Shown: positions 1-64,000 of the stretch, in pieces
Numbering within the stretch: position 1 is the first letter of the stretch
How the letters are laid out: the number at the start of each line of letters is the position of its first letter
From: Daucus carota subsp. sativus
Taxonomy: Eukaryota; Streptophyta; Magnoliopsida; Apiales; Apiaceae
NCBI RefSeq assembly: GCF_001625215.2
Contig: NC_030387.2
Coordinates: 29,101,606-29,165,605 of the forward strand
Direction: 5' to 3'
Length of the DNA: 64,000 nucleotides
The notes under the pieces: generated by a model
Seen by the model: only the letters and a program-made list of their open reading frames with translations
What the model was told of the DNA's origin: nothing
The model's database searches: none
Position numbers and translations under genes: made by a program

Positions 1-326
1 TCTAAGACATTATGTAAAATTTGCTCAACTTGTAAGACATTTTGCTTTAATGGTATTGACTATATTGGTTGATTACAATTAAAAATAGTATGTTATTAAT
101 ATTTTAGATTGTTAAAATAGAATATATCAGTTCAATAGGATAATAAATGACGTGCAATCTTCCTACAGATCTGTAGAGGTTCGACAAATTTAGTCATCCA
201 TAAGATGTTGGCTAAAATATACACAACAGTCGGGTATGGTTGGAGTTCAATTTTTAAAGCTGTTGGCTAAAATTTTGAATTTTTAATATGCCACTTTAGC
301 GAATGGGTTTTAATGGTTGGAGATGA
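1..326 (-). mobile_element. Non-autonomous TIR element, cut by window edge
   Basis: This stretch matches, in inverted orientation, the element at 60288-60699: both carry a TAAGACATTATGTAAAATTT block, a GATCTGTAG block and the same AT-rich core. Its right end reads GGTTGGAGATG, the reverse of the CATCTCCAAC end of the other copy. About 45 bases at the left end lie outside the window. No coding capacity is seen. The superfamily is not settled. Confidence 0.6.
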
Positions 327-597
327 CATAACATTTTATATACAAATAATTTAAAATTTTTATTTATAATTTATTTTTATTATTAATATATTACTTTTTA
401 TATAAGAAATTCTATGTCAATGTTAACATATTACTTATCAACATTTTATATATGATTTTTACTATAAATTGGTTTGTTCCACAAGTTTTCAGCTTAAAAA
501 TGCAAAATAAACCCCTTCGTAATTCGTATATAGTGTCTCTCACTAACTTTTAGTTTTAGGAAAGAGTGGTGCAAGCATTTTCCTTTAGGAAAACACA
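327..597 (+). promoter_or_regulatory. Upstream region of first carboxylesterase
   Basis: AT-rich non-coding DNA before the first CXE start codon. A TATA-like GTATATAG lies at about 527-534, roughly 65-70 bases before the ATG. This upstream region does not match the conserved promoter block shared by the other three CXE genes. The TATA assignment rests on sequence and spacing only. Confidence 0.3.
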
Positions 598-1572
598 ATG
601 CAGACAGAGTCCTCTGCCATTGATGAAGCTTACAAGTTCCTAAGAGCTGCTCTTAATCCCGATGGCTCACTCACCCGTTCTCAAGTTTTCCCCAGCGTTC
701 CTCCCACACCCCAACTCACAGCTAACTCACCATCTGAAACCCAACTCGCTCTCACCAAAGACATTCATCTTCACAACTCAAACATAACATTTCTCCGTCT
801 CTTCCGCCCTGCCAACCACACCGGAAAACTCCCCATCATCATTGACTTTCATGGGAGTGGCTTTGTTATCTGTAGCGCTGCTTCAGCTCCCTTCAATGAG
901 CTGTGGATCCGCGCTTGTGCTTTTGCACCTGCTCTGATTATAAGCGTTGAGTATCGTCTGGCGCCAGAGCATAGGCTTCCGGCTGCTTATGATGACGCAA
1001 TCGAGGCCGTCATGTGGGTACGAGATCAAGCGAAGGGAATTGATGGTTGTGATCCGTGGATGAAAGAGGTGGCGGATTATTCTAAGGTTTATATGATGGG
1101 TATGAGTGCTGGTGGTAACATTGCTTACCATGCAGGTTTACGTGCTCTGGACGCGGATATAAGTCCGGTCCAGATAAAAGGGCTGATACTGAATCAACCC
1201 TTTTTTGGCGGGGTTCAACGAACTCCGTCTGAAGAAAGGTTAAGCCATAATCCGGCTTTTCCTTTGAATGCTAGTGATCTGATGTGGTCGCTGGCATTAC
1301 CAGTTGGATGCAACCGCGACCATGAGTATTGTAATCCATTGGTTGGTTGTAGTCCGAAGATTGGCCGCTTGCCGAGGTGTTTGATAAGGGGGTTTGAAGG
1401 GGATCTACTGGTGGATAGAATAAAGGGCTTGGCGAAGTTGTTAGAGGCCAGTGGTGTGCAGGTGGTGGTCAAGATTGAAGACGGAGGGTTTCATGGTGCA
1501 GAGTTAAGTGATGATCAAAGTAAGGTTCAAGAATTGTGTTTACAGATCAAGGATTTCATTGACTCTTCTTGA
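598..1572 (+). CDS. Carboxylesterase, CXE1-like (alpha/beta hydrolase), variant oxyanion motif
   Basis: Intronless gene for a 324-residue class-I plant carboxylesterase, the family's usual length (compare kiwifruit CXE1). Such enzymes hydrolyse small esters in the cytosol; the substrate cannot be read from sequence. Catalytic Ser170 sits in GMSAGGN, Asp269 in FEGDLLVD and His299 in GGFHGA. The family motif HGGGF is here HGSGF (residues 85-89), so the second Gly of the oxyanion hole is Ser87; the three paralogues downstream all keep HGGGF. The start is supported by alignment of the N-termini of all four copies (IDE..YKFL). It is the most diverged of the four and stands apart from the 3.3-3.5 kb tandem units. 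The enzyme could be active, altered or weakened; sequence alone does not decide. Confidence 0.9.
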   Translation: MQTESSAIDEAYKFLRAALNPDGSLTRSQVFPSVPPTPQLTANSPSETQLALTKDIHLHNSNITFLRLFRPANHTGKLPIIIDFHGSGFVICSAASAPFNELWIRACAFAPALIISVEYRLAPEHRLPAAYDDAIEAVMWVRDQAKGIDGCDPWMKEVADYSKVYMMGMSAGGNIAYHAGLRALDADISPVQIKGLILNQPFFGGVQRTPSEERLSHNPAFPLNASDLMWSLALPVGCNRDHEYCNPLVGCSPKIGRLPRCLIRGFEGDLLVDRIKGLAKLLEASGVQVVVKIEDGGFHGAELSDDQSKVQELCLQIKDFIDSS

Positions 1573-1667
1573 TCAATACAAGTTTATTATGTCATGTTAT
1601 TGTAATTCTGTTTACAGTAAGTCTGCAAGTCACTTTCTAAAGTTCTAGTTGTGTAGTTGTGAAGTTT

Positions 1668-2019
1668 AGTTTTTGTTTTTTCTAAAAAGTTTTTGTTTCA
1701 ACTTCTGTGGTTCTCATGCATCCATCTTCAATGTATTATTGCATATATACAAATTTTCATAAGGAACATGGTTTATTCTTTATAATCAACTATGACTAAA
1801 AAATCACGTTATATTATCTTTTCATAGTTGATTATAAAGAGATAAACCATGTTTAAAGATCAACTATGAAAGGATAAGATAACTCGATTTTTTAGTCATA
1901 GTTGATTATAAAGAATAAACCATGTTGCTTATGAAAATTTGTATTTATGCAATAATACAATGAAGATGGATGAGAACCACAGAAGTTGGAACAAAAACTT
2001 TTTAGAAAAAACAAAAACT
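1668..2019. repeat. Long inverted repeat (foldback), arms about 160 bp
   Basis: The segment from 1668 pairs with the reverse complement of the segment ending at 2019 along nearly the whole arm length, with scattered mismatches and a small loop near 1830-1860. Both arms contain AACATGGTTTATTC and ATAATCAACTATGAC blocks, and a smaller palindrome sits at the centre. It begins about 95 bases after the CXE stop codon, so it may lie in or next to the 3' UTR. It looks like a foldback-type MITE; no target duplication was identified. Confidence 0.8.
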
Positions 2020-2631
2020 GAACTGATTATCACTGAACAAATATCTTTCACTGAAGTGGAGATTTTTCAAGAAGTTTTTGGTTCAACTTCTAAATATCTT
2101 AGTGTCTGCAAATTTATCATGCGTTGTATTCTCACAAATTATCACTGTACACTTCATGTATAATGATAGGCAAATTCTTAATTCTCATCCTCAGATGCTT
2201 TAGCATTTACTGAATAGAAATGACACAACTTATAGTTTCTATGATAAACTGAAGATTACACAGGAGACCAGTAGTTGAAATCAATATCATCGTCAGCAAC
2301 TAAGAAAGACAACGCACCCTCCTGAGCAGTTACTTGAGAAGAGACTCCGGAATTTAGATCTCATAGTCATTTGCTTAGCCACCAAAAGCGTGAGTGAGAA
2401 TCTGGACTCTTTTTTATACTCAAACAGACACTATCTTGAACACTGATTAAACCTCATTAGCTGGATACCTTCAAACAGTCAACGCCATAAGTAGCCGACA
2501 ATGTGATCTATCCTAAAATAGTAAAATGCCAGTAGAGTTCCTCCACAGTCTGCGCTAAAGACATGTTAGTATGAATTTTATTGGTACAGAATATATTTTA
2601 AGATAACAGCTCAAATTACTCATTCAGTGCT
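2020..2631. other. Non-coding spacer, possible captured 3' UTR on minus strand
   Basis: No convincing gene. On the minus strand an AATAAAA-type polyadenylation signal lies at 2576-2582, about 50 bases past the stop of the Gly-rich fragment at 2632-2724, which suggests the right part is the 3' UTR of a captured gene piece. Confidence 0.3.
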
Positions 2632-2724
2632 CTATTCTGAAGAAGCACTTGAAGAGGCGCCATAATTACCACGGCCACCATTACCATTACGGTGACCACC
2701 AGATTCATGACCCTGAACGTCCTC
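2632..2724 (-). pseudogene. Fragment: C-terminal tail of a Gly-rich (RGG-like) protein
   Basis: On the minus strand an open stretch of 30 codons ends in TAG and reads GHESGGHRNGNGGRGNYG followed by a Ser-rich end. Gly/Arg/Asn/His-rich tails like this end many plant RNA-binding proteins. An in-frame stop lies directly upstream, so only the tail is present. The parent gene is not recognised. It abuts the LRR pseudogene on its right, so it is probably a transposed or captured gene end. Confidence 0.35.
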
Positions 2725-3089
2725 TCAGATCAAAGCATGATCAGATGAAGGTGCCTCGTTGCTCATGGAGCGGCCATTTGGTTAAAGCTCCTCGAATAAC
2801 AGTTTGGTGGTTAAGGCTGGAAGGGTTTGAGGATGCAAAACCAAATTCTTTTAAGGCATACTTTGATGCAGTGCAAACACTGTATGCATAGGCTAGCATA
2901 TTTAGTGTCGTGTCACCTGATCTCAAGCACTTAAGGGTATTGGTTTTATAATCATTTCGCAATGAGTTTCCAAATTCCACAGGGAATTTGAAATACCTTA
3001 AACATCTGGATATCTCAAATGTCAATGACACAAGAGCTATAGATTGCCAGATGACCTTGCGAGACTCTACAATATTCTGAAAACTTTAA

Positions 3090-3408
3090 GGCTGTGTTCA
3101 CTTCATGGAATGGAATGAGGGTAGAATAGAATGAAAAATTGTATAGAAGTTTTAAGGAGAAAGAAGAAAGTATGAAATAATAGTGACAAAATATGAGTGT
3201 AGTTAAATTTCTTGTGAGAAAGATCGTGAAGAAACATGATGTAAAAATGAAATGAACATTCCTTCCAAAACATATGGGTTAGAGTTATAGTTAAAATAGT
3301 AAGATTGAAATGATTGAAGGAATGAAAATTATATACATTTTCTTTGATCAACACTACAAAATTCATTCCATTCTCTCTCCATTCCATTCACTCCAAGTGA
3401 ACACAACC
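3090..3408. mobile_element. Tourist-like MITE (PIF/Harbinger)
   Basis: Terminal inverted repeats GGCTGTGTTCACTT and its near mirror (GGTTGTGTTCACTT read on the other strand) bound 319 bp. The target duplication is TAA on both sides (3087-3089 and 3409-3411), as expected for PIF/Harbinger. No transposase. It splits an LRR codon run of the surrounding pseudogene. Confidence 0.85.
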
Positions 3409-4013
3409 TAAGAGTTTCAGCTTTGCATGAGCTTCCACAAAACATGCGCAACCTTATAATTAACTTGAGACATCTTTATATTGAGAAAAAATTGGCGATG
3501 GACAATTGTAGAAGAAGATGCTTGTTCACTGGGATAGAGAGGTTAACTTGTCTGCAAACTTTACCTCAGTTTCAGGGCAGGCTCAATCAAAAAGGAGGCC
3601 GCGTGCTAAATTTAAATTGGGGGCTTTTTTAATATGAAAATATATACCACATAAATATTATTCTATTTTAAATTAATTTAAAACTTAAAAAAAAACGTTT
3701 AATAAAACATACATTGTCTGAATAGCATATTTATATTTTTGTTAAATAAATTAAATTTAAATATATTTTATTTAACACAAAAACTAAATAATTATTATAA
3801 TATATGATTTGTGACCTGAATAAAAATTATATATTAATTATTCACTAAAAAAATTAGCAAATCAATAAAAAAACTTAAAAAATAAGAATTAAATTTATAA
3901 TAAAATACTAACACAAGAATGTATATGTAATAATAATAATATTAATAATAATGACTAGCTATTAAAAATATATAAACAAAAGATTCTAAACATATAATAT
4001 AAAATAAAGTTAA

Positions 4014-4890
4014 GGGATCTTTTTAAAAATACCCATCTGTAAAATTATTTTTTTAAAAATACTACCATCTTTTTCATTGTTTTTAAAAATACCTTTTCAT
4101 AATTTTTTTTTTCAAAAATACGATTTGCAACTTTTGCAACCTCATTTGCAACCTTGGGCGGCGCAGCCGTAAAAGTTGCAAATGAGGTTGCAAAAGTTGC
4201 AAATGAGGTTGCAAAAGTTGCAAATAAAAATGGAAAGTTGCAACTAGTTCAACTGAAAACTGTAAGTTGCAAAAGTTTTATTTGCAACTGTTGCAACTAG
4301 TTCAACTGAAAACTGTAAGTTGCAAAAGTTGCAAATGAGGTTGCAAAAGTTGCAAATGAGGTTGCAAATGAAGTTGCAACTGCAGTTGCAACTTCATTTG
4401 CAACCTCAGTTGCAACTAAATGCAACTGAAAACTATATATAGTTGTAAATGAGGTTGCAAAAGTTGCAAATGAGGTTGCAACTGCAGTTGCAACTTTTGC
4501 AACTTCATTTGCAACCTCAGTTGCAACTAAATGCAACTGAAAACTGTAAGTAACAACAGATGTATGGTGTGCCCCTGGCGGGGCCATTAGATTACAATAG
4601 AATCAACTGAATGCAACCATATGCAACCATATATGCAATTACAAATCCTGATTTCAAGTTCCAGTTTTCAAATGTCATTTTCGACCTCATTTTCGGAATT
4701 CAGCTGCATATGAAGTTGCAAAAGAGGTTGCAACACGGCTGGCGCCGCCTGTAGTTGCAAATGAGGTTGCAAAAGTTGCAAACAGTATTTTTGAATTTTT
4801 TTTTATGAAAAGGTATTTTTAAAAATAATTCTGGAAGGTAGTATTTTTGAAAACAATAAAAGAAAAGGTAGGTAGTTTTGTAGATTTCCC
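4014..4890. mobile_element. Mutator-like element nested in hAT element
   Basis: A perfect 9-bp target duplication TAAAGTTAA (4005-4013 and 4891-4899) is the Mutator signature. The two ends align as inverted repeats for about 130 bp, each with several copies of a TTTTTAAAAATAC-type motif and ending in GCAACTTTTGCAACCTC. The interior is a tandem array of GTTGCAAA-type motifs. No transposase is present. Confidence 0.85.
4123..4790. repeat. Degenerate GTTGCAAA(TGAG/AGTT) tandem array
   Basis: Dozens of short units of the type GTTGCAAATGAG and GTTGCAAAA in both orientations, with insertions of GGCGGCGCAGCCG and CAACTGAAAACTGTAAG. The array keeps a long open frame on the minus strand (4297-4587) rich in VATEVANEVA-like units. 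I read this as a by-product of the repeat period, not a gene. Confidence 0.8.
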
Positions 4891-5090
4891 TAAAGTTAAT
4901 TGTATATGTGTAAAAACATTATGGGCCTAAAAGTTTGAGATCCCTCAAATTTTGACTTTTGAGGTACTCTGCTGGCTTCTTGCACATGCTAATAGCGGGC
5001 CCGCTCAGTTTGTTGTGAGTAAAAATAGATATTGTTTTATTGGACAACTGCAAGGGCTGAAAAATCTCATAGGTAACCTTGAACTCTATG

Positions 5091-5111
5091 ATCCGCAAAA
5101 AAAAAAAAAAA
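5091..5111 (+). mobile_element. Micro-insertion with poly(A) tail and 14-bp target duplication
   Basis: Six bases (ATCCGC) followed by 15 A sit between two copies of CCTTGAACTCTATG (5077-5090 and 5112-5125). This is the form left by target-primed reverse transcription, with almost all of the retroposed body missing. Filler DNA at a repaired double-strand break could give the same picture. Confidence 0.5.
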
Positions 5112-5465
5112 CCTTGAACTCTATGGCCTTGGCGGCGTGGACAATATGGAAGAAGCAAGTAGAGGAAAGCTTTGTAAGAAGTCTAATATTCAATATTCAA
5201 CATTTACTGTTAGACTGGGGAGAAGAAAGAGAAGGCAAAGAATACAATGACGAGGATGTGATGACAGGATTGAAACCTAACGCGACTTTGAAAAAACTGA
5301 CGATTGAATACTTCATGGGGAAGAAATTTGCATCATGGATTACAATGATCATGCAGTTCTGTTTTGCCTCTTCATAATCCATCACGCCTAAACGTGCTGA
5401 AAATATCCAACACAGAACACATCTCTACTGAAACTTGAACTCTCGACTCCTTTTACTTTTCTTAC

Positions 5466-5575
5466 AACCAATTAGTGAGAGTTTGTCTAGTCACTAGTCG
5501 CCTATTACAACCACTTCTACATGACTCTACATATACACGATTTATCTCGCTAATTAGGCCATTCAAGGAAACGCA
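5466..5575 (+). promoter_or_regulatory. Conserved CXE promoter block, copy 1
   Basis: About 110 bases before the second CXE start align with 8756-8859 and 12258-12366: GTGAGAGTTTGT, TAGTCACTAGTC, a TATA-like CATATACA, CTCGCTAATTAGGCC and AAGGAAA just before the ATG. The shared block shows that promoter and gene were duplicated together, so the three genes may have overlapping expression. Confidence 0.55.
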
Positions 5576-6559
5576 ATGGAAAGAGATCCTTCTCTCATCG
5601 ATGAACCATACCAGTTCCTCAAACTTGTTGTTAATGCTGACGGTTCACTCACCCGAGGCTTCGAATTCCCCCGAGTGCCTCCCACGCCTCAACTTGCCTC
5701 TGAATCACCCGACTCATCGTCGTCAGAAAAACAACTAGTCCTCTCCAAAGACATTCCTCTTAACACCACCAACCAAACATTCCTACGTTTGTTCCGCCCT
5801 CTGCACCACACTACTAAACTTCCTGTCATCGTTGATTTTCATGGCGGTGGCTTCGTTCTTATGAGTGCTATTTCAGCTCCATTTCATGATATGTTGAACC
5901 GTGCAGCTGTTTTTGCCCCTGCTTTAATCATAACCGTTGAGTATCGTCTCGCCCCTGAACACCGCCTTCCTGCTGCTTATGATGATGCCTTGGAGGCCAT
6001 CATGTGGGTTCGTGATCAAGCCAGAGAAGTTGATGGATCTGATCCATGGATGAAAGAGCTAGCTGATTATTCAAATGTTCATATCATGGGTACTAGTGCA
6101 GGTGGTAACATTGCTTACCACGCAGGTTTACGTGTTCTGGATACGGACATTAGTCCTATCCAGGTGAAAGGGCTGATTCTGAATCAGCCCTTTTTCGGTG
6201 GAGTTCAACGAACTCCATCTGAAGAGAGGTTAAGCAGAAATCCTTATCTACCGGTGACCGTGAGTGATCTCCTTTGGTTGTTGTCATTGCCACCTGGAAG
6301 TGACCGTGATCACGAGTATTCTAACCCATTGGATGTTGTTAATCCGAAGATTCAGAGGCTACCGAGGTGTTTGATTAGAGGGTTTGAAGGGGATGCACTG
6401 GTGGACAGAATTAAAGGGGTGGCCAAGATGTTGGAAGCACATGGCGTGAAGGTGGTGTCCAAGTTCGAAGAAGGCGGATTTCATGGTGCAGAGATGGCTG
6501 ATCCAGTAAAGATTCAAGAATTATTTCTGCAGATCAAGGATTTCGTTTACTCTTCTTGA
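5576..6559 (+). CDS. Carboxylesterase, CXE1-like (alpha/beta hydrolase)
   Basis: Intronless 327-residue class-I carboxylesterase. The oxyanion motif HGGGF is at residues 89-93, nucleophile Ser174 in GTSAGGN, Asp273 in FEGDALVD and His303 in GGFHGA, so the catalytic set is complete. As in its paralogues, the residue before the nucleophile is Thr, where the usual plant motif has Asp or Glu. The N-terminal IDEPYQFL and the C-terminal KDFVYSS are shared with the next two copies. First of the three genes in the 3.3-3.5 kb tandem units; an AATAAAA signal follows about 35 bases after the stop. The substrate is unknown; small acyl esters are likely from the family. Confidence 0.92.
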   Translation: MERDPSLIDEPYQFLKLVVNADGSLTRGFEFPRVPPTPQLASESPDSSSSEKQLVLSKDIPLNTTNQTFLRLFRPLHHTTKLPVIVDFHGGGFVLMSAISAPFHDMLNRAAVFAPALIITVEYRLAPEHRLPAAYDDALEAIMWVRDQAREVDGSDPWMKELADYSNVHIMGTSAGGNIAYHAGLRVLDTDISPIQVKGLILNQPFFGGVQRTPSEERLSRNPYLPVTVSDLLWLLSLPPGSDRDHEYSNPLDVVNPKIQRLPRCLIRGFEGDALVDRIKGVAKMLEAHGVKVVSKFEEGGFHGAEMADPVKIQELFLQIKDFVYSS

Positions 6560-8755
6560 TTACAACTATTATGTTTACTTTTATGTTTCTACTGAGAATA
6601 AAACCTTTAGTGGTATCATTTTACAACTTGTTGAGATCAATCCACAAACATGAAACATCAAATAAGTAAAAAGATTCTTCATAATTCATCACTCTTGCCA
6701 AGGAAGGGATGGCCATTAGACCATCTCTTAATTATCCAATGCTTGTGGATTTTGCTGGACTTCATAAAATGATGGATTTAGCGAGATTGTTCGGTGTATT
6801 TCATGCTTTTTGAAAATCCACCATAATCTATGGGATTTTGAAGCATTGTGCTTAAATCCTAAATACTCTACATCAATTCTGCGACATTTTATGTAGAATC
6901 CGTGTAAAATCAAAATCAGATACAATCTATAAATCATATATAATTCATTAAATTCCCAATTGAATACACCCCTGTAAATTTCAATCAGTCTTTGTTCAGG
7001 TTTTCCTTTCTACCCGAGGAACATCAGATGCTAACTATTCCGGGAAAATTGTTGAACCTTAGGATATCTATACAAGTAGAAACCACTAAGGCCTAAGAAA
7101 CTAATTTTGATTCGAAATTATTACACTGAACAACCACACCAGATGGACCCTATGCACATGGGTTTTCAAGAAGAAGAAAGCTATCTGCAGAATTTATGCC
7201 CCACCTCCCATGTCCCCATCCATGTGAATACCAGTAATATCTATGACTTCTGGTAGTTCATAGTTGCAGATTAATCACCACAATTAATAATCCATCAAAA
7301 TGATAATTTAAGAGGAATTAATTTTGATCAATCGACCACTGAGAGCGATGGGCCGATGGCTGATGCATTTGTAACTGGTCAAGCTAGGGGGCTGGTTCTC
7401 AAGCTTGTTTTTATAGCAACCGATAATATGGCTTGTAATCTTCGTCAAGATTGGGTAACAGTTGCAAGGAAAGGGAGTGCTGTCTGAAAGAACACGGAAG
7501 CTTGTGCTAAATTTTTATACGAGTCCCTTGCCTAATAACAAGTGCTATCTCTAATAAATATTCAAATGAAATGTTTAAACATGTTGTAATCTGTGTGGTT
7601 CAAATTCATTTGGACACGGGAATTATTTGACATATGTTTTTCAATTATATACTACTCCTGATGTGAAATGATACCTTTCATTTAGATTTAGATTGATTTG
7701 TTTTGACATTTTGAATACATTTTCTCAGATCAGAAACCATGAATGTTGACAAATTCTTCTCTTCTCCAGTTAACCCTCTGGAACCAAATATTAAAAATCA
7801 AATCCAAATCACTGAGACCGTGTTACACAATCTTGTCCATTACTTCAAAAAGGTTATCTTGTCGGATTTATAAAAGCTAGAAGACTTGCTGGTTGCTAGA
7901 ACCAGTAAAGAGAAACTTAGTAGTTGTTTGGCTTCATAAAGGAAAAACTGTTTTCTGTTTTAAGAACATTAGAACGGTTTTCAGGAGTATTTCGTCTTGT
8001 TTTTAAAAACTGTTTACAAAAAAAAGAAAAGAAAAAAGAACTAGATAACAAAAGTGTTGTTATCAGTTGACAAGTATCCCAAATAATTGTTATTATGTAT
8101 AATGAGGGTCCTGTGAAAAATGTGAAAAATTTGCCTTGAGAAAAGAAGTTCAGTTACTAACAGAGTGTGGCCCTTACACTCCTGGACTTCCTTCCCCGGT
8201 TGCTTATCTTTTTCTCTGTTATATTTTTGATCTTCAGATGTTATATCTTTTGTAGCTTCTGTAAAAGAAATATGTTGATGCTGTAGTGTATTTTAATCGC
8301 TCTGAACGTGTTAAAAATAGGAAAGACTGTCAATGGGATCATCAGATTGGAAGTAATAGGTTTTACAGCTTATATGTGCAATCTATAAATAATAGACAAA
8401 TATTTAGTCTCTATCTTTATGTCGAAGCTCAGGGTAAAAAGCACAGTTTGAACATCTGGAGAAAAACACAACATATTTCAGAACCATCTGTTTAACTCTT
8501 TGTCAATTTTCTTATTACTGATTAACACCAAATTACCATAATTTATAAGTAGTTCAAAAGAACAAATATTACAAATATTAGGTCTATTGAAGATATGGTT
8601 TCTGATCATGACTATTAAAGTCAGCTGACAGATCTTCTAAACATTTTCTGTAATGATTTTTAAGGATATATGAATAAATATCCACCAGACACATGCTTGT
8701 TTTTAAAAGAAGTCACCCACGAAATTGTTTAAAATATGGCACAGCCAGTCCATAT
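6560..8755. other. Intergenic part of CXE tandem unit
   Basis: No gene seen. Blocks near 7066-7275 (AAGTAGAAACCACTAAGGCC onward) and 7360-7440 (GCTGATGCATTTGTAACTGG) recur after each later CXE gene near 10070 and 11190, 13600 and 13875, and 15180 and 15455, which defines the repeated unit. A Harbinger-like end, AATTGAATACACCCC, is at about 6958-6972, but I could not place its partner end. Confidence 0.5.
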
Positions 8756-8859
8756 GTGAGTTTGTTTAGTCATCAGTCACATCTTACAACAGCTTCTTAG
8801 TCCTATAAGACTCCACAAATACATGATTATCTCACTAATTAAGCCATTTAAGGAAAACA
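8756..8859 (+). promoter_or_regulatory. Conserved CXE promoter block, copy 2
   Basis: Aligns with 5466-5575 and 12258-12366. It shares GTGAGTTTGTTTAGTCAT, CTATAAGACTCCACAA, a CTCACTAATTAAGCC element and AAGGAAAACA directly before the ATG. Confidence 0.55.
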
Positions 8860-9834
8860 ATGGAAGAAGATCTCTCTGTCATTGATGAACCATACAAGTT
8901 CCTCAAGATTGTCCTCAATCCTGACGGTTCACTCACCCGAGATGACCAAGTCCCCCGGGCGCAAGCCATGCCTGAACTAGTATCTGAAATAGCCAACTCT
9001 CCATCACAGAAACAGGTAGCACTCTCCAAAGACATTCCCCTCAACACCACCAACCAAACATTCCTACGCTTGTTCCGCCCTCTCAATCACACTACGAAAC
9101 TTCCTATCATTATTGATTTTCATGGTGGTGGCTTCATTCACTTTAGTGCCACTTCAGCTCGGTTTCATGATTTGTGGAACATTGCGGCTGCTATCACCCC
9201 TTCTTTAATCATAACCGTTGAGTATCGTCTCGCCCCTGAACACCGCCTTCCTGCTGCTTATGATGATGCCCTGGAGGCCATCCTCTGGGTCCGTGATCAA
9301 GCAAGAGGATTTGAAGGGTGTGATCCATGGATGAAAGAGCTAGCTGATTATTCAAACGTTCATATTATGGGTACTAGTGCAGGTGGTAACATTGCTTACC
9401 ATGCAGCTTTACGTGCTCTGGATGTGGACATCAATCCGATCCAGATCAAAGGGCTGATACTAAACCAGCCCTTTTTTGGTGGAGTTGAGCGAAGTCCATC
9501 AGAAGAAAAGTTATATAAAAATCCTTATTTACCAGTGTCTGCTACTGATCTACTGTGGCTGTTGTCATTGCCACTTGGAAGTGATCGTGATCATGAGTAT
9601 TGTAATCCGTTGGATGTTGTTAATCCGAAGATCAAAAGGCTACCGAGGTGTCTGATAAGAGGGTTTGAAGGGGATGCACTGGTGGATAGAATGAAGGCGT
9701 TGGCCAAGATGTTGGATGTGCATGGGGTGAAGGTGGTGTCCAAGTTTGAAGAAGGAGGGTTTCATGGTGCAGCTGATCCAAGTTTGATTCAGGAATTGTT
9801 CTCCAAAGTCAAGGATTTCATTTACTCTTCTTGA
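8860..9834 (+). CDS. Carboxylesterase, CXE1-like (alpha/beta hydrolase)
   Basis: Intronless 324-residue class-I carboxylesterase and close paralogue of the genes at 5576 and 12367. HGGGF is at residues 89-93, Ser173 in GTSAGGN, Asp272 in FEGDALVD and His302 in GGFHGA, so it should be catalytically competent. It differs from its neighbours around the acyl pocket: HFSATSARF here, against SAISAPF in the other two. It also has a three-residue deletion after GGFHGA (ADPSL). Those changes could alter substrate choice, which is inference. Family knowledge places such enzymes in the cytosol. Confidence 0.92.
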   Translation: MEEDLSVIDEPYKFLKIVLNPDGSLTRDDQVPRAQAMPELVSEIANSPSQKQVALSKDIPLNTTNQTFLRLFRPLNHTTKLPIIIDFHGGGFIHFSATSARFHDLWNIAAAITPSLIITVEYRLAPEHRLPAAYDDALEAILWVRDQARGFEGCDPWMKELADYSNVHIMGTSAGGNIAYHAALRALDVDINPIQIKGLILNQPFFGGVERSPSEEKLYKNPYLPVSATDLLWLLSLPLGSDRDHEYCNPLDVVNPKIKRLPRCLIRGFEGDALVDRMKALAKMLDVHGVKVVSKFEEGGFHGAADPSLIQELFSKVKDFIYSS

Positions 9835-12257
9835 TCACTTGTATTATGTCTACTTTGTTATGTTTTTAATAAGAGCAAAACCTTTGCTGGTAGCATGAAA
9901 TGGAGAATAAGTACAAGTTCATAGCTTATGATTCTTGTTAAGCCACACTAGACTCTCTCAATCCTCAGATCGCCTTCTTAAATTTCATTTCATCCTCGTT
10001 TAAAAATTTATTCCTTGCTACCAAACGAAACATCAGTTTCCAACTTTATGAAAATTTATTGATATCTGTACAAGTAGAAACCACTGAGGCCTAAACAAAG
10101 TTTTGATAATATCTGCCAATATCACTACTCTTGATATATATACTGATCAAGATATTATCTTCTCAGATTGCATCATTGATCTTCATTGATATTTAGGTAT
10201 ATATTATCATTTCATTTATGTAAATGATGTCACCCTCTCTGTGTTAATAATATCCATGCAGTTTGATGTCCAGTGATTCCCTGAATATATACTGTACAAT
10301 CTATTAATGTAAGATTGACTGAATTTTGGTATAAGTTGAGGTAGAATCTGAAGCCTTTCTATTTCCTCTTTCTATCCATATACCACCACCTCATATGACC
10401 ATGGCAGCCAACACAATTCCCTAATGCTTGAGTAAGCAGCGGGGGGAGTTAATTGGGTGCTATTCATAGATACCGTCTTTAAGAGGTCCTAGGAGGAGAA
10501 TCACACTCATTGAGAGATCCTTGATACGAAAGAAAAATGGTAAGAATTCAACAGCAGCATGATTATCTTTACAAAATTAGGATATTGATAAAATGTTACA
10601 AGAAATAAATGAAACATGCAGAACATTAGTAAATTTAGAGGTAGGGAGAAAGAAAGAACCAATGTGAGATATTGGTAGTGAGGACACTTATGATTAGATC
10701 ATAAATGCTGTCATAAAATGCATGAAGTGAGAGGTTTGGCAAAAGCTTCATGCGAGGTGGTCAAGAACTCTATGTGAGAGTCGAAGCCTGTGATTAGTTG
10801 GAGAAACAGTACTGATAAGTGCACCTGTGATTAGTTTGTCTTGACGTTTCCAAGAGAGATAAGCTGGATTCAGTTATGTTTTAGACTCGACGGAACAATT
10901 TCAGAAGGAGCAGTGTAGGTACTGTCAACAAACTTGAGTAAGTCCCTGCATTGATTATACTGAAACCTTCAGTTCAGTTGTTAAACCAGTAACAATTCGA
11001 ACTCTTATCAGTCTTGCAGTCTCCATCCATGTGCACGCAAAAATTAAATATCACGTCTGGTAGCTCATAGTTACAAAATTTTATTTGTCAATAATTAGTC
11101 GTTGCTGACAGTCATCACCACATATTATAATCCAACCAGATATAATTTTATGCAAAATCAAAGCTGATCATTTCCAAACTGATGGCTGATGCATTTCTAA
11201 CTGGTCAAGCTAGTGGACTGGTTCTCAAACCTGTTCAATGGCAACTGAAACAAATGACTCATGCTTGAAATCTTCGTCAAGATAGGGTAAAAATTGCAAC
11301 AACAAAAACAAGTGCTGTCTGAAAGAACACGGAAGCGTCTGCTAAATTTATATATCAGTCCCTCGCAATACTGAAAAGTATTATCTTTTAATTATTTTTC
11401 AGAAAGAAATATTAAAACATGTTGGTGTACTGTATATTTGACAAATTTTCCTCTGCTCCAGATAACCCTTTGGCCTTTGTAACCACAGATTACAATTCAT
11501 ATTTCTGTCACTGAGATACGAGTACAGGCGATGAACAGAAACTCACTCCGCTAATATCACCTAAACTGGAGGTGATTTATGTGGATACAGGGGATCCCAT
11601 TATTAGCGTGAGGGGAAACAATCAATATACAGTCAACTAAATTTGGAAAAAAATTGAGAACACTTTTTGAGGTAACTAGTATTTTCCGGGGGAAACAATC
11701 AATGTACAGTCAACTAAATTTGGAAAAAAAAATTGAGAACACTTTTTGAGGTTACTAGCATCTTCCATAAATTATAGCATATTTTAAAACCATCTGCTTA
11801 AGTCTCGGTCAATATACTTGGGTAGTTCATTCTGAATCCTAAAAAATGAAGAAAAGAACAAGATTACGAATAACTAGTTTACAATTTTATTAGCATTACT
11901 GAACAAGGAATATTAGAAAATGAAGTTAGTAAGAAGAGGATTTGGTGACAATCAGTTTTCAGTTGCTAATGGCTAAAGCACCTTGTAATATTCTTACCTC
12001 TGCTTCTTCTTACAGAACCATCCTGGCCCTGTCCTCAACTGTCAAAAGTACAAAATTCCAAATATTAGATTTATTCAACACTTTTGATCTGGCCTAATTA
12101 TGTCAGCGGCAGATCATTGAAATCTTTTCTTCTAATCTTGATTACGGATATCTTGATGTCCAGCCAACACATGCCTCATTTCATAAGAAGCCTCGACGTA
12201 GGTGCCATTATGACAGCGATTAGCATGATAAAAAATATGCCAGACCTGGTCCATGTG
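9835..12257. other. Intergenic part of CXE tandem unit
   Basis: No gene seen. It contains the same downstream blocks as the other units (near 10065-10095 and 11190-11280). A segment with GGGGAAACAATCAAT and ACAGTCAACTAAATTTGG is present twice within 100 bp (11610-11760), a local tandem duplication. Confidence 0.45.
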
Positions 12258-12366
12258 TGAGTTTGTTTAGTCATTAGTCAAATCTTGCAAACAATTCTTA
12301 GTTCTATAAGAATCCACAAGTACATAGCTATCTCTCACTAATTAATTAAGCCCTTCAAAGAAAACA
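12258..12366 (+). promoter_or_regulatory. Conserved CXE promoter block, copy 3
   Basis: Third copy of the block at 5466-5575 and 8756-8859, with GTGAGTTTGTTTAGTCAT, CTATAAGAATCCACAA, CTCTCACTAATTAATTAAGC and AAAGAAAACA before the ATG. Confidence 0.55.
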
Positions 12367-13347
12367 ATGGCAGCAGATCTCTCCCTCATTGATGAACCTT
12401 ACAAGTTCCTCAAAATTGCTCTCAATCCTGACGGTTCACTCACCCGAGAGGACCAAGTCCCCCAGGCGCCTGCCATGCCTGAACTGGCCTCAGAAACAGC
12501 CAACCCTCCATCGCAGAAACAAGTAGCACTCTCCAAAGACATTCCCCTAAACGCCACAAACCAAACATTTATACGTTTGTTCCGCCCTCTCAAACACACT
12601 ACTAAACTTCCTGTCATCATTGACTTTCATGGTGGTGGCTTCATTCTTTATAGTGCCATTTCAGCTCCGTTTAATGATTTGTGGAACATCGCGGCTGCTG
12701 TCACCCCTGCTTTGATCATAACTGTTGAGTACCGTCTTGCCCCTGAACACCGCCTTCCTGCTGCTTATGATGATGCCATGGAGGCCATTCTTTGGGTCCG
12801 TGATCAAGCCAGAGACGTTGACGGATGTGATCCATGGATGAAAGAGCTAGCTGACTATTCAAACGTTCATATCATGGGTACTAGTGCAGGTGGTAACATT
12901 GCTTACCATGCAGGTTTACGTTCCCTGGATGTGGACATCAGTCCGATCCAGATCAAAGGGCTGATACTAAATCAGCCCTTTTTTGGGGGAGTTGAGCGAA
13001 CCTCATCAGAAGAAAAGTTAAGCAGAAATCCTTATCTACCAGTGTCTGCTAGTGACCTGATGTGGCTCTTGTCATTACCTCTTGGAAGTGACCGTGATCA
13101 CGAGTATTCTAATCCGTTGGATGTTGTGAATCCGAAGATCACAAGCCTACCGAGGTGTCTGATAAGAGGGTTTGAAGGGGATGCACTGGTGGATAGAATG
13201 AAGGGGTTGGCCAAGTTGCTGGATGCACATGGGGTGAAGGTGGTGTCCAAGTTTGAAGAGGGAGGGTTTCATGGTGCAGAGGTGTCTGATCCAAGGGTGG
13301 TCCAGGAATTGTTTTCCCAGCTCAAGGATTTCATTTACTCTTCTTAA
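12367..13347 (+). CDS. Carboxylesterase, CXE1-like (alpha/beta hydrolase)
   Basis: Intronless 326-residue class-I carboxylesterase. HGGGF is at residues 89-93, Ser173 in GTSAGGN, Asp272 in FEGDALVD and His302 in GGFHGA. It is closest to the gene at 8860 in sequence and promoter, so the two probably arose by the latest duplication in the array. It ends SQLKDFIYSS then TAA. An AATAAAA signal lies about 55 bases past the stop. No sign of decay. Confidence 0.92.
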   Translation: MAADLSLIDEPYKFLKIALNPDGSLTREDQVPQAPAMPELASETANPPSQKQVALSKDIPLNATNQTFIRLFRPLKHTTKLPVIIDFHGGGFILYSAISAPFNDLWNIAAAVTPALIITVEYRLAPEHRLPAAYDDAMEAILWVRDQARDVDGCDPWMKELADYSNVHIMGTSAGGNIAYHAGLRSLDVDISPIQIKGLILNQPFFGGVERTSSEEKLSRNPYLPVSASDLMWLLSLPLGSDRDHEYSNPLDVVNPKITSLPRCLIRGFEGDALVDRMKGLAKLLDAHGVKVVSKFEEGGFHGAEVSDPRVVQELFSQLKDFIYSS

Positions 13348-14467
13348 TTGCTTGTAATAAGGATATTAATTATGTCTACTTTGTAATAAGCATATTATGT
13401 TTTAATAAAAATACAATCTTTATTGTTAAGTACCATTTTCCCACTTGTTAAGATCAACCCACATGCATGAAATGGAGAATAAGTACAAGATCTTTCATAA
13501 CTCACAATTCTTGTTAAGCCACACCAGACTCTCACTCAGTCCTCAAATCACCTTCATAAATTTATAAATTTCATTTCGTCCTCGTTCATTTTCAGTCAGG
13601 CCTTAGAAGACAATTCTGATTCAAAATGTTTACATTGAACAACCACAAGAGACGTGCCCTACGCACATAAGAATCCAAGAAAGCAATCAGCAGAATGCCA
13701 GAATGCATTCCCACCCCCATGTCTCCATCCATGTAAAGTCTAATATTAAATTTGACATTCGGTAGCTCATCATATTTGCCAAATTATGTTAAGATCAATA
13801 ATTAGTCGTTGCTGACAGCCATCGCCACCTAATAATCGAACGAGATAAAATATTTTAAGCAAAATCAGAGGTGAAGGCTGATGCATTTGTAACTGGTGAA
13901 GCTATTGGACTGGTTCTGAAGCCTGTTTCAACTGCAAATGAACAAATGACTGAGGCTGGAAATCTGAGTCAAGATCGGGTAATTACAAGTGCAAAGCTGA
14001 AGGCAATGTTACGTTGTCTAAAAGAATATCTTGATTTTTTATTATTTCTGCAAAGAAACATTAAAAATGTATATTTTTTATGTCAACTATACAATACTCC
14101 TGATGTGATTGCTACCGTTATATTTTGAAAGAATTGATTGGTTTTCATATTTTCAAGTCAGTTTCTCGGACCACAAACCTTGAACGTTGACAAACTTAAC
14201 TCATGCTCCAGCTGACCCGTTGCTTAAATTTTTGAGTCGCACAATGAGAATCTTATCCAGGAGACCTTGAGCCCTTGATTAGGTCACCACGATAATTCCA
14301 GGAAACGTTTACAGAAGAAGAAAATGAGGATTAGGTACAAATCATCACTGCATAAATTTTCCTTAATGCGACCTCTGTGATAAAGAAAGATTTCAGTTTG
14401 AAATTTTTACAGTCGACAACCGCCATAGAGGACCATGCACATAAAGAATTTAGATGTGCAATAATGC
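13348..14467. other. Intergenic remnant of CXE unit
   Basis: No gene seen. Repeats the downstream blocks of the CXE units (near 13595-13760 and 13866-13990). The short open frame at 13871-14128 lies in the duplicated spacer, is not kept open in the other copies, and is not supported as a gene. Confidence 0.4.
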
Positions 14468-14719
14468 TTCCTCGGTCCCTCTTTGGTTGTCACAATTTCA
14501 TTTTTATCGGTCAAATTGACTAATTTTTGATCAAAGATTATAAGTCACTCTTTCATTATTTTAAAAAACTGAAAATTACATCTTAAGGTAGATTAAAAGT
14601 TATTTCCAGGGACATATTTTTGTTATTTTATCAATCGATAAAATATTACTAAATTTCAGTCAAACTTTGGTCAATTTGACCGGTACAAAACCAAATGTCA
14701 CAAAAAGGGATGGAGGGAG
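14468..14719. mobile_element. Stowaway-like MITE
   Basis: The left end CTTCCTCGGTCCCTCTTTGG and the right end, read on the other strand as CTCCCTCCATCCCTTTTTGT, are imperfect inverted repeats. CGGTCAAATTGAC and its mirror lie further in. A TA follows the right end; the left target base pair is degenerate. About 250 bp, non-coding. Confidence 0.6.
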
Positions 14720-16119
14720 TATCTTTTACGAAAAATCCCGCAGGCCGCGACTAACAAAGAAACTTACAACAATGAAACAAAGAAACTTACAAGTTACAAC
14801 AATATGATTACAATAGTCGTGCCATGCCGTCCCGGTTTAGAGGCAGGCCGTGCTCATTCCGTGCTGGCACAGAACTGATACGGTGCAAGCCGTACCGGGC
14901 TTGTTGTAAGACAACACCTCCAATTAATGGTGGCAATTTACAACTTGTTGAGATTTATCGACAATCCTGAAATGCAGGATCACAACAAGAACTTCCATTA
15001 GCTCGTATGATATTGTGAAGGTAGAACAGGTTGAGCATATTTAGGCTATCACTTCATCCTCTAATTACCTTTTCAATGTCATATAATTTTCATACAATTT
15101 TACTCCTTCCTAGCAAAAGAAGCAGTCAGTTCACAACTATTACGTAAACATTACTGAATTACAGAGATATTGCCAGAAGTAGAGGCTAAGGCCTGAGCGA
15201 ACATTTTTGATGCGAAATTATTATTTGAACCACCACACGATAGGGAGCCTATACAGATAAGAAAGCTATCAACCGAATGCCCCGGGCCTATTTCTCCAGT
15301 ATTCATCCATGTGAATAAATCCCATTAGTAGAAGTGTCTTTTAGCTCCTGTTGCAGGATTCCATTGAGCTCAATGATCAGTTGATCCTTACTAACAACCA
15401 TCACCACATGTAACTATGTCAGCAAGTTTGTTTTTATCATTTCGCGACTGAAAAAGATGGTTGATGCATTTGTAAGGGATCAAGCTAGCCTTCAAGATCA
15501 TCCATCAGATTACAATTGCAGTAAAATTTATATGATATTTGTAAAAGAAATCAGAGTATATTACATGATGATATGTGTGGTCCATACCGTTGTTGCTTTG
15601 CAGGGTCCCCAATGGAAATGATCTCTCTGTATCAAGAACTATAATGGGTATGGACCGCGTGGTAGACTGATAGTGGTTGTTTGGGCAGATTTGTTGATAC
15701 TGATGAGACCTTACCTTGATCAAGCTGTAAAATTTTATCTGCAAATTACACTCTTGGTGTACTAATGGAAACGCAATGTAAATGATATTACCCAGCGTCA
15801 CTTCTGTAGGCATTTTGCAGCAATCTGTGTTACCAATGGATTTTCTTGAATTTGCAAATACTAAACCTTCAAAAATCAGGATAAAATTAGAAGGAAATTC
15901 CAGTTTTATCTTTAAACCCAGCCTGTTGTAGTTGATTTAAGTTGTAAAACCAACTTGAAGCAACGATTAACAGTTTAGGGCCCTCGATGGACTAATGATA
16001 TCACTCACTCTTATGTATATGTGATCTGTATTTGTTCGTACTATGTTAGGTGGACCTCTATGCCTGAAAATATCAAGATTCATAATTAACTACAAAATCA
16101 GTCTTTAACCATTCAAGAC
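14720..16119. other. Intergenic, CXE-less remnant of tandem unit
   Basis: The blocks at about 15175-15360 and 15455-15490 match the spacer blocks after each CXE gene, but no CXE follows. So a further tandem unit lost its gene, or only the spacer was copied. A GC-richer patch near 14820-14920 with several GCCGT motifs is unexplained. Upstream of 16120 is the leader of the HPR3-like gene. Confidence 0.4.
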
Positions 16120-17298
16120 ATGCATCACTGCTCTAACAAAATGGCTTCATCCCCTGACAAAATCTCTCCAGAACTCCCTGTAGTCCTGATTCTTAAACCC
16201 CCGGAGGTTTTCAAGGTCCACGAGGAACTTTTCTGCCAGAGATTCCATTTTCTACGAGCCTGGGAATCCACACTTCCCACTGACCAGTTCCTTACTACTT
16301 ATGCTCAGTCCATTCAAGCACTCTTCTGTAACTCTTTTACTCCCATTCCTGCTCATGTCATCCGTCTGCTTCCTTCACTTCGTCTTATAGTTACTAGCAG
16401 TGTTGGCGTCAACCACATTGATCTCCACGAGTGTCGGAGGCAGGGGATCAAGGTGGCTAATATTGCTAAGGTATTTACAGATGATGTTGCAGATATTGCA
16501 GTGGGGTTATTGATTGATGTGCTTAGGAAAGTGAGTGCTGGTGATCAGTATGTTCGTTCTGGTTCTCGAATTTGGTCTGATTTTCCTCTCGGTTATAAGG
16601 TCAGATAAATCATAGTACATAAACCAATTTCATTTCTTTTATTATGCAATCAGAAGAATTATTTGCTAATTTTTTATTTTTTTTTATAATTGTGGCCTGC
16701 AATGATTTGGTTCATGTTGAGTAGTTCTTCGTATTCTTATATCAAATTAAAAGTACAATTCTGGTTCCAGTTGGGAGGCAAACGAGTCGGGATTGTTGGA
16801 CTAGGAAGTATAGGCCTGGAAGTCGCGAAAAGGCTTGAAGCATTTGGTTGCATTGTCTCATACAACTCGAGGATGAAGAAACCCTCGGTTCCATTCCTAC
16901 ATTATGCCAATGTCTGTGAACTAGCTTTAAATTCTGATGTACTCATCATTTGTTGTTCATTGACAGAACAAACCTACCACATGATTAATAGAGAGGTCCT
17001 GTCAGCTCTGGGGAAGCACGGGTTCATTGTAAATATAGCACGAGGGAGTATCGTTGATGAGAAAGAGCTGGTGCGGTGTTTAGTGCAAGGAGAGATTGGT
17101 GGTGCTGGTCTTGATGTGTTCGCTGATGAGCCTAATGTTCCGGATGATTTGTTTGAACTGGAGAATGTTGTTCTGTCACCACACCGCGGTGTCTTTACAG
17201 ATGAAACTATGTGGGAATGCTATGAGCTTGTTTCAGGGAACTTGGAAGCTTTTTTCTCTAATAAGCCCTTACTGACTATGGTCCACAATGATGACTGA
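16120..17298 (+). CDS. D-2-hydroxyacid dehydrogenase, HPR3-like (hydroxypyruvate/glyoxylate reductase), two exons
   Basis: Exon 1 is 16120-16599 and exon 2 16771-17298, with a 171-bp GT-AG intron in phase 0 between LGYK and LGGKRVG. The product is 335 residues, or 328 if Met8 (16141) is used; the family is usually near 320. It has the NAD(P) motif GLGSIG (residues 170-175) and the catalytic set Arg251 (IARGS), Glu280 (ADEPN) and His298 (SPHRG). HPR3-type enzymes use NADPH to reduce hydroxypyruvate and glyoxylate, and relatives (HPPR) reduce hydroxyphenylpyruvate in the tyrosine and rosmarinic-acid routes. The family fits HPR3 best by GLLI..LR and the SPHRGVF end, but substrate is not decided by sequence. 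Its paralogue lies at 19623. A transposon sits 6 bases past the stop. Confidence 0.9.
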
Positions 17299-17304
17299 AT
17301 TGAT

Positions 17305-17762
17305 TAGAGCTGTTCACGAACCGAGCCGAGCCGAGTTTTGACCGAACCGAGCCGAGCTTTAATTTTTTTTCTGACGAGCCGAGCCGAGCTTTTTAATCGA
17401 ACAAAAATTGTGTTCAAGCTCGGCTCGTTAACTAACGAGCCGAACACGAGCTTGTTCGCGAACAAATACGAGCCGAGCCGAGTCGAGTCGAGTCGAGCCG
17501 AGCCAGAAAAAAATAAGGACAAACCGCTAGTTGACTCTTAAAATAGCTAACCTAATAATTTTAATTTTTTTTGAAACTTTGTTTATATCACTAAAATGTA
17601 TATATGTTAACATCCATACAGTTGGATCGGTAAAAAATATTTTTTAAAATATTGAAACACTAAATTAGGATTAAACACTAGTTAGCGGTACTAGTCAAAC
17701 TTCTACTTGCCTGTTAAAAACCAAATAAAATTATTATTTCCTAAAATTTGGTTTACATCACT

Positions 17763-17830
<68 letters not shown>

Positions 17831-18114
17831 GTTGAATTCTCAGTCCAATAACATATATAAATTATAAAAAAACCCCGAAAATATTACATTTTTTCGAGCT
17901 TTAACGAGCCGAACTCGAGCCGAACGAGCTCGAGCCGAGCTCGAGCCGAGCTCGAGCCGAACATACTAAAAGCTCGGCTCGAGCTCGTTTACTTAACGAA
18001 CAATTTTTTGTGTTCGAGTTCGAGCTCGTTAACTTAACGAGCCGAGCCGAACGAGCTCTTAACGAGCCGAGCTCGAGCTTGTTCGCGAACAGCTCGGTTC
18101 GTTAAACAGCCCTA
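17305..18114. mobile_element. hAT-like MITE with GAGCCGAGC-rich ends
   Basis: A perfect 8-bp target duplication GAATTGAT (17297-17304 and 18115-18122) flanks 810 bp. The ends TAGAGCTGTTCACGAACC and, on the other strand, TAGGGCTGTTTAACGAACC are inverted repeats followed by long runs of GAGCCGAGC-type motifs. The interior holds an (AT)n microsatellite. The first target copy overlaps the TGA stop of the HPR3-like gene. Confidence 0.9.
17765..17827. repeat. (AT)n microsatellite
   Basis: About 31 AT dinucleotides in an uninterrupted run inside the hAT-like element. Probably length-variable. Confidence 0.95.
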
Positions 18115-18257
18115 GAATTGATCAACCCCAATGACAGTCACAAGTACTTTTGTGGTATTTTCCTACTGTTCATGTTTGTTTAGAAACTGTTTTTTCTCAT
18201 ATAGTGAGGAAGACAGGAAGTCTCTTCCGAATTATCAATAAATAACTGACATAAAAG

Positions 18258-18281
18258 CCGGTGCGAGGCACGGACCTCTAG
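18258..18281 (+). mobile_element. Possible Helitron 3' terminus
   Basis: CCGGTGC, GAG, GCACGG form a short hairpin with one bulged base. It is followed four bases later by CTAG and then a T, as at the 3' ends of plant Helitrons (hairpin, CTRR, insertion before T). No 5' TC end or helicase was found, so only an end is claimed. Confidence 0.4.
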
Positions 18282-18654
18282 TTTTTGCTGTATTTTAAAT
18301 AATGTTCATGTGTTATTACATTGTTCTCGTACGGGTCTTGAATTTGTATTGTGTTTTAAATAATATCTGTCTGTCATCATATTGTTTCGAGCGTAACTAT
18401 TACGTTTTATTTTTTGACAAAATATGTAAATATGAAAAATGTAATATTTGCAACCTAATAGCATTAATATTAATAATAAGTACTATTCCCTCCGTCCTAT
18501 TTTATATGAACCTTATTCCTTTTTGGGACATCTCAATGAACTTATTATACTTACTATTTTTAAACACTACTCAAATAAATAATATATTGAAACGAATATA
18601 AATACAAAAGTTTTAAAGTATGTGGTTAATGCTTTTGAATAACAAACTTATTGT

Positions 18655-18745
18655 TTGCGTAGTTCAAGTGGTTTGAGTGATGTATTTGTATCGGAGAGAA
18701 ACTGAGTTCGAATCTTATGAATAACGTCTTTTATATATATATATA
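18655..18745 (+). mobile_element. tRNA-derived SINE head
   Basis: GCGTAGTTCAAGTGG resembles a pol III A box and GAGTTCGAATCTT a B box; the two lie about 45 bases apart, as in plant SINEs. The segment ends in a TA-rich tail. The acceptor-stem pairing of a real tRNA is missing, so it is not a tRNA gene. Confidence 0.45.
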
Positions 18746-18814
18746 TGAGAAGAGGTTAGGTAGATAAGTAGATATATAAAGTTTTAAGATTTTATATAAA
18801 TTTTAAATAATTAA

Positions 18815-18992
18815 TTTTAAAGTTCGGATCGGTTCGGTTTTTGTCGGATCGGTTCCTATCCAAAACCGAAATCGAATAATCGGTTTCGGTTTTTAATTTC
18901 TCGGATCCGGTTTCGGTTCGAATTTATACGGTTCGGTGTTTAGCAGTTTTTGTCAGTTTCGGATTTATTCGGAATTTTGCTCACCCCTGCTC
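18815..18992. mobile_element. Single end of a hAT-like element with CGGTTCGG motifs
   Basis: Runs of TCGGATCGGTTC and CGGTTTCGG end in GCTCACCCCTGC, the mirror of the common CAGGGGTGAGC hAT end. The partner end was not found within reach, so the left border is approximate and the element may be truncated. Confidence 0.45.
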
Positions 18993-19622
18993 TTCGTCCC
19001 TGATTGCCGGTATTTCTAGCCCGTTTACCCTCTGAGTTCTGATAATATTTCTCATGTTGTGGTCCTGCAGAGAGTCTTACCTTATTTTCTAAAAATAAGT
19101 TTTAAAAAAATATATAAAAATGTGTATTTTCTTTCGAGTTCACCCATATTCATGAAGAAAAAAAATATTTCTCAAAAGCATGAAATGTGTTTATGTGTGG
19201 GGTGTTGGATGAACTTGAAAAAAATATGCAACTTAGAGGGTTAATGTGTGTTTAAAAAAATATGAAAAAAATATTCGTCGTATTTGAGGGGCTGAACCGT
19301 GCAAAATGGTACTTGAGGGGTTCATGTGAATATTGGTGTCAACTTAGAGGGTTAATGTGTGTTTTAGCCTTTATATAATTTCAACTAAATATCATCATAT
19401 GATTTAAAATTTTAATCAAATATAATCAGGTATTTTAAAATAATTTATCTAAATACTTAATAATTAATATTCTGGTATACTTTTCAAAATCGAAAATCTA
19501 TACATAGGGGTCCCACGATCACAAAAATCCTCGGGAATTAATTCAGTACAGCCCAGCAAGGCAGCAATCACCAACTGAGCTCCAACCTCAAACCACCCAA
19601 AACAGGAAAACACCCCCCCAAA
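18993..19622. other. Leader and promoter of second HPR3-like gene
   Basis: No gene. A sentence-like direct repeat, AACTTAGAGGGTTAATGTG, occurs at about 19230 and 19329, with poly-T/A tracts between. Proximal to 19622 the DNA becomes C-rich, as expected for a 5' UTR. Confidence 0.4.
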
Positions 19623-21240
19623 ATGGCAGCTCCCGACCAAAGCACCTCCCCCCAACTCCCCCAAGTCCTCATCCTCAAACCCCCCCACGTCTTCAAACTC
19701 CACCACCATCTCTTCTCCCAGAGATTCCACTTTCTCAGAGCCTGGGAATCTCCTCTTCCCACTCCTCACTTCCTCTCCACTCATGCTCACTCTGTTCAAG
19801 CGCTCTTCTGTAATGCCTACACTGATATCACTGCTGACGTCCTCACCTTGCTTCCCTCGCTTCGATTCATCGTTACGAGCAGCGTTGGAGTTGATCATAT
19901 TGATTTGGTTGAGTGCAGGCGCCGCGGGATCAAGGTGGCTAATGTGGCTGATGTGTTCACGGATGATGTGGCGGATGTTGCTGTGGGATTGTTGATTGAT
20001 GTGGTTAGGAAGATTAGTGCTGGGGATAAGTTTGTTCGTGCTGGATTCTGGGCTTCGTCTGAGTTTCAACTCGGTCACAAGGTCAAAATGTTTATATGTT
20101 TTCATGTGTGCATAATTTTCATTTTGTGGTATGGTATGAATTGTAATTTTGTGTCCGGATTTGGGGGTTTTATTGTGCATTTTGTGGGAAACAAGAAATT
20201 TCGGAAAGGGGGATAATTCTTTACTTGTGTCTTTAAATTCAAATAGATAATGAAATACATAATGAATCGTTTGATATCGGGAAAATGATGCAAACTTTGG
20301 AAGAAAAGTCGCAACTACTTGAATTGCTATGAAATCATACTTCCTTTTGACATTAATTTATCAGCAGTCTTGTAAGGTGGATTGATGGTGGATATCCCCC
20401 TCTTTGTAATTTTATTGGGGCTTCGAGCATCAGTGCAGCATGGGTGCGTGTGAGTATTTGAATTTTTGTTAAAATTATGCCTTAATAAGAATCACAGTTA
20501 AATTGGAAAACTTATTGTAGTTACACATACCACGTAGACATGTACTAGTGAAAGAAATGTGTAATAGGAGGCGTCTGGAAAGGTAAAATGATATTGGTTT
20601 CTTATACGTTTTGTGCTAGAAATTTTTCACTGAAAAATGGACTGCAGGAATTTGGTTCATGCCCCATAATGCTTCCTCTACTTGTTTTAATCTAACAATG
20701 CAAGTTTCGTTGCAGTTGGGAGGCAAACGAGTTGGGATTGTTGGACTAGGAAGTATAGGCTTCCAAGTTGCAAAAAGGCTTGAAGCATTTGGTTGCATTG
20801 TCTCATATAACTCAAGGACGAAGAAGCCATCAGTTCCATATCCTCATCATGCTGATGTTCGTGAACTAGCTTTAAATTCTGACATACTTGTCATTTGTTG
20901 TGCATTAACGGACCAAACCTACCACATGATCAATAAGGAGGTTCTGTCAGCTTTAGGGAAGCAAGGGTTCATTGTTAATGTAGCTCGTGGGGCTATTGTT
21001 GATGAGAAAGAACTGGTGCGCTGTTTGGTGCAGGGAGAGATTGCTGGTGCTGGTCTTGACGTGTTTGCTGATGAGCCCAATGTTCCAGACGATTTGCTTG
21101 AACTGAATAACGTTGTTCTGTCTCCTCATCGAGGGGTCTTCACAAAAGAATCTTTATGGAATTCCTACGAACTCATTTCAGAGAACCTAGAAGCATTTTT
21201 CTCAGATAAGCCCTTGTTAACTCCGGTCCTCAACGAATGA
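19623..21240 (+). CDS. D-2-hydroxyacid dehydrogenase, HPR3-like, two exons
   Basis: Exon 1 is 19623-20081 and exon 2 20716-21240, giving 327 residues. The 634-bp GT-AG intron is in the same position and phase as in the paralogue at 16120 (LGHK then LGGKRVG). The GLGSIG nucleotide motif is present, and catalytic Arg244 (VARGA), Glu273 (ADEPN) and His291 (SPHRG) are intact. It starts MAAPDQSTS, without the seven extra residues of the first copy. The exon 1 DNA is C/G-rich compared with its neighbour, which opens a long but meaningless antisense frame. The role is as for the paralogue: reduction of hydroxypyruvate, glyoxylate or an aromatic 2-oxo acid with NAD(P)H, probably cytosolic since no targeting signal is seen. 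Confidence 0.92.
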
Positions 21241-22115
21241 TTGATAAAATCCGGAGGCTAGAGTTAGCTACTTTCGGGGTAACCTAGTATTCCTGCTTGT
21301 ATGGAAACTGATTTTCTCAATTTGTGACGAAGTCTTTCCTTTGTCTGTGCAGTTTTCAATGTCAAGTGTCAATATTATATGTAAGATTTTATGTTTTTTT
21401 TTTTTGACGGGATGTACGATTTTATGTGTTAATGTAAGAGTAATTTGCTATAACACTTTTAATGAAATTACAAAAAATATAACATTTGTAACATTGTAAA
21501 AGAAAAGAATATTCAGAAAAATTCATTTTGGCCAAAATGAATATTTAGAAACATGTTAAAACCAGCACACACAATTCTCCAGCAGCCATTGAAATCTGAA
21601 GTAAATGCCAGAGACTCTGATGCAGAGCACTCTCCAAAAATATAAATACGAAATCAGAGGAATAGGTAGTCAACCATGACGATAACTTACCAAACCATCA
21701 TGACATCCATCATTCGGAAATTAGTAAATTTCATTTGATAAAAATATCAATTATCAAACACTATAAAATTTAATTCTACAACAATGAGTGAGCTTACATT
21801 TAATGAATACATCATATTGGCATTCGTATCCTTAAACATCATGATTATACAGTTTCCAAATCTAACATTGCTACAGAAATATATCTATATGTGAGTCTTA
21901 CAAATCAATGAACCGGTGCCACTTTGTTGAAGATTGCGGAATCCATGTAAAATGGGGCACGACAATGAATAAATCTGAATCACGCTGAGGAATAAACAAT
22001 TCAAGTAAATAGGGTTATGAAGGGAGAGCAGTCATTAGGCCTCCTTTCTCATGAACTACACTTAACCAACACAGGCTTGTATGGAAAAAGAGGGCAAGAT
22101 AGCAAGACATTACGT
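21241..22115. other. Intergenic between convergent HPR3-like and GAUT1 genes
   Basis: Holds the two 3' UTRs of convergent genes. No further gene, repeat or transposon end was recognised. Confidence 0.5.
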
Positions 22116-25100
22116 TTATTCACTTAATTTGCAATCGTGGATATAAGGATGGTCAGACTTAATATATTTAGACCAGTATGATCTATACTTTCTCATAGCC
22201 AACTCCAACCAGGGTTTCATATTGCCATTGTAGTGAATAACAGCTGCGTTCTCAATATCTGTCTTGTCTACAGTCGGATTATAACCCAGACCAAGCACAT
22301 GCCAAGACTTATCAAGTGGATGTGTAAGCCTATAAAATGTCATAAGTCCAGGAGGCAAAGTCCCAAGCTTCCACAGAACTCTATCTTCATTCTAATCAAA
22401 ATGCAAGGCAGCAAATCAAAAAAAAAAAAAATATATCAGCAAAGGTTCAGAAAATAACATATGAAACTATAGTACAACAATTATTTACATGCTACATTAT
22501 TTCATCTCCATACTTAACTTTTGAAAGGAATGATTAGACAAAGTTATATAATCCCCAGAAAAAAAAAAGGGTACATATTCGGGGGCAGGTTAAAAGTTAA
22601 AAGGTATCACTGTATAAGCATTTGCTGACTGCAGCACCATATAAACGTGCATGCTGGAAGTTCTAGTATCAGTTAGTTTGCTGCTCTTGATCAGTTCAGA
22701 TGCTCGAGTAAGGACGATCACTAATAAACATATCTTAAGAATATAAATGATGGTCAAGGAGAACTTACCAAGTTCTGCCACCTGTGGTATATGCCAGTTA
22801 TATCCTTCTTTTTCCACTCTTTAAGATCAAAGATGTTCATACCATATGCCCAACCACATGCATTAGGATCAAAATTTCTCGCAATATGTGGATTAGAAAA
22901 ATTAAGATACTTGTCAAAACGGTGAAAGCTCTCGCCGCAGGTTTCAACTGCGCCATTAACTTTCCCATGCAGATCCACTGACCACAAACCAGTCAAGTCC
23001 TTCTGAACAACTATGTCATCATCCAGAAAAAGAATTTTATCCAACTTAGGATAAACCTGTGGGAGATAAAACCTAAGGTGATTAAGCATGGAGAGATATT
23101 TTGGGTTCCTGTACTTAAGGTTAGATGAACCAGCACTGGTGGCATGATCTGACTTGAAATAATACTCTTTCATGGCAGCAGACTCCAGCTGCCGCAGAAC
23201 TGGACAGTATGATGAGTTAAGCCACTTGAATTCATCTACATTTTCAACATGGATCGTAGCCTTTCCTGGAGGATTTAAAAGAAACCACATATTCATAGCT
23301 CCAAAGTTCAACTTGTCAGAAACAACATGAAAAACATGTTTTTCTGGTTCCTGCAATCCAACCATAGCATGTTTATTTCACAAGCATAATAGAGCACACT
23401 GCTTGCCTCTCCAACATAAGACAGATCAGTTATGCTAACAGCTTAGGGAATAAGTAGTATGCATGAGTTTTACACCAAGTGAGTTTTAAATATAAAGTCA
23501 GTCTTCTATAAAAAAATTTCTTCAACAGCATTTAAAGTGCAAAAAGTGACAAAGACCCTTGACTTTGTAGGACCTATGAGTATTTCAAAACTGACACATT
23601 GCTATATTCACTTTGTAAGGAAAATGCGTGCGCACTGCGCACACAGGGTGTGGGTGAGATTTAGGATTCATCATTTCATATATTTATAGAGAGAGATCCA
23701 CCTTAGCATTCATAATAGCTGAGTTGACAACAACAGAGGCAGCCAAGACATTGTCAGAGAAGAGGGCATAATGATAAAGTTTTGGATTCTCCAGATTCTC
23801 ACTTTTAGGAAATTTTCTTTTCTCGGGTGAAAGAAGGTAGTAATCTATGCTTAGACGCATAGATAAGCAATGGATACCATTTGGGATTGTCTTTGCTGCT
23901 AACTGACTCAGGAATGTGCTCTGCTTTTTCAGGCTCCGAACTTGCTCATCAGCAGTTTGAAGCATTGCTCTTAGTTTCCCAGTAACAAGCTTACAATCAT
24001 ACAACTTCTCTTTAGCTTTTGATAGCACTTGGCCCATGGCTTTAATTTTCTCAGGGGCACTGCATACATATCATTCTTCGAATCAGATATGTCTGTCAGA
24101 ACTGTCACATATTGAACAGTAATAGATATTAAATGTATAATTGTGACGAATACTAAATATAAAATATATACTACCTACGACTCAGATCAGAATCTGAATT
24201 CGCATCTGCTAGAGTATGTTGACTTTCTTTCAGCCTATTCTGTAGTTCACGAGCTAAATCAGTTTGATTCTTCATTGTTGCAATGCTTAAATACACCCTT
24301 GCCATAATTATTTGATCACGAATCAATCGGACAGTCGAATCAGAATTCTCATTCTCATTCTCTCTCCTCCAGATATTGTACTTACCCAGGACTGCAGAGT
24401 CAACCGATTTGGAACGTTCTATTGCAGCATTTTCAAGCTTCACGGTCACAGCATCATCTTGTTTTACCAAATCAGCTGCCCGCTTTTCTCGTCTTTTTTC
24501 TCTCAATTGCTGCACAAAATTTAAGAGGATGCATTATTATTCAAACTGGTAGATAGAACTTCTCAGCTGCACATAGATTGCAAAGCTACCATCAGATGGT
24601 TATAAAGTGCAAGGGAAGTACATTTAAAAACACAAATGAATCATAGATATATATATTTACCCTTCTTGCTAGTTTAGCAGGTGTATCAACAAACTGAATA
24701 TGACCAGCTGAAAGAGAGAAAGGAATTGTTAATTCTATATTCCTGCTGACAACTTAATATAAGAAAAAAGATTTTTACCGCCTGAAGAATCCTCTTCTTT
24801 GCCTTTAGAAGTTTTTTGTACAGTTTTTGCAGCTATTTCATTGGCCTTGACGTGCAAAATTAAAGGAAGATATTACATTAGATGATTCAGTTAATACAGG
24901 AGACGTACTACATAAAATATATATTTATATATACACGGTAAGCATGATATACAGATAGGTTAAGAGTAACCCTGACCTTAGTCGACGAAGAAAATTTTTC
25001 ATCTTGAATCTCTTGCCCAACAAACTTCCAGGAAGCTGACAGATTGTTTTTTCTGAAAGAATCAAGACTTAGTGGGCCAAAATCATTTGTGGTTGCTTTG

Positions 25101-27218
25101 ATCACATTAATAACCTACAGCACATTTTAAAATTTGTGAGTCAAATAACCAAGGACATGCCACTATAAAGAAGCTACAATAATAGAAGCTAGAACTCGAA
25201 AACAGCTTAACAACATTATATGGAAGTTCTAATAACCAAACTTGCCTCGCTTGAAAAGAGTGATTTAACATTTTGTAGTGCCAACTTTTCTCTCCAATCC
25301 AAGTCCTACGATTTCAAAAAATAATATATTAATCTACTTTGCAAGATTATTTGTACTCTAACAGTTGTCTACAGTGTTTACGGAAAAAAGAAACCTGCTT
25401 AATAGAACTGCTTGATATGTCCTGTTCATCTGCAAAAACAAAAAAAAGGGAGCATTCACTTGAATGTAATGACAGTTGAAGGTCAACAAACAAAAGGTAA
25501 TAAAATTGCTACAAACAGTAATATAAATATATAATACACTATTATACTGGTAGATAAATTAGTTCTTGTACGGAATTGATTATCCGAAAGAACCCGTTGA
25601 CACAGAGGTACCGCTAGATTATTTATTAGAATTGTACAAAAAAGAAGTTAAAGAACTACTTTCTTATTACATTGAAGCACATCGTACATAAAAGAGGCAA
25701 CAAATGGTTAGTATAAAAACCAAGAACTTGATGTTCTCAAACAATGCCACTTAAGGCTTAATCCAGCAAAATGACCATGAGGGCATAGTTACACTCTAAT
25801 TAGGAGTGGAGGACTTGAAGGTAAGGGCACTTGTAAAACACCATATTTCCAGAACTTTGCTCTTTTTCTTTCTTTTTTTTTTGATGACTTCTACTATGGT
25901 AAAAGTTGAATCCCTTGATTTGTAAACACAAGAATGAATTTTTTTAAAAATTTCACAAAGCCACCAACATAAAACAAAAGAAACAACTATTAGCACTCTA
26001 CAGTCTACAAGACCTTTGGGCACAGAGAGGTAACGGTCCAGAAGCAATTTCTGGTTCACAGATACACATTAAGGTTTGAGGTTTTAAATCATAGTATCGT
26101 ACTATATCAAATAATATATTAGTGACTAAAAGTCGAATATATGTGACTAAACAAGCCCAATAAAATAAAATATTGACCTGCCTTTTGAAATTATGTCCAG
26201 ATCTAATAAAAACAATTATTTACACAGAAGCACGCTTTTTATATCTTTTTTGCTCTTTTTGCTTCAGCATTAAGCGCGCATAAAGCGGGGCTTTTGTATT
26301 TGCTCTGCGCTTCCGTAAAGCAAAGCCCTATAGGTGCTCTTCGCTGCACTTTTCGCTTAAGCGGCGCTTTAAGCGCACTTTTGAAAACCATGTTTATAAG
26401 CATTCTCCAATACCCATAGCTGCAAAAGAACTTTGTTCATAGTCACATTGAGTTTACTCTCTCGCCGGTGCACACTCCTCTCCGGCGGCACTCTCTTACT
26501 CTCCTCTCCTCTCTCGGTACGAAACCCCCAATTTTTCAATCCCCAATTTGTATATAAGATTGAATATGTGATTGCATGTTTAAATGTGTGTATACATGAT
26601 TTAATATGTGTAATGTGTAATTGTGTAAAGTTATACTGGAATTGAAAAGTTCTTTAGTACGTAATTGAATATGTGGAGGTTACTGTAATTAAATATGTCG
26701 CGGTTGATACTTATTGGGTTTTGATTACTCGATTAATTAAGTCAAATCTTGAAATTTGAACTGTACTGTGGGTTCAAATTTTCTTAATTTACTTGGCAAC
26801 TGTAAGTTGTTGCCGGGTACTAAAAGATAGAAACTCTAGAGATCATGTAGTTAGAGAGTATCTTAGTTCTTTTAAAAATTTTAGAATTGTTAGGTTCTTG
26901 ACTTTGATAATGCCTCCGGAGAGAGGGTAAACTCAATCATAAATCTCACTCTAAGGACCTAGAGCTTCTCAATCACAACAAACTCTCAATCTTTTTCCTT
27001 CTTTCTTCGAGTCTAAGCATGAATAGAACATAAACATAATTGTGCTTTGTGCACATGCATATACAGAAACACTAACCAAATGTAGTCGAAGCAGTAATAT
27101 AGAGTCCTCGTCCCACGAAGAACAGCAAAGGAGCTAATATTGAAAACGTAATCAGAACCGCAATAGCAAATACAGATCCAGAAACTCTATTCCTCTGTGT
27201 TCCTTTCTTAATCGCCAT
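22116..27218 (-). CDS. GAUT1: Galacturonosyltransferase 1 (homogalacturonan synthase), ten exons
   Basis: Exons on the minus strand, 5' to 3': 27077-27218, 25395-25429, 25246-25305, 24977-25114, 24779-24845, 24661-24707, 24175-24509, 23702-24059, 22769-23350, 22116-22391. They join in frame to 679 residues (Arabidopsis GAUT1 is about 673). An N-terminal type II anchor spans residues 15-36 (FAIAVLITFSILAPLLFF). The stem carries FGPLSLDSF and KSVDSAVLGKYNIWRREN; the GT8 catalytic domain has the metal-binding FLDDD (Asp504-506), LGLGYNP, HYNG (641-644) and KPW (647-649). GAUT1 transfers galacturonate from UDP-GalA to pectin in the Golgi lumen, in a complex with GAUT7. The motifs match GAUT1 rather than GAUT4 along the whole length. 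The third intron (25115-25245) starts with GC instead of GT. Confidence 0.95.
25430..27076 (-). other. Large first intron of GAUT1
   Basis: A 1.65-kb GT-AG intron after codon 47, much longer than the others. It contains no gene. At 26229-26387 lies an unusual patch of AAGCG/CGCTT motifs, some in mirror arrangement (CGCTTAAGCGGCGCTTTAAGCG); it is possibly a transposon relic, but no ends were found. Large first introns in housekeeping genes often carry enhancers; that is general knowledge, not shown here. Confidence 0.7.
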
Positions 27219-27650
27219 TAACGTGCACAAAACCTTCAATCAACAATTTCAAATCAAAAAATACATACATATATATACATGAGAGAGAGGGGCCTCGGGG
27301 TCTACAAAAGAGGAGAGATCGACAAAATCGCCGTAATGTCTAATTGAGATTCGTCGGCGAGCACATCAGAATCGACATTGTACTGAAATTCCGGCGAGAG
27401 AAATGAACGGGATCGGAGCGGGAAATACGGAGTAGGATTATAATGACGATGGAGATTAAGCGAGTGAAATCAGAAACAGATTGATGAAATTAATTGTGTG
27501 TGACAGAGATATAAAGAGAATAGAGAAAGTTAACTAAGATCAGAAATTAAATAGGAAATTTGACAATTTTTTCACGTTCACGTGCTTATTACTCCATCCG
27601 TTTTATGGCACGAACGAGAATGCAAACTACCTCAAAAATTAAACGGTGTG
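27219..27650 (-). promoter_or_regulatory. GAUT1 leader and promoter region
   Basis: Upstream (minus strand) of the GAUT1 ATG. It includes a GAGAGAGAGG tract around 27282-27292, the kind of GA-rich leader common in plant 5' UTRs. A hAT-like element begins at 27659, so the compact promoter is bounded at about 440 bp. Confidence 0.4.
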
Positions 27651-27658
27651 GGCCCCAG

Positions 27659-28595
27659 TAGGCCTGTAAACGGATCCGATTTGGATCGGATCTAACTAAA
27701 TCCATATCCTAATCCATTTAATTTTATCGGATTCGGATCGGATCGGATCAGGAGTCGGATATTTTACAAGTCAATCCATATCCGGTCCATTCGGATCATG
27801 GATAATCGGATCGGATCTCCGATCCACTAAAATTTACGAAATATATTTTTTCACCATGGACAATGTTTTAACTTTCCACAAAGAAAGAAAGTGATATTTT
27901 CTAGCTATATTAATTCATGAGTTTTAACATAACAAGTAAAAAAAGAACTAATAAAGCGGTAAAGTAAAGTCTGCAACTTCATGTTATTAAAAAAAATGTA
28001 ACTGAAAAACTTTGTTGGTTGTTCTTATAAAACCTTTAACATATGATGTATCAAGTGAATAGAAAAACAATAAATAAGTTGCTTAATATTTTTGGAGGAA
28101 GCAAATTATGATCCGCTCCTCTATTCAATAAGGATTAAAATCAATAAATATGTCCTAAACACGGAACTAGGTGATCGAGGAGGTGTTAATTAAGTGGCAG
28201 AGTTTAGCTCTCATGTGTTTATACTCACTCTACACAAGAAATGAGTGATCATTAGATTAACCTGATAATAAGAGTGAGAGGCGGTTCAAGACTTAGAAGC
28301 GGCTGATCGGTTATAAGAAAATATGATTTAGGATTTTGTCTTGAAATTTTTATTTTGTATGTAATATATTAATAATATATAATATATTACAAGAAAATAT
28401 AATATAAAATATATAATATAGTTAATCATGAATCGGATCGGATCGTTAACAGATCGGATTTGACCATATCCATATCCATTCTTTATCGGACCGGATTATT
28501 ATCGGATCGGATTATTTTCATAAGGATCCATATCCATTTATTTAACCACGGATCGGATCGGATCGGATCGGATATCCGATCCATTTACAGGCCTA
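27659..28595. mobile_element. hAT-like MITE with CGGATCGGATC-rich ends
   Basis: The ends TAGGCCTGTAAACGGATC and, on the other strand, TAGGCCTGTAAATGGATC are near-perfect inverted repeats around 937 bp. The 8-bp target copies differ at one base: GGCCCCAG (27651-27658) and GGCCCAAG (28596-28603). Inside both ends are runs of ATCGGATCGG. No coding capacity. Confidence 0.85.
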
Positions 28596-28639
28596 GGCCC
28601 AAGCATCACATTTTGAGTAACAAAAAGCATCTAGTTTCA

Positions 28640-28890
28640 TTTTCTGGAAAAATAGTCTGAACTGTTATTTCCAAACGCAATTTCAAGTGACAAAAACGAA
28701 CTTGAATTCGTATTTTCAGCTCAAAACGCATTTTCAAATCGTGTTTTCTGTTAAAAACGTAACTTGAAGTCGTGTTTTCAGTTCAAAACGCAACTTCAAG
28801 TCGTGCTTTAAATTAAAAATGCAACTTCAAGTCGTGTTTTACTCGGAAAAATCAAAACATCACTTCAAGTCGTGTTTTGAAGTGACATTT
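28640..28890. repeat. Degenerate GAAGTCGTGTTTT tandem array, copy A
   Basis: Units of roughly 30-35 bp containing AACTTGAAGTCGTGTTTT and AGTTCAAAACGC repeat five to six times with drift. The same array occurs at 31432-31612, where it starts the second copy of a duplicated segment. Confidence 0.7.
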
Positions 28891-29342
28891 GGGGCCATTT
28901 TTTCAGAAAATGACTTTGAGATCCATTTGATCTAAAATAGTGACTTATAAGACTTTTTCTAAAATTAATTCCAAAAGTATTTCCAAATGTTAGACCGGGG
29001 AATAATGACAACAAGTTTTTTTTAACAAGACTCTCATTTTAGTTAATTATATCAAAATAATATTGAAACGGTTGCAGTTAATTATACTGAAAAATATATA
29101 TCTAATCTCTACTTGTATTTATATATTTATTTTGTTGATTATGTATTACACAGACACATTCCGTACTAATCCTTATATTCCAATTTACATGTCCACTCTG
29201 ATATTTGATTAGTCAAATTTATTATAATTAAACTGAAATTTATATCATATAGTTGAAAATATAACAAAATTATATTAATAAAAAGTTATCTAGTTTAATA
29301 TACAAATTTTAGATCTTAAAAATAATGAATAGATAATTCGTA

Positions 29343-29593
29343 CTCCCTCCGTCCCCCTAAATTGTATACATTGGGGGACGGGGACAAGGCACGAACTTTA
29401 ATACTCCTGTAAAGTGTAGTTGTGTGATTTATTTTTATAATTTTTTTTTTCTGAATTAAAGTTTGGATGTTATATTTTTATTCAGAAAAAGAAAATCTCA
29501 GAAATAAGTTACGGAACTATATTTTATAAGAGCATTGAAATGCGTGTCGAACAGTTGAAAAGAAACGTATACAATTAAATGGGGCAGATGGAG
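29343..29593. mobile_element. Stowaway-like MITE in duplication copy A
   Basis: The ends CTCCCTCCGTCCCCCTAAAT and, on the other strand, CTCCATCTGCCCCATTTAAT bound 251 bp with TA on both sides. Absent at the matching site of copy B. Confidence 0.8.
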
Positions 29594-29648
29594 TAACGTT
29601 TAATCAGCGGATAAGAGGGACCGAGAGAGTACATTATTATTGTTTTGC

Positions 29649-29745
29649 AAATCCAGGCTGCTGAAATCCATGGTACATTGTTCTTCGGCACGGGGGTAAC
29701 GACCAAAGTGTACTATTTCCTAGATTTGAGAGGGTGGAAATAATT
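29649..29745 (+). pseudogene. LRR gene fragment, copy A
   Basis: About 97 bp nearly identical to the start of the LRR tail at 34148-34245 (CATTGTTCTTCGGCACGGGG and TTTGAGAGGGTGGAAAT). It corresponds to the family stretch before LERL in which GGQSVFPQLERL is normally encoded. It stops at the duplication boundary. Confidence 0.6.
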
Positions 29746-29860
29746 CCCTACCAGAGGATAATTACCATTGGCATCTACACAGAATAATCAAGAAATTCAG
29801 TTCCAACACATATAGTTACTTTTTATAAACCACAGGTACTAAATATTTAACGTAATGAGA

Positions 29861-30832
29861 TTATTTACCCATACAAAGTGGTGTTCCTTGGAACACAATC
29901 TCATTATATTGCGAATCAAATGCAGATATAACAATCCTTTCGGTTCCATCATAAGTAAACAAAAAGGTACGCACACCATGGATAACATCTAAACCTACTA
30001 TATCAAACATAGATTTCAAACCAGAAAACCGACAGGCCTCAGAATCATATGACCCAACAAATTTCTTTCCATTACTCAGAAGGTATATAATACGCTTCGG
30101 CAATGCAAAACCACATCGATCAATGAAGGCAGCGGGAGGATCCTACAAGTAGCAATACTGAAAAATTTAATTTAATGCATCCAAAAAACTTACAATGTAA
30201 TAAAACTGTAACACATCCACAGAACTTACAATGTAACCAATAACAGCATCCAAATCACTACGAGTTGTGACAAACCTCCAGCCACCATCAGCAAGGGTAA
30301 CTACATAATTATGAATGAAAATAAAAACCAAAATACTTCTAAACATAACAAAAACCAAATTACTGAATAAATAATTTTCTCCAACAACCTATTCCCGGGG
30401 AACATCGCTGTAAAATATGTACTCTGTCTGGGTAACGTATCTCTGTACCATTGCTACCAATTATATAAAGATTGATTCTAGAGCGGCCAAAGTACTCAAA
30501 AACAAGCAACTCGCCCCCTTTGAGCTCCAGAGTATTGAAAAACCATTTAACACCTTTCATTTGACACTTAGATTTATCAACTTGAACAGGTTGAATATAA
30601 CCATTCCGTAGTTTAATTTCCATCGAATCATCCAATAAAGAACTGTATTTCAGCATAAAATTTGCAGGAAATTTCTGTATAAATTAAATTGAAATTTTTC
30701 AGAAACATGTAAACCATATATAGAACCAAAAGCATAAAAACATAGACATATTCAAAGCAGTTTGTTGGACTTAGTGTCTTCAAAAGTAAGTAGAATGCAG
30801 AACTTATCAGCTACAATACCGGTAGATTCCAT
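29861..30832 (-). CDS. Small two-domain B3 (REM-like) protein, splice donor doubtful
   Basis: Exons on the minus strand: 30758-30832 (MESTGIVADKFCILL), 30389-30674 (KFPANFMLKYSSLL to CSPGI), 30230-30300 and 29861-30142. They join in phase to about 237 residues. The first B3 domain runs from the N-terminus to FEYFGRSRINLYIIG; the second runs from FALPKRIIYLLSNGKKFVGSY to ERIVISAFDSQYNEI. B3 domains of this type bind DNA in reproductive and development regulators, but many members are uncharacterised. The first exon needs to end after KSNKL to join in phase, yet the next bases are CT, not GT, and an in-frame stop follows at once. So the first splice may be lost, or the start lies elsewhere. It may therefore be a decaying gene. 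It sits between the two copies of a duplicated segment. Confidence 0.6.
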
Positions 30833-31431
30833 AGATCTGGAAAAAATTAAAGATGTTTTAGACTAAGAATCAAAGATAAAAAATTACATGAAATCAACAC
30901 ATGAACAGCAAGCTTATGAGGATATTTCGGAGAATTTCAGAGATACAAACCTCATCGTTCTACAGAGATAAGAATCTGCAGTTGAACTACAAATCCACGC
31001 GTGCGCTTATGTCCGGGAATCTGGAGTCTGCAATAGGCTGTTTAGAAGAGACAATATCTATCTCAATTAGAAGCCCATGACAAAAAATGACAACCCGTTA
31101 GACTTAGTTGGGCCTAAGCATCATCAATTTGGGCCTGAGTATTAATCCATAATAAAATGATTAATTTATTTGGGACTAAGAAATAAGGATTTATAACATT
31201 CTGGTGGTATTTCATTTTATGAATTTCATAAAATAAATTAACATTCCCACCTATATTTTGAAATGACATTTTAAAACAAATTTATTATTACAAAATAATT
31301 TCATAAATCATAACATTAAAATATATGTATACATACAACCGTCACATTAAAAAATGTTGGGGGAAGAATATTGCATAGCACCATAGAGTTGACATGTGTA
31401 TAGAGTTGACATGTACATTAGACCACTTTGA
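30833..31431 (-). other. Upstream region of the B3 gene
   Basis: Non-coding, AT-rich. A likely 5' UTR intron acceptor (TTTTTCCAG) lies just before the ATG, with a candidate donor near 30952. No transposon ends recognised. Confidence 0.35.
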
Positions 31432-32086
31432 AGTTGTGTTTTTGTTGAAATATTGCAATTTGAAGTCGTGTTTTTGTTGAAAACGCAACTTGAAGTCGTG
31501 TTTCAGTTCAAAACGCAAGTTCAAGCTGTGTTTCAAACTAAAAATGCAACTTTAAATCGTGTTTTACTCTGAAAAATCAAAACACCACTTCAAGTCGTAT
31601 TTTGAAGTGACATTTAGGAACATTTTTTCAGAAAATGATATTGAGATCCATTTGATCTAAAACAGTGACTTATAGGACTTTTTCTCAAACTTATTCCAAA
31701 AGTATTCCCAAATGTTAGACCGGGAAAGAATGACAACATTTTTAAAAAGACTCTCATTTTAATTAATTATATCAAAATAATAATGAAACGGTTGTAGTTA
31801 ATTATACTAAAATATATATATATATATCTAATCTCTACTTGTATTTATATATTTATTTCGCTGATTATGTATTACACGGACACATTCCGTACTAATTCCT
31901 CTATCCCAATTTACATGTCCATTTTGATGTTTGATTAGTCAGATTTATTATAATTAAACTAAAATTTATATCATATAGTTGAAAATATAACAAAATTATA
32001 TTAATAAAAAGTTTTCTAATTTAATATACAAATTTTAGATCTTAAAATTAATAAATAAATAATTCGTAATGTTTAATAAAAAATTA

Positions 32087-32388
32087 CTCCCTCCGTCTCA
32101 ATTTATAGGTCCATTTTGGAATAAACACACATATTAAGAAAAAAATTGGTTACATAGAATCTTATCTCATGAATTATTAATTAGTGTATTGATAAGTGAG
32201 AATATAGTTGAGTTTCAAAAAAATCACAATAAATATAGGGATTTAGTGCATTGAGAAATGAGAATAATGTTGAGTTTCAAAAAAATCACAATTAATATGT
32301 AGATAAATTTGTATTGAAAGAAGAGAGGGACAAATATTTTGCGACAATTTTTCTCACAAAATGGATCTATAAATTGAGACGGAGGGAG
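32087..32388. mobile_element. Stowaway-like MITE in duplication copy B
   Basis: Inverted ends CTCCCTCCGTCTCAATTTAT are perfect over at least 20 bp, with TA on both sides (32085-32086 and 32389-32390). It lies about 20-25 bp from the site that corresponds to the different Stowaway of copy A. Confidence 0.9.
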
Positions 32389-32442
32389 TAGTAGATAAGA
32401 GGGACCGAGACCGAGAGAGTACATCATTATTGTTTTGCAAAA

Positions 32443-34140
32443 GAGTAAAAGGCACACTGTGTACCTCAAGTTTCCACCTCGTGCACTTTGTGTACCTCGA
32501 TTTTAATATCTTGCAAGATGTGTACTTGTACTAACAAGATTCTAGCAAAATGATTTAGCAGAAAAAAAAAAAAAAAGATTCTAACAAAATGTGTATTTCC
32601 GTTAGTAAATACTGTATTTAACACCGTTAAGAACACAAGTAGAAGGAGGGATAGTCTTGTATTTTCAGCCTCTTATCTCACTACATCGGCGGCAAAACAT
32701 ATATTTAGTTAACCATAGCAAACAAGCAGAAGCATAGGACTTCCGGAGAGCTTCGTAACTCTGCAAACGGTAAAAGATGTTTATTATTATATTAAATTGC
32801 TTTTTATTATTTATATTGATTTTTATATCTAGACTATATCTTATTTTTAAACTTTGTATTTTCCAAAGAATAAAAATATACACCAATTTAATCTGAATAT
32901 AGTATATACCTTGTTTTGTGTAGTATATCTTTAAAATTATTGTGCCAAGATTATAAAAGAAAATGATAAACAATCAAAATAGAATATCTAATTAAAATTT
33001 TTGATTTTAAAACAAAAATAAATAAATTTCTTGATACAAACATATTTTTACTAAATTGAAAAACAACAATATTATAATAAATCAGTTTTTAAATTATGCT
33101 TGCATGTAAAAACACAAAAATGTCAGAATTAAAAAGAATAACTGTTAAAATTAAATATTAATATTATATAAAATTTATATTATTTGCTTGAATTTTTTAT
33201 TTTCAGAACATTAAAAAAATCAATATTGTCTAAAAATTCTTTGCAATATATATGAAACATTTTACTGTTTTGTTTTAATATAATGTACTCCATCTGTCCC
33301 GTTTATGTTTATACTTTTTTAATTACTACTTGGCACGTACTTTAATGCCTATGAAATATAGTTCTACAACTCATTTTTAAATCTTTTTTTCTTAAATAAA
33401 AATTTATATATTATTAATAAATTAAATATTTTTTAGTAGCATTAAAATCCGTGTCGTGTCTAAGTCTTTCAATATATACATCTCATAGGGAGGAGAGAGT
33501 CTCTCTATCCCCTAGGCCGGGACTCGATACACATTTTAAGACTCCAATAAAATATATATATTGTTAAATTATTTATAAAGAATTTGAATAAAAATTTCAT
33601 ATTTATAAAGAAAATTTTTTTAAAAAAATTATATCAAAAAAAACATATTAAAATCATGTCAAATAATATTAAAAAACGTAAATAAATCAGGGAGTACTAC
33701 ACTCCACTAGAAAAGGAAAAGGAGCCCATATGATTAAGAAAGGGAAAATGCTTGGTGCACATAATTGTGTACAAAAACATGTACATAATGGCATTTGGTC
33801 GATTTTAATTGGATGGCTCCCTGCATTTACACCAACCACCCCAATCAAAACCCACCACATCATTATGTACAAATTTTCTGTACACAATTATGTGTTTGGA
33901 TCCACAACTGCTTGGTAACAAGAACAAGAGTAGATGCAGTACATGCACACAAACTTTTAGTCACAACTCACAACTACCACTGCTGCCCCTGCAACACTAA
34001 CGGTGTTAACTGATTTTTAACGGAAGTACACGTAATGCTAGAATCTTGAAACTTGAGGTACACACTCCGCTAGATTCGAAAGCAGAAGTACACAAAGTGC
34101 ATAAGTGTGTAAATGTAGGTACACACTTTGCATTTTACTC
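32443..34140. mobile_element. Mutator-like element, 9-bp target duplication
   Basis: A perfect 9-bp target duplication TTTGCAAAA (32434-32442 and 34141-34149). The ends GAGTAAAAGGCACACTGTGT and, on the other strand, GAGTAAAATGCAAAGTGTGT begin imperfect inverted repeats of about 120 bp with repeated GTGTACCT and GTGTACTT motifs. The very AT-rich interior has no transposase; it includes a mirror pair CATAATTGTGTACA / TGTACACAATTATG near 33768 and 33880. The empty site is preserved in duplication copy A near 29640-29649. Confidence 0.88.
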
Positions 34141-34149
34141 TTTGCAAAA

Positions 34150-34787
34150 TCCAGGCTGCTGAAATCAGGGTACATTGTTCTTCGGCACGGGGGTAACGAC
34201 CAAAGTGTACTATTTCCTGGATTTGAGAGGGTGGAAATCTGTAACTGTCCAAGTTATAGAAAGAACCGGATAGTTGTTTTCTCAACGAAAGAGTTGAAAA
34301 TTTGGTTTCAATTCATCACGGCGATTTCCCGGGAATTTTGTCAGATTATGAGACCACTTGTAGAATTAATTTTTGGTCCCTTGAGGGAGGAATTGGTTTA
34401 GATGTATTTATATGGCCATTCTTCTCCTCAGATTCTATATTTTTATCTGAAAACCTAATTGAGCTTCAATTAATTGGGCGGGAAAATGTGAAGTTGATAC
34501 AGCTTGATGATCCGCTGTCCTCCTCCATAACCTTCCCTGCCTTGACTGAATTAGAAATATGGGGGTTTCGACTCCCGGATTCAATAGCAAACCTTCCATC
34601 TCTCACCAAGTTAAAAGTTTCATGCTGTGAAAATTTGGAGATTTTGCCCATGTTTGACGAGTCCCATAGCCTTCGGTGGCTGGAAATACTGGATCGTCGA
34701 ATTCTTTCAGAAAGATGTAGGACGGAGAGGGGACCAGAATGGTTCAAGATTCAACACATTCCCTGTATGACCGACTTGTTTTATTGA
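34150..34787 (+). pseudogene. C-terminal LRR remnant of CNL gene
   Basis: The last open frame (34302-34787) covers the end of the family LRR domain: FIWPFFSSDSIFLSENLIEL, FPALTELEIWGF, LPDSIANLPSLTKLKVSCCE and the family end RCRTERGPEWFKIQHIP. The part before it (34150-34300) is in other frames. NB-ARC and most LRRs are gone. Unlike the larger paralogues it does not end in the TGGTAAG form. Confidence 0.8.
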
Positions 34788-36466
34788 CTACCTGATTAGA
34801 TATTACTGCTTTAATAATCTTCAGTGTACAACTTGCGATATCCAGTATGTTTCCAAGTTACTACTATCACATAAACATTAGAGGGATGATGTACTGTCAA
34901 GTGTTGGTGATTATAGACTCTATTTGGGATCCATGGTTAAAACAGTAAAGGTACATCATTAGTTCATATATCACCTCTTTCTTGTTACTAATTTAAATGT
35001 TCGTTTAAAATGTGATCATATATACTCCTTTAGCCTTCTCAATTGTGATTTAAGGTTACTTTTGATCGTATTCTTGTGTTCGTAATGCCTATACATACAC
35101 TACAATTGTGTTGCATGCCAAATTGCTTGAAGTAGGAGTTGGTAATGTTATCTATGTTTGTGTGTAGGATATTCTCATCTGAGCTACTATCCACAATTTA
35201 TGGTTGCATCAAATTATTAGAAACCTTACGGACATTATTATATTTGTCTAATCTGTCCATCTGTTTTCCATAACCAGACCTATCCCTGGGATTGAAAGAC
35301 CAGTGACTGTAACTAGATGAACTGTATAGCTTTAAGATTCAAATTCTAAGATTGTTTCGAGAATATATCATAAATAGCAGTATAGCACAACACATCTTAC
35401 TGACTCTGTTGTTGTTATAACAGTAACAAAAATCTTGATTTAATGTACATATGTGTGATCTAATTATTGCATGGTGCAATTGCGTAAGGTGTTCTGGGAC
35501 TTTGCTAAAAAACTGATGTATGGTATGATTGTATCAATAATATTTCAACTGATATTCGTATGTTCTGTCATGAAGGGTGTTCCTTTATGCTGATATTTGT
35601 ATGTCCTGCCATGATTTATGAAGGCAGGGTTATTAGTTTACTAAAGGGGCTGAAAGTAAAAACATAGGAGTAGGAAATAAGCACCGCAGCTTCCTCTTTT
35701 ATGGATGATGCTATGGACAGCCAACTGTTTAGGAAAGTGAAGGGAAAATCAATTGCAGTTTTAAATCAGCACCTTCTCTTAATTTATCGAGTGTGTGTTG
35801 TATAAGTCAGCAATTTCATTAAATTATTCAATTGGTGATTTCCTTGGATCTTCTTTTCTTTGTCTGAGTAATTTTCTCATATTTTTAGTATATAAATATG
35901 TAAGTGTTTTAGAATTATATTTTTCTGTTTTTTTTTTAAGTTCCACATGAAATTGTACATGCACTTGCTGAAGCATCTATGCCTTCAGTAATTCCACGAA
36001 AGAAAAGAACAAATTTGATATGATATATTAAGATCCATGAGTGTGATATCTAACCTATCACCATTACAGTGTGAAAGGTAATTATGAATCATGAATATTT
36101 GATGTTCATGTCAATTGAGTCCAAATCTAACCAACAATATTCGTTCAAAGACTTGTTGCCTTTTAGTAAAAGAAATCAGCATGTCTTATTTTATAAATGA
36201 ATAATAGATTCAAAACATATATAGTCAAAACTATATAAAGTTTTAAATTTAATCATGAGAAATCACAGAGGCTAGATGATCAATGATTTTTGTATTATTT
36301 GCGGATTTAAGTTTCTTTATGGTCCAGACTTCTGAGCAACTGCAATATGTATCGAGCAGAGTATTTTACAAAATTCTTGAATAAATTATCCATGTGACGA
36401 ATTCCTTATAAGACGAAATTTCATTACATTTTCACCTCTCTCCAGCAATCAAGATACCTCGGAAAC
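34788..36466. other. Intergenic, CNL-type flanking DNA
   Basis: No gene. Around 34897-34965 is a relic of the conserved WGCDMLP..IEQ segment (see 58738), ending in the same AGGTACATCAT. Around 35290-35390 is a block (CAGTGACTGTAACTAG) that recurs near 38370 and 59120, so these are shared 3' flanks of duplicated resistance genes. A second block with CTGATATTCGTATGTTCTGT is duplicated locally at about 35550 and 35590. Confidence 0.45.
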
Positions 36467-37975
36467 ATGGATTATTTAGTAGCTCTGGTTGCAGCTCTGG
36501 TAGCAGCTCTGGTTGCAGCTCTGTATTATCTAGCAGCTCTAGTTGCAGCTCTGGTAGCAGCTCTGGTGGGAGCTCTGGTAGCACCTCTGGTACTGGGTTT
36601 CACAGATCAATTTGTTAGAGAGTTTGCTACACGTGCATTCGACTATGCAGCCCCAGCAGCTTGGGATTTTTGTAAAGCTTCCTTTGAAAGAATGTTCAGA
36701 CAGGCGAGAGAAGATCCATGGCGACAACTTCTGCCTGCAGACCATTTAAATTCATACCTACTCCAGACAAAAAGCGGAAGTCATGCAGAGATTTTAACTG
36801 TCCATGTGCGCAGAAATGTGTCAAATATTGAAGAGGCAAGGCGGGCAAACCTTTATGTGAAGTCTAATATTCGGCATTTAGTGTTAAGCTGGGAGAACAA
36901 TGAAGATGAAAGGGGAGATGGAGAATATAAAGATGAGGATGTGATGAACGGATTGGAAGCTCACCCAAATTTAAAAGAATTGACTGTTGAAGGCTTTATG
37001 GGGAAGAATCTTGCATCATGGATTACAAAGATGAACAATTTGGTCAAAATCACCTTGAAAGACTGCAACAGGTGTGAAGTACTTCCACCACTTTCTAGAA
37101 TTGAGAGTTTGGAAATCAAGAACTGTCTGAGGTTGAGAAAGATCCCGGATAGTTGTTGCAGAGCCTTGAAGGAAGTTATCATTGGAAATATGGAGAGCAC
37201 CATGATACTAGAAACTATCAGCAAAAATGCTAGCTCACTCACCACTTTAAAGCTGGGAGGAGGTAAATCATGTCGTTCTACTTCTTCTTCTTATTATTCT
37301 TCAGACATGGAATCTATAATTAACGTGCTGCTAAGAAGCAATTCGCTGTCTTTGAGCACATTAGAACTAATTGAATGCAAGAGTGTGCAACGACTAACTG
37401 TTGGTGTCTCTCTTGAACGGTTATGGGTTTATGATTGCCCTAATTTAATGAGCATTAAACTAGATGATGAAGGATCAGCTGGTCTCAAATCTCTTTCAGT
37501 CAGAAAATGCTCCTCCTCTCTTTTAAATACGGTATCTGCCCAAATCCAGAGTTCCACACTTGAAAGATTGAAATTAGGCCCCTTCTTGGGGAACATAGAT
37601 GAATTTCCATGGCCATTCTCTTCTTCTTCAAATTCATTTCCCAACCTAGATTCACTGGAATTGTTTGGATGGGATAAGGTAAAGTCAAGACCGCTCTTTG
37701 AGCAACTTCAGTCCACCTTCCCTCGATTGAAGGAATTGATTATAAATAATTTCAAACAAGTGAAAGATCTCCCTGATTTAATATCCAGACTTCTATTCCT
37801 CGAGAAATTAATAATTTTGGATTGCAATAATTTGGATTGTTTGCCCAAGTTTGAAGAATCGCATAGGCTTCAACTACTGAAGATAATTCGTTGTCCAAGC
37901 TTGAGAGAGAGATGCATGAAGGACAGTGGACCAGAATGGTTCAAGATTAAGCATATTCCAATTATAAAATGGTAA
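36467..37975 (+). CDS. LRR-only CNL derivative with hydrophobic repeat N-terminus
   Basis: Intact 502-residue frame. Residues 4-45 are a run of AALV units (VALVAALVAALVAAL, then YYLAALVAALVAALVGALV), coded by a 12-bp minisatellite with GCAGCTCTGGT(T/A) core. It is long enough for one or two membrane-spanning helices. Residues 46-115 (GFTDQFVREFATRAFDYAAP onward) are helical-looking and unlike NB-ARC. From about residue 120 (NVSNIEEARRANLYVKS) the protein follows the CNL-family LRR domain to its usual end GPEWFKIKHIPIIKW, with LASWITKMNNLVKI and NRCEVLPPL. No P-loop, kinase-2, GLPL or MHD motif is present. It could be a membrane-held LRR decoy or regulator, or simply a relic with a fortuitous start; the open frame over 1.5 kb argues for recent selection. 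The start codon follows a TC-rich tract. Confidence 0.7.
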   Translation: MDYLVALVAALVAALVAALYYLAALVAALVAALVGALVAPLVLGFTDQFVREFATRAFDYAAPAAWDFCKASFERMFRQAREDPWRQLLPADHLNSYLLQTKSGSHAEILTVHVRRNVSNIEEARRANLYVKSNIRHLVLSWENNEDERGDGEYKDEDVMNGLEAHPNLKELTVEGFMGKNLASWITKMNNLVKITLKDCNRCEVLPPLSRIESLEIKNCLRLRKIPDSCCRALKEVIIGNMESTMILETISKNASSLTTLKLGGGKSCRSTSSSYYSSDMESIINVLLRSNSLSLSTLELIECKSVQRLTVGVSLERLWVYDCPNLMSIKLDDEGSAGLKSLSVRKCSSSLLNTVSAQIQSSTLERLKLGPFLGNIDEFPWPFSSSSNSFPNLDSLELFGWDKVKSRPLFEQLQSTFPRLKELIINNFKQVKDLPDLISRLLFLEKLIILDCNNLDCLPKFEESHRLQLLKIIRCPSLRERCMKDSGPEWFKIKHIPIIKW

Positions 37976-38062
37976 GTTTTGCATCTCTAATTTATCCCTT
38001 CCCTCTATAATTTTACTATCTTAAAGTCTTACTAATGTATTATTTGAATTTTTTTGTTTCAG
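37972..38062 (+). other. Putative 91-bp intron overlapping the stop codon
   Basis: The coding end TGG TAA G contains a donor GTAAGT; an acceptor TTGTTTCAG follows 91 bases on. Splicing would replace the TAA by W-E-stop. The same arrangement and length occur in three paralogues. Confidence 0.5.
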
Positions 38063-39626
38063 GGAATGAAAGAAGTTGGCGTGAACAGTTCAACAATCTA
38101 GAAATACAACTGATATTATTGTAAGTACATAACACATATGAAATGTATTGAGTAATCTTAGACACTACTTGTAGTATTCATTCTTTCTTCTCTTGATCTT
38201 ATTTTTTTGTTCAAACTACAAAGATGTTTACACTTGACATCGTTTTGTGTGCCAATTCTTATCTTTGCTCTTACCCCCGGTTTATAGTTGCATCAAATCA
38301 AATAGCATAGAGAGTGTGTTTTATCTCTTTAACACGTGCATCTGTTTCTATATTATTTGACCAACTGTCGGGATTTAGAGAACAGTGACTGTAACTAGTT
38401 GCCCTGTGTTGCTTTGAGTTCCCAACATCAAGATTGTCTGGACATACAAAAAAAAAACACAATGAACATATCATTAACAACATAGCACATCGTAAAAAAA
38501 GTGATTTCTCACCAATACAATATTTAAGTTAATATCATTGTTAAAAGATAATAAATCAAATCTTAGTATAAAAATTGAATATATACAAATAATCAAAATT
38601 TTACAAGTATTGTTCAGTTGTCAGTCTTTAGGGTTGTTTCACTATTATGTATTTCTGTCTGATACTGCTATTTTGCAGGTATCTATGGATGCTGACTGAA
38701 TTATGCATTGTTGCTGCTAGGTGCTTACATGTTCAGTGTTCACTAGCTACGGTATTTTCTTTCCTGTTTTTTTTTTTTTTTTTTTTTTTGTGCCAAGTCT
38801 ATCAACTGTAATATCATTTCAAATTTTCATTGCTATTGTTGCCAGAAGCTTGAGGGACTGATTTAAATTTTGAATATGTTGTTATTGACTTATTGAGTTA
38901 TTTGGCTTTACTGGTCATAGTAAATTTGCATTTGCACATTATCTTAATATTAATCATGAATATAAGTTTCCGGTGAAATGTGTAGACACCATAGGCCTGC
39001 TCCATTTCACCATTTGTTCTTCTATCTCCTTGTTTCTGGCTAAATTAATATGCTTACAATCTGTTGTATGAAAGAATATAGCCCCTGTGTTTCAGGATAT
39101 TGATATTTAAGTATTTTTTCAATTAAAATTTAGGTATTTTTGTCCATGCCCTTCCTATTATAAAAATAACATACAATTAAACAAGACTTACTTGTGGGAC
39201 TAAATTAATAAATCAGTCCCATATATTGCATTTGGTCTAATAAGAAATTTCCTCATATCTTTTATTTTGCCATGTTATTTCCTTATATTATTGTTGTCCG
39301 TGCTTGTCAAAGCCAAAATTCCATTTTGCTTTAGTCCCAATTTCGCCAGTTGGAAATATCCTCATATCTTTCTTTTCTTTTGTGTTGTTGGTGCTTGTGG
39401 AGCGTGTGAATAGTGTATAACTTATTTGCTTGAAGATAGTTTTGCTTGAGATTTCAGCTTCGAATGCTCAGAAACAGAAATGGTGATATCATCTAAGCAC
39501 ACTTGATACATTTTTGTGTTCTTGTTTATTTGTTTGATGTACTAGTTATTAGGTTAATTATATCAAGAAATAGAAGAAGACTATGGCAATATAGATGCAT
39601 TATAAAAGAGCTACATGTGCTAAAAC
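38063..39626. other. Intergenic, CNL 3' flank
   Basis: No gene. Includes the shared 3' block near 38365-38440 and a long T run at about 38767-38789. The open frame 38298-38483 is not conserved. Confidence 0.4.
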
Positions 39627-39813
39627 CTATGTTACCCGGACTCGGCTAAAAGTGTCCAACATGGATACGTGTCCGAGTGTCGGACTCGGCAATATTTTGA
39701 AAATTTTACACGTTTTTGGCCTAAAATAAGTGTCTGAGTGTCAATACCCATGTCCGAGTGTTGAGTGTCCGACACGGGTACTCGAAGAAAAATGAAGTGT
39801 CGGAGTAACATAG
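39627..39813. mobile_element. 187-bp MITE with CTATGTTAC ends
   Basis: Perfect 9-bp inverted ends CTATGTTAC/GTAACATAG, and an 8-bp target duplication GCTAAAAC (39619-39626 and 39814-39821), as in hAT elements. The interior is rich in GTGTCCGAGTGTC-type motifs. Confidence 0.8.
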
Positions 39814-40194
39814 GCTAAAACACGAGAAAGCAGAAGATGAGTAACATAATATTAAAATAAGTTGTTTGAATGCCAGCCTCTCTCAGTTCAACTTCAACTA
39901 TCATCCTAAAAAAGAAAAGTAGATCATTAATATTAGAGATACTGGTATCATTAATATCGATTTCTGTATTGATTGAGTCCAAATATTAAAAAAAAACACT
40001 CATAAAATATTTGGCACGTATAATTGTAAAAGCTTTAGGTCATTTATTTATATCTGATTTGGATTTTGGAAGTAAAATATGACACAAGTGTAGTTGTTAG
40101 GGAAATGTTGCTTTCAGAGTTTTTGACACTATTTGGGAGGAGGGATCAGGGTAATGTACAAGGCAAGCTACTGCAACTTCAAATGCAGAGCGAC

Positions 40195-40571
40195 GCCATC
40201 CCTAAATAAAGGGATAGAGAGAGGTTGACTAGGCTGCAAACGCTGCCTTGCTTTGTTGTGAGTAGACATCAATATTGTCATGTTCTTTGGAAGGATCGAA
40301 CAATCTCAGAGGTTTCCTTAATATTTATGGCCTTAGTGATGTTGCAAATACAGAAGAAGCAAACAAGGCAAAACTTTATGAGAAGTCTTATATTCAGTGC
40401 TTACTGTTAAGCTGGAGGAACAAAGAAGAAAGGGGAGACATAGAATATAACGATGATGGTGAAAGGGAGGGATTAAAACCTTATCTATATCTGAAGCAAT
40501 TAAATGTTAAAAGTTTCGAGTTCAGTGACCAAATAATCTCATGGTGCAACTCTTGGAAGTTGGAACTGTAG
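40195..40571 (+). pseudogene. LRR fragment of CNL gene
   Basis: Two overlapping frames carry family LRR sequence: RLTRLQTLPCFVVSRHQYC, then a frame change, then LRGFLNIYGLSDVANTEEAN and YEKSYIQCLLLSWRNKEERG. At about 40518 the match stops and the conserved upstream region of the next CNL copy begins (CGAGTTCAGTGA), so the promoter duplication was joined onto an older LRR remnant. Confidence 0.75.
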
Positions 40572-41025
40572 GATGACCGATGCAGAAGTCATGCTTACGG
40601 ATAGCCGGTATGTTCTAATTGACTGTATATACTTTTGAATTGTTCATGGAGCATACCAAGAGAAGTAGTTAGCATGTATTCACTATTTAATTTGGCATTT
40701 TCTCTTAATTTATTGAATCCATGTGCTGGGCTCAGTTACAACGTGTTTGCCAGTCCAGATCTGATCATATGTTTGCTGCAATAAATAAGGCAAAGTCTCT
40801 GGAGTATACACATGAATGAATAAATAAATAAATAAAGTCAAACAAATCAATCAAAATTCTCCGCACACTGCATCAAGTAGCCAATATTAAAATGGAAAAC
40901 AAGGATTGATTCAGCAACTAATCTATAGTACCACTTGATTTAGAAACTGTTATAGCCCATATTACATTTTTATCATCTCACCAAATATATCTCAAGAATT
41001 ATACCAGTGATCAATACAAGAAAAG
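40520..41025 (+). promoter_or_regulatory. CNL upstream region, copy 1
   Basis: Nearly identical to 45745-46254 and partly repeated at 52370-52645 and 53083-53230. It includes AATGAATAAATAAATAAA and, close to the ATG, ATATCTCAAGAATTATACCA and CAATACAAGAAAAG. The AATG/AATA tract differs in length between copies. Confidence 0.6.
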
Positions 41026-44000
41026 ATGGGCGAGGCTATTGTAGCTGATTTGGCTGGCGGATTGCTGGGCAAGGTTGTTTCACTTGCAGCAGAAGAAGTT
41101 GTCCAGGCCTGGAATTTTCATGAAGATCTCGACACACTTTACGAGCGCATGGAATCAGTGGGGGCTCTCTTGTACGATGCTCATAACAAGAAGTTAATCA
41201 TGTCTACTGCCAAGAACTGGTTTGACAAGCTTGAAGCTGTTGCTAATGTTGCTAATGTATTTATGGATGAACTTGCATATGAAGTCATATGAACTGGATT
41301 TCTTTGCTCCTTCCAAGAACACCTTATTGTATCGTCTCAAGGTAGCTCATAAAATCAAGTCCATTCAAGCTTCCTTTGATAAAATTTTCAAAATGGCGGT
41401 AGATCTGGGACTACAGCCTGTGGCTTATTTAGGGTCAACGGTGCAAGATGGAGACATCCGCAGCACCCCTTCCTATGAAGACAAGTCAATAATAGTTGGA
41501 CGAGATGAAGATGTATCGTACCTAGTTCAAACAGTGTGCAAAAAACATGAAGAGGATTTACAAGTCCTTGTTGTAGCGGGAATGGGAGGTCAAGGCAAGA
41601 CAACTCTTGCTCGTATGGTTTTCAATAGTGATCATGTCATTACCAGGTTCCCGGATCAGAGGATGTGGATTACTGTATCAGATGACTTTGACTTCATTAA
41701 GATTTTAAATCAGATGGTAGAATCACTTACTTTAACCAACTTGGGGTTGACAAATCCACAAGCACTTACCCGTAAGCTTCAGGAGAGTCTAAAGGGAAAA
41801 AAGTTTCTGCTCATACTTGATGATGTCTGGAATGAAGAATCGGTGAAGTGGGATAACCTGAGAAATTCTTTGCTTGAAATTGGTGGTGACAAAGGAAGCT
41901 GTATTCTGGTTACCACCCGTAAACAAGAGGTCATTGATGCCATGAGAAGTTGTGTGTCTTATTGGCTGGAAATATTAACAGAGGATGAAAGTTATGAACT
42001 GTTCAAGAAAATAGCATTTTCAGATGGAGGATTTTTAGAGACTGAGGCATTTGCGACCTTCGGGAGAAGCATGGTGAAAAGGTGTGGTGGCCTACCTCTG
42101 GCAATAAAGGCATTGGCTGGGTTATTATACTCGAAAAAGTCTGAGCAAGAATGGTTGGAGATCCAATGCAGTGAAACATGGGAATCAAAAAGTGTATTGC
42201 CTTCCTTGAAGTTATCGTATGATAATTTACCTTCTTTGTCATTGAAACGATGTTTTGCATATTGCTCTATTATGCCAAAGAATTCATTCATCTATAAGGA
42301 TGAACTGATACAGATATGGTTGGCATTAGGGTTCCTCCTGCCCCCAAGAAGAAGTATTGCACTGACGGAAGATATTGGCAGCAAATACTTCAAAATTCTG
42401 TTGGGAAATTCTTTGTTACAAGACGAAGAAAAGGATGAATGTGGGAACATCATCAGATGCAAGATGCATGATCTAGTGCATGATCTTGCACTAGAAGTAT
42501 CTAAACATCACTCGGTATCTGTGAAGGCAGGTGAAGAGCTGAGTCATGATTGCAAGGCTGTATACATGAGGCTTGATAACAGGGTTTCAAATATCAAACC
42601 AACAATTCTGAAGAGAGCCTTTGAGAGAGTACAAGTATTATATGCAGGGGCAGATATCCTTCTTCATGTGTTACCTTATCTCACACACCTGACTGTTCTG
42701 GTGTTAAATGCGGATGATAATCAGGTTGCCCAGGAGTTGCCATTTTCGCTGCGCAAGATGAAATATCTTAAACATCTCGATATTTCACGCTGCCACTCTA
42801 GATTGCCTACTGACATCACAGAACTGTACAACTTGCAGACACTGAGAGTTTGGAACTTAGATGAGTTTCCAAAAAGGTTTAGCAACTTGATTAATCTGAG
42901 ACATTTGTACATTACTTACATACTTTGTAAAAAGTGCAAGTTTAATGGGATAGAAAGGTTGACGAGTCTGCAAACCCTTCCTTTCTTTGTTGTGAGTAAA
43001 GATCAAAACTGTCTTCTTGGACAACTGGGAGGGTTGAAAAATCTTAGAGGTGAGGTTACACTCTATGGCCTTTACGAGGTGGCAAATATTGAAGAAGCAA
43101 GAAAAGCAAAGCTTTGTGAGAAGTCCAGAATTCAGTCTTTACATTTGAACTGGAGATATACTGAAGTTGGTAAGGAAGGCAAAATGAAAGACAGAGAATA
43201 CAACGACCAGGATGTGATGGAAGGATTGGAACCTCATCCAAATCTGAAAACATTAACGATTGTCGGTTTTGAAGGAAAGAAGTTTGCATCTTGGATTACA
43301 ATGATGCTGAACTTGGTGAAAATCACATTGATATACTGCAACCGATGTGAAGTACTTCCACCACTTGGTCAACTTCCCAAATTGAGGGAGATAAGGATTG
43401 ATGGGATGGGAAATGTTAGGGTTGTGGGAGATGCTTTTTGGGGTGGCCAAAGTGTATTTCCTCAACTTGAGAGGTTGAAAATTGCTAATTGTCGAAGGTT
43501 GAGAAAGATACTGCCTTGTTGTTTTCCGTCATTGAAACAACTCCACTTTCATTATTTGCCAAATCTAGAAGAATGGGAAGCAGCAGTTATAAGCAGTTGT
43601 TCTCAAAGTGAATTTCCTAAACTTGAGAGGTTGGAAATTCTGGGTTGTCCAAGGTTGAGAAATATCCAGAAAAGTTATTTTCCGTCCTTGAAGAAGTTGA
43701 AAATTTATGATTCGTTCAGTGAAATGTTGGGAACTATGAGCAGAGATGTTAGCTCACTAACCTCTCTACCGCTTACGAGTATGGGTGACGGAGGAGGAGA
43801 CTCATCTTCGTTTTCGATCATAGAATCCCTGATTAACGATTCTTTGTCTTTGACCGAATTAGATCTAATTCATTGCCAGGGCTTAAAATGTTTGACCCTT
43901 GGTAGCTCCCTTGAATACTTAAAGATCGATGATTGCCCGCATCTAAGTAGTATAAATTTGGTTGAAGGGTCAGCTGGTCTCACATCTATTGGGATTCGGA

Positions 44001-44467
44001 AACTACCCCCCTCTCTTCTAGATGGGATATTTGCCCAAATTCAGAGTTCCAGGCTTAAATATCTGAGATTGGGTCCCTTGTCAGAATTGGATTATATTCG
44101 GTGGCCATTCTCTTCTTCTTCTTCTTCTTCTAACCTAATTCAGCTAAGACTGTATGGGTGGGAAGAGGATAAGTCATTAGCGCTCTTTGAGCAACTCCCG
44201 TTCAACGCCTATCCTGCGTTGACTGACTTGACTTTACAATATTTCAAAGGAGTGAAAGCTCTTCCGGATTCAATAGCGAAGCTTCCATCTCTCCGGAGAT
44301 TAAGAATTGAGGATTGTTATAATTTGGAGAGTTTGCCTGCATTTGAAGAATCACATACCCTTCAATTACTGTATATAGTTGGGTGTCCTGTTCTGAGACA
44401 AAGATGCCGTAAGGGTCAAGGGCCAGAATGGTTCAAAATTCAATACGTTCCAACAATAATTTGGTAA
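41026..44467 (+). pseudogene. CC-NB-ARC-LRR resistance gene (RGA-like), frameshifted in CC end
   Basis: The CC domain starts MGEAIVADLAGGLLGKVVSL and runs 88 codons to 41292. Relative to the paralogue at 46255, 26 bases are missing near 41285, which changes frame. The rest (from about 41290 to 44467) is open and carries GMGGQGKTTLAR (P-loop), MWITVSDDFDFIKIL, FLLILDDVWNE (kinase 2), GSCILVTTR, CGGLPLAIK, the CFAYCSIMP region and CKMHDLVHD (MHD), followed by about 20 LRRs ending GPEWFKIQYVPTIIW. Resistance proteins of this type detect pathogen effectors in the cytoplasm. As read, only a CC peptide, or an NB-LRR from an internal ATG, could be made. Near identity of the NB-ARC with the next copy points to very recent duplication or gene conversion. 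Confidence 0.88.
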
Positions 44468-44786
44468 GCTTTGCATGTAAAAATTTATCTATTCTCCCTC
44501 GAAATTAATCTCTGTTTGTACTATTTAATTGATATATCTGATTTTGTTAAATCAGGAATCGTCCGGGGTGCCAGACTAGCAGTAGCTTGGTGAATGGTGA
44601 TCGACTCTACTCCATCTTCCCTGCCTTGACTGATTTGTATGTAGTAAACTTGAAGAAGAGAAAGCTCTCCCGAGTTCAATAGCAAACCTTATATTGCTCA
44701 CGCAGCTAGTTATCTGGAATTCGGAGAATTTGGAGAGTTTGTCCATGTTTGAGAACCATGGGAATTTGCCAATTCTGAAAGAATGA
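44464..44786 (+). other. Putative 92-bp stop-overlapping intron and downstream LRR tail
   Basis: Donor GTAAGC inside TGG TAA G at 44464; acceptor AAATCAG ends at 44555. Splicing would add about 36 residues (WNRPGCQTSSSLVNGDRL onward). Further on, 44680-44786, lies a decayed LRR remnant (ENLESLSMFE) also seen after the copies ending at 49695 and 57849. Confidence 0.5.
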
Positions 44787-45744
44787 TACACGGAAGAGAG
44801 AATGATAATCTATAGTGCATCTTAGTGACTTGCTGTACATCTTACTTTTCAGGGAAATACTCTATTGTTGCCTCGAAGTATTTATGCTCTCTCATAGTTC
44901 TTTATTATATTTTTGTGTCTTCTGGGATCAATGATCAAATAATAGTCAGGTTTAATGATCTAATATGCTTACATCTCATGGCATAATTGATGCAGAAATC
45001 AAGCCTATTTTGTAGTGTTCCTATTTTGACAATTTCGTTTGGCCAAATGAGCTGCGTTGTCACGAGTATTGTTTACATAACCTTGTATGATTATCTTTAT
45101 GTCAGTACTCCAACTGAGACTCGTATTTTCTGTGTCTATTGATCTTACGGAATCATAGAATTATTTCAGAATACTAAGGATGTGGCATGAATCAATTATA
45201 GTGTAATCTATATTGTTGTAGCATAAATAATTTTGCACAGAAGAATAGGACATAAATGCTCCAGAAGAAAATTCCACACTATTTTCTTGCAAATAATTGT
45301 AAGGGTTTCACTACCTTGACATTGACTAAGTTAGTTTTCTTATAAATCATAGTCTTTCATATTTCTATATTGTAGTTTAAGGTTACTATCAACGTTCTTC
45401 CTATGTCTGTTCACAATTTACGATTGTGTTGCTTTACCTAGAGTGTGAGATTTCTCATTCTCCTTTTTTGATATACTGAGAAATTACAGTCGCAACAAAT
45501 TTCTGGAAATCGCAGAGACGAGAGAGTTTGTTTTATATGTTCAATCCTCGAGTCTCTTTTCTCTGTAATAGGACCAGACTCTGGGATCGACAAACATATT
45601 GGGGTTTCAGATTATAAGATTGTTTCAAATAACATAGCACCTGTAGCGACTGCTTGTGATCGTCCTGTTTGTTTGATGAAAATATTTCCGCTTTTCTGTC
45701 ATTTTTACACTGACTTCTTTTTATTCAATCATATCTTTCTGTTT
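44787..45744. other. Intergenic, CNL 3' flank
   Basis: No gene. A segment around 44860-45090 matches 58290-58520 (TTGTTGCCTCGAAGTATTTA), so the 3' flanks were duplicated along with the genes. Confidence 0.45.
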
Positions 45745-46254
45745 TCGAGTTCAGTGATCTAATAATCTCATGACGCAGCTCTTGGAAGCTGGAACTGTAC
45801 GATAACAGATGCAGAAGTCATGCTTACGTATAGCCGGTACGTTCCAATTAACTGTATATACTTTTGAATTGTTCATGGAGCATAACGAGAGAAGTAGTTG
45901 GCATATATTCACCATTTAATTTGTCATTTTCTCTTAAATTATTAAATCCATGTGCTGGGCTCAGTGATAACGTGTTTGCCAGTCCTGATCTGATCATATG
46001 TTTGCTCCAATTAATAAGGCAAAGGCTCTGGAGTATACACATGAATGAATAAATAAATAAATAAAGTCAAACAAATTAATCAAAATTCTCTGCACATTGC
46101 ATCAAGTAGCCAATATTAAAATGGAAAACAAGGGTTGATTCAGCAACTAATCTATAGTACCACTTTATTTAGAAACTATTGTAGCCCATATTACATTTTT
46201 ATCATCTCACCAAATATATCTCAAGAATTATACCAGTGATCAATACAAGAAAAG
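45745..46254 (+). promoter_or_regulatory. CNL upstream region, copy 2
   Basis: Second copy of the block at 40520-41025, differing at few positions. Contains the same AATGAATAAATAAATAAA tract and the same bases before the ATG. Confidence 0.6.
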
Positions 46255-49200
46255 ATGGGCGAGGCTATTGTAGCTGATTTGGCTGGCGGATTGCTGGGCA
46301 AGCTTGTTTCACTTGCAGCAGAGGAAGTCGTCCAGGCCTGGAATTTTCATGAAGATCTCGACACACTCCACCAGCGCATGGAATCAGTCGGGGCTCTCTT
46401 GTACGATGCTCATACCAAGAATTTAATCATGTCTACTGCCAAAAACTGGTTTGACAAACTTGAAGCTGTTGCGAATGTTGCTAATGTATTTATGGATGAA
46501 CTTGCATATGAAGTCACTCGAAGAAAAGCGGAGAATCGCCATAAGTCACTTGACTTCTTCATTCCTACCAAAAATACCCTACTATATCGTCTCAAGGTAG
46601 CTCATAAAATCAAGTCCATTCAAGCTTCCTTTGATGAAATTTTCAAATCGGCAGTAGATCTCGGACTACAGCCTGTAGCATATTTAAGGTCAACGGTGCA
46701 AGATAGAGACATCCGCAGCACCCCTTCATATGAAGACAAGTCAATAATAGTTGGACGAGATGAAGATGTATCGTACCTAGTTCAAACAGTGTGCAAAAAA
46801 CATGAAGAGGATTTAGAAGTCATTGTTGTAGCGGGAATGGGAGGTCAAGGCAAGACAACTCTTGCTCGTATGGTTTTCAATAGTGATAATGTCATTACCA
46901 TGTTCCCGGATCAGAGGATGTGGATTACTGTATCAGATGACTTTGACTTCATTAAGATTTTGAATCAGATGGTAGAATCACTTACTTTAACCAACTTGGG
47001 GTTGACAAATCCACAAGCACTTACCCGTAAACTTCAGGAGAGTCTAAAGGGAAAAAAGTTTCTGCTCATACTTGATGATGTCTGGAATGAAGAATCGGTG
47101 AAGTGGGATAACCTGACAAATTCTTTGCTTGAAATTGGTGGTGACAAAGGAAGCTGTATTCTGGTTACCACCCGTAAACAAGAGGTCATTATTGCCATGA
47201 GAAGTTGTGTGTCTTATTGGCTGGAAAAATTAACAGAGGATGAAAGTTATGAACTGTTCAAGAAAATAGCATTTTCAGATGGAGGAGTTTTAGAGACCGA
47301 GGCATTTGCGACCATCGGGAGAAGCATGGTGAAAAGGTGTGGTGGCCTACCTCTGGCAATAAAGGCATTGGCGGGGTTATTATACTCGAAGAAGTCTGAG
47401 CAAGAATGGTTGGAGATCCAATGCAGTGAAACATGGGAATCAAAAAGTGTATTGCCTTCCTTGAAGTTATCATATGATAATTTACCTTCTTTGTCATTGA
47501 AACAATGTTTTGCATATTGCTCTATTATGCCAAAGAATTCATTCATCTATAAGGATGAACTGATACAGATATGGTTGGCATTAGGGTTCCTCCTGCCCCC
47601 AAGAAGAAGTATTGCACTGACGGAAGATATTGGCAGCAAATACTTCAAAATTCTGTTGGGAAATTCTTTGTTACAAGACGAAGAAAAGGATGAATGTGGG
47701 AACATCATCAGATGCAAGATGCATGATCTAGTGCATGATCTTGCACTAGAAGTATCTAAACATCACTCGGTATCTGTGAAGGCAGGTGAAGAGCTGAGTC
47801 ATGATTGCAAGGCTGTATACATGAGGCTTGATAACGGGGTTTCAACAATCAAACCAACAATTCTGAAGAGAGCCTTTGAGAGAGTACAAGTATTATATGC
47901 AGGGGCAGATATCCTTCTTCATGTGTTACCTTATCTCACACACCTGACTGTTCTGGTGTTAAATGCGGATGATAATCAGGTTGCCCAGGAGTTGCCATTT
48001 TCACTACGCAAGATGAAATATCTTAAACATCTCGATATTTCTCACTACAAATTGCCTACTGACATCACAGAACTGTACAACTTGCAGACACTGAGAGTTG
48101 GAGACCTAGATGAGATTCCAAAAAGGTTTAGCAACTTGATTAATCTGAGACATTTGTACATTCGTAACAACTATGGTAAAAAATGCATGTTTAATGGGAT
48201 AGAAAGGTTGATTAGTCTGCAAACACTTCCTTACTTTGTTGTGAGTAAAAATCAAAATTGTCTCGTTGGACAACTGGGAGGGTTGAAACATCTTAGTGGT
48301 GAGATTAGACTCTATGGCCTTTACGAGGTGGCAAATATCGAAGAAGCAAGAAAAGCAAAGCTTTGTGAGAAGTCCAGTATTCAGTGTTTACAGTTGAACT
48401 GGAGGAATACTGAATTTGGTCACGAAGACAGTCAGCACAATGATGAGGATGGGAGCAATGAAGACGAAATGGAAGACAAAGAATACAACGACCAGGATGT
48501 GATGGAAGGATTGGAACCTCACCCAAATCTGAAAACATTGATGATTGTCGGTTTTAGAGGAAAGAAGTTTGCATCTTGGATTACAGTGATGCTGAACTTG
48601 GTGAAACTCACATTGAGAAATTGCAACCGATGTGAAGTACTTCCACCACTTAGTCACCTTCCCAAATTGAGGGAGATAGTGATTGAAGGGATGAGAAATC
48701 TTAGGGTTGTGGGAGATGTTTTCTGTGGTGGCCAAAGTGTATTTCCTCAACTTGAGAGGTTGAATATAGAGAATTGTCCAAGGTTGAGAAAGATACTGCC
48801 TAGTTGCACAGGGGTTAGTTCTCAGAGTGAATTTCCTAAACTTGAGATTTTGAAAATTACAAATTGCCCAAGGTTGAGAACGATCCCGAAAAGTTATTTT
48901 CCGTCCTTAAAGAATTTGGTTATTACTGATTTGGAGAGTGATATGATGTTGGGAACTATGAGCAGATATGTTAGCTCATTAACCTCTCTATCGCTTTTGA
49001 GGATCGGTGATTGAGGAGGAGACTCATCTTTATCTTCGTTTTCGAACATGGAATCCATGATTAACAATTCTCTGTCTTTGACCGAATTAGAGCTATATGA
49101 CTGCAAGGGCTTAAAATGTCTAACCATTGGTGTCTCCCTTGAATACTTATTCATCGATGATTGCCCGCATCTAACTAGTATAAATTTAGTTGAAGGGTCA

Positions 49201-49695
49201 GCTGGTCTCAAAATATTTGGGATTGGGATACTCCCCTCCTCTCTTCTAGATGGGCGATTGTCCCAAATTCAGTGTTCCAGGCTTGAATGTCTGAGGTTAG
49301 GTCCCTTCTCAGATGAATTTGATTATATTCCGTGGCCATTCTCTTCTTCTTCTTTTTCTAACCTATCTATGCTATATCTGTATGGGTGGGAAAAGGTTAA
49401 GTCATTAGTGCACTTTGAGCAACGCCTGTTCACCGCCTTTCCTGCCTTGGGTTCTTTGACTTTATGTGGTTTCGAAGGATTGAAAGCTCTTCCGGATTCA
49501 ATAGCAAAACTTCCATCTCTCAAGGTATTATTCATCTTTGAATGTAATAATTTGGAGAGTTTGCCTGTATTTGAAGAATCTCATATCCTTCAAGCACTGG
49601 CTATAATTGAGTGTCCTGTTCTGAGACAAAGATGCTGTAAGGGTCAAGGCCCAGAATGGTTCAAAATTCAATACGTTCCAAATATATATTGGTAA
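46255..49695 (+). pseudogene. CC-NB-ARC-LRR resistance gene (RGA-like) with one nonsense codon
   Basis: One continuous frame of 1146 codons, broken only by TGA at 49012-49014, where the paralogues have GGA. As read, the product is 919 residues. CC domain with MGEAIVADLAGGLLGKLVSL; P-loop GMGGQGKTT (194-202), kinase 2 LILDDVW (271-277), GLPL (364-367) and MHD (489-491). LRRs run from about 530. An acidic insert (GHEDSQHNDEDGSNEDEMED) enlarges one LRR relative to the copy at 41026. One LRR unit (FPSLKQL..PNLEEWEAA) has been lost here. The C-terminal part (49048-49695) keeps the family ending GPEWFKIQYVPNIYW. A truncated CNL may still signal, or the allele is dead; sequence alone does not say. 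All nucleotide-binding motifs are intact. Confidence 0.9.
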
Positions 49696-49988
49696 GCTTT
49701 GCACGTCAAATTTATCTCTTCTCCCTCTCAATTAATCTCTGTTTGTACTATTTAATTGATATATCTGATCTTATTCAATCAGGGATCTTGAGAGCTCGTA
49801 GGGAGCTTTTTAGCTTGGTGAGACTCCATCTTCCCTGCCTTGACTGATTTGGTAAAGAAAAGAAAGCTTTCCCGAGTTCAATAGCAGACCATCTATTGCT
49901 CAAGCAGTTAATTATTCAGAACTCTGAAAATTTGGAGAGTTTGTCCATGTTTGAGAACAACGAGAATTTGGCAATTCTGAAAGAATGA
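49692..49988 (+). other. Putative 91-bp stop-overlapping intron and LRR tail
   Basis: Donor in TGG TAA G at 49692, acceptor TTCAATCAG ending at 49782. Splicing would add WDLESS then stop. A decayed LRR tail (SENLESLSMFENNENL) follows at about 49910-49988. Confidence 0.5.
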
Positions 49989-50399
49989 TACACGGAAGAG
50001 AGAATGGTCCAAGATTCAACATATTCCAGATATAATTTATGTGAACTTGCATATATAAATTATCACCTCACCCTCTGTTTATCACTGTTTTAATGATATA
50101 TCTTTATTTGTTTGAATCAGGATTTAGATATTGCAGTATCTCCTTCTTGTCACTGTATTCCGTGTTCAATTTCCAAAAATTATACTCCTAAATGCTTCTG
50201 AATATTATTCCTTCCTTCACAGAGTGCAAAGTTATTTATCCCTGGAGTGAGATAAAAAGTGATATATGTCCGATATTAATCTTTTTTAGATAAAAATTAA
50301 TTATATTGTCCATATCCTTCGTACTATATAAAAATATTAAACAAAACAGAAGACTTGAGTCCTTGACTGTTTAAGATAAATATGGTAGACATATGAAGA

Positions 50400-51240
50400 T
50401 TAAAGGGAGGACAGAGAATGCAACGACGAGGATGTGATGAAGGATCAGAACCTCATCAAAATATAATTGAATTGACTATTGAAGATTTTATGGGGCAGAA
50501 GCTTGCAGCATGGATTACAATGATGAGAAACTTAGTGAAAATCTCATTTGCAGATCGCAACAGATGCCAAGTACTTCCACCACTTGGTCATCATCCTGAT
50601 CTTAGAAAGATGGAAATTTATTGGATGCCTGATCTCAGGGTTATGGGGAGTGATTTATGCTCTGTAGCAGATACAATAACACTGTATCCGTCACTGATAG
50701 AGCTCTTTTTGTCCGATAGGCCAAACCTAGAAGAATGGGTAGAAGCAATTATAAGTAGGGGCGATGGCCAATGTGTGTTTCCTGAACTTGAGCATTTAGA
50801 AATTGTGAATTGTCCAAGGTTTTAAGCAAGATCCTGAATAGTTGTTTTTCGTCCTTGAAGGAGTTGAGACTTGTCAAGAGTAGCATGATACTAGAAACTA
50901 TGAGCAGAAGTGCTAGCTCACTTACCTCTCTTGAGCTCAAGTTTATCAGTGATGCAAGAGGAGATTCATCTTCTTCTATGATTAACCTGCTGCTGCTGAA
51001 AAACAGTTACCTGTCTTTGACCAAATTCGAGATACGTGAGTCAAGGATCTAAGACGTCTAACGCTTGGTGCCTCTCTTGACAGCTTGTTTGTAATGGATG
51101 AACGCATCTAATTAGCATTGATTTAGCCGATATTTCAATTGTGGGATTCCCCTCCCCCCTGTCAGAACCAGTATTTGCCTGGCTTGTAGAATTGGGCTTA
51201 GATCCCTTTTCCGAGGAATCAGATGAATTTTTTCAGATAT
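50400..51240 (+). pseudogene. LRR-only fragment of CNL gene
   Basis: Begins inside the family LRR domain (EDVM-like, then GQKLAAWITMMRNLVKIS and NRCQVLPPLGHHPDL), continues through PNLEEWVEAIISRGDG to IVNCPRF, changes frame at about 50822, and goes on as SCFSSLKELRLVKSSM and LTSLELKFISDARGDSSSS to a stop at 51052. Decayed family sequence reaches about 51240. No start, CC or NB-ARC. The part 50811-51235 is copied almost exactly at 53268-53690. Confidence 0.8.
50811..51235 (+). repeat. Recent direct duplication, copy 1 (of LRR piece)
   Basis: TTGTCCAAGGTTTTAAGCAA onward is nearly identical to 53268-53690, including non-coding parts; only a few differences near the end (for instance GGATGAACG against GGTTGAACG). 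Confidence 0.9.
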
Positions 51241-51269
51241 TATTATGCACCCTTTGTTTATATTGACAG

Positions 51270-51375
51270 GACTCTGTTCTCGGATCTCCTAAACATCAGA
51301 GACTTGGATGGGGATGTGACATGTTACCTCGCGTTGGAGATATGGAGCTTGAAGATTTATGGATAGAACAATCAA
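51270..51375 (+). pseudogene. Conserved downstream segment (QRLGWGCDMLP) of CNL family
   Basis: Reads HQRLGWGCDMLPRVGDMEL then DLWIEQSR and ends at AAG GTACATCATG, a possible splice donor. Relatives lie at 58738-58835, 56325-56385 and 34897-34950. It may be a 3' exon of an ancestral gene, now detached. Confidence 0.5.
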
Positions 51376-52369
51376 GGTACATCATGCAGCATCTCTTTAT
51401 TGTTACTATTCTAGAGTTTTGTTTGATAAATCAGTCCTTGATGCATTTGAATTACTTCTTATATAAATCTTGTATTGACATGTACTACTAGATTCTAATA
51501 CATTTTAGCACATTATTACAGCTATTGTGAAGAATTTGAGATTATGTATGCTAATTGATCGTGGATCTTTTAAATATCGATGCACAGTGATGGCTGGATT
51601 TTATCTATTTTTAGAGTGGTCAGTATTTCAAATTTATAAATAGGTGATTGGACAATATTTTTATGTTTCAAAGAAATGTCTAAGGGTTATTTTGTGATTC
51701 TTTTTTACCGGAAAAGTGGGCCTTAGCAACCTTTTGATGAATTAAGAGAATACATGGTCATCTTATTACAAATTTGAAATTTCGACAATCAAAATGAAAA
51801 AATGGATAAAGTTCGGCTTCTAAAGATATTCTCCTTTTTTTATATTACTGGCAAATTATAATCGCATCGAATTTCTGGAAATAATTCTTTTCAAGGAAAT
51901 GCTCTACTTGTTGCTTAGAAATTACTAGTTACCAAAATTCCTGCTTTGAAGTCATTTTTACACGATGACTTCCTATGATTCGTAATTATTTTTTCGAGTT
52001 TGCGCATCTAATAATCTCAAAGTGCAACTCTTGAAAGTTGCTTAGAAATTATTGAATCCATGTGCTGGTCTCAAGTTACAATGTGTGTAATTTACGGCAC
52101 TGATCAGCGACTTCACCGGACATTACTGTGTCTTCTGACAACAACCATAAGCTTTTCTATTTCAACTTTGTTAGCTCCCCTGGCTGTCAGCTTAATCCAT
52201 CAGATCTATATTTTTAGTTTATTTAAACATACACATGCACTGCAAATTGCAACGTGACTGAGATAAATTACTTCCTTAAGTTGTCAATTTCACAGTGATT
52301 AACAATAAAATGTATCATAATATTATACTTTTCATATTTTTGCGAGTCCTCATCATGTATTCATGTGCT
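51376..52369. other. Intergenic, mixed CNL flanking pieces
   Basis: No gene. Near 52005-52080 the start of the shared CNL upstream block appears (CTAATAATCTCAAAGTGCAA), is broken by about 290 bp of unrelated DNA, and resumes near 52370. Confidence 0.4.
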
Positions 52370-52645
52370 TGCTCTGATCAATCTGGCAAAGCCTCTGGAG
52401 TATACACATGAATGAATGAATGAATGAATAAATAAAGTCAAACAAATTAATTGTGTCACGATTAAATAAATCAAAATTCTCCTCATGTTGCATCAACTAG
52501 CCATTATGAAAATGGGAAACAAGGGTTGATTCAGCAACTAATTTATAGTGCCACTTGATTTAGAAACTGCTATAGCCCAAATTACACTTCTATCATGTCA
52601 CCAAATATATCTCGAGAATTATACCAGTGATCAATACAAGAAAAG

Positions 52646-52813
52646 ATGGCCGAGGCTATTGTAGCAGATTTGGCTGGCGGATTGCTGGGCAAGCTTGTTT
52701 CACTCGCAGCTGATGAAGTTGTCCAGGCTTGGAATCTTCATGAAGATCTCGACACACTGCACCAGCGCCTGGAATTTATCGATTTCTTACGAGTGAGGTG
52801 TCGATATATATGA
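52646..52813 (+). pseudogene. Truncated CC domain of CNL gene
   Basis: 55 residues: MAEAIVADLAGGLLGKLVSL, then the family DEVVQAWNLHEDLDTLHQRL, then unrelated IDFLRVRCRYI and a stop. Preceded by the CNL upstream block (52370-52645) with a longer AATG tract. The match ends abruptly at residue 44, and the following 270 bases are unrelated, so the gene was cut by deletion or insertion. Confidence 0.8.
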
Positions 52814-53230
52814 ATCGAGGGATTTTGATTCCGATAATTGGTTAGTTAGACGATCATAAAAGTGATATCATTTGAAAAATAATGAAAATAATGTTATAAT
52901 TTTGTGATCGATTTGTTTAGAAAACAAAGGGATTTGATCGAAAAATTGAATAAAAATTAGGATTTCATGTAAATGACTGAGGAGAGAACCCTAGATTGGA
53001 TCTGCAAAGAAAATCCAGATAGGATAGGATATGGATAAGACAATTATTAGGTTGACTGGTTGAGTGGTGGAAAACAAAGAATGATCTGCCAATATTAAAA
53101 TGCAAAACAAAGGTTGATCTAGCAACAAATCTATAGTGCCACTTGATTTAGAAACTGTTATAGCCCAAATTACATTTTTATCATCTCACCAAATATATCT
53201 CAAGAATTATACCAGTCAATACAAGAAAAG

Positions 53231-53509
53231 ATGGGCGAGGCTATTGTTGCTGATTTGGCTAGTAAATTGTCCAAGGTTTTAAGCAAGATCCTGAATAGTT
53301 GTTTTTCGTCCTTGAAGGAGTTGAGACTTGTCAAGAGTAGCATGATACTAGAAACTATGAGCAGAAGTGCTAGCTCACTTACCTCTCTTGAGCTCAAGTT
53401 TATCAGTGATGCAAGAGGAGATTCATCTTCTTCTATGATTAACCTGCTGCTGCTGAAAAACAGTTACCTGTCTTTGACCAAATTCGAGATACGTGAGTCA
53501 AGGATCTAA
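53231..53509 (+). pseudogene. In-frame CC-start/LRR chimera, 92 residues
   Basis: The first 10 codons (MGEAIVADLA) and the preceding 150 bases are the CNL promoter and start. After SK the frame passes directly into the LRR piece that also lies at 50811 (LSKVLSKILNSCFSSLKELR). The join is in frame for the frame used here and gives a 92-residue protein. The LRR match continues past the stop in decayed form to about 53917 (KVKTLVLFDQIQFPALK-like and PNSIARLPSL). Probably a product of ectopic recombination; whether it is expressed is unknown. Confidence 0.75.
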
Positions 53510-53690
53510 GACGTCTAACGCTTGGTGCCTCTCTTGACAGCTTGTTTGTAATGGTTGAACGCATCTAATTAGCATTGATTTAGCCGATATTTCAATTGTG
53601 GGATTCCCCTCCCCCCTGTCAGGACCAGTATTTGCCGCGCTAGTAGAATTCGGCTGAGGTCCCTTTTCCGAGGAATTAATCGGATGAATT
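53268..53690 (+). repeat. Recent direct duplication, copy 2 (of LRR piece)
   Basis: Copy of 50811-51235, about 2.46 kb away in direct orientation. Its left junction lies at AATTGTCCAAGGTT. Confidence 0.9.
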
Positions 53691-53917
53691 TTCATGGCCA
53701 TCATCTTCTTCTTTGAATGCGACTTCATTTCCTAAGCTAATCTTGCTTCATTTGCTTGGGTCGGGAAAGGTAAAGACATTGGTGCTCTTTGATCAAATTC
53801 AGTTCCCTGCCTTGAAAGTGTTGTTTATAATTGATTCCATACCTAGTGGCTAGTTAATTGATTTCATACCTAGTGGCTAGTTCTCCCAAATTCAATAGCA
53901 AGACTTCCATCTCTAAG

Positions 53918-54613
53918 GGCAAACCCAGCAGTGATCGAAAGATCCAAATTTGGAGCAGATTATCCCAAATTCTTCTCCAGCAGTAATTCAAAAAGTGATC
54001 CAAATTTGGATCAGTGAATAGTACTGATCCAAATTTGGATCACCATTGTTCACTGATCCAAATTTGGATCACCTACTTTATTATAAAATAATGATTTTGT
54101 TATTTCTATATCTTTCGTTTATCGGACTTAAAATTAATTTGTGATTATTAATATTTAATTAATAATAATTAATAATTAACAGAATTAATGTTTTAATAAA
54201 AACTTAGAATAATAGGATAGCAAATTTCATTGAAATTAAAAAAAGAGTACATTACATGCATACAATAAGAATTACATAAAATGCATGAAATAAAATTACA
54301 ATATCGAGAAATGACTAGAAAACAGTACGACAAATATAAATTTTGATTTAATTGAACATATTATTTTTTTTTCCTTTGAGATAATCAAAATATTATCCGT
54401 AACTATTCATATCATTTTGGGATACTTGAGCTTCATCTTCATTGTCTTGATTTTGAGTTCAATATAAAATTTATGTAATGTAATATACAAAAAGTAATTT
54501 GGATCAGAATTTGGATCACGTTGCTGGAGTTGGTCAGAAATTTAGATCAGAATTTGGATCAGTTGGTGATCCAAATTTAAATTTTTTGATCACAACTGCT
54601 GGAGATGGCTAAA
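53918..54613. mobile_element. TIR element with CCAGCAGT ends
   Basis: The left end has CCCAGCAGTGATC and the right end, on the other strand, CCAGCAGTTGTGATC. It is inserted in the run PNSIARLPSL of the LRR remnant. Several copies of the palindrome GATCCAAATTTGGATC lie near the ends. The target duplication is uncertain and borders are approximate. Confidence 0.5.
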
Positions 54614-54827
54614 GGGACTGCGTAGTCTTAGGTTTGTGTTTGGAAATTAGCGGTGTGAGGAAAAATTAGAGATTTGTGGTGATTTAGAGGTTTGACAATT
54701 TTAATCCGCTAATGATAGTGTTGGATAGTTAGCTAAGAATTTCACTTTGTTCTCACTCGTTAGCTTTAGGGGGAATATTGAGGACTTAAATACAAGAATA
54801 GTTTAGTCTTTGTAATTGAGTAGGTAT

Positions 54828-55532
54828 TAGGGCTGCTCATGGGTTGTCCAACCCGTTCAAACCAACCCCACCCAACCTTGAACTAGGCCGACTAACCCGA
54901 CACATTCCAAACCGTGGGTTAATTGGGTTGATTTTTGGTTGAGCCGTTTATTATGGGTTGGGTTGAAATATAACTTTTAAAAACCTTAAACCAACCCAAC
55001 CCGGTCAAAATATATCTTTATCACTCTGATAGAATATTTTTGGTTGCTCACGGAACTATATTTATTTATTTGATGATCGAATGTGCAGTGAGTGTAGTGC
55101 AATGTGCAGAAAAAATTAGAAATAAAGCTTTGTAGTTCAAATCAAACGACTCACATTACTAGTTCTTATGATTATATATCATGGCGAAAACATTATTTTT
55201 AATAGTTAGTAGTGTATTAAGATTCAGCTGTCCACCTTAGTATGAAGAGAATATCTGCACTCTAAAAGCACATGATATTTTGTATCGGTGCAGTGTGCTA
55301 TGTTATTGTTAATTGTACACAACAAAATGGTGCAAAACATGTTTTGGGTTATGCTTATCTTGCAAATTTTCAACCCGATCAACCCTACCCTAACCAACCC
55401 AACCCGTCATACAATTAGTAGGGTTGGGTTTCTAATTCTTTTTATGATTAATGGGTTAAATTTTTGTAACCCGTACTAAATTTTTGTAGCGAATGATCGA
55501 AACCGGTCCAACCCAGCCCATGTGCAGCCCTA
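54828..55532. mobile_element. hAT-like MITE with CCAACCC-rich ends
   Basis: A perfect 8-bp target duplication GTAGGTAT (54820-54827 and 55533-55540). The ends TAGGGCTGCTCATGGGTTG and, on the other strand, TAGGGCTGCACATGGGCTGG are inverted repeats, followed by runs of AACCCAACCC and its mirror. 705 bp, non-coding. Confidence 0.92.
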
Positions 55533-55712
55533 GTAGGTATTGTATTCTATATAAAGTCCCACTTAGTTTCATTCTAGGCAGACTTTGACCATGTAGTCCT
55601 TTTGAGATATATAGCAGTAAAAACATATCGTTTCATTCACTGTTCTTCTTGGTTCTTCCTTCAAGATATAAACTACATTTACTTAGATATATGAAAGTTA
55701 TAACCTCGAGAC

Positions 55713-55805
55713 AGCTGCGTGTCCAGTTCTGAGAGAAAGATATAGCAAGGGAAGTGGGCCGGAATGGTTTAAGATTCAATATATTCAAATTATAAAATTG
55801 AATTA
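55713..55805 (+). pseudogene. C-terminal end of CNL gene
   Basis: Reads CPVLRERYSKGSGPEWFKIQ then YIQIIKLN and a stop, the family's last residues. It is probably the far end of the LRR remnant starting at 53231, separated from it by two transposons. Confidence 0.75.
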
Positions 55806-55924
55806 GATCAGTTCAGTACAAGCCTAAGTATAGCCTTCAACTCTATAAACTTTTATTAGAGCAGTTCCCGAAGAATTTGGAGGGTTTGCGAACGTGTGAA
55901 AAACTTCATAGCATTCGAGGATTG

Positions 55925-56015
55925 GATATGACTGATGTCCTGTCATGAAAGTAAGATGTAAAGGCTGAGTGCCCCAAAATGGTTCCGGGTTCAGCGTATT
56001 ACACCGATAATATGG
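55925..56015 (+). pseudogene. Second C-terminal CNL end, decayed
   Basis: CCTGTCATGAAAGTAAGATG and the following CCAAAATGGTTCCGGGTTCA correspond to the family end CPV..RC..G..WF, in broken frames. Confidence 0.5.
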
Positions 56016-56324
56016 TAGAAATTTATGAACTTAATTTATTACCTCTGCTATACTCATCTGTTTGGATATGTTGATGTGTGAGACTTTTTTTCACGTACTT
56101 TTAAGAGTTTTGATCATATACTTATATTTTAAAATTTCTTTTTGGAAATTAAAATATGACATTAACATTTTTATTCAAAAAAAAATATTAAAAACAATAA
56201 TTTTAAGCATACCATCAAAACTCCTAAAAATATGTGTAAACAAGTCAAGAGACTATTACATCCTGGAGTATTATTTTTTTTGGATATTAATATGCACTCT
56301 TTGTTAATATTTGTTGATATTGTC

Positions 56325-56470
56325 ACCAGACGTTAGAGATTTGGAGCTTTGTTTGGGATCCATGGATAGAACAATCAAGGTACATCATGCAGTATCTCTT
56401 TGTTGTTACTATTCTAGAGTTTTGTTGGATAAATAAGTCCTTGACGCATCTGATTTCTGGATATCGTAGA
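56325..56470 (+). pseudogene. Relic of the WGCDMLP..IEQ segment upstream of LRR frame
   Basis: GTTTGGGATCCATGGATAGA, CAATCAAGGTACATCATGCA and TGTTACTATTCTAGAGTTTT match 58790-58880. It lies directly before the LRR frame at 56473, which shows a head-to-tail join of different gene pieces. Confidence 0.5.
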
Positions 56471-56472
56471 GT

Positions 56473-57849
56473 ATGCAGCTTAAAGGAAAGAAGTTTCCAG
56501 CTTGGATTACGATGATGCTGAACTTGGTGAAAATTACATTGAGAGATTGCAACCGATGTGAAGTACTTCCACCACTTGGTCACCTTCCCAAATTGAGGGA
56601 GATAGCGATTGATGGGATGAGAAATGTTAGGGTTGTGGGAGATGATTTTTGTGGTGGCCAAAGTGTATTTCCTCAACTTGAGAGGTTGAAAATTGAGAAT
56701 TGTGCAAGGTTGAGAAAGATACTGCCTAGTTGTTTTCCGTCATTGAAACAACTCTTCTTTTGGCAATTGCCAAATCTAGAAGAATGGGAAGCAGCAGTTA
56801 TAAGTACAGCGGTTAGTTCTCAGAGTGGATTTCCTAAACTTGAGAGTTTGGAAATCTGGAGATGTCCAAGGTTGAGAAAGATACTGTCTAGTTGTTTTCC
56901 GTCATTGAAACAACTCTACTTTAGGGAATTGCCCAATCTAGAAGAATGGGAAGCAGCAGTTATAGGTACAGGGGTTAGTTCTCAGAGTGGATTTCCTAAA
57001 CTGGAGAGTTTGGAAATTTTGGAATGTCCAAGGTTGAGAAAGATCCCGAATAGTTATTTTCCGTCCTTAAAGAAGTTGGAATTAACTGATTTGGAGAGTG
57101 ATATGATGTTGGGAACTATGAGCAGAGTTGTTAGCTCACTAACCTCTCTATTGCTTATGAGTATTGGTGACGGAGGAGGAGACTCGTCTTCTTTATCTTT
57201 GTTTTCGAATATGGAATCCCTGATTAACAATTCTCTGTCTTTGACCAAATTAGAGCTAATTGATTGCAAGGGCTTAAAATGTCTGACCCTTGGTAGCTCC
57301 CTTGAACACTTAAAAATTTATAATTGCCCGCATCTAATTATTATAAATTTAGTTGAAGGGTCAGCTGGTCCCAAATCTATTGAGATTGGGGAACTCCCCC
57401 CCTCTCTTCTAGATGGGGGATTTGCCCAAATTCAGAGTTCCAGGCTTGAATATCTGGGATTAGGTCCCTTCTCAGATTTGGATTATATTCCGTGGCCATT
57501 CTCTTCTTCTTCTAATCTAATTCTGCTAGACCTGTTTGGGTGGGAAAAGGTCAAATCATTAGCGCTCTTTGAGCAACCCCTGTTTATCGCCTACCCTGCC
57601 TTGACTATCTTGAATTTACATGATTTTGAAGGAGTGAAAGCTCTTCCGGATTCAATAGCAAAACTTCCTTCTCTGCAGGATTTAAGCATCTTTGATTGTA
57701 AGAATTTGGAGAGTTTGCCCCCATTTGAAGAATCACATACTCTTCAAACACTGAATATAGTGCGGTGTCCTGTTCTAAAACGAAGATGCAGTAAGGGTCA
57801 AGGGCCAGAATGGTTCAAAATTCAATACGTGCCAAGTATAATCTGGTAA
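56473..57849 (+). pseudogene. C-terminal half of CNL gene (LRRs only), open frame of 458 residues
   Basis: Open from LKGKKFPAWITMMLNLVKIT to the family end GPEWFKIQYVPSIIW. The CC, NB-ARC and first LRRs are missing, and the junction at about 56470 is abrupt, so the ATG at 56473 is probably fortuitous. It contains two tandem copies of a 162-bp unit (starting at 56710 and 56872) that codes LRKIL..CFPSLKQL..PNLEEWEAAVI and QSGFPKLESLEI. The uninterrupted frame suggests recent truncation. A role as an LRR-only protein cannot be excluded. Confidence 0.8.
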
Positions 57850-58148
57850 GCTTTGCATGTCAAATTTATATCTTCTCCCTCTCAATTAATCTCTGTTTGT
57901 ACTATTTAATTGACATATCTTATTTTGTTAAATCAGGGATTATAAGAGGTGGCAGTGAAATTTTTAGCTTGGTGATTGTCTCTACTCCATCTTCCCTTGT
58001 ATGTAGTAAATTTAAAGAAGAGAAAGCTCTCTTGAGTTCAAAAGCAGACCTTCTATCGCTCAAGCAGTTAGTTATCTGGAATTCTGAAAATTTGGAGAGT
58101 TTGCCCATGCTTGAGAACAACGGGAATTTGCTAATTCTGAAAGTATGA
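57846..58148 (+). other. Putative 91-bp stop-overlapping intron and LRR tail
   Basis: Donor in TGG TAA G at 57846, acceptor TTAAATCAG ending at 57936. Splicing would add WDYKRWQ then stop. A decayed LRR tail (LKQLVIWNSENLESLPMLEN) lies at 58050-58148. Confidence 0.5.
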
Positions 58149-58737
58149 TACACGGAGGACGAATGGTCCAAGATTCAACATATTCCAGATATAAGTTATG
58201 TAAACTTGCATATCTTAATGATCACCTCACCCTCTGTTTGTCACTATTTTAATGATATATTATAATTTGTTGAATCAGGATTTAGATATAAAGGGAATGC
58301 TCTATTGTTGCCTCGAAGTATTTATGCTCTTTTCTAGTTCATTATTATATTTATGTCTTCTGGGTTCAATGATCAAATAATAGTCAATTTCAATGATGTA
58401 ATATGTTTGTGTCATGGGATAACTGATGCAGATGCCAAGCCTATTTTGTAGTGTTCCTATTTTGACAATTTTTTGTGGCTAAATGAGTTGTGTTGTCATG
58501 AGAATTGTTAACATAACCTTGTATGATTGTCTTGATATATTTTACAGAAAGGGGAATATATCTAGTTCATGGACAAATGAATTAATTTTCCCTAGAAATT
58601 ACTCGAAACTTCTTTGCAGAAAAAAGTTGAAACATTCCCTTCTACTCTTGGTCTATTCTGACCAATTAGAAACAATTTAGCTTCCTTGCTCTTTCTGGGA
58701 ACTTTGTTAGTATATATTATAATAATTGAGATCGAAT
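58149..58737. other. CNL 3' flank
   Basis: No gene. Shared with the flank of the copy at 41026 (58290-58520 against 44860-45090). Confidence 0.45.
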
Positions 58738-58835
58738 CTTCTGAACATCAGAGACTTGGATGGGGATGTGACATGTTACCACACATTGGATATTTGGAGC
58801 TTGTTTGTGATCCATGGATAGAGCAATCAAGGTAC
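58738..58835 (+). pseudogene. Conserved WGCDMLP..IEQ segment of CNL family
   Basis: Reads HQRLGWGCDMLPHIGYLEL then DPWIEQSR, ending at a possible donor AAG GTACATCATG. Best-kept of four copies. Confidence 0.5.
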
Positions 58836-59859
58836 ATCATGCAGTATCTCTTTCTTGTTACTATTCTAGAGTTATGTTTGATAAATCGCAGTACTGTTAC
58901 TTTGATCTCATTCTTCTGTTCAAAGTGCAGAACCAATTACAATTAATAATTGTGTTGTGTGCCGATCTACATGGAGTGAGATATCATAGTGTAATAATGG
59001 TTATTTTTGAGGGAAATACTAATCTTTGCTGTTACTCACAATTTACAGTTGCATGAAAGTGTGTTTTATCTGTTTAATCCGCTCATCTGTTTCTACATTG
59101 GACCAGCCTCCAGGATTAAGAGAACAGTGACTGTAGCCAGTTGCACTCTGCTTCTTTGAGTTTCAAATATCCAAATTATTTCAGAATACCAAGGATACGG
59201 CATGAATCATGATGGCGTATCTCAGTGACTTGTTTGTCGTTGTCACAGTAATTGAATCTTGATTACTGGATCCGCTGCTTGAGTGCATGTCATCCTGTTT
59301 TTTCATCAATATTTCTAATGAAAATTAAATACTCAAGTGCAGTAATGCCTTTAATTGTCTACTCCTTTGCTGAGATTGCCTTGTGGGAAAAAAAAGGAGC
59401 TCCCTGAACTCAATAAGAGAATCCAAGTTATTGGCATACTGCACTTTTCAAGTTGGCACTTTTTCTTAAATTTAAAATAGAGTACCTTTCTTCTATCTCC
59501 TTGTTTCAATGTAGTTGCTTTCATTTTGGCTAAATTAACGATCTCTATGCTCCCCAGACTCCTTTTCACTGTAATATCAAACATTAAGATATCAAAATTT
59601 GGTTATTATTATATTATAATAATTATTATTATATTATTATGAAAACCATTCTACACCTGTCAGGATTTTGTAAAGTCGCGATCATCTCCAACGCCAACAA
59701 ACTATTCATTTTAATTTTTATAACTCTTAAAATTTAATTTACTAAAAACTCCATAATAATTTCCATAGCTGTTTTACATCGGTAAATCAGTTGAAGCCCA
59801 TAGATTTTAACAATCTCTGGGGAGGTCTAGACAGAGGAGCTCCAAAACCAGTTACAACA
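58836..59859. other. Intergenic, CNL flank
   Basis: No gene. Contains the shared block CAGTGACTGTAGCCAG near 59128 and an ATT-rich low-complexity run at about 59600-59640. Confidence 0.4.
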
Positions 59860-59945
59860 ACACTGTGTCCATGACTGATAGAACTCAGCTTGTATAAATT
59901 GCCAAAGCTAGAAGAATGGGTAGAAGCAGATATGAGTACAGGGGT
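59860..59945 (+). pseudogene. Short LRR relic of CNL gene
   Basis: Resembles 50680-50760: TGATAGAACTCAGCTTGTAT followed by codons for LPKLEEWVEADMSTG. Too short and frameshifted to be functional. Confidence 0.6.
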
Positions 59946-60287
59946 AATAAGATATAGGTGAATGCTTCAACTATCTGCATATTGTGATAACAATGATATA
60001 AGTAGATGATAGTATGCCCTTTTTCTCTAGCACCAACAAACAAAATATATGCACTCTTCAATTTTGTTAATTGATGTATATAAAAACTGAACGATAAAAT
60101 ATATGTAGTATGTTACTTGTGCCCTTGTGGGAGACTTGGTAGAACAATAAAGGTACCTTATAACTTCAAAAAGTATCTTTCTTGTTACTATTCTGAATGA
60201 TGGCATGATTAATAACTTCCTTTATGCTTCTAAATGGTTGTTTATGGTTACTACTTATCCTTATACATTTCTGTGCAGAGCTGATAA

Positions 60288-60699
60288 GAGCATCTCCAAC
60301 ACTCCTAATCCCTTAGCTAAAAGTCTAGTTGGCTTTCCAAAATTAAATTTTATAGTCAATGTTCACAAAAAATGTAACTTCAACCACAACAAGCCCTTGT
60401 GTATAATTATAGTCATCCTCCTATAAATGACTCTATTTGTCGATCCGCTACAGATCTGTAGCGAATTCCACGTCATCTCCCGCAATTTATTTTCCTCCTT
60501 CCCATTGATTACATATTATTTATTACCATGTTAAACTGATATATTCTATTTATAATAATCTAAATATTAATAACATATTATTTTTAAATTATAGCCAATA
60601 TCATTGAAGCACCATGTCTTACAGATTCAGCAAATTTTACATAATGTCTTACAGGTCCAATTTAGCCGACGATTATAGCCAACGTTATTGGAGATGCTC
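60288..60699. mobile_element. Non-autonomous TIR element, GAGCATCTCCAA ends
   Basis: Ends GAGCATCTCCAAC and GGAGATGCTC form inverted repeats around 412 bp of AT-rich DNA. A related copy in the other orientation opens the window (1-326). The target site appears to be TA-containing but the duplication is not clean, so I leave the superfamily open. Confidence 0.7.
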
Positions 60700-62051
60700 T
60701 ACCGCACCTAGCAACTGTGTTGTGTGCCAGTTCATACGGAGTGAGATTTTTAGTAGTAACAGATATACGAGTCTTTACTCGTAAAGTCATTTATTTTTTA
60801 GGCTTCTTCAACCGACATAGTGGATATTAGACACGCTGCTGTTTTGCAGATATTTAAGAATGCTAATTGAATTTCTGCACTGATGTTTCTGAAGCATTGC
60901 TGTCTGGTGCTTGATGTTCACTGTTTAATGTCCTTTTAACTTTCATGAGTTTGAAATATAATGGTTGTTTATCCATTATATACCATTTTTTAGTTCGAAG
61001 GTTAATTGGAACATATCATATACTTGGAAAGTGGAATCGATCTAGTTAAAACATAGCAAATCTATCAATACACAACCCCAAATGATTAAAAGAGCATTTA
61101 TCCATTATAAATTCTTGAAAAAGTATGATAATTATCACCTTTTACACAAGAATAGTTTGAAAAACTTATAATTAATTTTGCAAATCATATATATGACACA
61201 TAATAACTAAAGGCCCTCAAAAAACTATACACAATTTAAATATTAAATAATTTAAAAGATCTCAATTTAAATTTTGTATAATATCAACGATTGAACCAGT
61301 TCCGGAACTAAAATGTTACAAGATTTAACATTTTCCGCTTACAGTCATGACTCATAAACTTACATTTCTACCTTACCCCATCAGCCACTCTTTTTACTAA
61401 ATTATTTACTGACCTTTGGCTTAAGCCGTTTACCCACCAGTATAAGATTGCAACCACTTCCAAAACCACTTCCAAGCTCCGCAAGTACCCGGCGGTTCCC
61501 CGCATCTCGCACGTGTCGTACTGAGGATACAGATAATGCAAATTCAAATTCGAATATATGATTGATTAATATTTGTATTATAGGTTAACGATGAGAACAA
61601 GCCTTGGCATCTTTTCTCTTCGGAAGATTTGAACGCAGGTATGTAACCTTCAAAATTACAATTTTCAAGAATTCAAAATTGAATTCAAATCGTTATGTAT
61701 GTATAGGTAACTGTTTGAACTCTCTGTAATTCCATCTTCTCTCTATCATCTATTTTAAGCTTCTCTAATTCATGCTGATTCTACTCTTTTTATTGTTAGT
61801 TTTGTCTATGTTTGTCACCCTTCTAATGATTTCTACTTATTTTGATTGCAGTTGAACTTCGTCCAAATATTGTTTGATGATTTGTCCAAAAGAAAAAGAT
61901 TGAAAAATACATAATTATTCAGGTAATTTATGTATGTTATAGTGTTTGTTTTGATTATTTATTTGATATTGGTATATATACCTGAATATATTTGTTCTTA
62001 TTTGGTGTCTTCATTTTTAAATATATCATTCTTACTTTTAGACCTTTTATA
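60700..62051. other. Intergenic; possible untranslated exons near the right part
   Basis: No coding gene. From about 61430 to 61640 base composition is less AT-rich, with a putative donor (GAACGCAG then GTATGTAA at 61636) and a putative acceptor (TTGATTGCAG at 61851). This could be the 5' UTR of a gene beyond or a non-coding transcript; no frame supports it. Confidence 0.3.
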
Positions 62052-62153
62052 TTCCCTCAGTCCCGCCAGATTCTTTACATTTTCTTTTTTGCGATGTCTC
62101 ATCCAATTCTTTACATTTCAAGACTTACTAAAAATTGGCTGGGACGGAGGGAG
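62052..62153. mobile_element. Short Stowaway-like MITE
   Basis: The left end TTCCCTCAGTCCCGCCAG and the right end, on the other strand, CTCCCTCCGTCCCAGCCA are inverted repeats around about 102 bp, with TA on both sides. Confidence 0.8.
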
Positions 62154-62489
62154 TAATGATTGTTATTTGACAAAGCATAGTTATGTATTCTTTAATGAGA
62201 GTTTCAGCGCGCTTAATAGCAATGTTTAATATTGATAGAATGTGCTTAATCAGAATCTGTTGTAGAGTTGTCCGCAAGAAGTTGAGTTTTGATATGATTA
62301 AAATGATGCGTTTTTGTTGGATACATATGTAGATTGAATTTGAGTGTGCATGAGTAATGGGTTTGTTGAGTTTTGAGAGTTTATTAAGTACACAACTTTA
62401 GATTAAGCTCATACGATGTTAGTCATGGATCTAGAGTGACAGATCTGAAAAATTGAGCAAATGGGGATGCCTCCATCAGTACAATCAAC
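62154..62489. other. Non-coding spacer
   Basis: I see no gene, repeat or transposon end in this stretch. Confidence 0.4.
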
Positions 62490-63355
62490 ATGGTTGTTAC
62501 GTCGGTAAGTCGAGTCGAGTCGACTCGACCGGACTCTCCGGCAAGTCGAGTCGTGACTAGTCGACACAAGTCGACAAGGTATAAAACTAATAATATATAT
62601 CATATATACTTCTATTTATATGTGTAACAAATTATATATGTGTTCTAACTTCTAAATTCCCACTTCTAACAATTCTTTTTCTGCTTTTCTCTTATTTATA
62701 CTTGTTTGAGATCTTAAAGACCTAAACCTACAAAGATAAAGACCACGAGAAAATTGAAAGAAGACTAAAGAAGAGAAGAAAACTATGTAAACATGTAATC
62801 TAATATAGCAATTTCCTACTATTGTACCTAACAAAGAGATTACTTATCAAATGATTAAACATTCAAATTCAATCAATGAATTGTCACAATATTGCTGTGC
62901 AAGCCAGCAACATCAAAATAAATGCAGAACAACAAAACTGAACAGAAACATAGCTTAAACTGCAGAAATGTAGGCAGTTTCAAGCTGCAGAAATCTGGGC
63001 ACTAGCAGTTTAAAACTGCAGAATTCTGGGCCCTTTTAAGTGCAGAATGCAACTGTGTAACTGCAGAAGAGTGCATAACACCAAAACACATAGCTGTATA
63101 GTAATTAAAACCATAAACTAGAGAGCATAAACTGCAGAACCAAGTTAAAAAAGTGGAAAAATGCAGAATTAAGCTCCAGTCGACCGACCGGGGCTTCCAG
63201 TCGACCCGACTAGTCGACCCAGTCGACCAGTTGATCATGAGTCGGGCGAAATACTTACAATTTTCTAGTCGACCAGCCCAGTCGAGCCATACATACCGAC
63301 TGCTCGACTAGTCGACGACTAGTCGTGACTAGTTGAGCGACTCAACAACAATGAC
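62490..63355. mobile_element. Putative TIR element with GTCGAC/GACTAG-rich ends
   Basis: Both ends (62496-62580 and 63180-63350) are dense in AGTCGAGTCG, AGTCGAC and GACTAGTCG motifs in opposite orientation, and outermost are GGTTGTTACGTCG and, on the other strand, TTGTTGAGTCGC. This is the same architecture as the three hAT-like elements in the window (motif-rich subterminal regions). No exact target duplication was found. The middle (62900-63160) has degenerate CTGCAGAA repeats. Confidence 0.5.
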
Positions 63356-64000
63356 AATCAATTTTAAAAAAATTGAACATTTAAAAACGAGATTAAAGAT
63401 GGATGCATGTGTATGAGTTTGGCTAATACTAATGGCCTTTCATTAGTGCTCACAAGTTCTTAAGAACTTGATATAGCATAAAAAAAAACTCCATTCATTG
63501 TTGCACCACCTGGCGTTTTGGCTATACTTTTCAGTTTTCATAGACTAACATTATGTCTAATTAAAGAGATCTCTTTGGTTCACGATGTACGTATTTCGAT
63601 AGACATCAACTTGATTTTCTTTTTTATTATTTTGTTTTCTTTAGCTTATAATGCATGTTATATCCAAATGTGAATATTTGGGTGGGACAGAGGGAGTAAC
63701 TGTCTTGCAGGCAACCACATCCACATACACCGGTCACGAATTGTCTGATCCTACATTCTCTTTCAGGTAGAGTAAACTAGGAATCCCACAAGGCTCAGTT
63801 TTGTTGATAAAATAGGAAATACAGACCAAATGACATGCTTTTGACAAATATTTTATAAAACAAAATAAATTAATATGTTAAAACAAAAAACTATTATTTA
63901 AATGATATTTTAGATTATGTATGCTAACTGATTGTGGATCTTTCGAATATTGATGGGAGAAGACTGATATGATGTAGCCCTGCTAAAAATAATGTGAAAA
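63356..64000. other. Intergenic with solitary Stowaway end
   Basis: No gene. GGGTGGGACAGAGGGAGTA at about 63680-63698 looks like one end of a Stowaway element without a visible partner. Confidence 0.35.

What the first reader, a model, noticed from the sequence alone, without database searches (positions are those of the whole stretch)
36467..37975. LRR-only resistance-gene derivative with a minisatellite-coded hydrophobic N-terminus
The sequence shows an intact 502-codon frame in which CC and NB-ARC are replaced by about 42 residues of AALV repeats coded by a 12-bp minisatellite, then about 70 residues of unknown helical-looking sequence, then a normal family LRR domain. In a cluster where most copies are broken, this one is open. 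The hydrophobic stretch is long enough for a membrane hairpin. A membrane-anchored LRR without a nucleotide switch could be a decoy, a regulator of the intact CNLs, or a new receptor type; this is inference. The repeat also makes the anchor length easily variable between alleles.
Basis: partly seen in the sequence, partly recalled or inferred. Interest (0 to 1): 0.8.

Follow-up and report, generated by a model that had tools for sequence, protein, structure and literature searches.

The report
Hydrophobic-repeat cap on truncated plant immune gene
This is an open gene left over from a plant disease-resistance receptor that has lost its nucleotide switch and carries a repeat-coded greasy N-terminus; it may be a membrane-bound modulator of its neighbours, but it could equally be a decaying gene fragment.

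Summary
The 502-codon frame (36467-37975) and its in-frame 12-bp/54-bp minisatellite are real; a genome-wide pattern search found the repeat only here. Correction: residues 68-112 are not unknown. They are a remnant of the CC-domain end joined to the start of NB-ARC, then to the LRR (47 of 10,000 shuffles score as well; 6 of 10,000 for the sister copy). Part of the LRR is also missing near residue 210. So this is an internal-deletion CNL derivative with an N-terminal cap (residues 1-67) of unidentified origin. Its one close sister copy, 1.6 Mb away, is 93% identical and broken, and shares everything from codon 68 on but not the cap. The window branch (7N:6S) leans toward constraint without significance (p=0.19); the sister looks neutral (16N:7S). 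Truncated NLRs with tested functions are known: wheat RXL and Arabidopsis NRG1C. Best readings, equally likely: an RXL/NRG1C-like LRR modulator with a membrane anchor, or a still-open pseudogene. Expression, localisation and alleles could not be tested.

The parts
36467..37975 (+). Open reading frame, 502 aa plus TAA stop; ATG context AAACATGG
36471..36592 (+). 12-bp minisatellite (GTW GCA GCT CTG) with a 54-bp higher-order duplication, coding residues 2-42 (hydrophobic A/L/V block, candidate membrane anchor)
   Evidence: TRF; pattern found only here in the genome; hydrophobicity; AF2 helix 2-43 at low confidence
36593..36667 (+). Residues 43-67, origin not identified; not shared with the sister copy
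   Evidence: CC profile matched as well by 2877 of 10,000 shuffles
36668..36802 (+). Residues 68-112: remnant of the end of the CC domain (ASFERMFRQARE...LLPADHL) joined to the NB-ARC start (SYLLQTKSGSHAEILTV); the linker between them and everything from the P-loop on is missing
36794..37114 (+). LRR_R13L1-DRL21 domain, residues 110-216
   Evidence: Pfam
37088..37099 (+). Internal LRR contraction at about residues 208-211 relative to family CNLs; the sister copy runs through the same join
37097..37972 (+). C-terminal LRR region, residues 211-502, homologous to the LRR of the cluster CNLs (46-58% identity in the long rows of C7 28.2-29.5 Mb)
   Evidence: AF2 pLDDT 70 or more in 27 of 35 ten-residue blocks from residue 161 on
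37972..38062 (+). Candidate 3' intron (91 bp): donor TG|GTAAG overlaps the stop codon, acceptor CAG|GGAATGA; same arrangement in the 3 paralogues looked at. If spliced, the product would end ...KWE instead of ...KW
   Evidence: sequences printed, read by eye; splicing itself is inference

Best explanation
The gene is a CNL (Rx-type CC, NB-ARC, LRR) of the local cluster that suffered a large internal deletion joining the end of CC and the strand before the P-loop to the R13L1-type LRR, plus a second deletion within the LRR [supported by alignment and shuffle tests]. Its 5' end carries a cap of residues 1-67, of which 2-42 are coded by an expanded in-frame minisatellite forming a long hydrophobic block [sequence shown; helix predicted with low confidence]. 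Proposed working (inferred): the block inserts in an endomembrane or the plasma membrane as a signal anchor and leaves the LRR on the cytosolic side; lacking P-loop and nucleotide switch the protein cannot form a resistosome by itself, and it acts through its LRR as a competitor, scaffold or modulator towards effectors or the intact sister CNLs of contig C7, broadly in the manner of NRG1C or RXL. The 12-bp unit lets anchor length change without loss of frame.
For: Open 502-codon frame with a strong start context. CC-end/NB-start remnant: CC profile score reached by 47 of 10,000 shuffles for the window copy and 6 of 10,000 for the sister copy; long-gap chain 3 of 1000 and 0 of 1000; of the four codons in 70-112 with amino-acid differences between the copies (74, 75, 86, 91), the sister has the CNL residue at two, D74 and V91. 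The deletion state is shared with the sister, hence older than their split (NG86 dS 0.112). The sister shows three length changes that break frame, a loss of about 420 bp and 16N:7S (omega about 1.0); the window copy has no frame break and 7N:6S (omega about 0.5). Hydrophobic block with KD means above 2.3. 3' splice-like signals as in three paralogues. Precedents: RXL, NRG1C, signal anchors of flax L6 and M.
Against: No expression data of any kind. 7N:6S is not significantly below neutral (one-sided p 0.19) and does not differ significantly from the sister (Fisher p 0.47). The modelled chance of staying open by luck ranges from under 0.001 to 0.15 over 12 assumed settings, 10 of 12 at or below 0.05, and supposes that the whole ORF existed since the split, which is not shown for the cap. 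Six ATGs lie between a TATA-like site at 36232 and the start, none opening a frame over 33 aa. Other LRR-only frames in the family are open. Forcing NRG1C to one compartment, the plasma membrane included, weakened its inhibition, which counts against an anchored NRG1C-like competitor. ADR1-L3, another truncated NLR, appears non-functional. The cap is absent from the sister copy, so its age and constraint cannot be tested. K/R and D/E are balanced after the block (7 and 7 in residues 46-90), so topology is uncertain.
Confidence: 0.42

Rival explanations
1. A decaying CNL fragment: a deletion derivative whose LRR frame happens to be still open, and whose upstream sequence, including a minisatellite that by unit length cannot break frame, happens to be read through. 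No useful protein is made.
For: The other family members in the window are partial or carry a frame break; the sister copy is a pseudogene; other LRR-only frames of 375-459 aa are open; the N:S counts do not exclude neutrality; upstream ATGs. A 12-bp or 54-bp unit keeps frame without selection.
Against: The window copy shows no frame break since a split at dS about 0.11, while the sister has three plus a large deletion; 10 of 12 modelled settings put this at a chance of 0.05 or below. Good start context and kept 3' splice-like signals.
Confidence: 0.42
2. A working partner protein of the RXL type: the product forms hetero-complexes with an intact cluster CNL and is needed for its resistance, rather than inhibiting it.
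For: RXL in wheat has CC and LRR with NBD and HD1 missing and is required together with Pm5e. Intact-length family frames lie on the same contig, the nearest listed one at C7:29.18 Mb, about 43 kb away.
Against: RXL keeps a standard four-helix CC and the WHD; here only about 25 residues of the CC end are recognisable and no WHD is hit; no head-to-head partner: 20 of 20 family matches are on the same strand.
Confidence: 0.1
3. A stand-alone membrane-anchored LRR receptor or decoy that binds ligands or effectors by itself.
For: Hydrophobic N-terminus plus an LRR domain modelled with fair confidence.
Against: No signalling or kinase domain among the Pfam hits and an LRR of the intracellular NLR kind; the structural matches listed are LRR proteins of many kinds, NLRs included, with TM-scores of at most 0.45 by query length (best 50 of 611 listed).
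Confidence: 0.04

Closest known systems
[quoted passage not shown] PMC11933841, abstract and passages seen
   Same: CNL-derived, NB-ARC lost while CC-side and LRR sequence remain, open frame in an NLR locus
   Different: RXL keeps a full CC and the WHD and is head-to-head with its partner; here only the CC end and NB-ARC start are recognisable, with a repeat-coded hydrophobic cap and no head-to-head partner in the window
NRG1C of Brassicaceae; PMC10561179 and PMC12315475, passages seen
   Same: LRR retained, N-terminal signalling domain and most of NB-ARC missing, neighbour of full-length relatives; chain 8yl7_C/8yn0 (At5g66890, NRG1C) is the second best PDB sequence match
   Different: NRG1C derives from an RPW8-type helper NLR, is nucleocytoplasmic and conserved across a plant family; no hydrophobic cap is mentioned in the passages seen. 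Here no orthologue could be sought
Flax L6 and M with N-terminal signal anchors; PMC3801107, passages seen
   Same: Hydrophobic N-terminal stretch proposed to anchor an NLR in endomembranes
   Different: L6 is a TNL with its NB domain (domain make-up of L6 and M recalled in part); here the hydrophobic block is about 41 residues, minisatellite-coded, on an NB-ARC-less derivative

Membership tests
CNL (CC-NB-ARC-LRR) as a complete receptor | NB-ARC domain with P-loop | tested here: not met
   No NB-ARC hit in Pfam at E up to 1 for the 502-aa protein; only about 17 residues preceding the P-loop are recognisable
CNL-derived member of the local R13L1-type family | LRR_R13L1-DRL21 domain and LRR homology to cluster CNLs | tested here: met
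   E 1.7e-32; 46-58% identity in the long rows of C7 28.2-29.5 Mb
CNL-derived member of the local R13L1-type family | N-terminal Rx-type CC | tested here: inconclusive
   CC end recognisable within residues 68-95; residues 1-42 resemble the CC profile no better than 591 of 10,000 shuffles, 43-67 no better than 2877
RXL-type CC-LRR NLR with broken NB-ARC | CC plus LRR with NBD and HD1 missing | tested here: inconclusive
   NB-ARC and winged-helix hits absent, LRR present; a complete CC is not recognisable
RXL-type CC-LRR NLR with broken NB-ARC | Head-to-head genomic pairing with an NLR partner | tested here: not met
   20 of 20 matches of the CNL query in the window are on the + strand, the strand of the gene
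NRG1C-type truncated modulator | Negative regulation of full-length relatives | not testable with these tools
   needs experiment
Signal-anchored NLR (L6/M type) | N-terminal hydrophobic stretch long enough to span a membrane | tested here: met
   KD 19-residue means 2.3-2.8 at ten sampled starts from 1 to 28
Signal-anchored NLR (L6/M type) | Actual membrane attachment through the N-terminus | not testable with these tools
   needs localisation experiment

The most novel reading that the evidence does not exclude
An NB-ARC-less CNL derivative has become a membrane-tethered LRR regulator by carrying an N-terminal cap whose transmembrane block is encoded by a genome-unique, frame-proof minisatellite, possibly acquired around its duplication, so that anchor length can be tuned by repeat slippage between alleles.
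Probability: 0.2. Interest if true: 0.7.

Novelty: new variant of a known kind. Interest (0 to 1): 0.4.

Why it matters
NLR clusters are full of truncated copies that are usually set aside as pseudogenes, yet a few (NRG1C, RXL) have tested functions. A copy that lost the switch, stayed open while its sister broke, and carries a slippage-prone hydrophobic anchor would show how truncated NLRs are re-purposed, and it makes a simple prediction (repeat-number alleles alter localisation) that can be tested directly.

Tried and rejected
Foreign-gene origin of residues 43-110: residues 42-116 searched against the whole genome gave only the gene and its sister, and the 5' DNA likewise. The upstream 1.2 kb matched only itself, though a finer comparison with the fetched stretches showed two short weak similarities to flanks of family copies (54 and 49 bases); no repeated mobile element was seen. 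A query with the repeats shortened gave two further weak hits (E 0.8 and 6.2), whose frames I only glanced at and judged chance. Pfam on residues 1-109 and 43-109 gave only hits far below cut-off (best: O-antigen ligase, E 0.016, 15.4 against 31.7 bits), judged compositional.

Results against the CC-remnant reading: with ordinary gap costs the protein comparison of residues 41-112 was notable (2 of 200 shuffles) for only 1 of 18 long family frames, and the other 17 had 9 or more of 200; at DNA level 4 of 18 had 0 of 100 shuffles as good at the same place. With the long-gap chain 8 of 14 frames placed residue 112 four residues before the P-loop, 2 within nine, and 4 matched elsewhere in NB-ARC. 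The profile bit scores are low in absolute terms (2.1 and 4.6). The frame giving the best chain was not among the 11 in the profile.

Is the cap an expanded CC helix 1? It resembles the family start in pattern but is not distinguishable from shuffles (591 of 10,000); left open.

Does the sister keep the ancestral 5' end? Its upstream stretch does not resemble the CC domain either (1983 of 10,000) and matched only itself. The boundary near codon 68 coincides within about 10 bases in the window copy, the sister and the CNL comparison, so I cannot say which 5' end is older.

Structure: AF2 on a five-row alignment gave under 65 pLDDT for the blocks of residues 1-110, so the fold of the cap is not established; Foldseek gave LRR proteins of many kinds, NLRs such as NRC2, NRG1A and NRG1C among them.

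Dropped before counting: of 70 differing sites, 13 had no outgroup base (six of them at the non-homologous edge, codons 66-68), 21 were ambiguous, and 36 were polarised. In one search the unpolarised row (46N:23S) includes edge sites and is not used. NG86 omega for the pair (0.46) ignores transition bias; by hand, 36N:21S at codons 113-400 against the neutral ratio gives about 0.8, so I rely on the branch counts. 12 copies served as outgroups and 11 complete N-termini went into the CC profile, from the stretches fetched, not all 92 matches.

No cross-species test: I had no other plant genome to search. Literature searches: (open-licence papers only); listings were judged by title.

Full report
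What is there. The frame 36467-37975 is open from ATG to TAA (502 codons). A 12-bp unit, about ten copies with a 54-bp higher-order duplication, codes residues 2-42. Both unit lengths are multiples of three, so the array keeps frame by arithmetic. A pattern of two adjoining units gave 7 overlapping matches in the 441-Mb genome, all 7 in this array (reverse strand and control 0). The first 45 residues hold 15 A, 12 L and 9 V, and the 19-residue Kyte-Doolittle means are 2.3-2.8 at ten sampled starts, above the recalled transmembrane rule of thumb of about 1.6.

What the rest is. Residues 110-216 are an LRR_R13L1-DRL21 domain (E 1.7e-32) and 211-502 are the C-terminal LRRs of the local CNL family (46-58% identity in the long rows of C7 28.2-29.5 Mb). 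Relative to the family CNLs there is a contraction at about residue 208-211. With a CC profile from 11 family N-termini, 47 of 10,000 shuffles scored as well as the window copy and 6 of 10,000 as well as the sister copy; with a long-gap alignment, 3 of 1000 and 0 of 1000. Controls: residues 43-67 2877 of 10,000, residues 1-42 591 of 10,000, the sister's own upstream 1983 of 10,000; reversed segments scored low. A DNA match of 32 bases in the same codon phase agrees (E 0.011; 9 of 1000 codon shuffles as good). These tests use related data and are not independent; bit scores are low in absolute terms, and with ordinary gap costs only 1 of 18 family frames gave a notable protein score. On balance the gene is a CNL derivative that lost its NB-ARC, most of its recognisable CC and part of its LRR, with residues 1-67 of unidentified origin in front.

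The sister copy. Only one other place in the genome carries codons 68-400 closely: C7:27.56 Mb, 92.6% identical over 1001 aligned columns. It has three length changes that are not multiples of three, a loss corresponding to 37663-38083, and stops in frame. It lacks the cap; its homology starts at about codon 68. At the 3' end the window locus continues to resemble the 3' flank of another family copy beyond the point where the sister stops (window 38254-38435 against 59015-59177, sister ending at 38358), which suggests that the window locus is the parent there. In the tree of 14 rows the two form a lineage of their own (100/100), with end branches 0.026 (window) and 0.039 (sister).

Is it under selection? 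Polarised by outgroup majority, the window branch has 7 nonsynonymous and 6 synonymous changes, the sister 16 and 7 (36 of 70 differing sites polarised); the neutral expectation with the observed transition bias is 69% nonsynonymous. That gives omega of about 0.5 and 1.0, in the direction expected of a gene and a pseudogene, but neither the window branch against neutrality (one-sided p 0.19) nor the difference (Fisher p 0.47) is significant. The modelled chance of remaining open runs from under 0.001 to 0.15 over 12 assumed settings, and supposes an ORF as old as the split, which is shown only for codons 68 on. Other LRR-only frames in the family are open too (375, 415, 459 aa). The evidence leans to a gene but does not settle it.

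Expression signals. The start context is AAACATGG; a TATA-like site lies at 36232, but six ATGs stand between it and the start, none opening more than 33 codons. At the 3' end the donor TG|GTAAG overlaps the stop codon and an acceptor CAG ends 91 bases on; the three paralogues printed show the same arrangement. These are consensus matches, not evidence of transcription.

How it would work. Steps shown: loss of the switch, retained LRR, hydrophobic cap. Steps inferred: membrane insertion, cytosolic LRR, modulation of relatives. RXL shows that a CNL can lose NBD and HD1 and be required in a pair (passages); NRG1C shows that an LRR with little NB-ARC can inhibit full-length neighbours (passages), though forcing NRG1C to one compartment weakened it and the truncated ADR1-L3 appears inert; L6 and M show N-terminal anchors on NLRs (passages). 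I give this reading 0.42 and the open-pseudogene reading the same.

Novelty. Truncated and NB-ARC-less NLRs are a known kind; the repeat-coded hydrophobic cap is what differs. The literature searches were narrow: one search found 0 papers, one search found 1 and one search listed 10 of 408, judged by title only; so I claim no more than that I did not meet the combination.

Noticed in passing
37972-38062, and about 44464-44555, 49691-49782, 57845-57938: In the gene and three paralogues the stop codon TAA is part of a splice-donor-like TGGTAAG followed by an acceptor-like CAG about 90 bases on, so retained and spliced forms would end differently.
   Followed up: partly
589-1569, 5558-6556, 8839-9831, 12346-13344: Four tandem carboxylesterase-like alpha/beta hydrolase frames (two scanned by Pfam: Abhydrolase_3; the others by similarity to the eye), with fragments of the CNL family between them at about 2.8-3.6 and 5.0-5.4 kb.
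   Followed up: partly
16090-17295 and 19542-21240: Two tandem D-2-hydroxyacid dehydrogenase genes in two exons each (Pfam hits for both pieces of the first; the second by eye).
   Followed up: partly
46240-49695: Nearly complete CNL interrupted by one in-frame TGA at 49012-49014.
   Followed up: no
4171-4545: Complex tandem array built on GTTGCAAATGAG-like units, including a 114-bp period at 93% match.
   Followed up: no
L013 5000-6500 (minus strand): The broken sister copy lies just downstream of exons that look like a mitochondrial Tim21-type import protein (recognised from memory, not searched).
   Followed up: no
L013 4290-4476 (minus strand): The sister copy's frame continues upstream of the homology break into an unrelated stretch that matched nothing else in the genome search.
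   Followed up: partly
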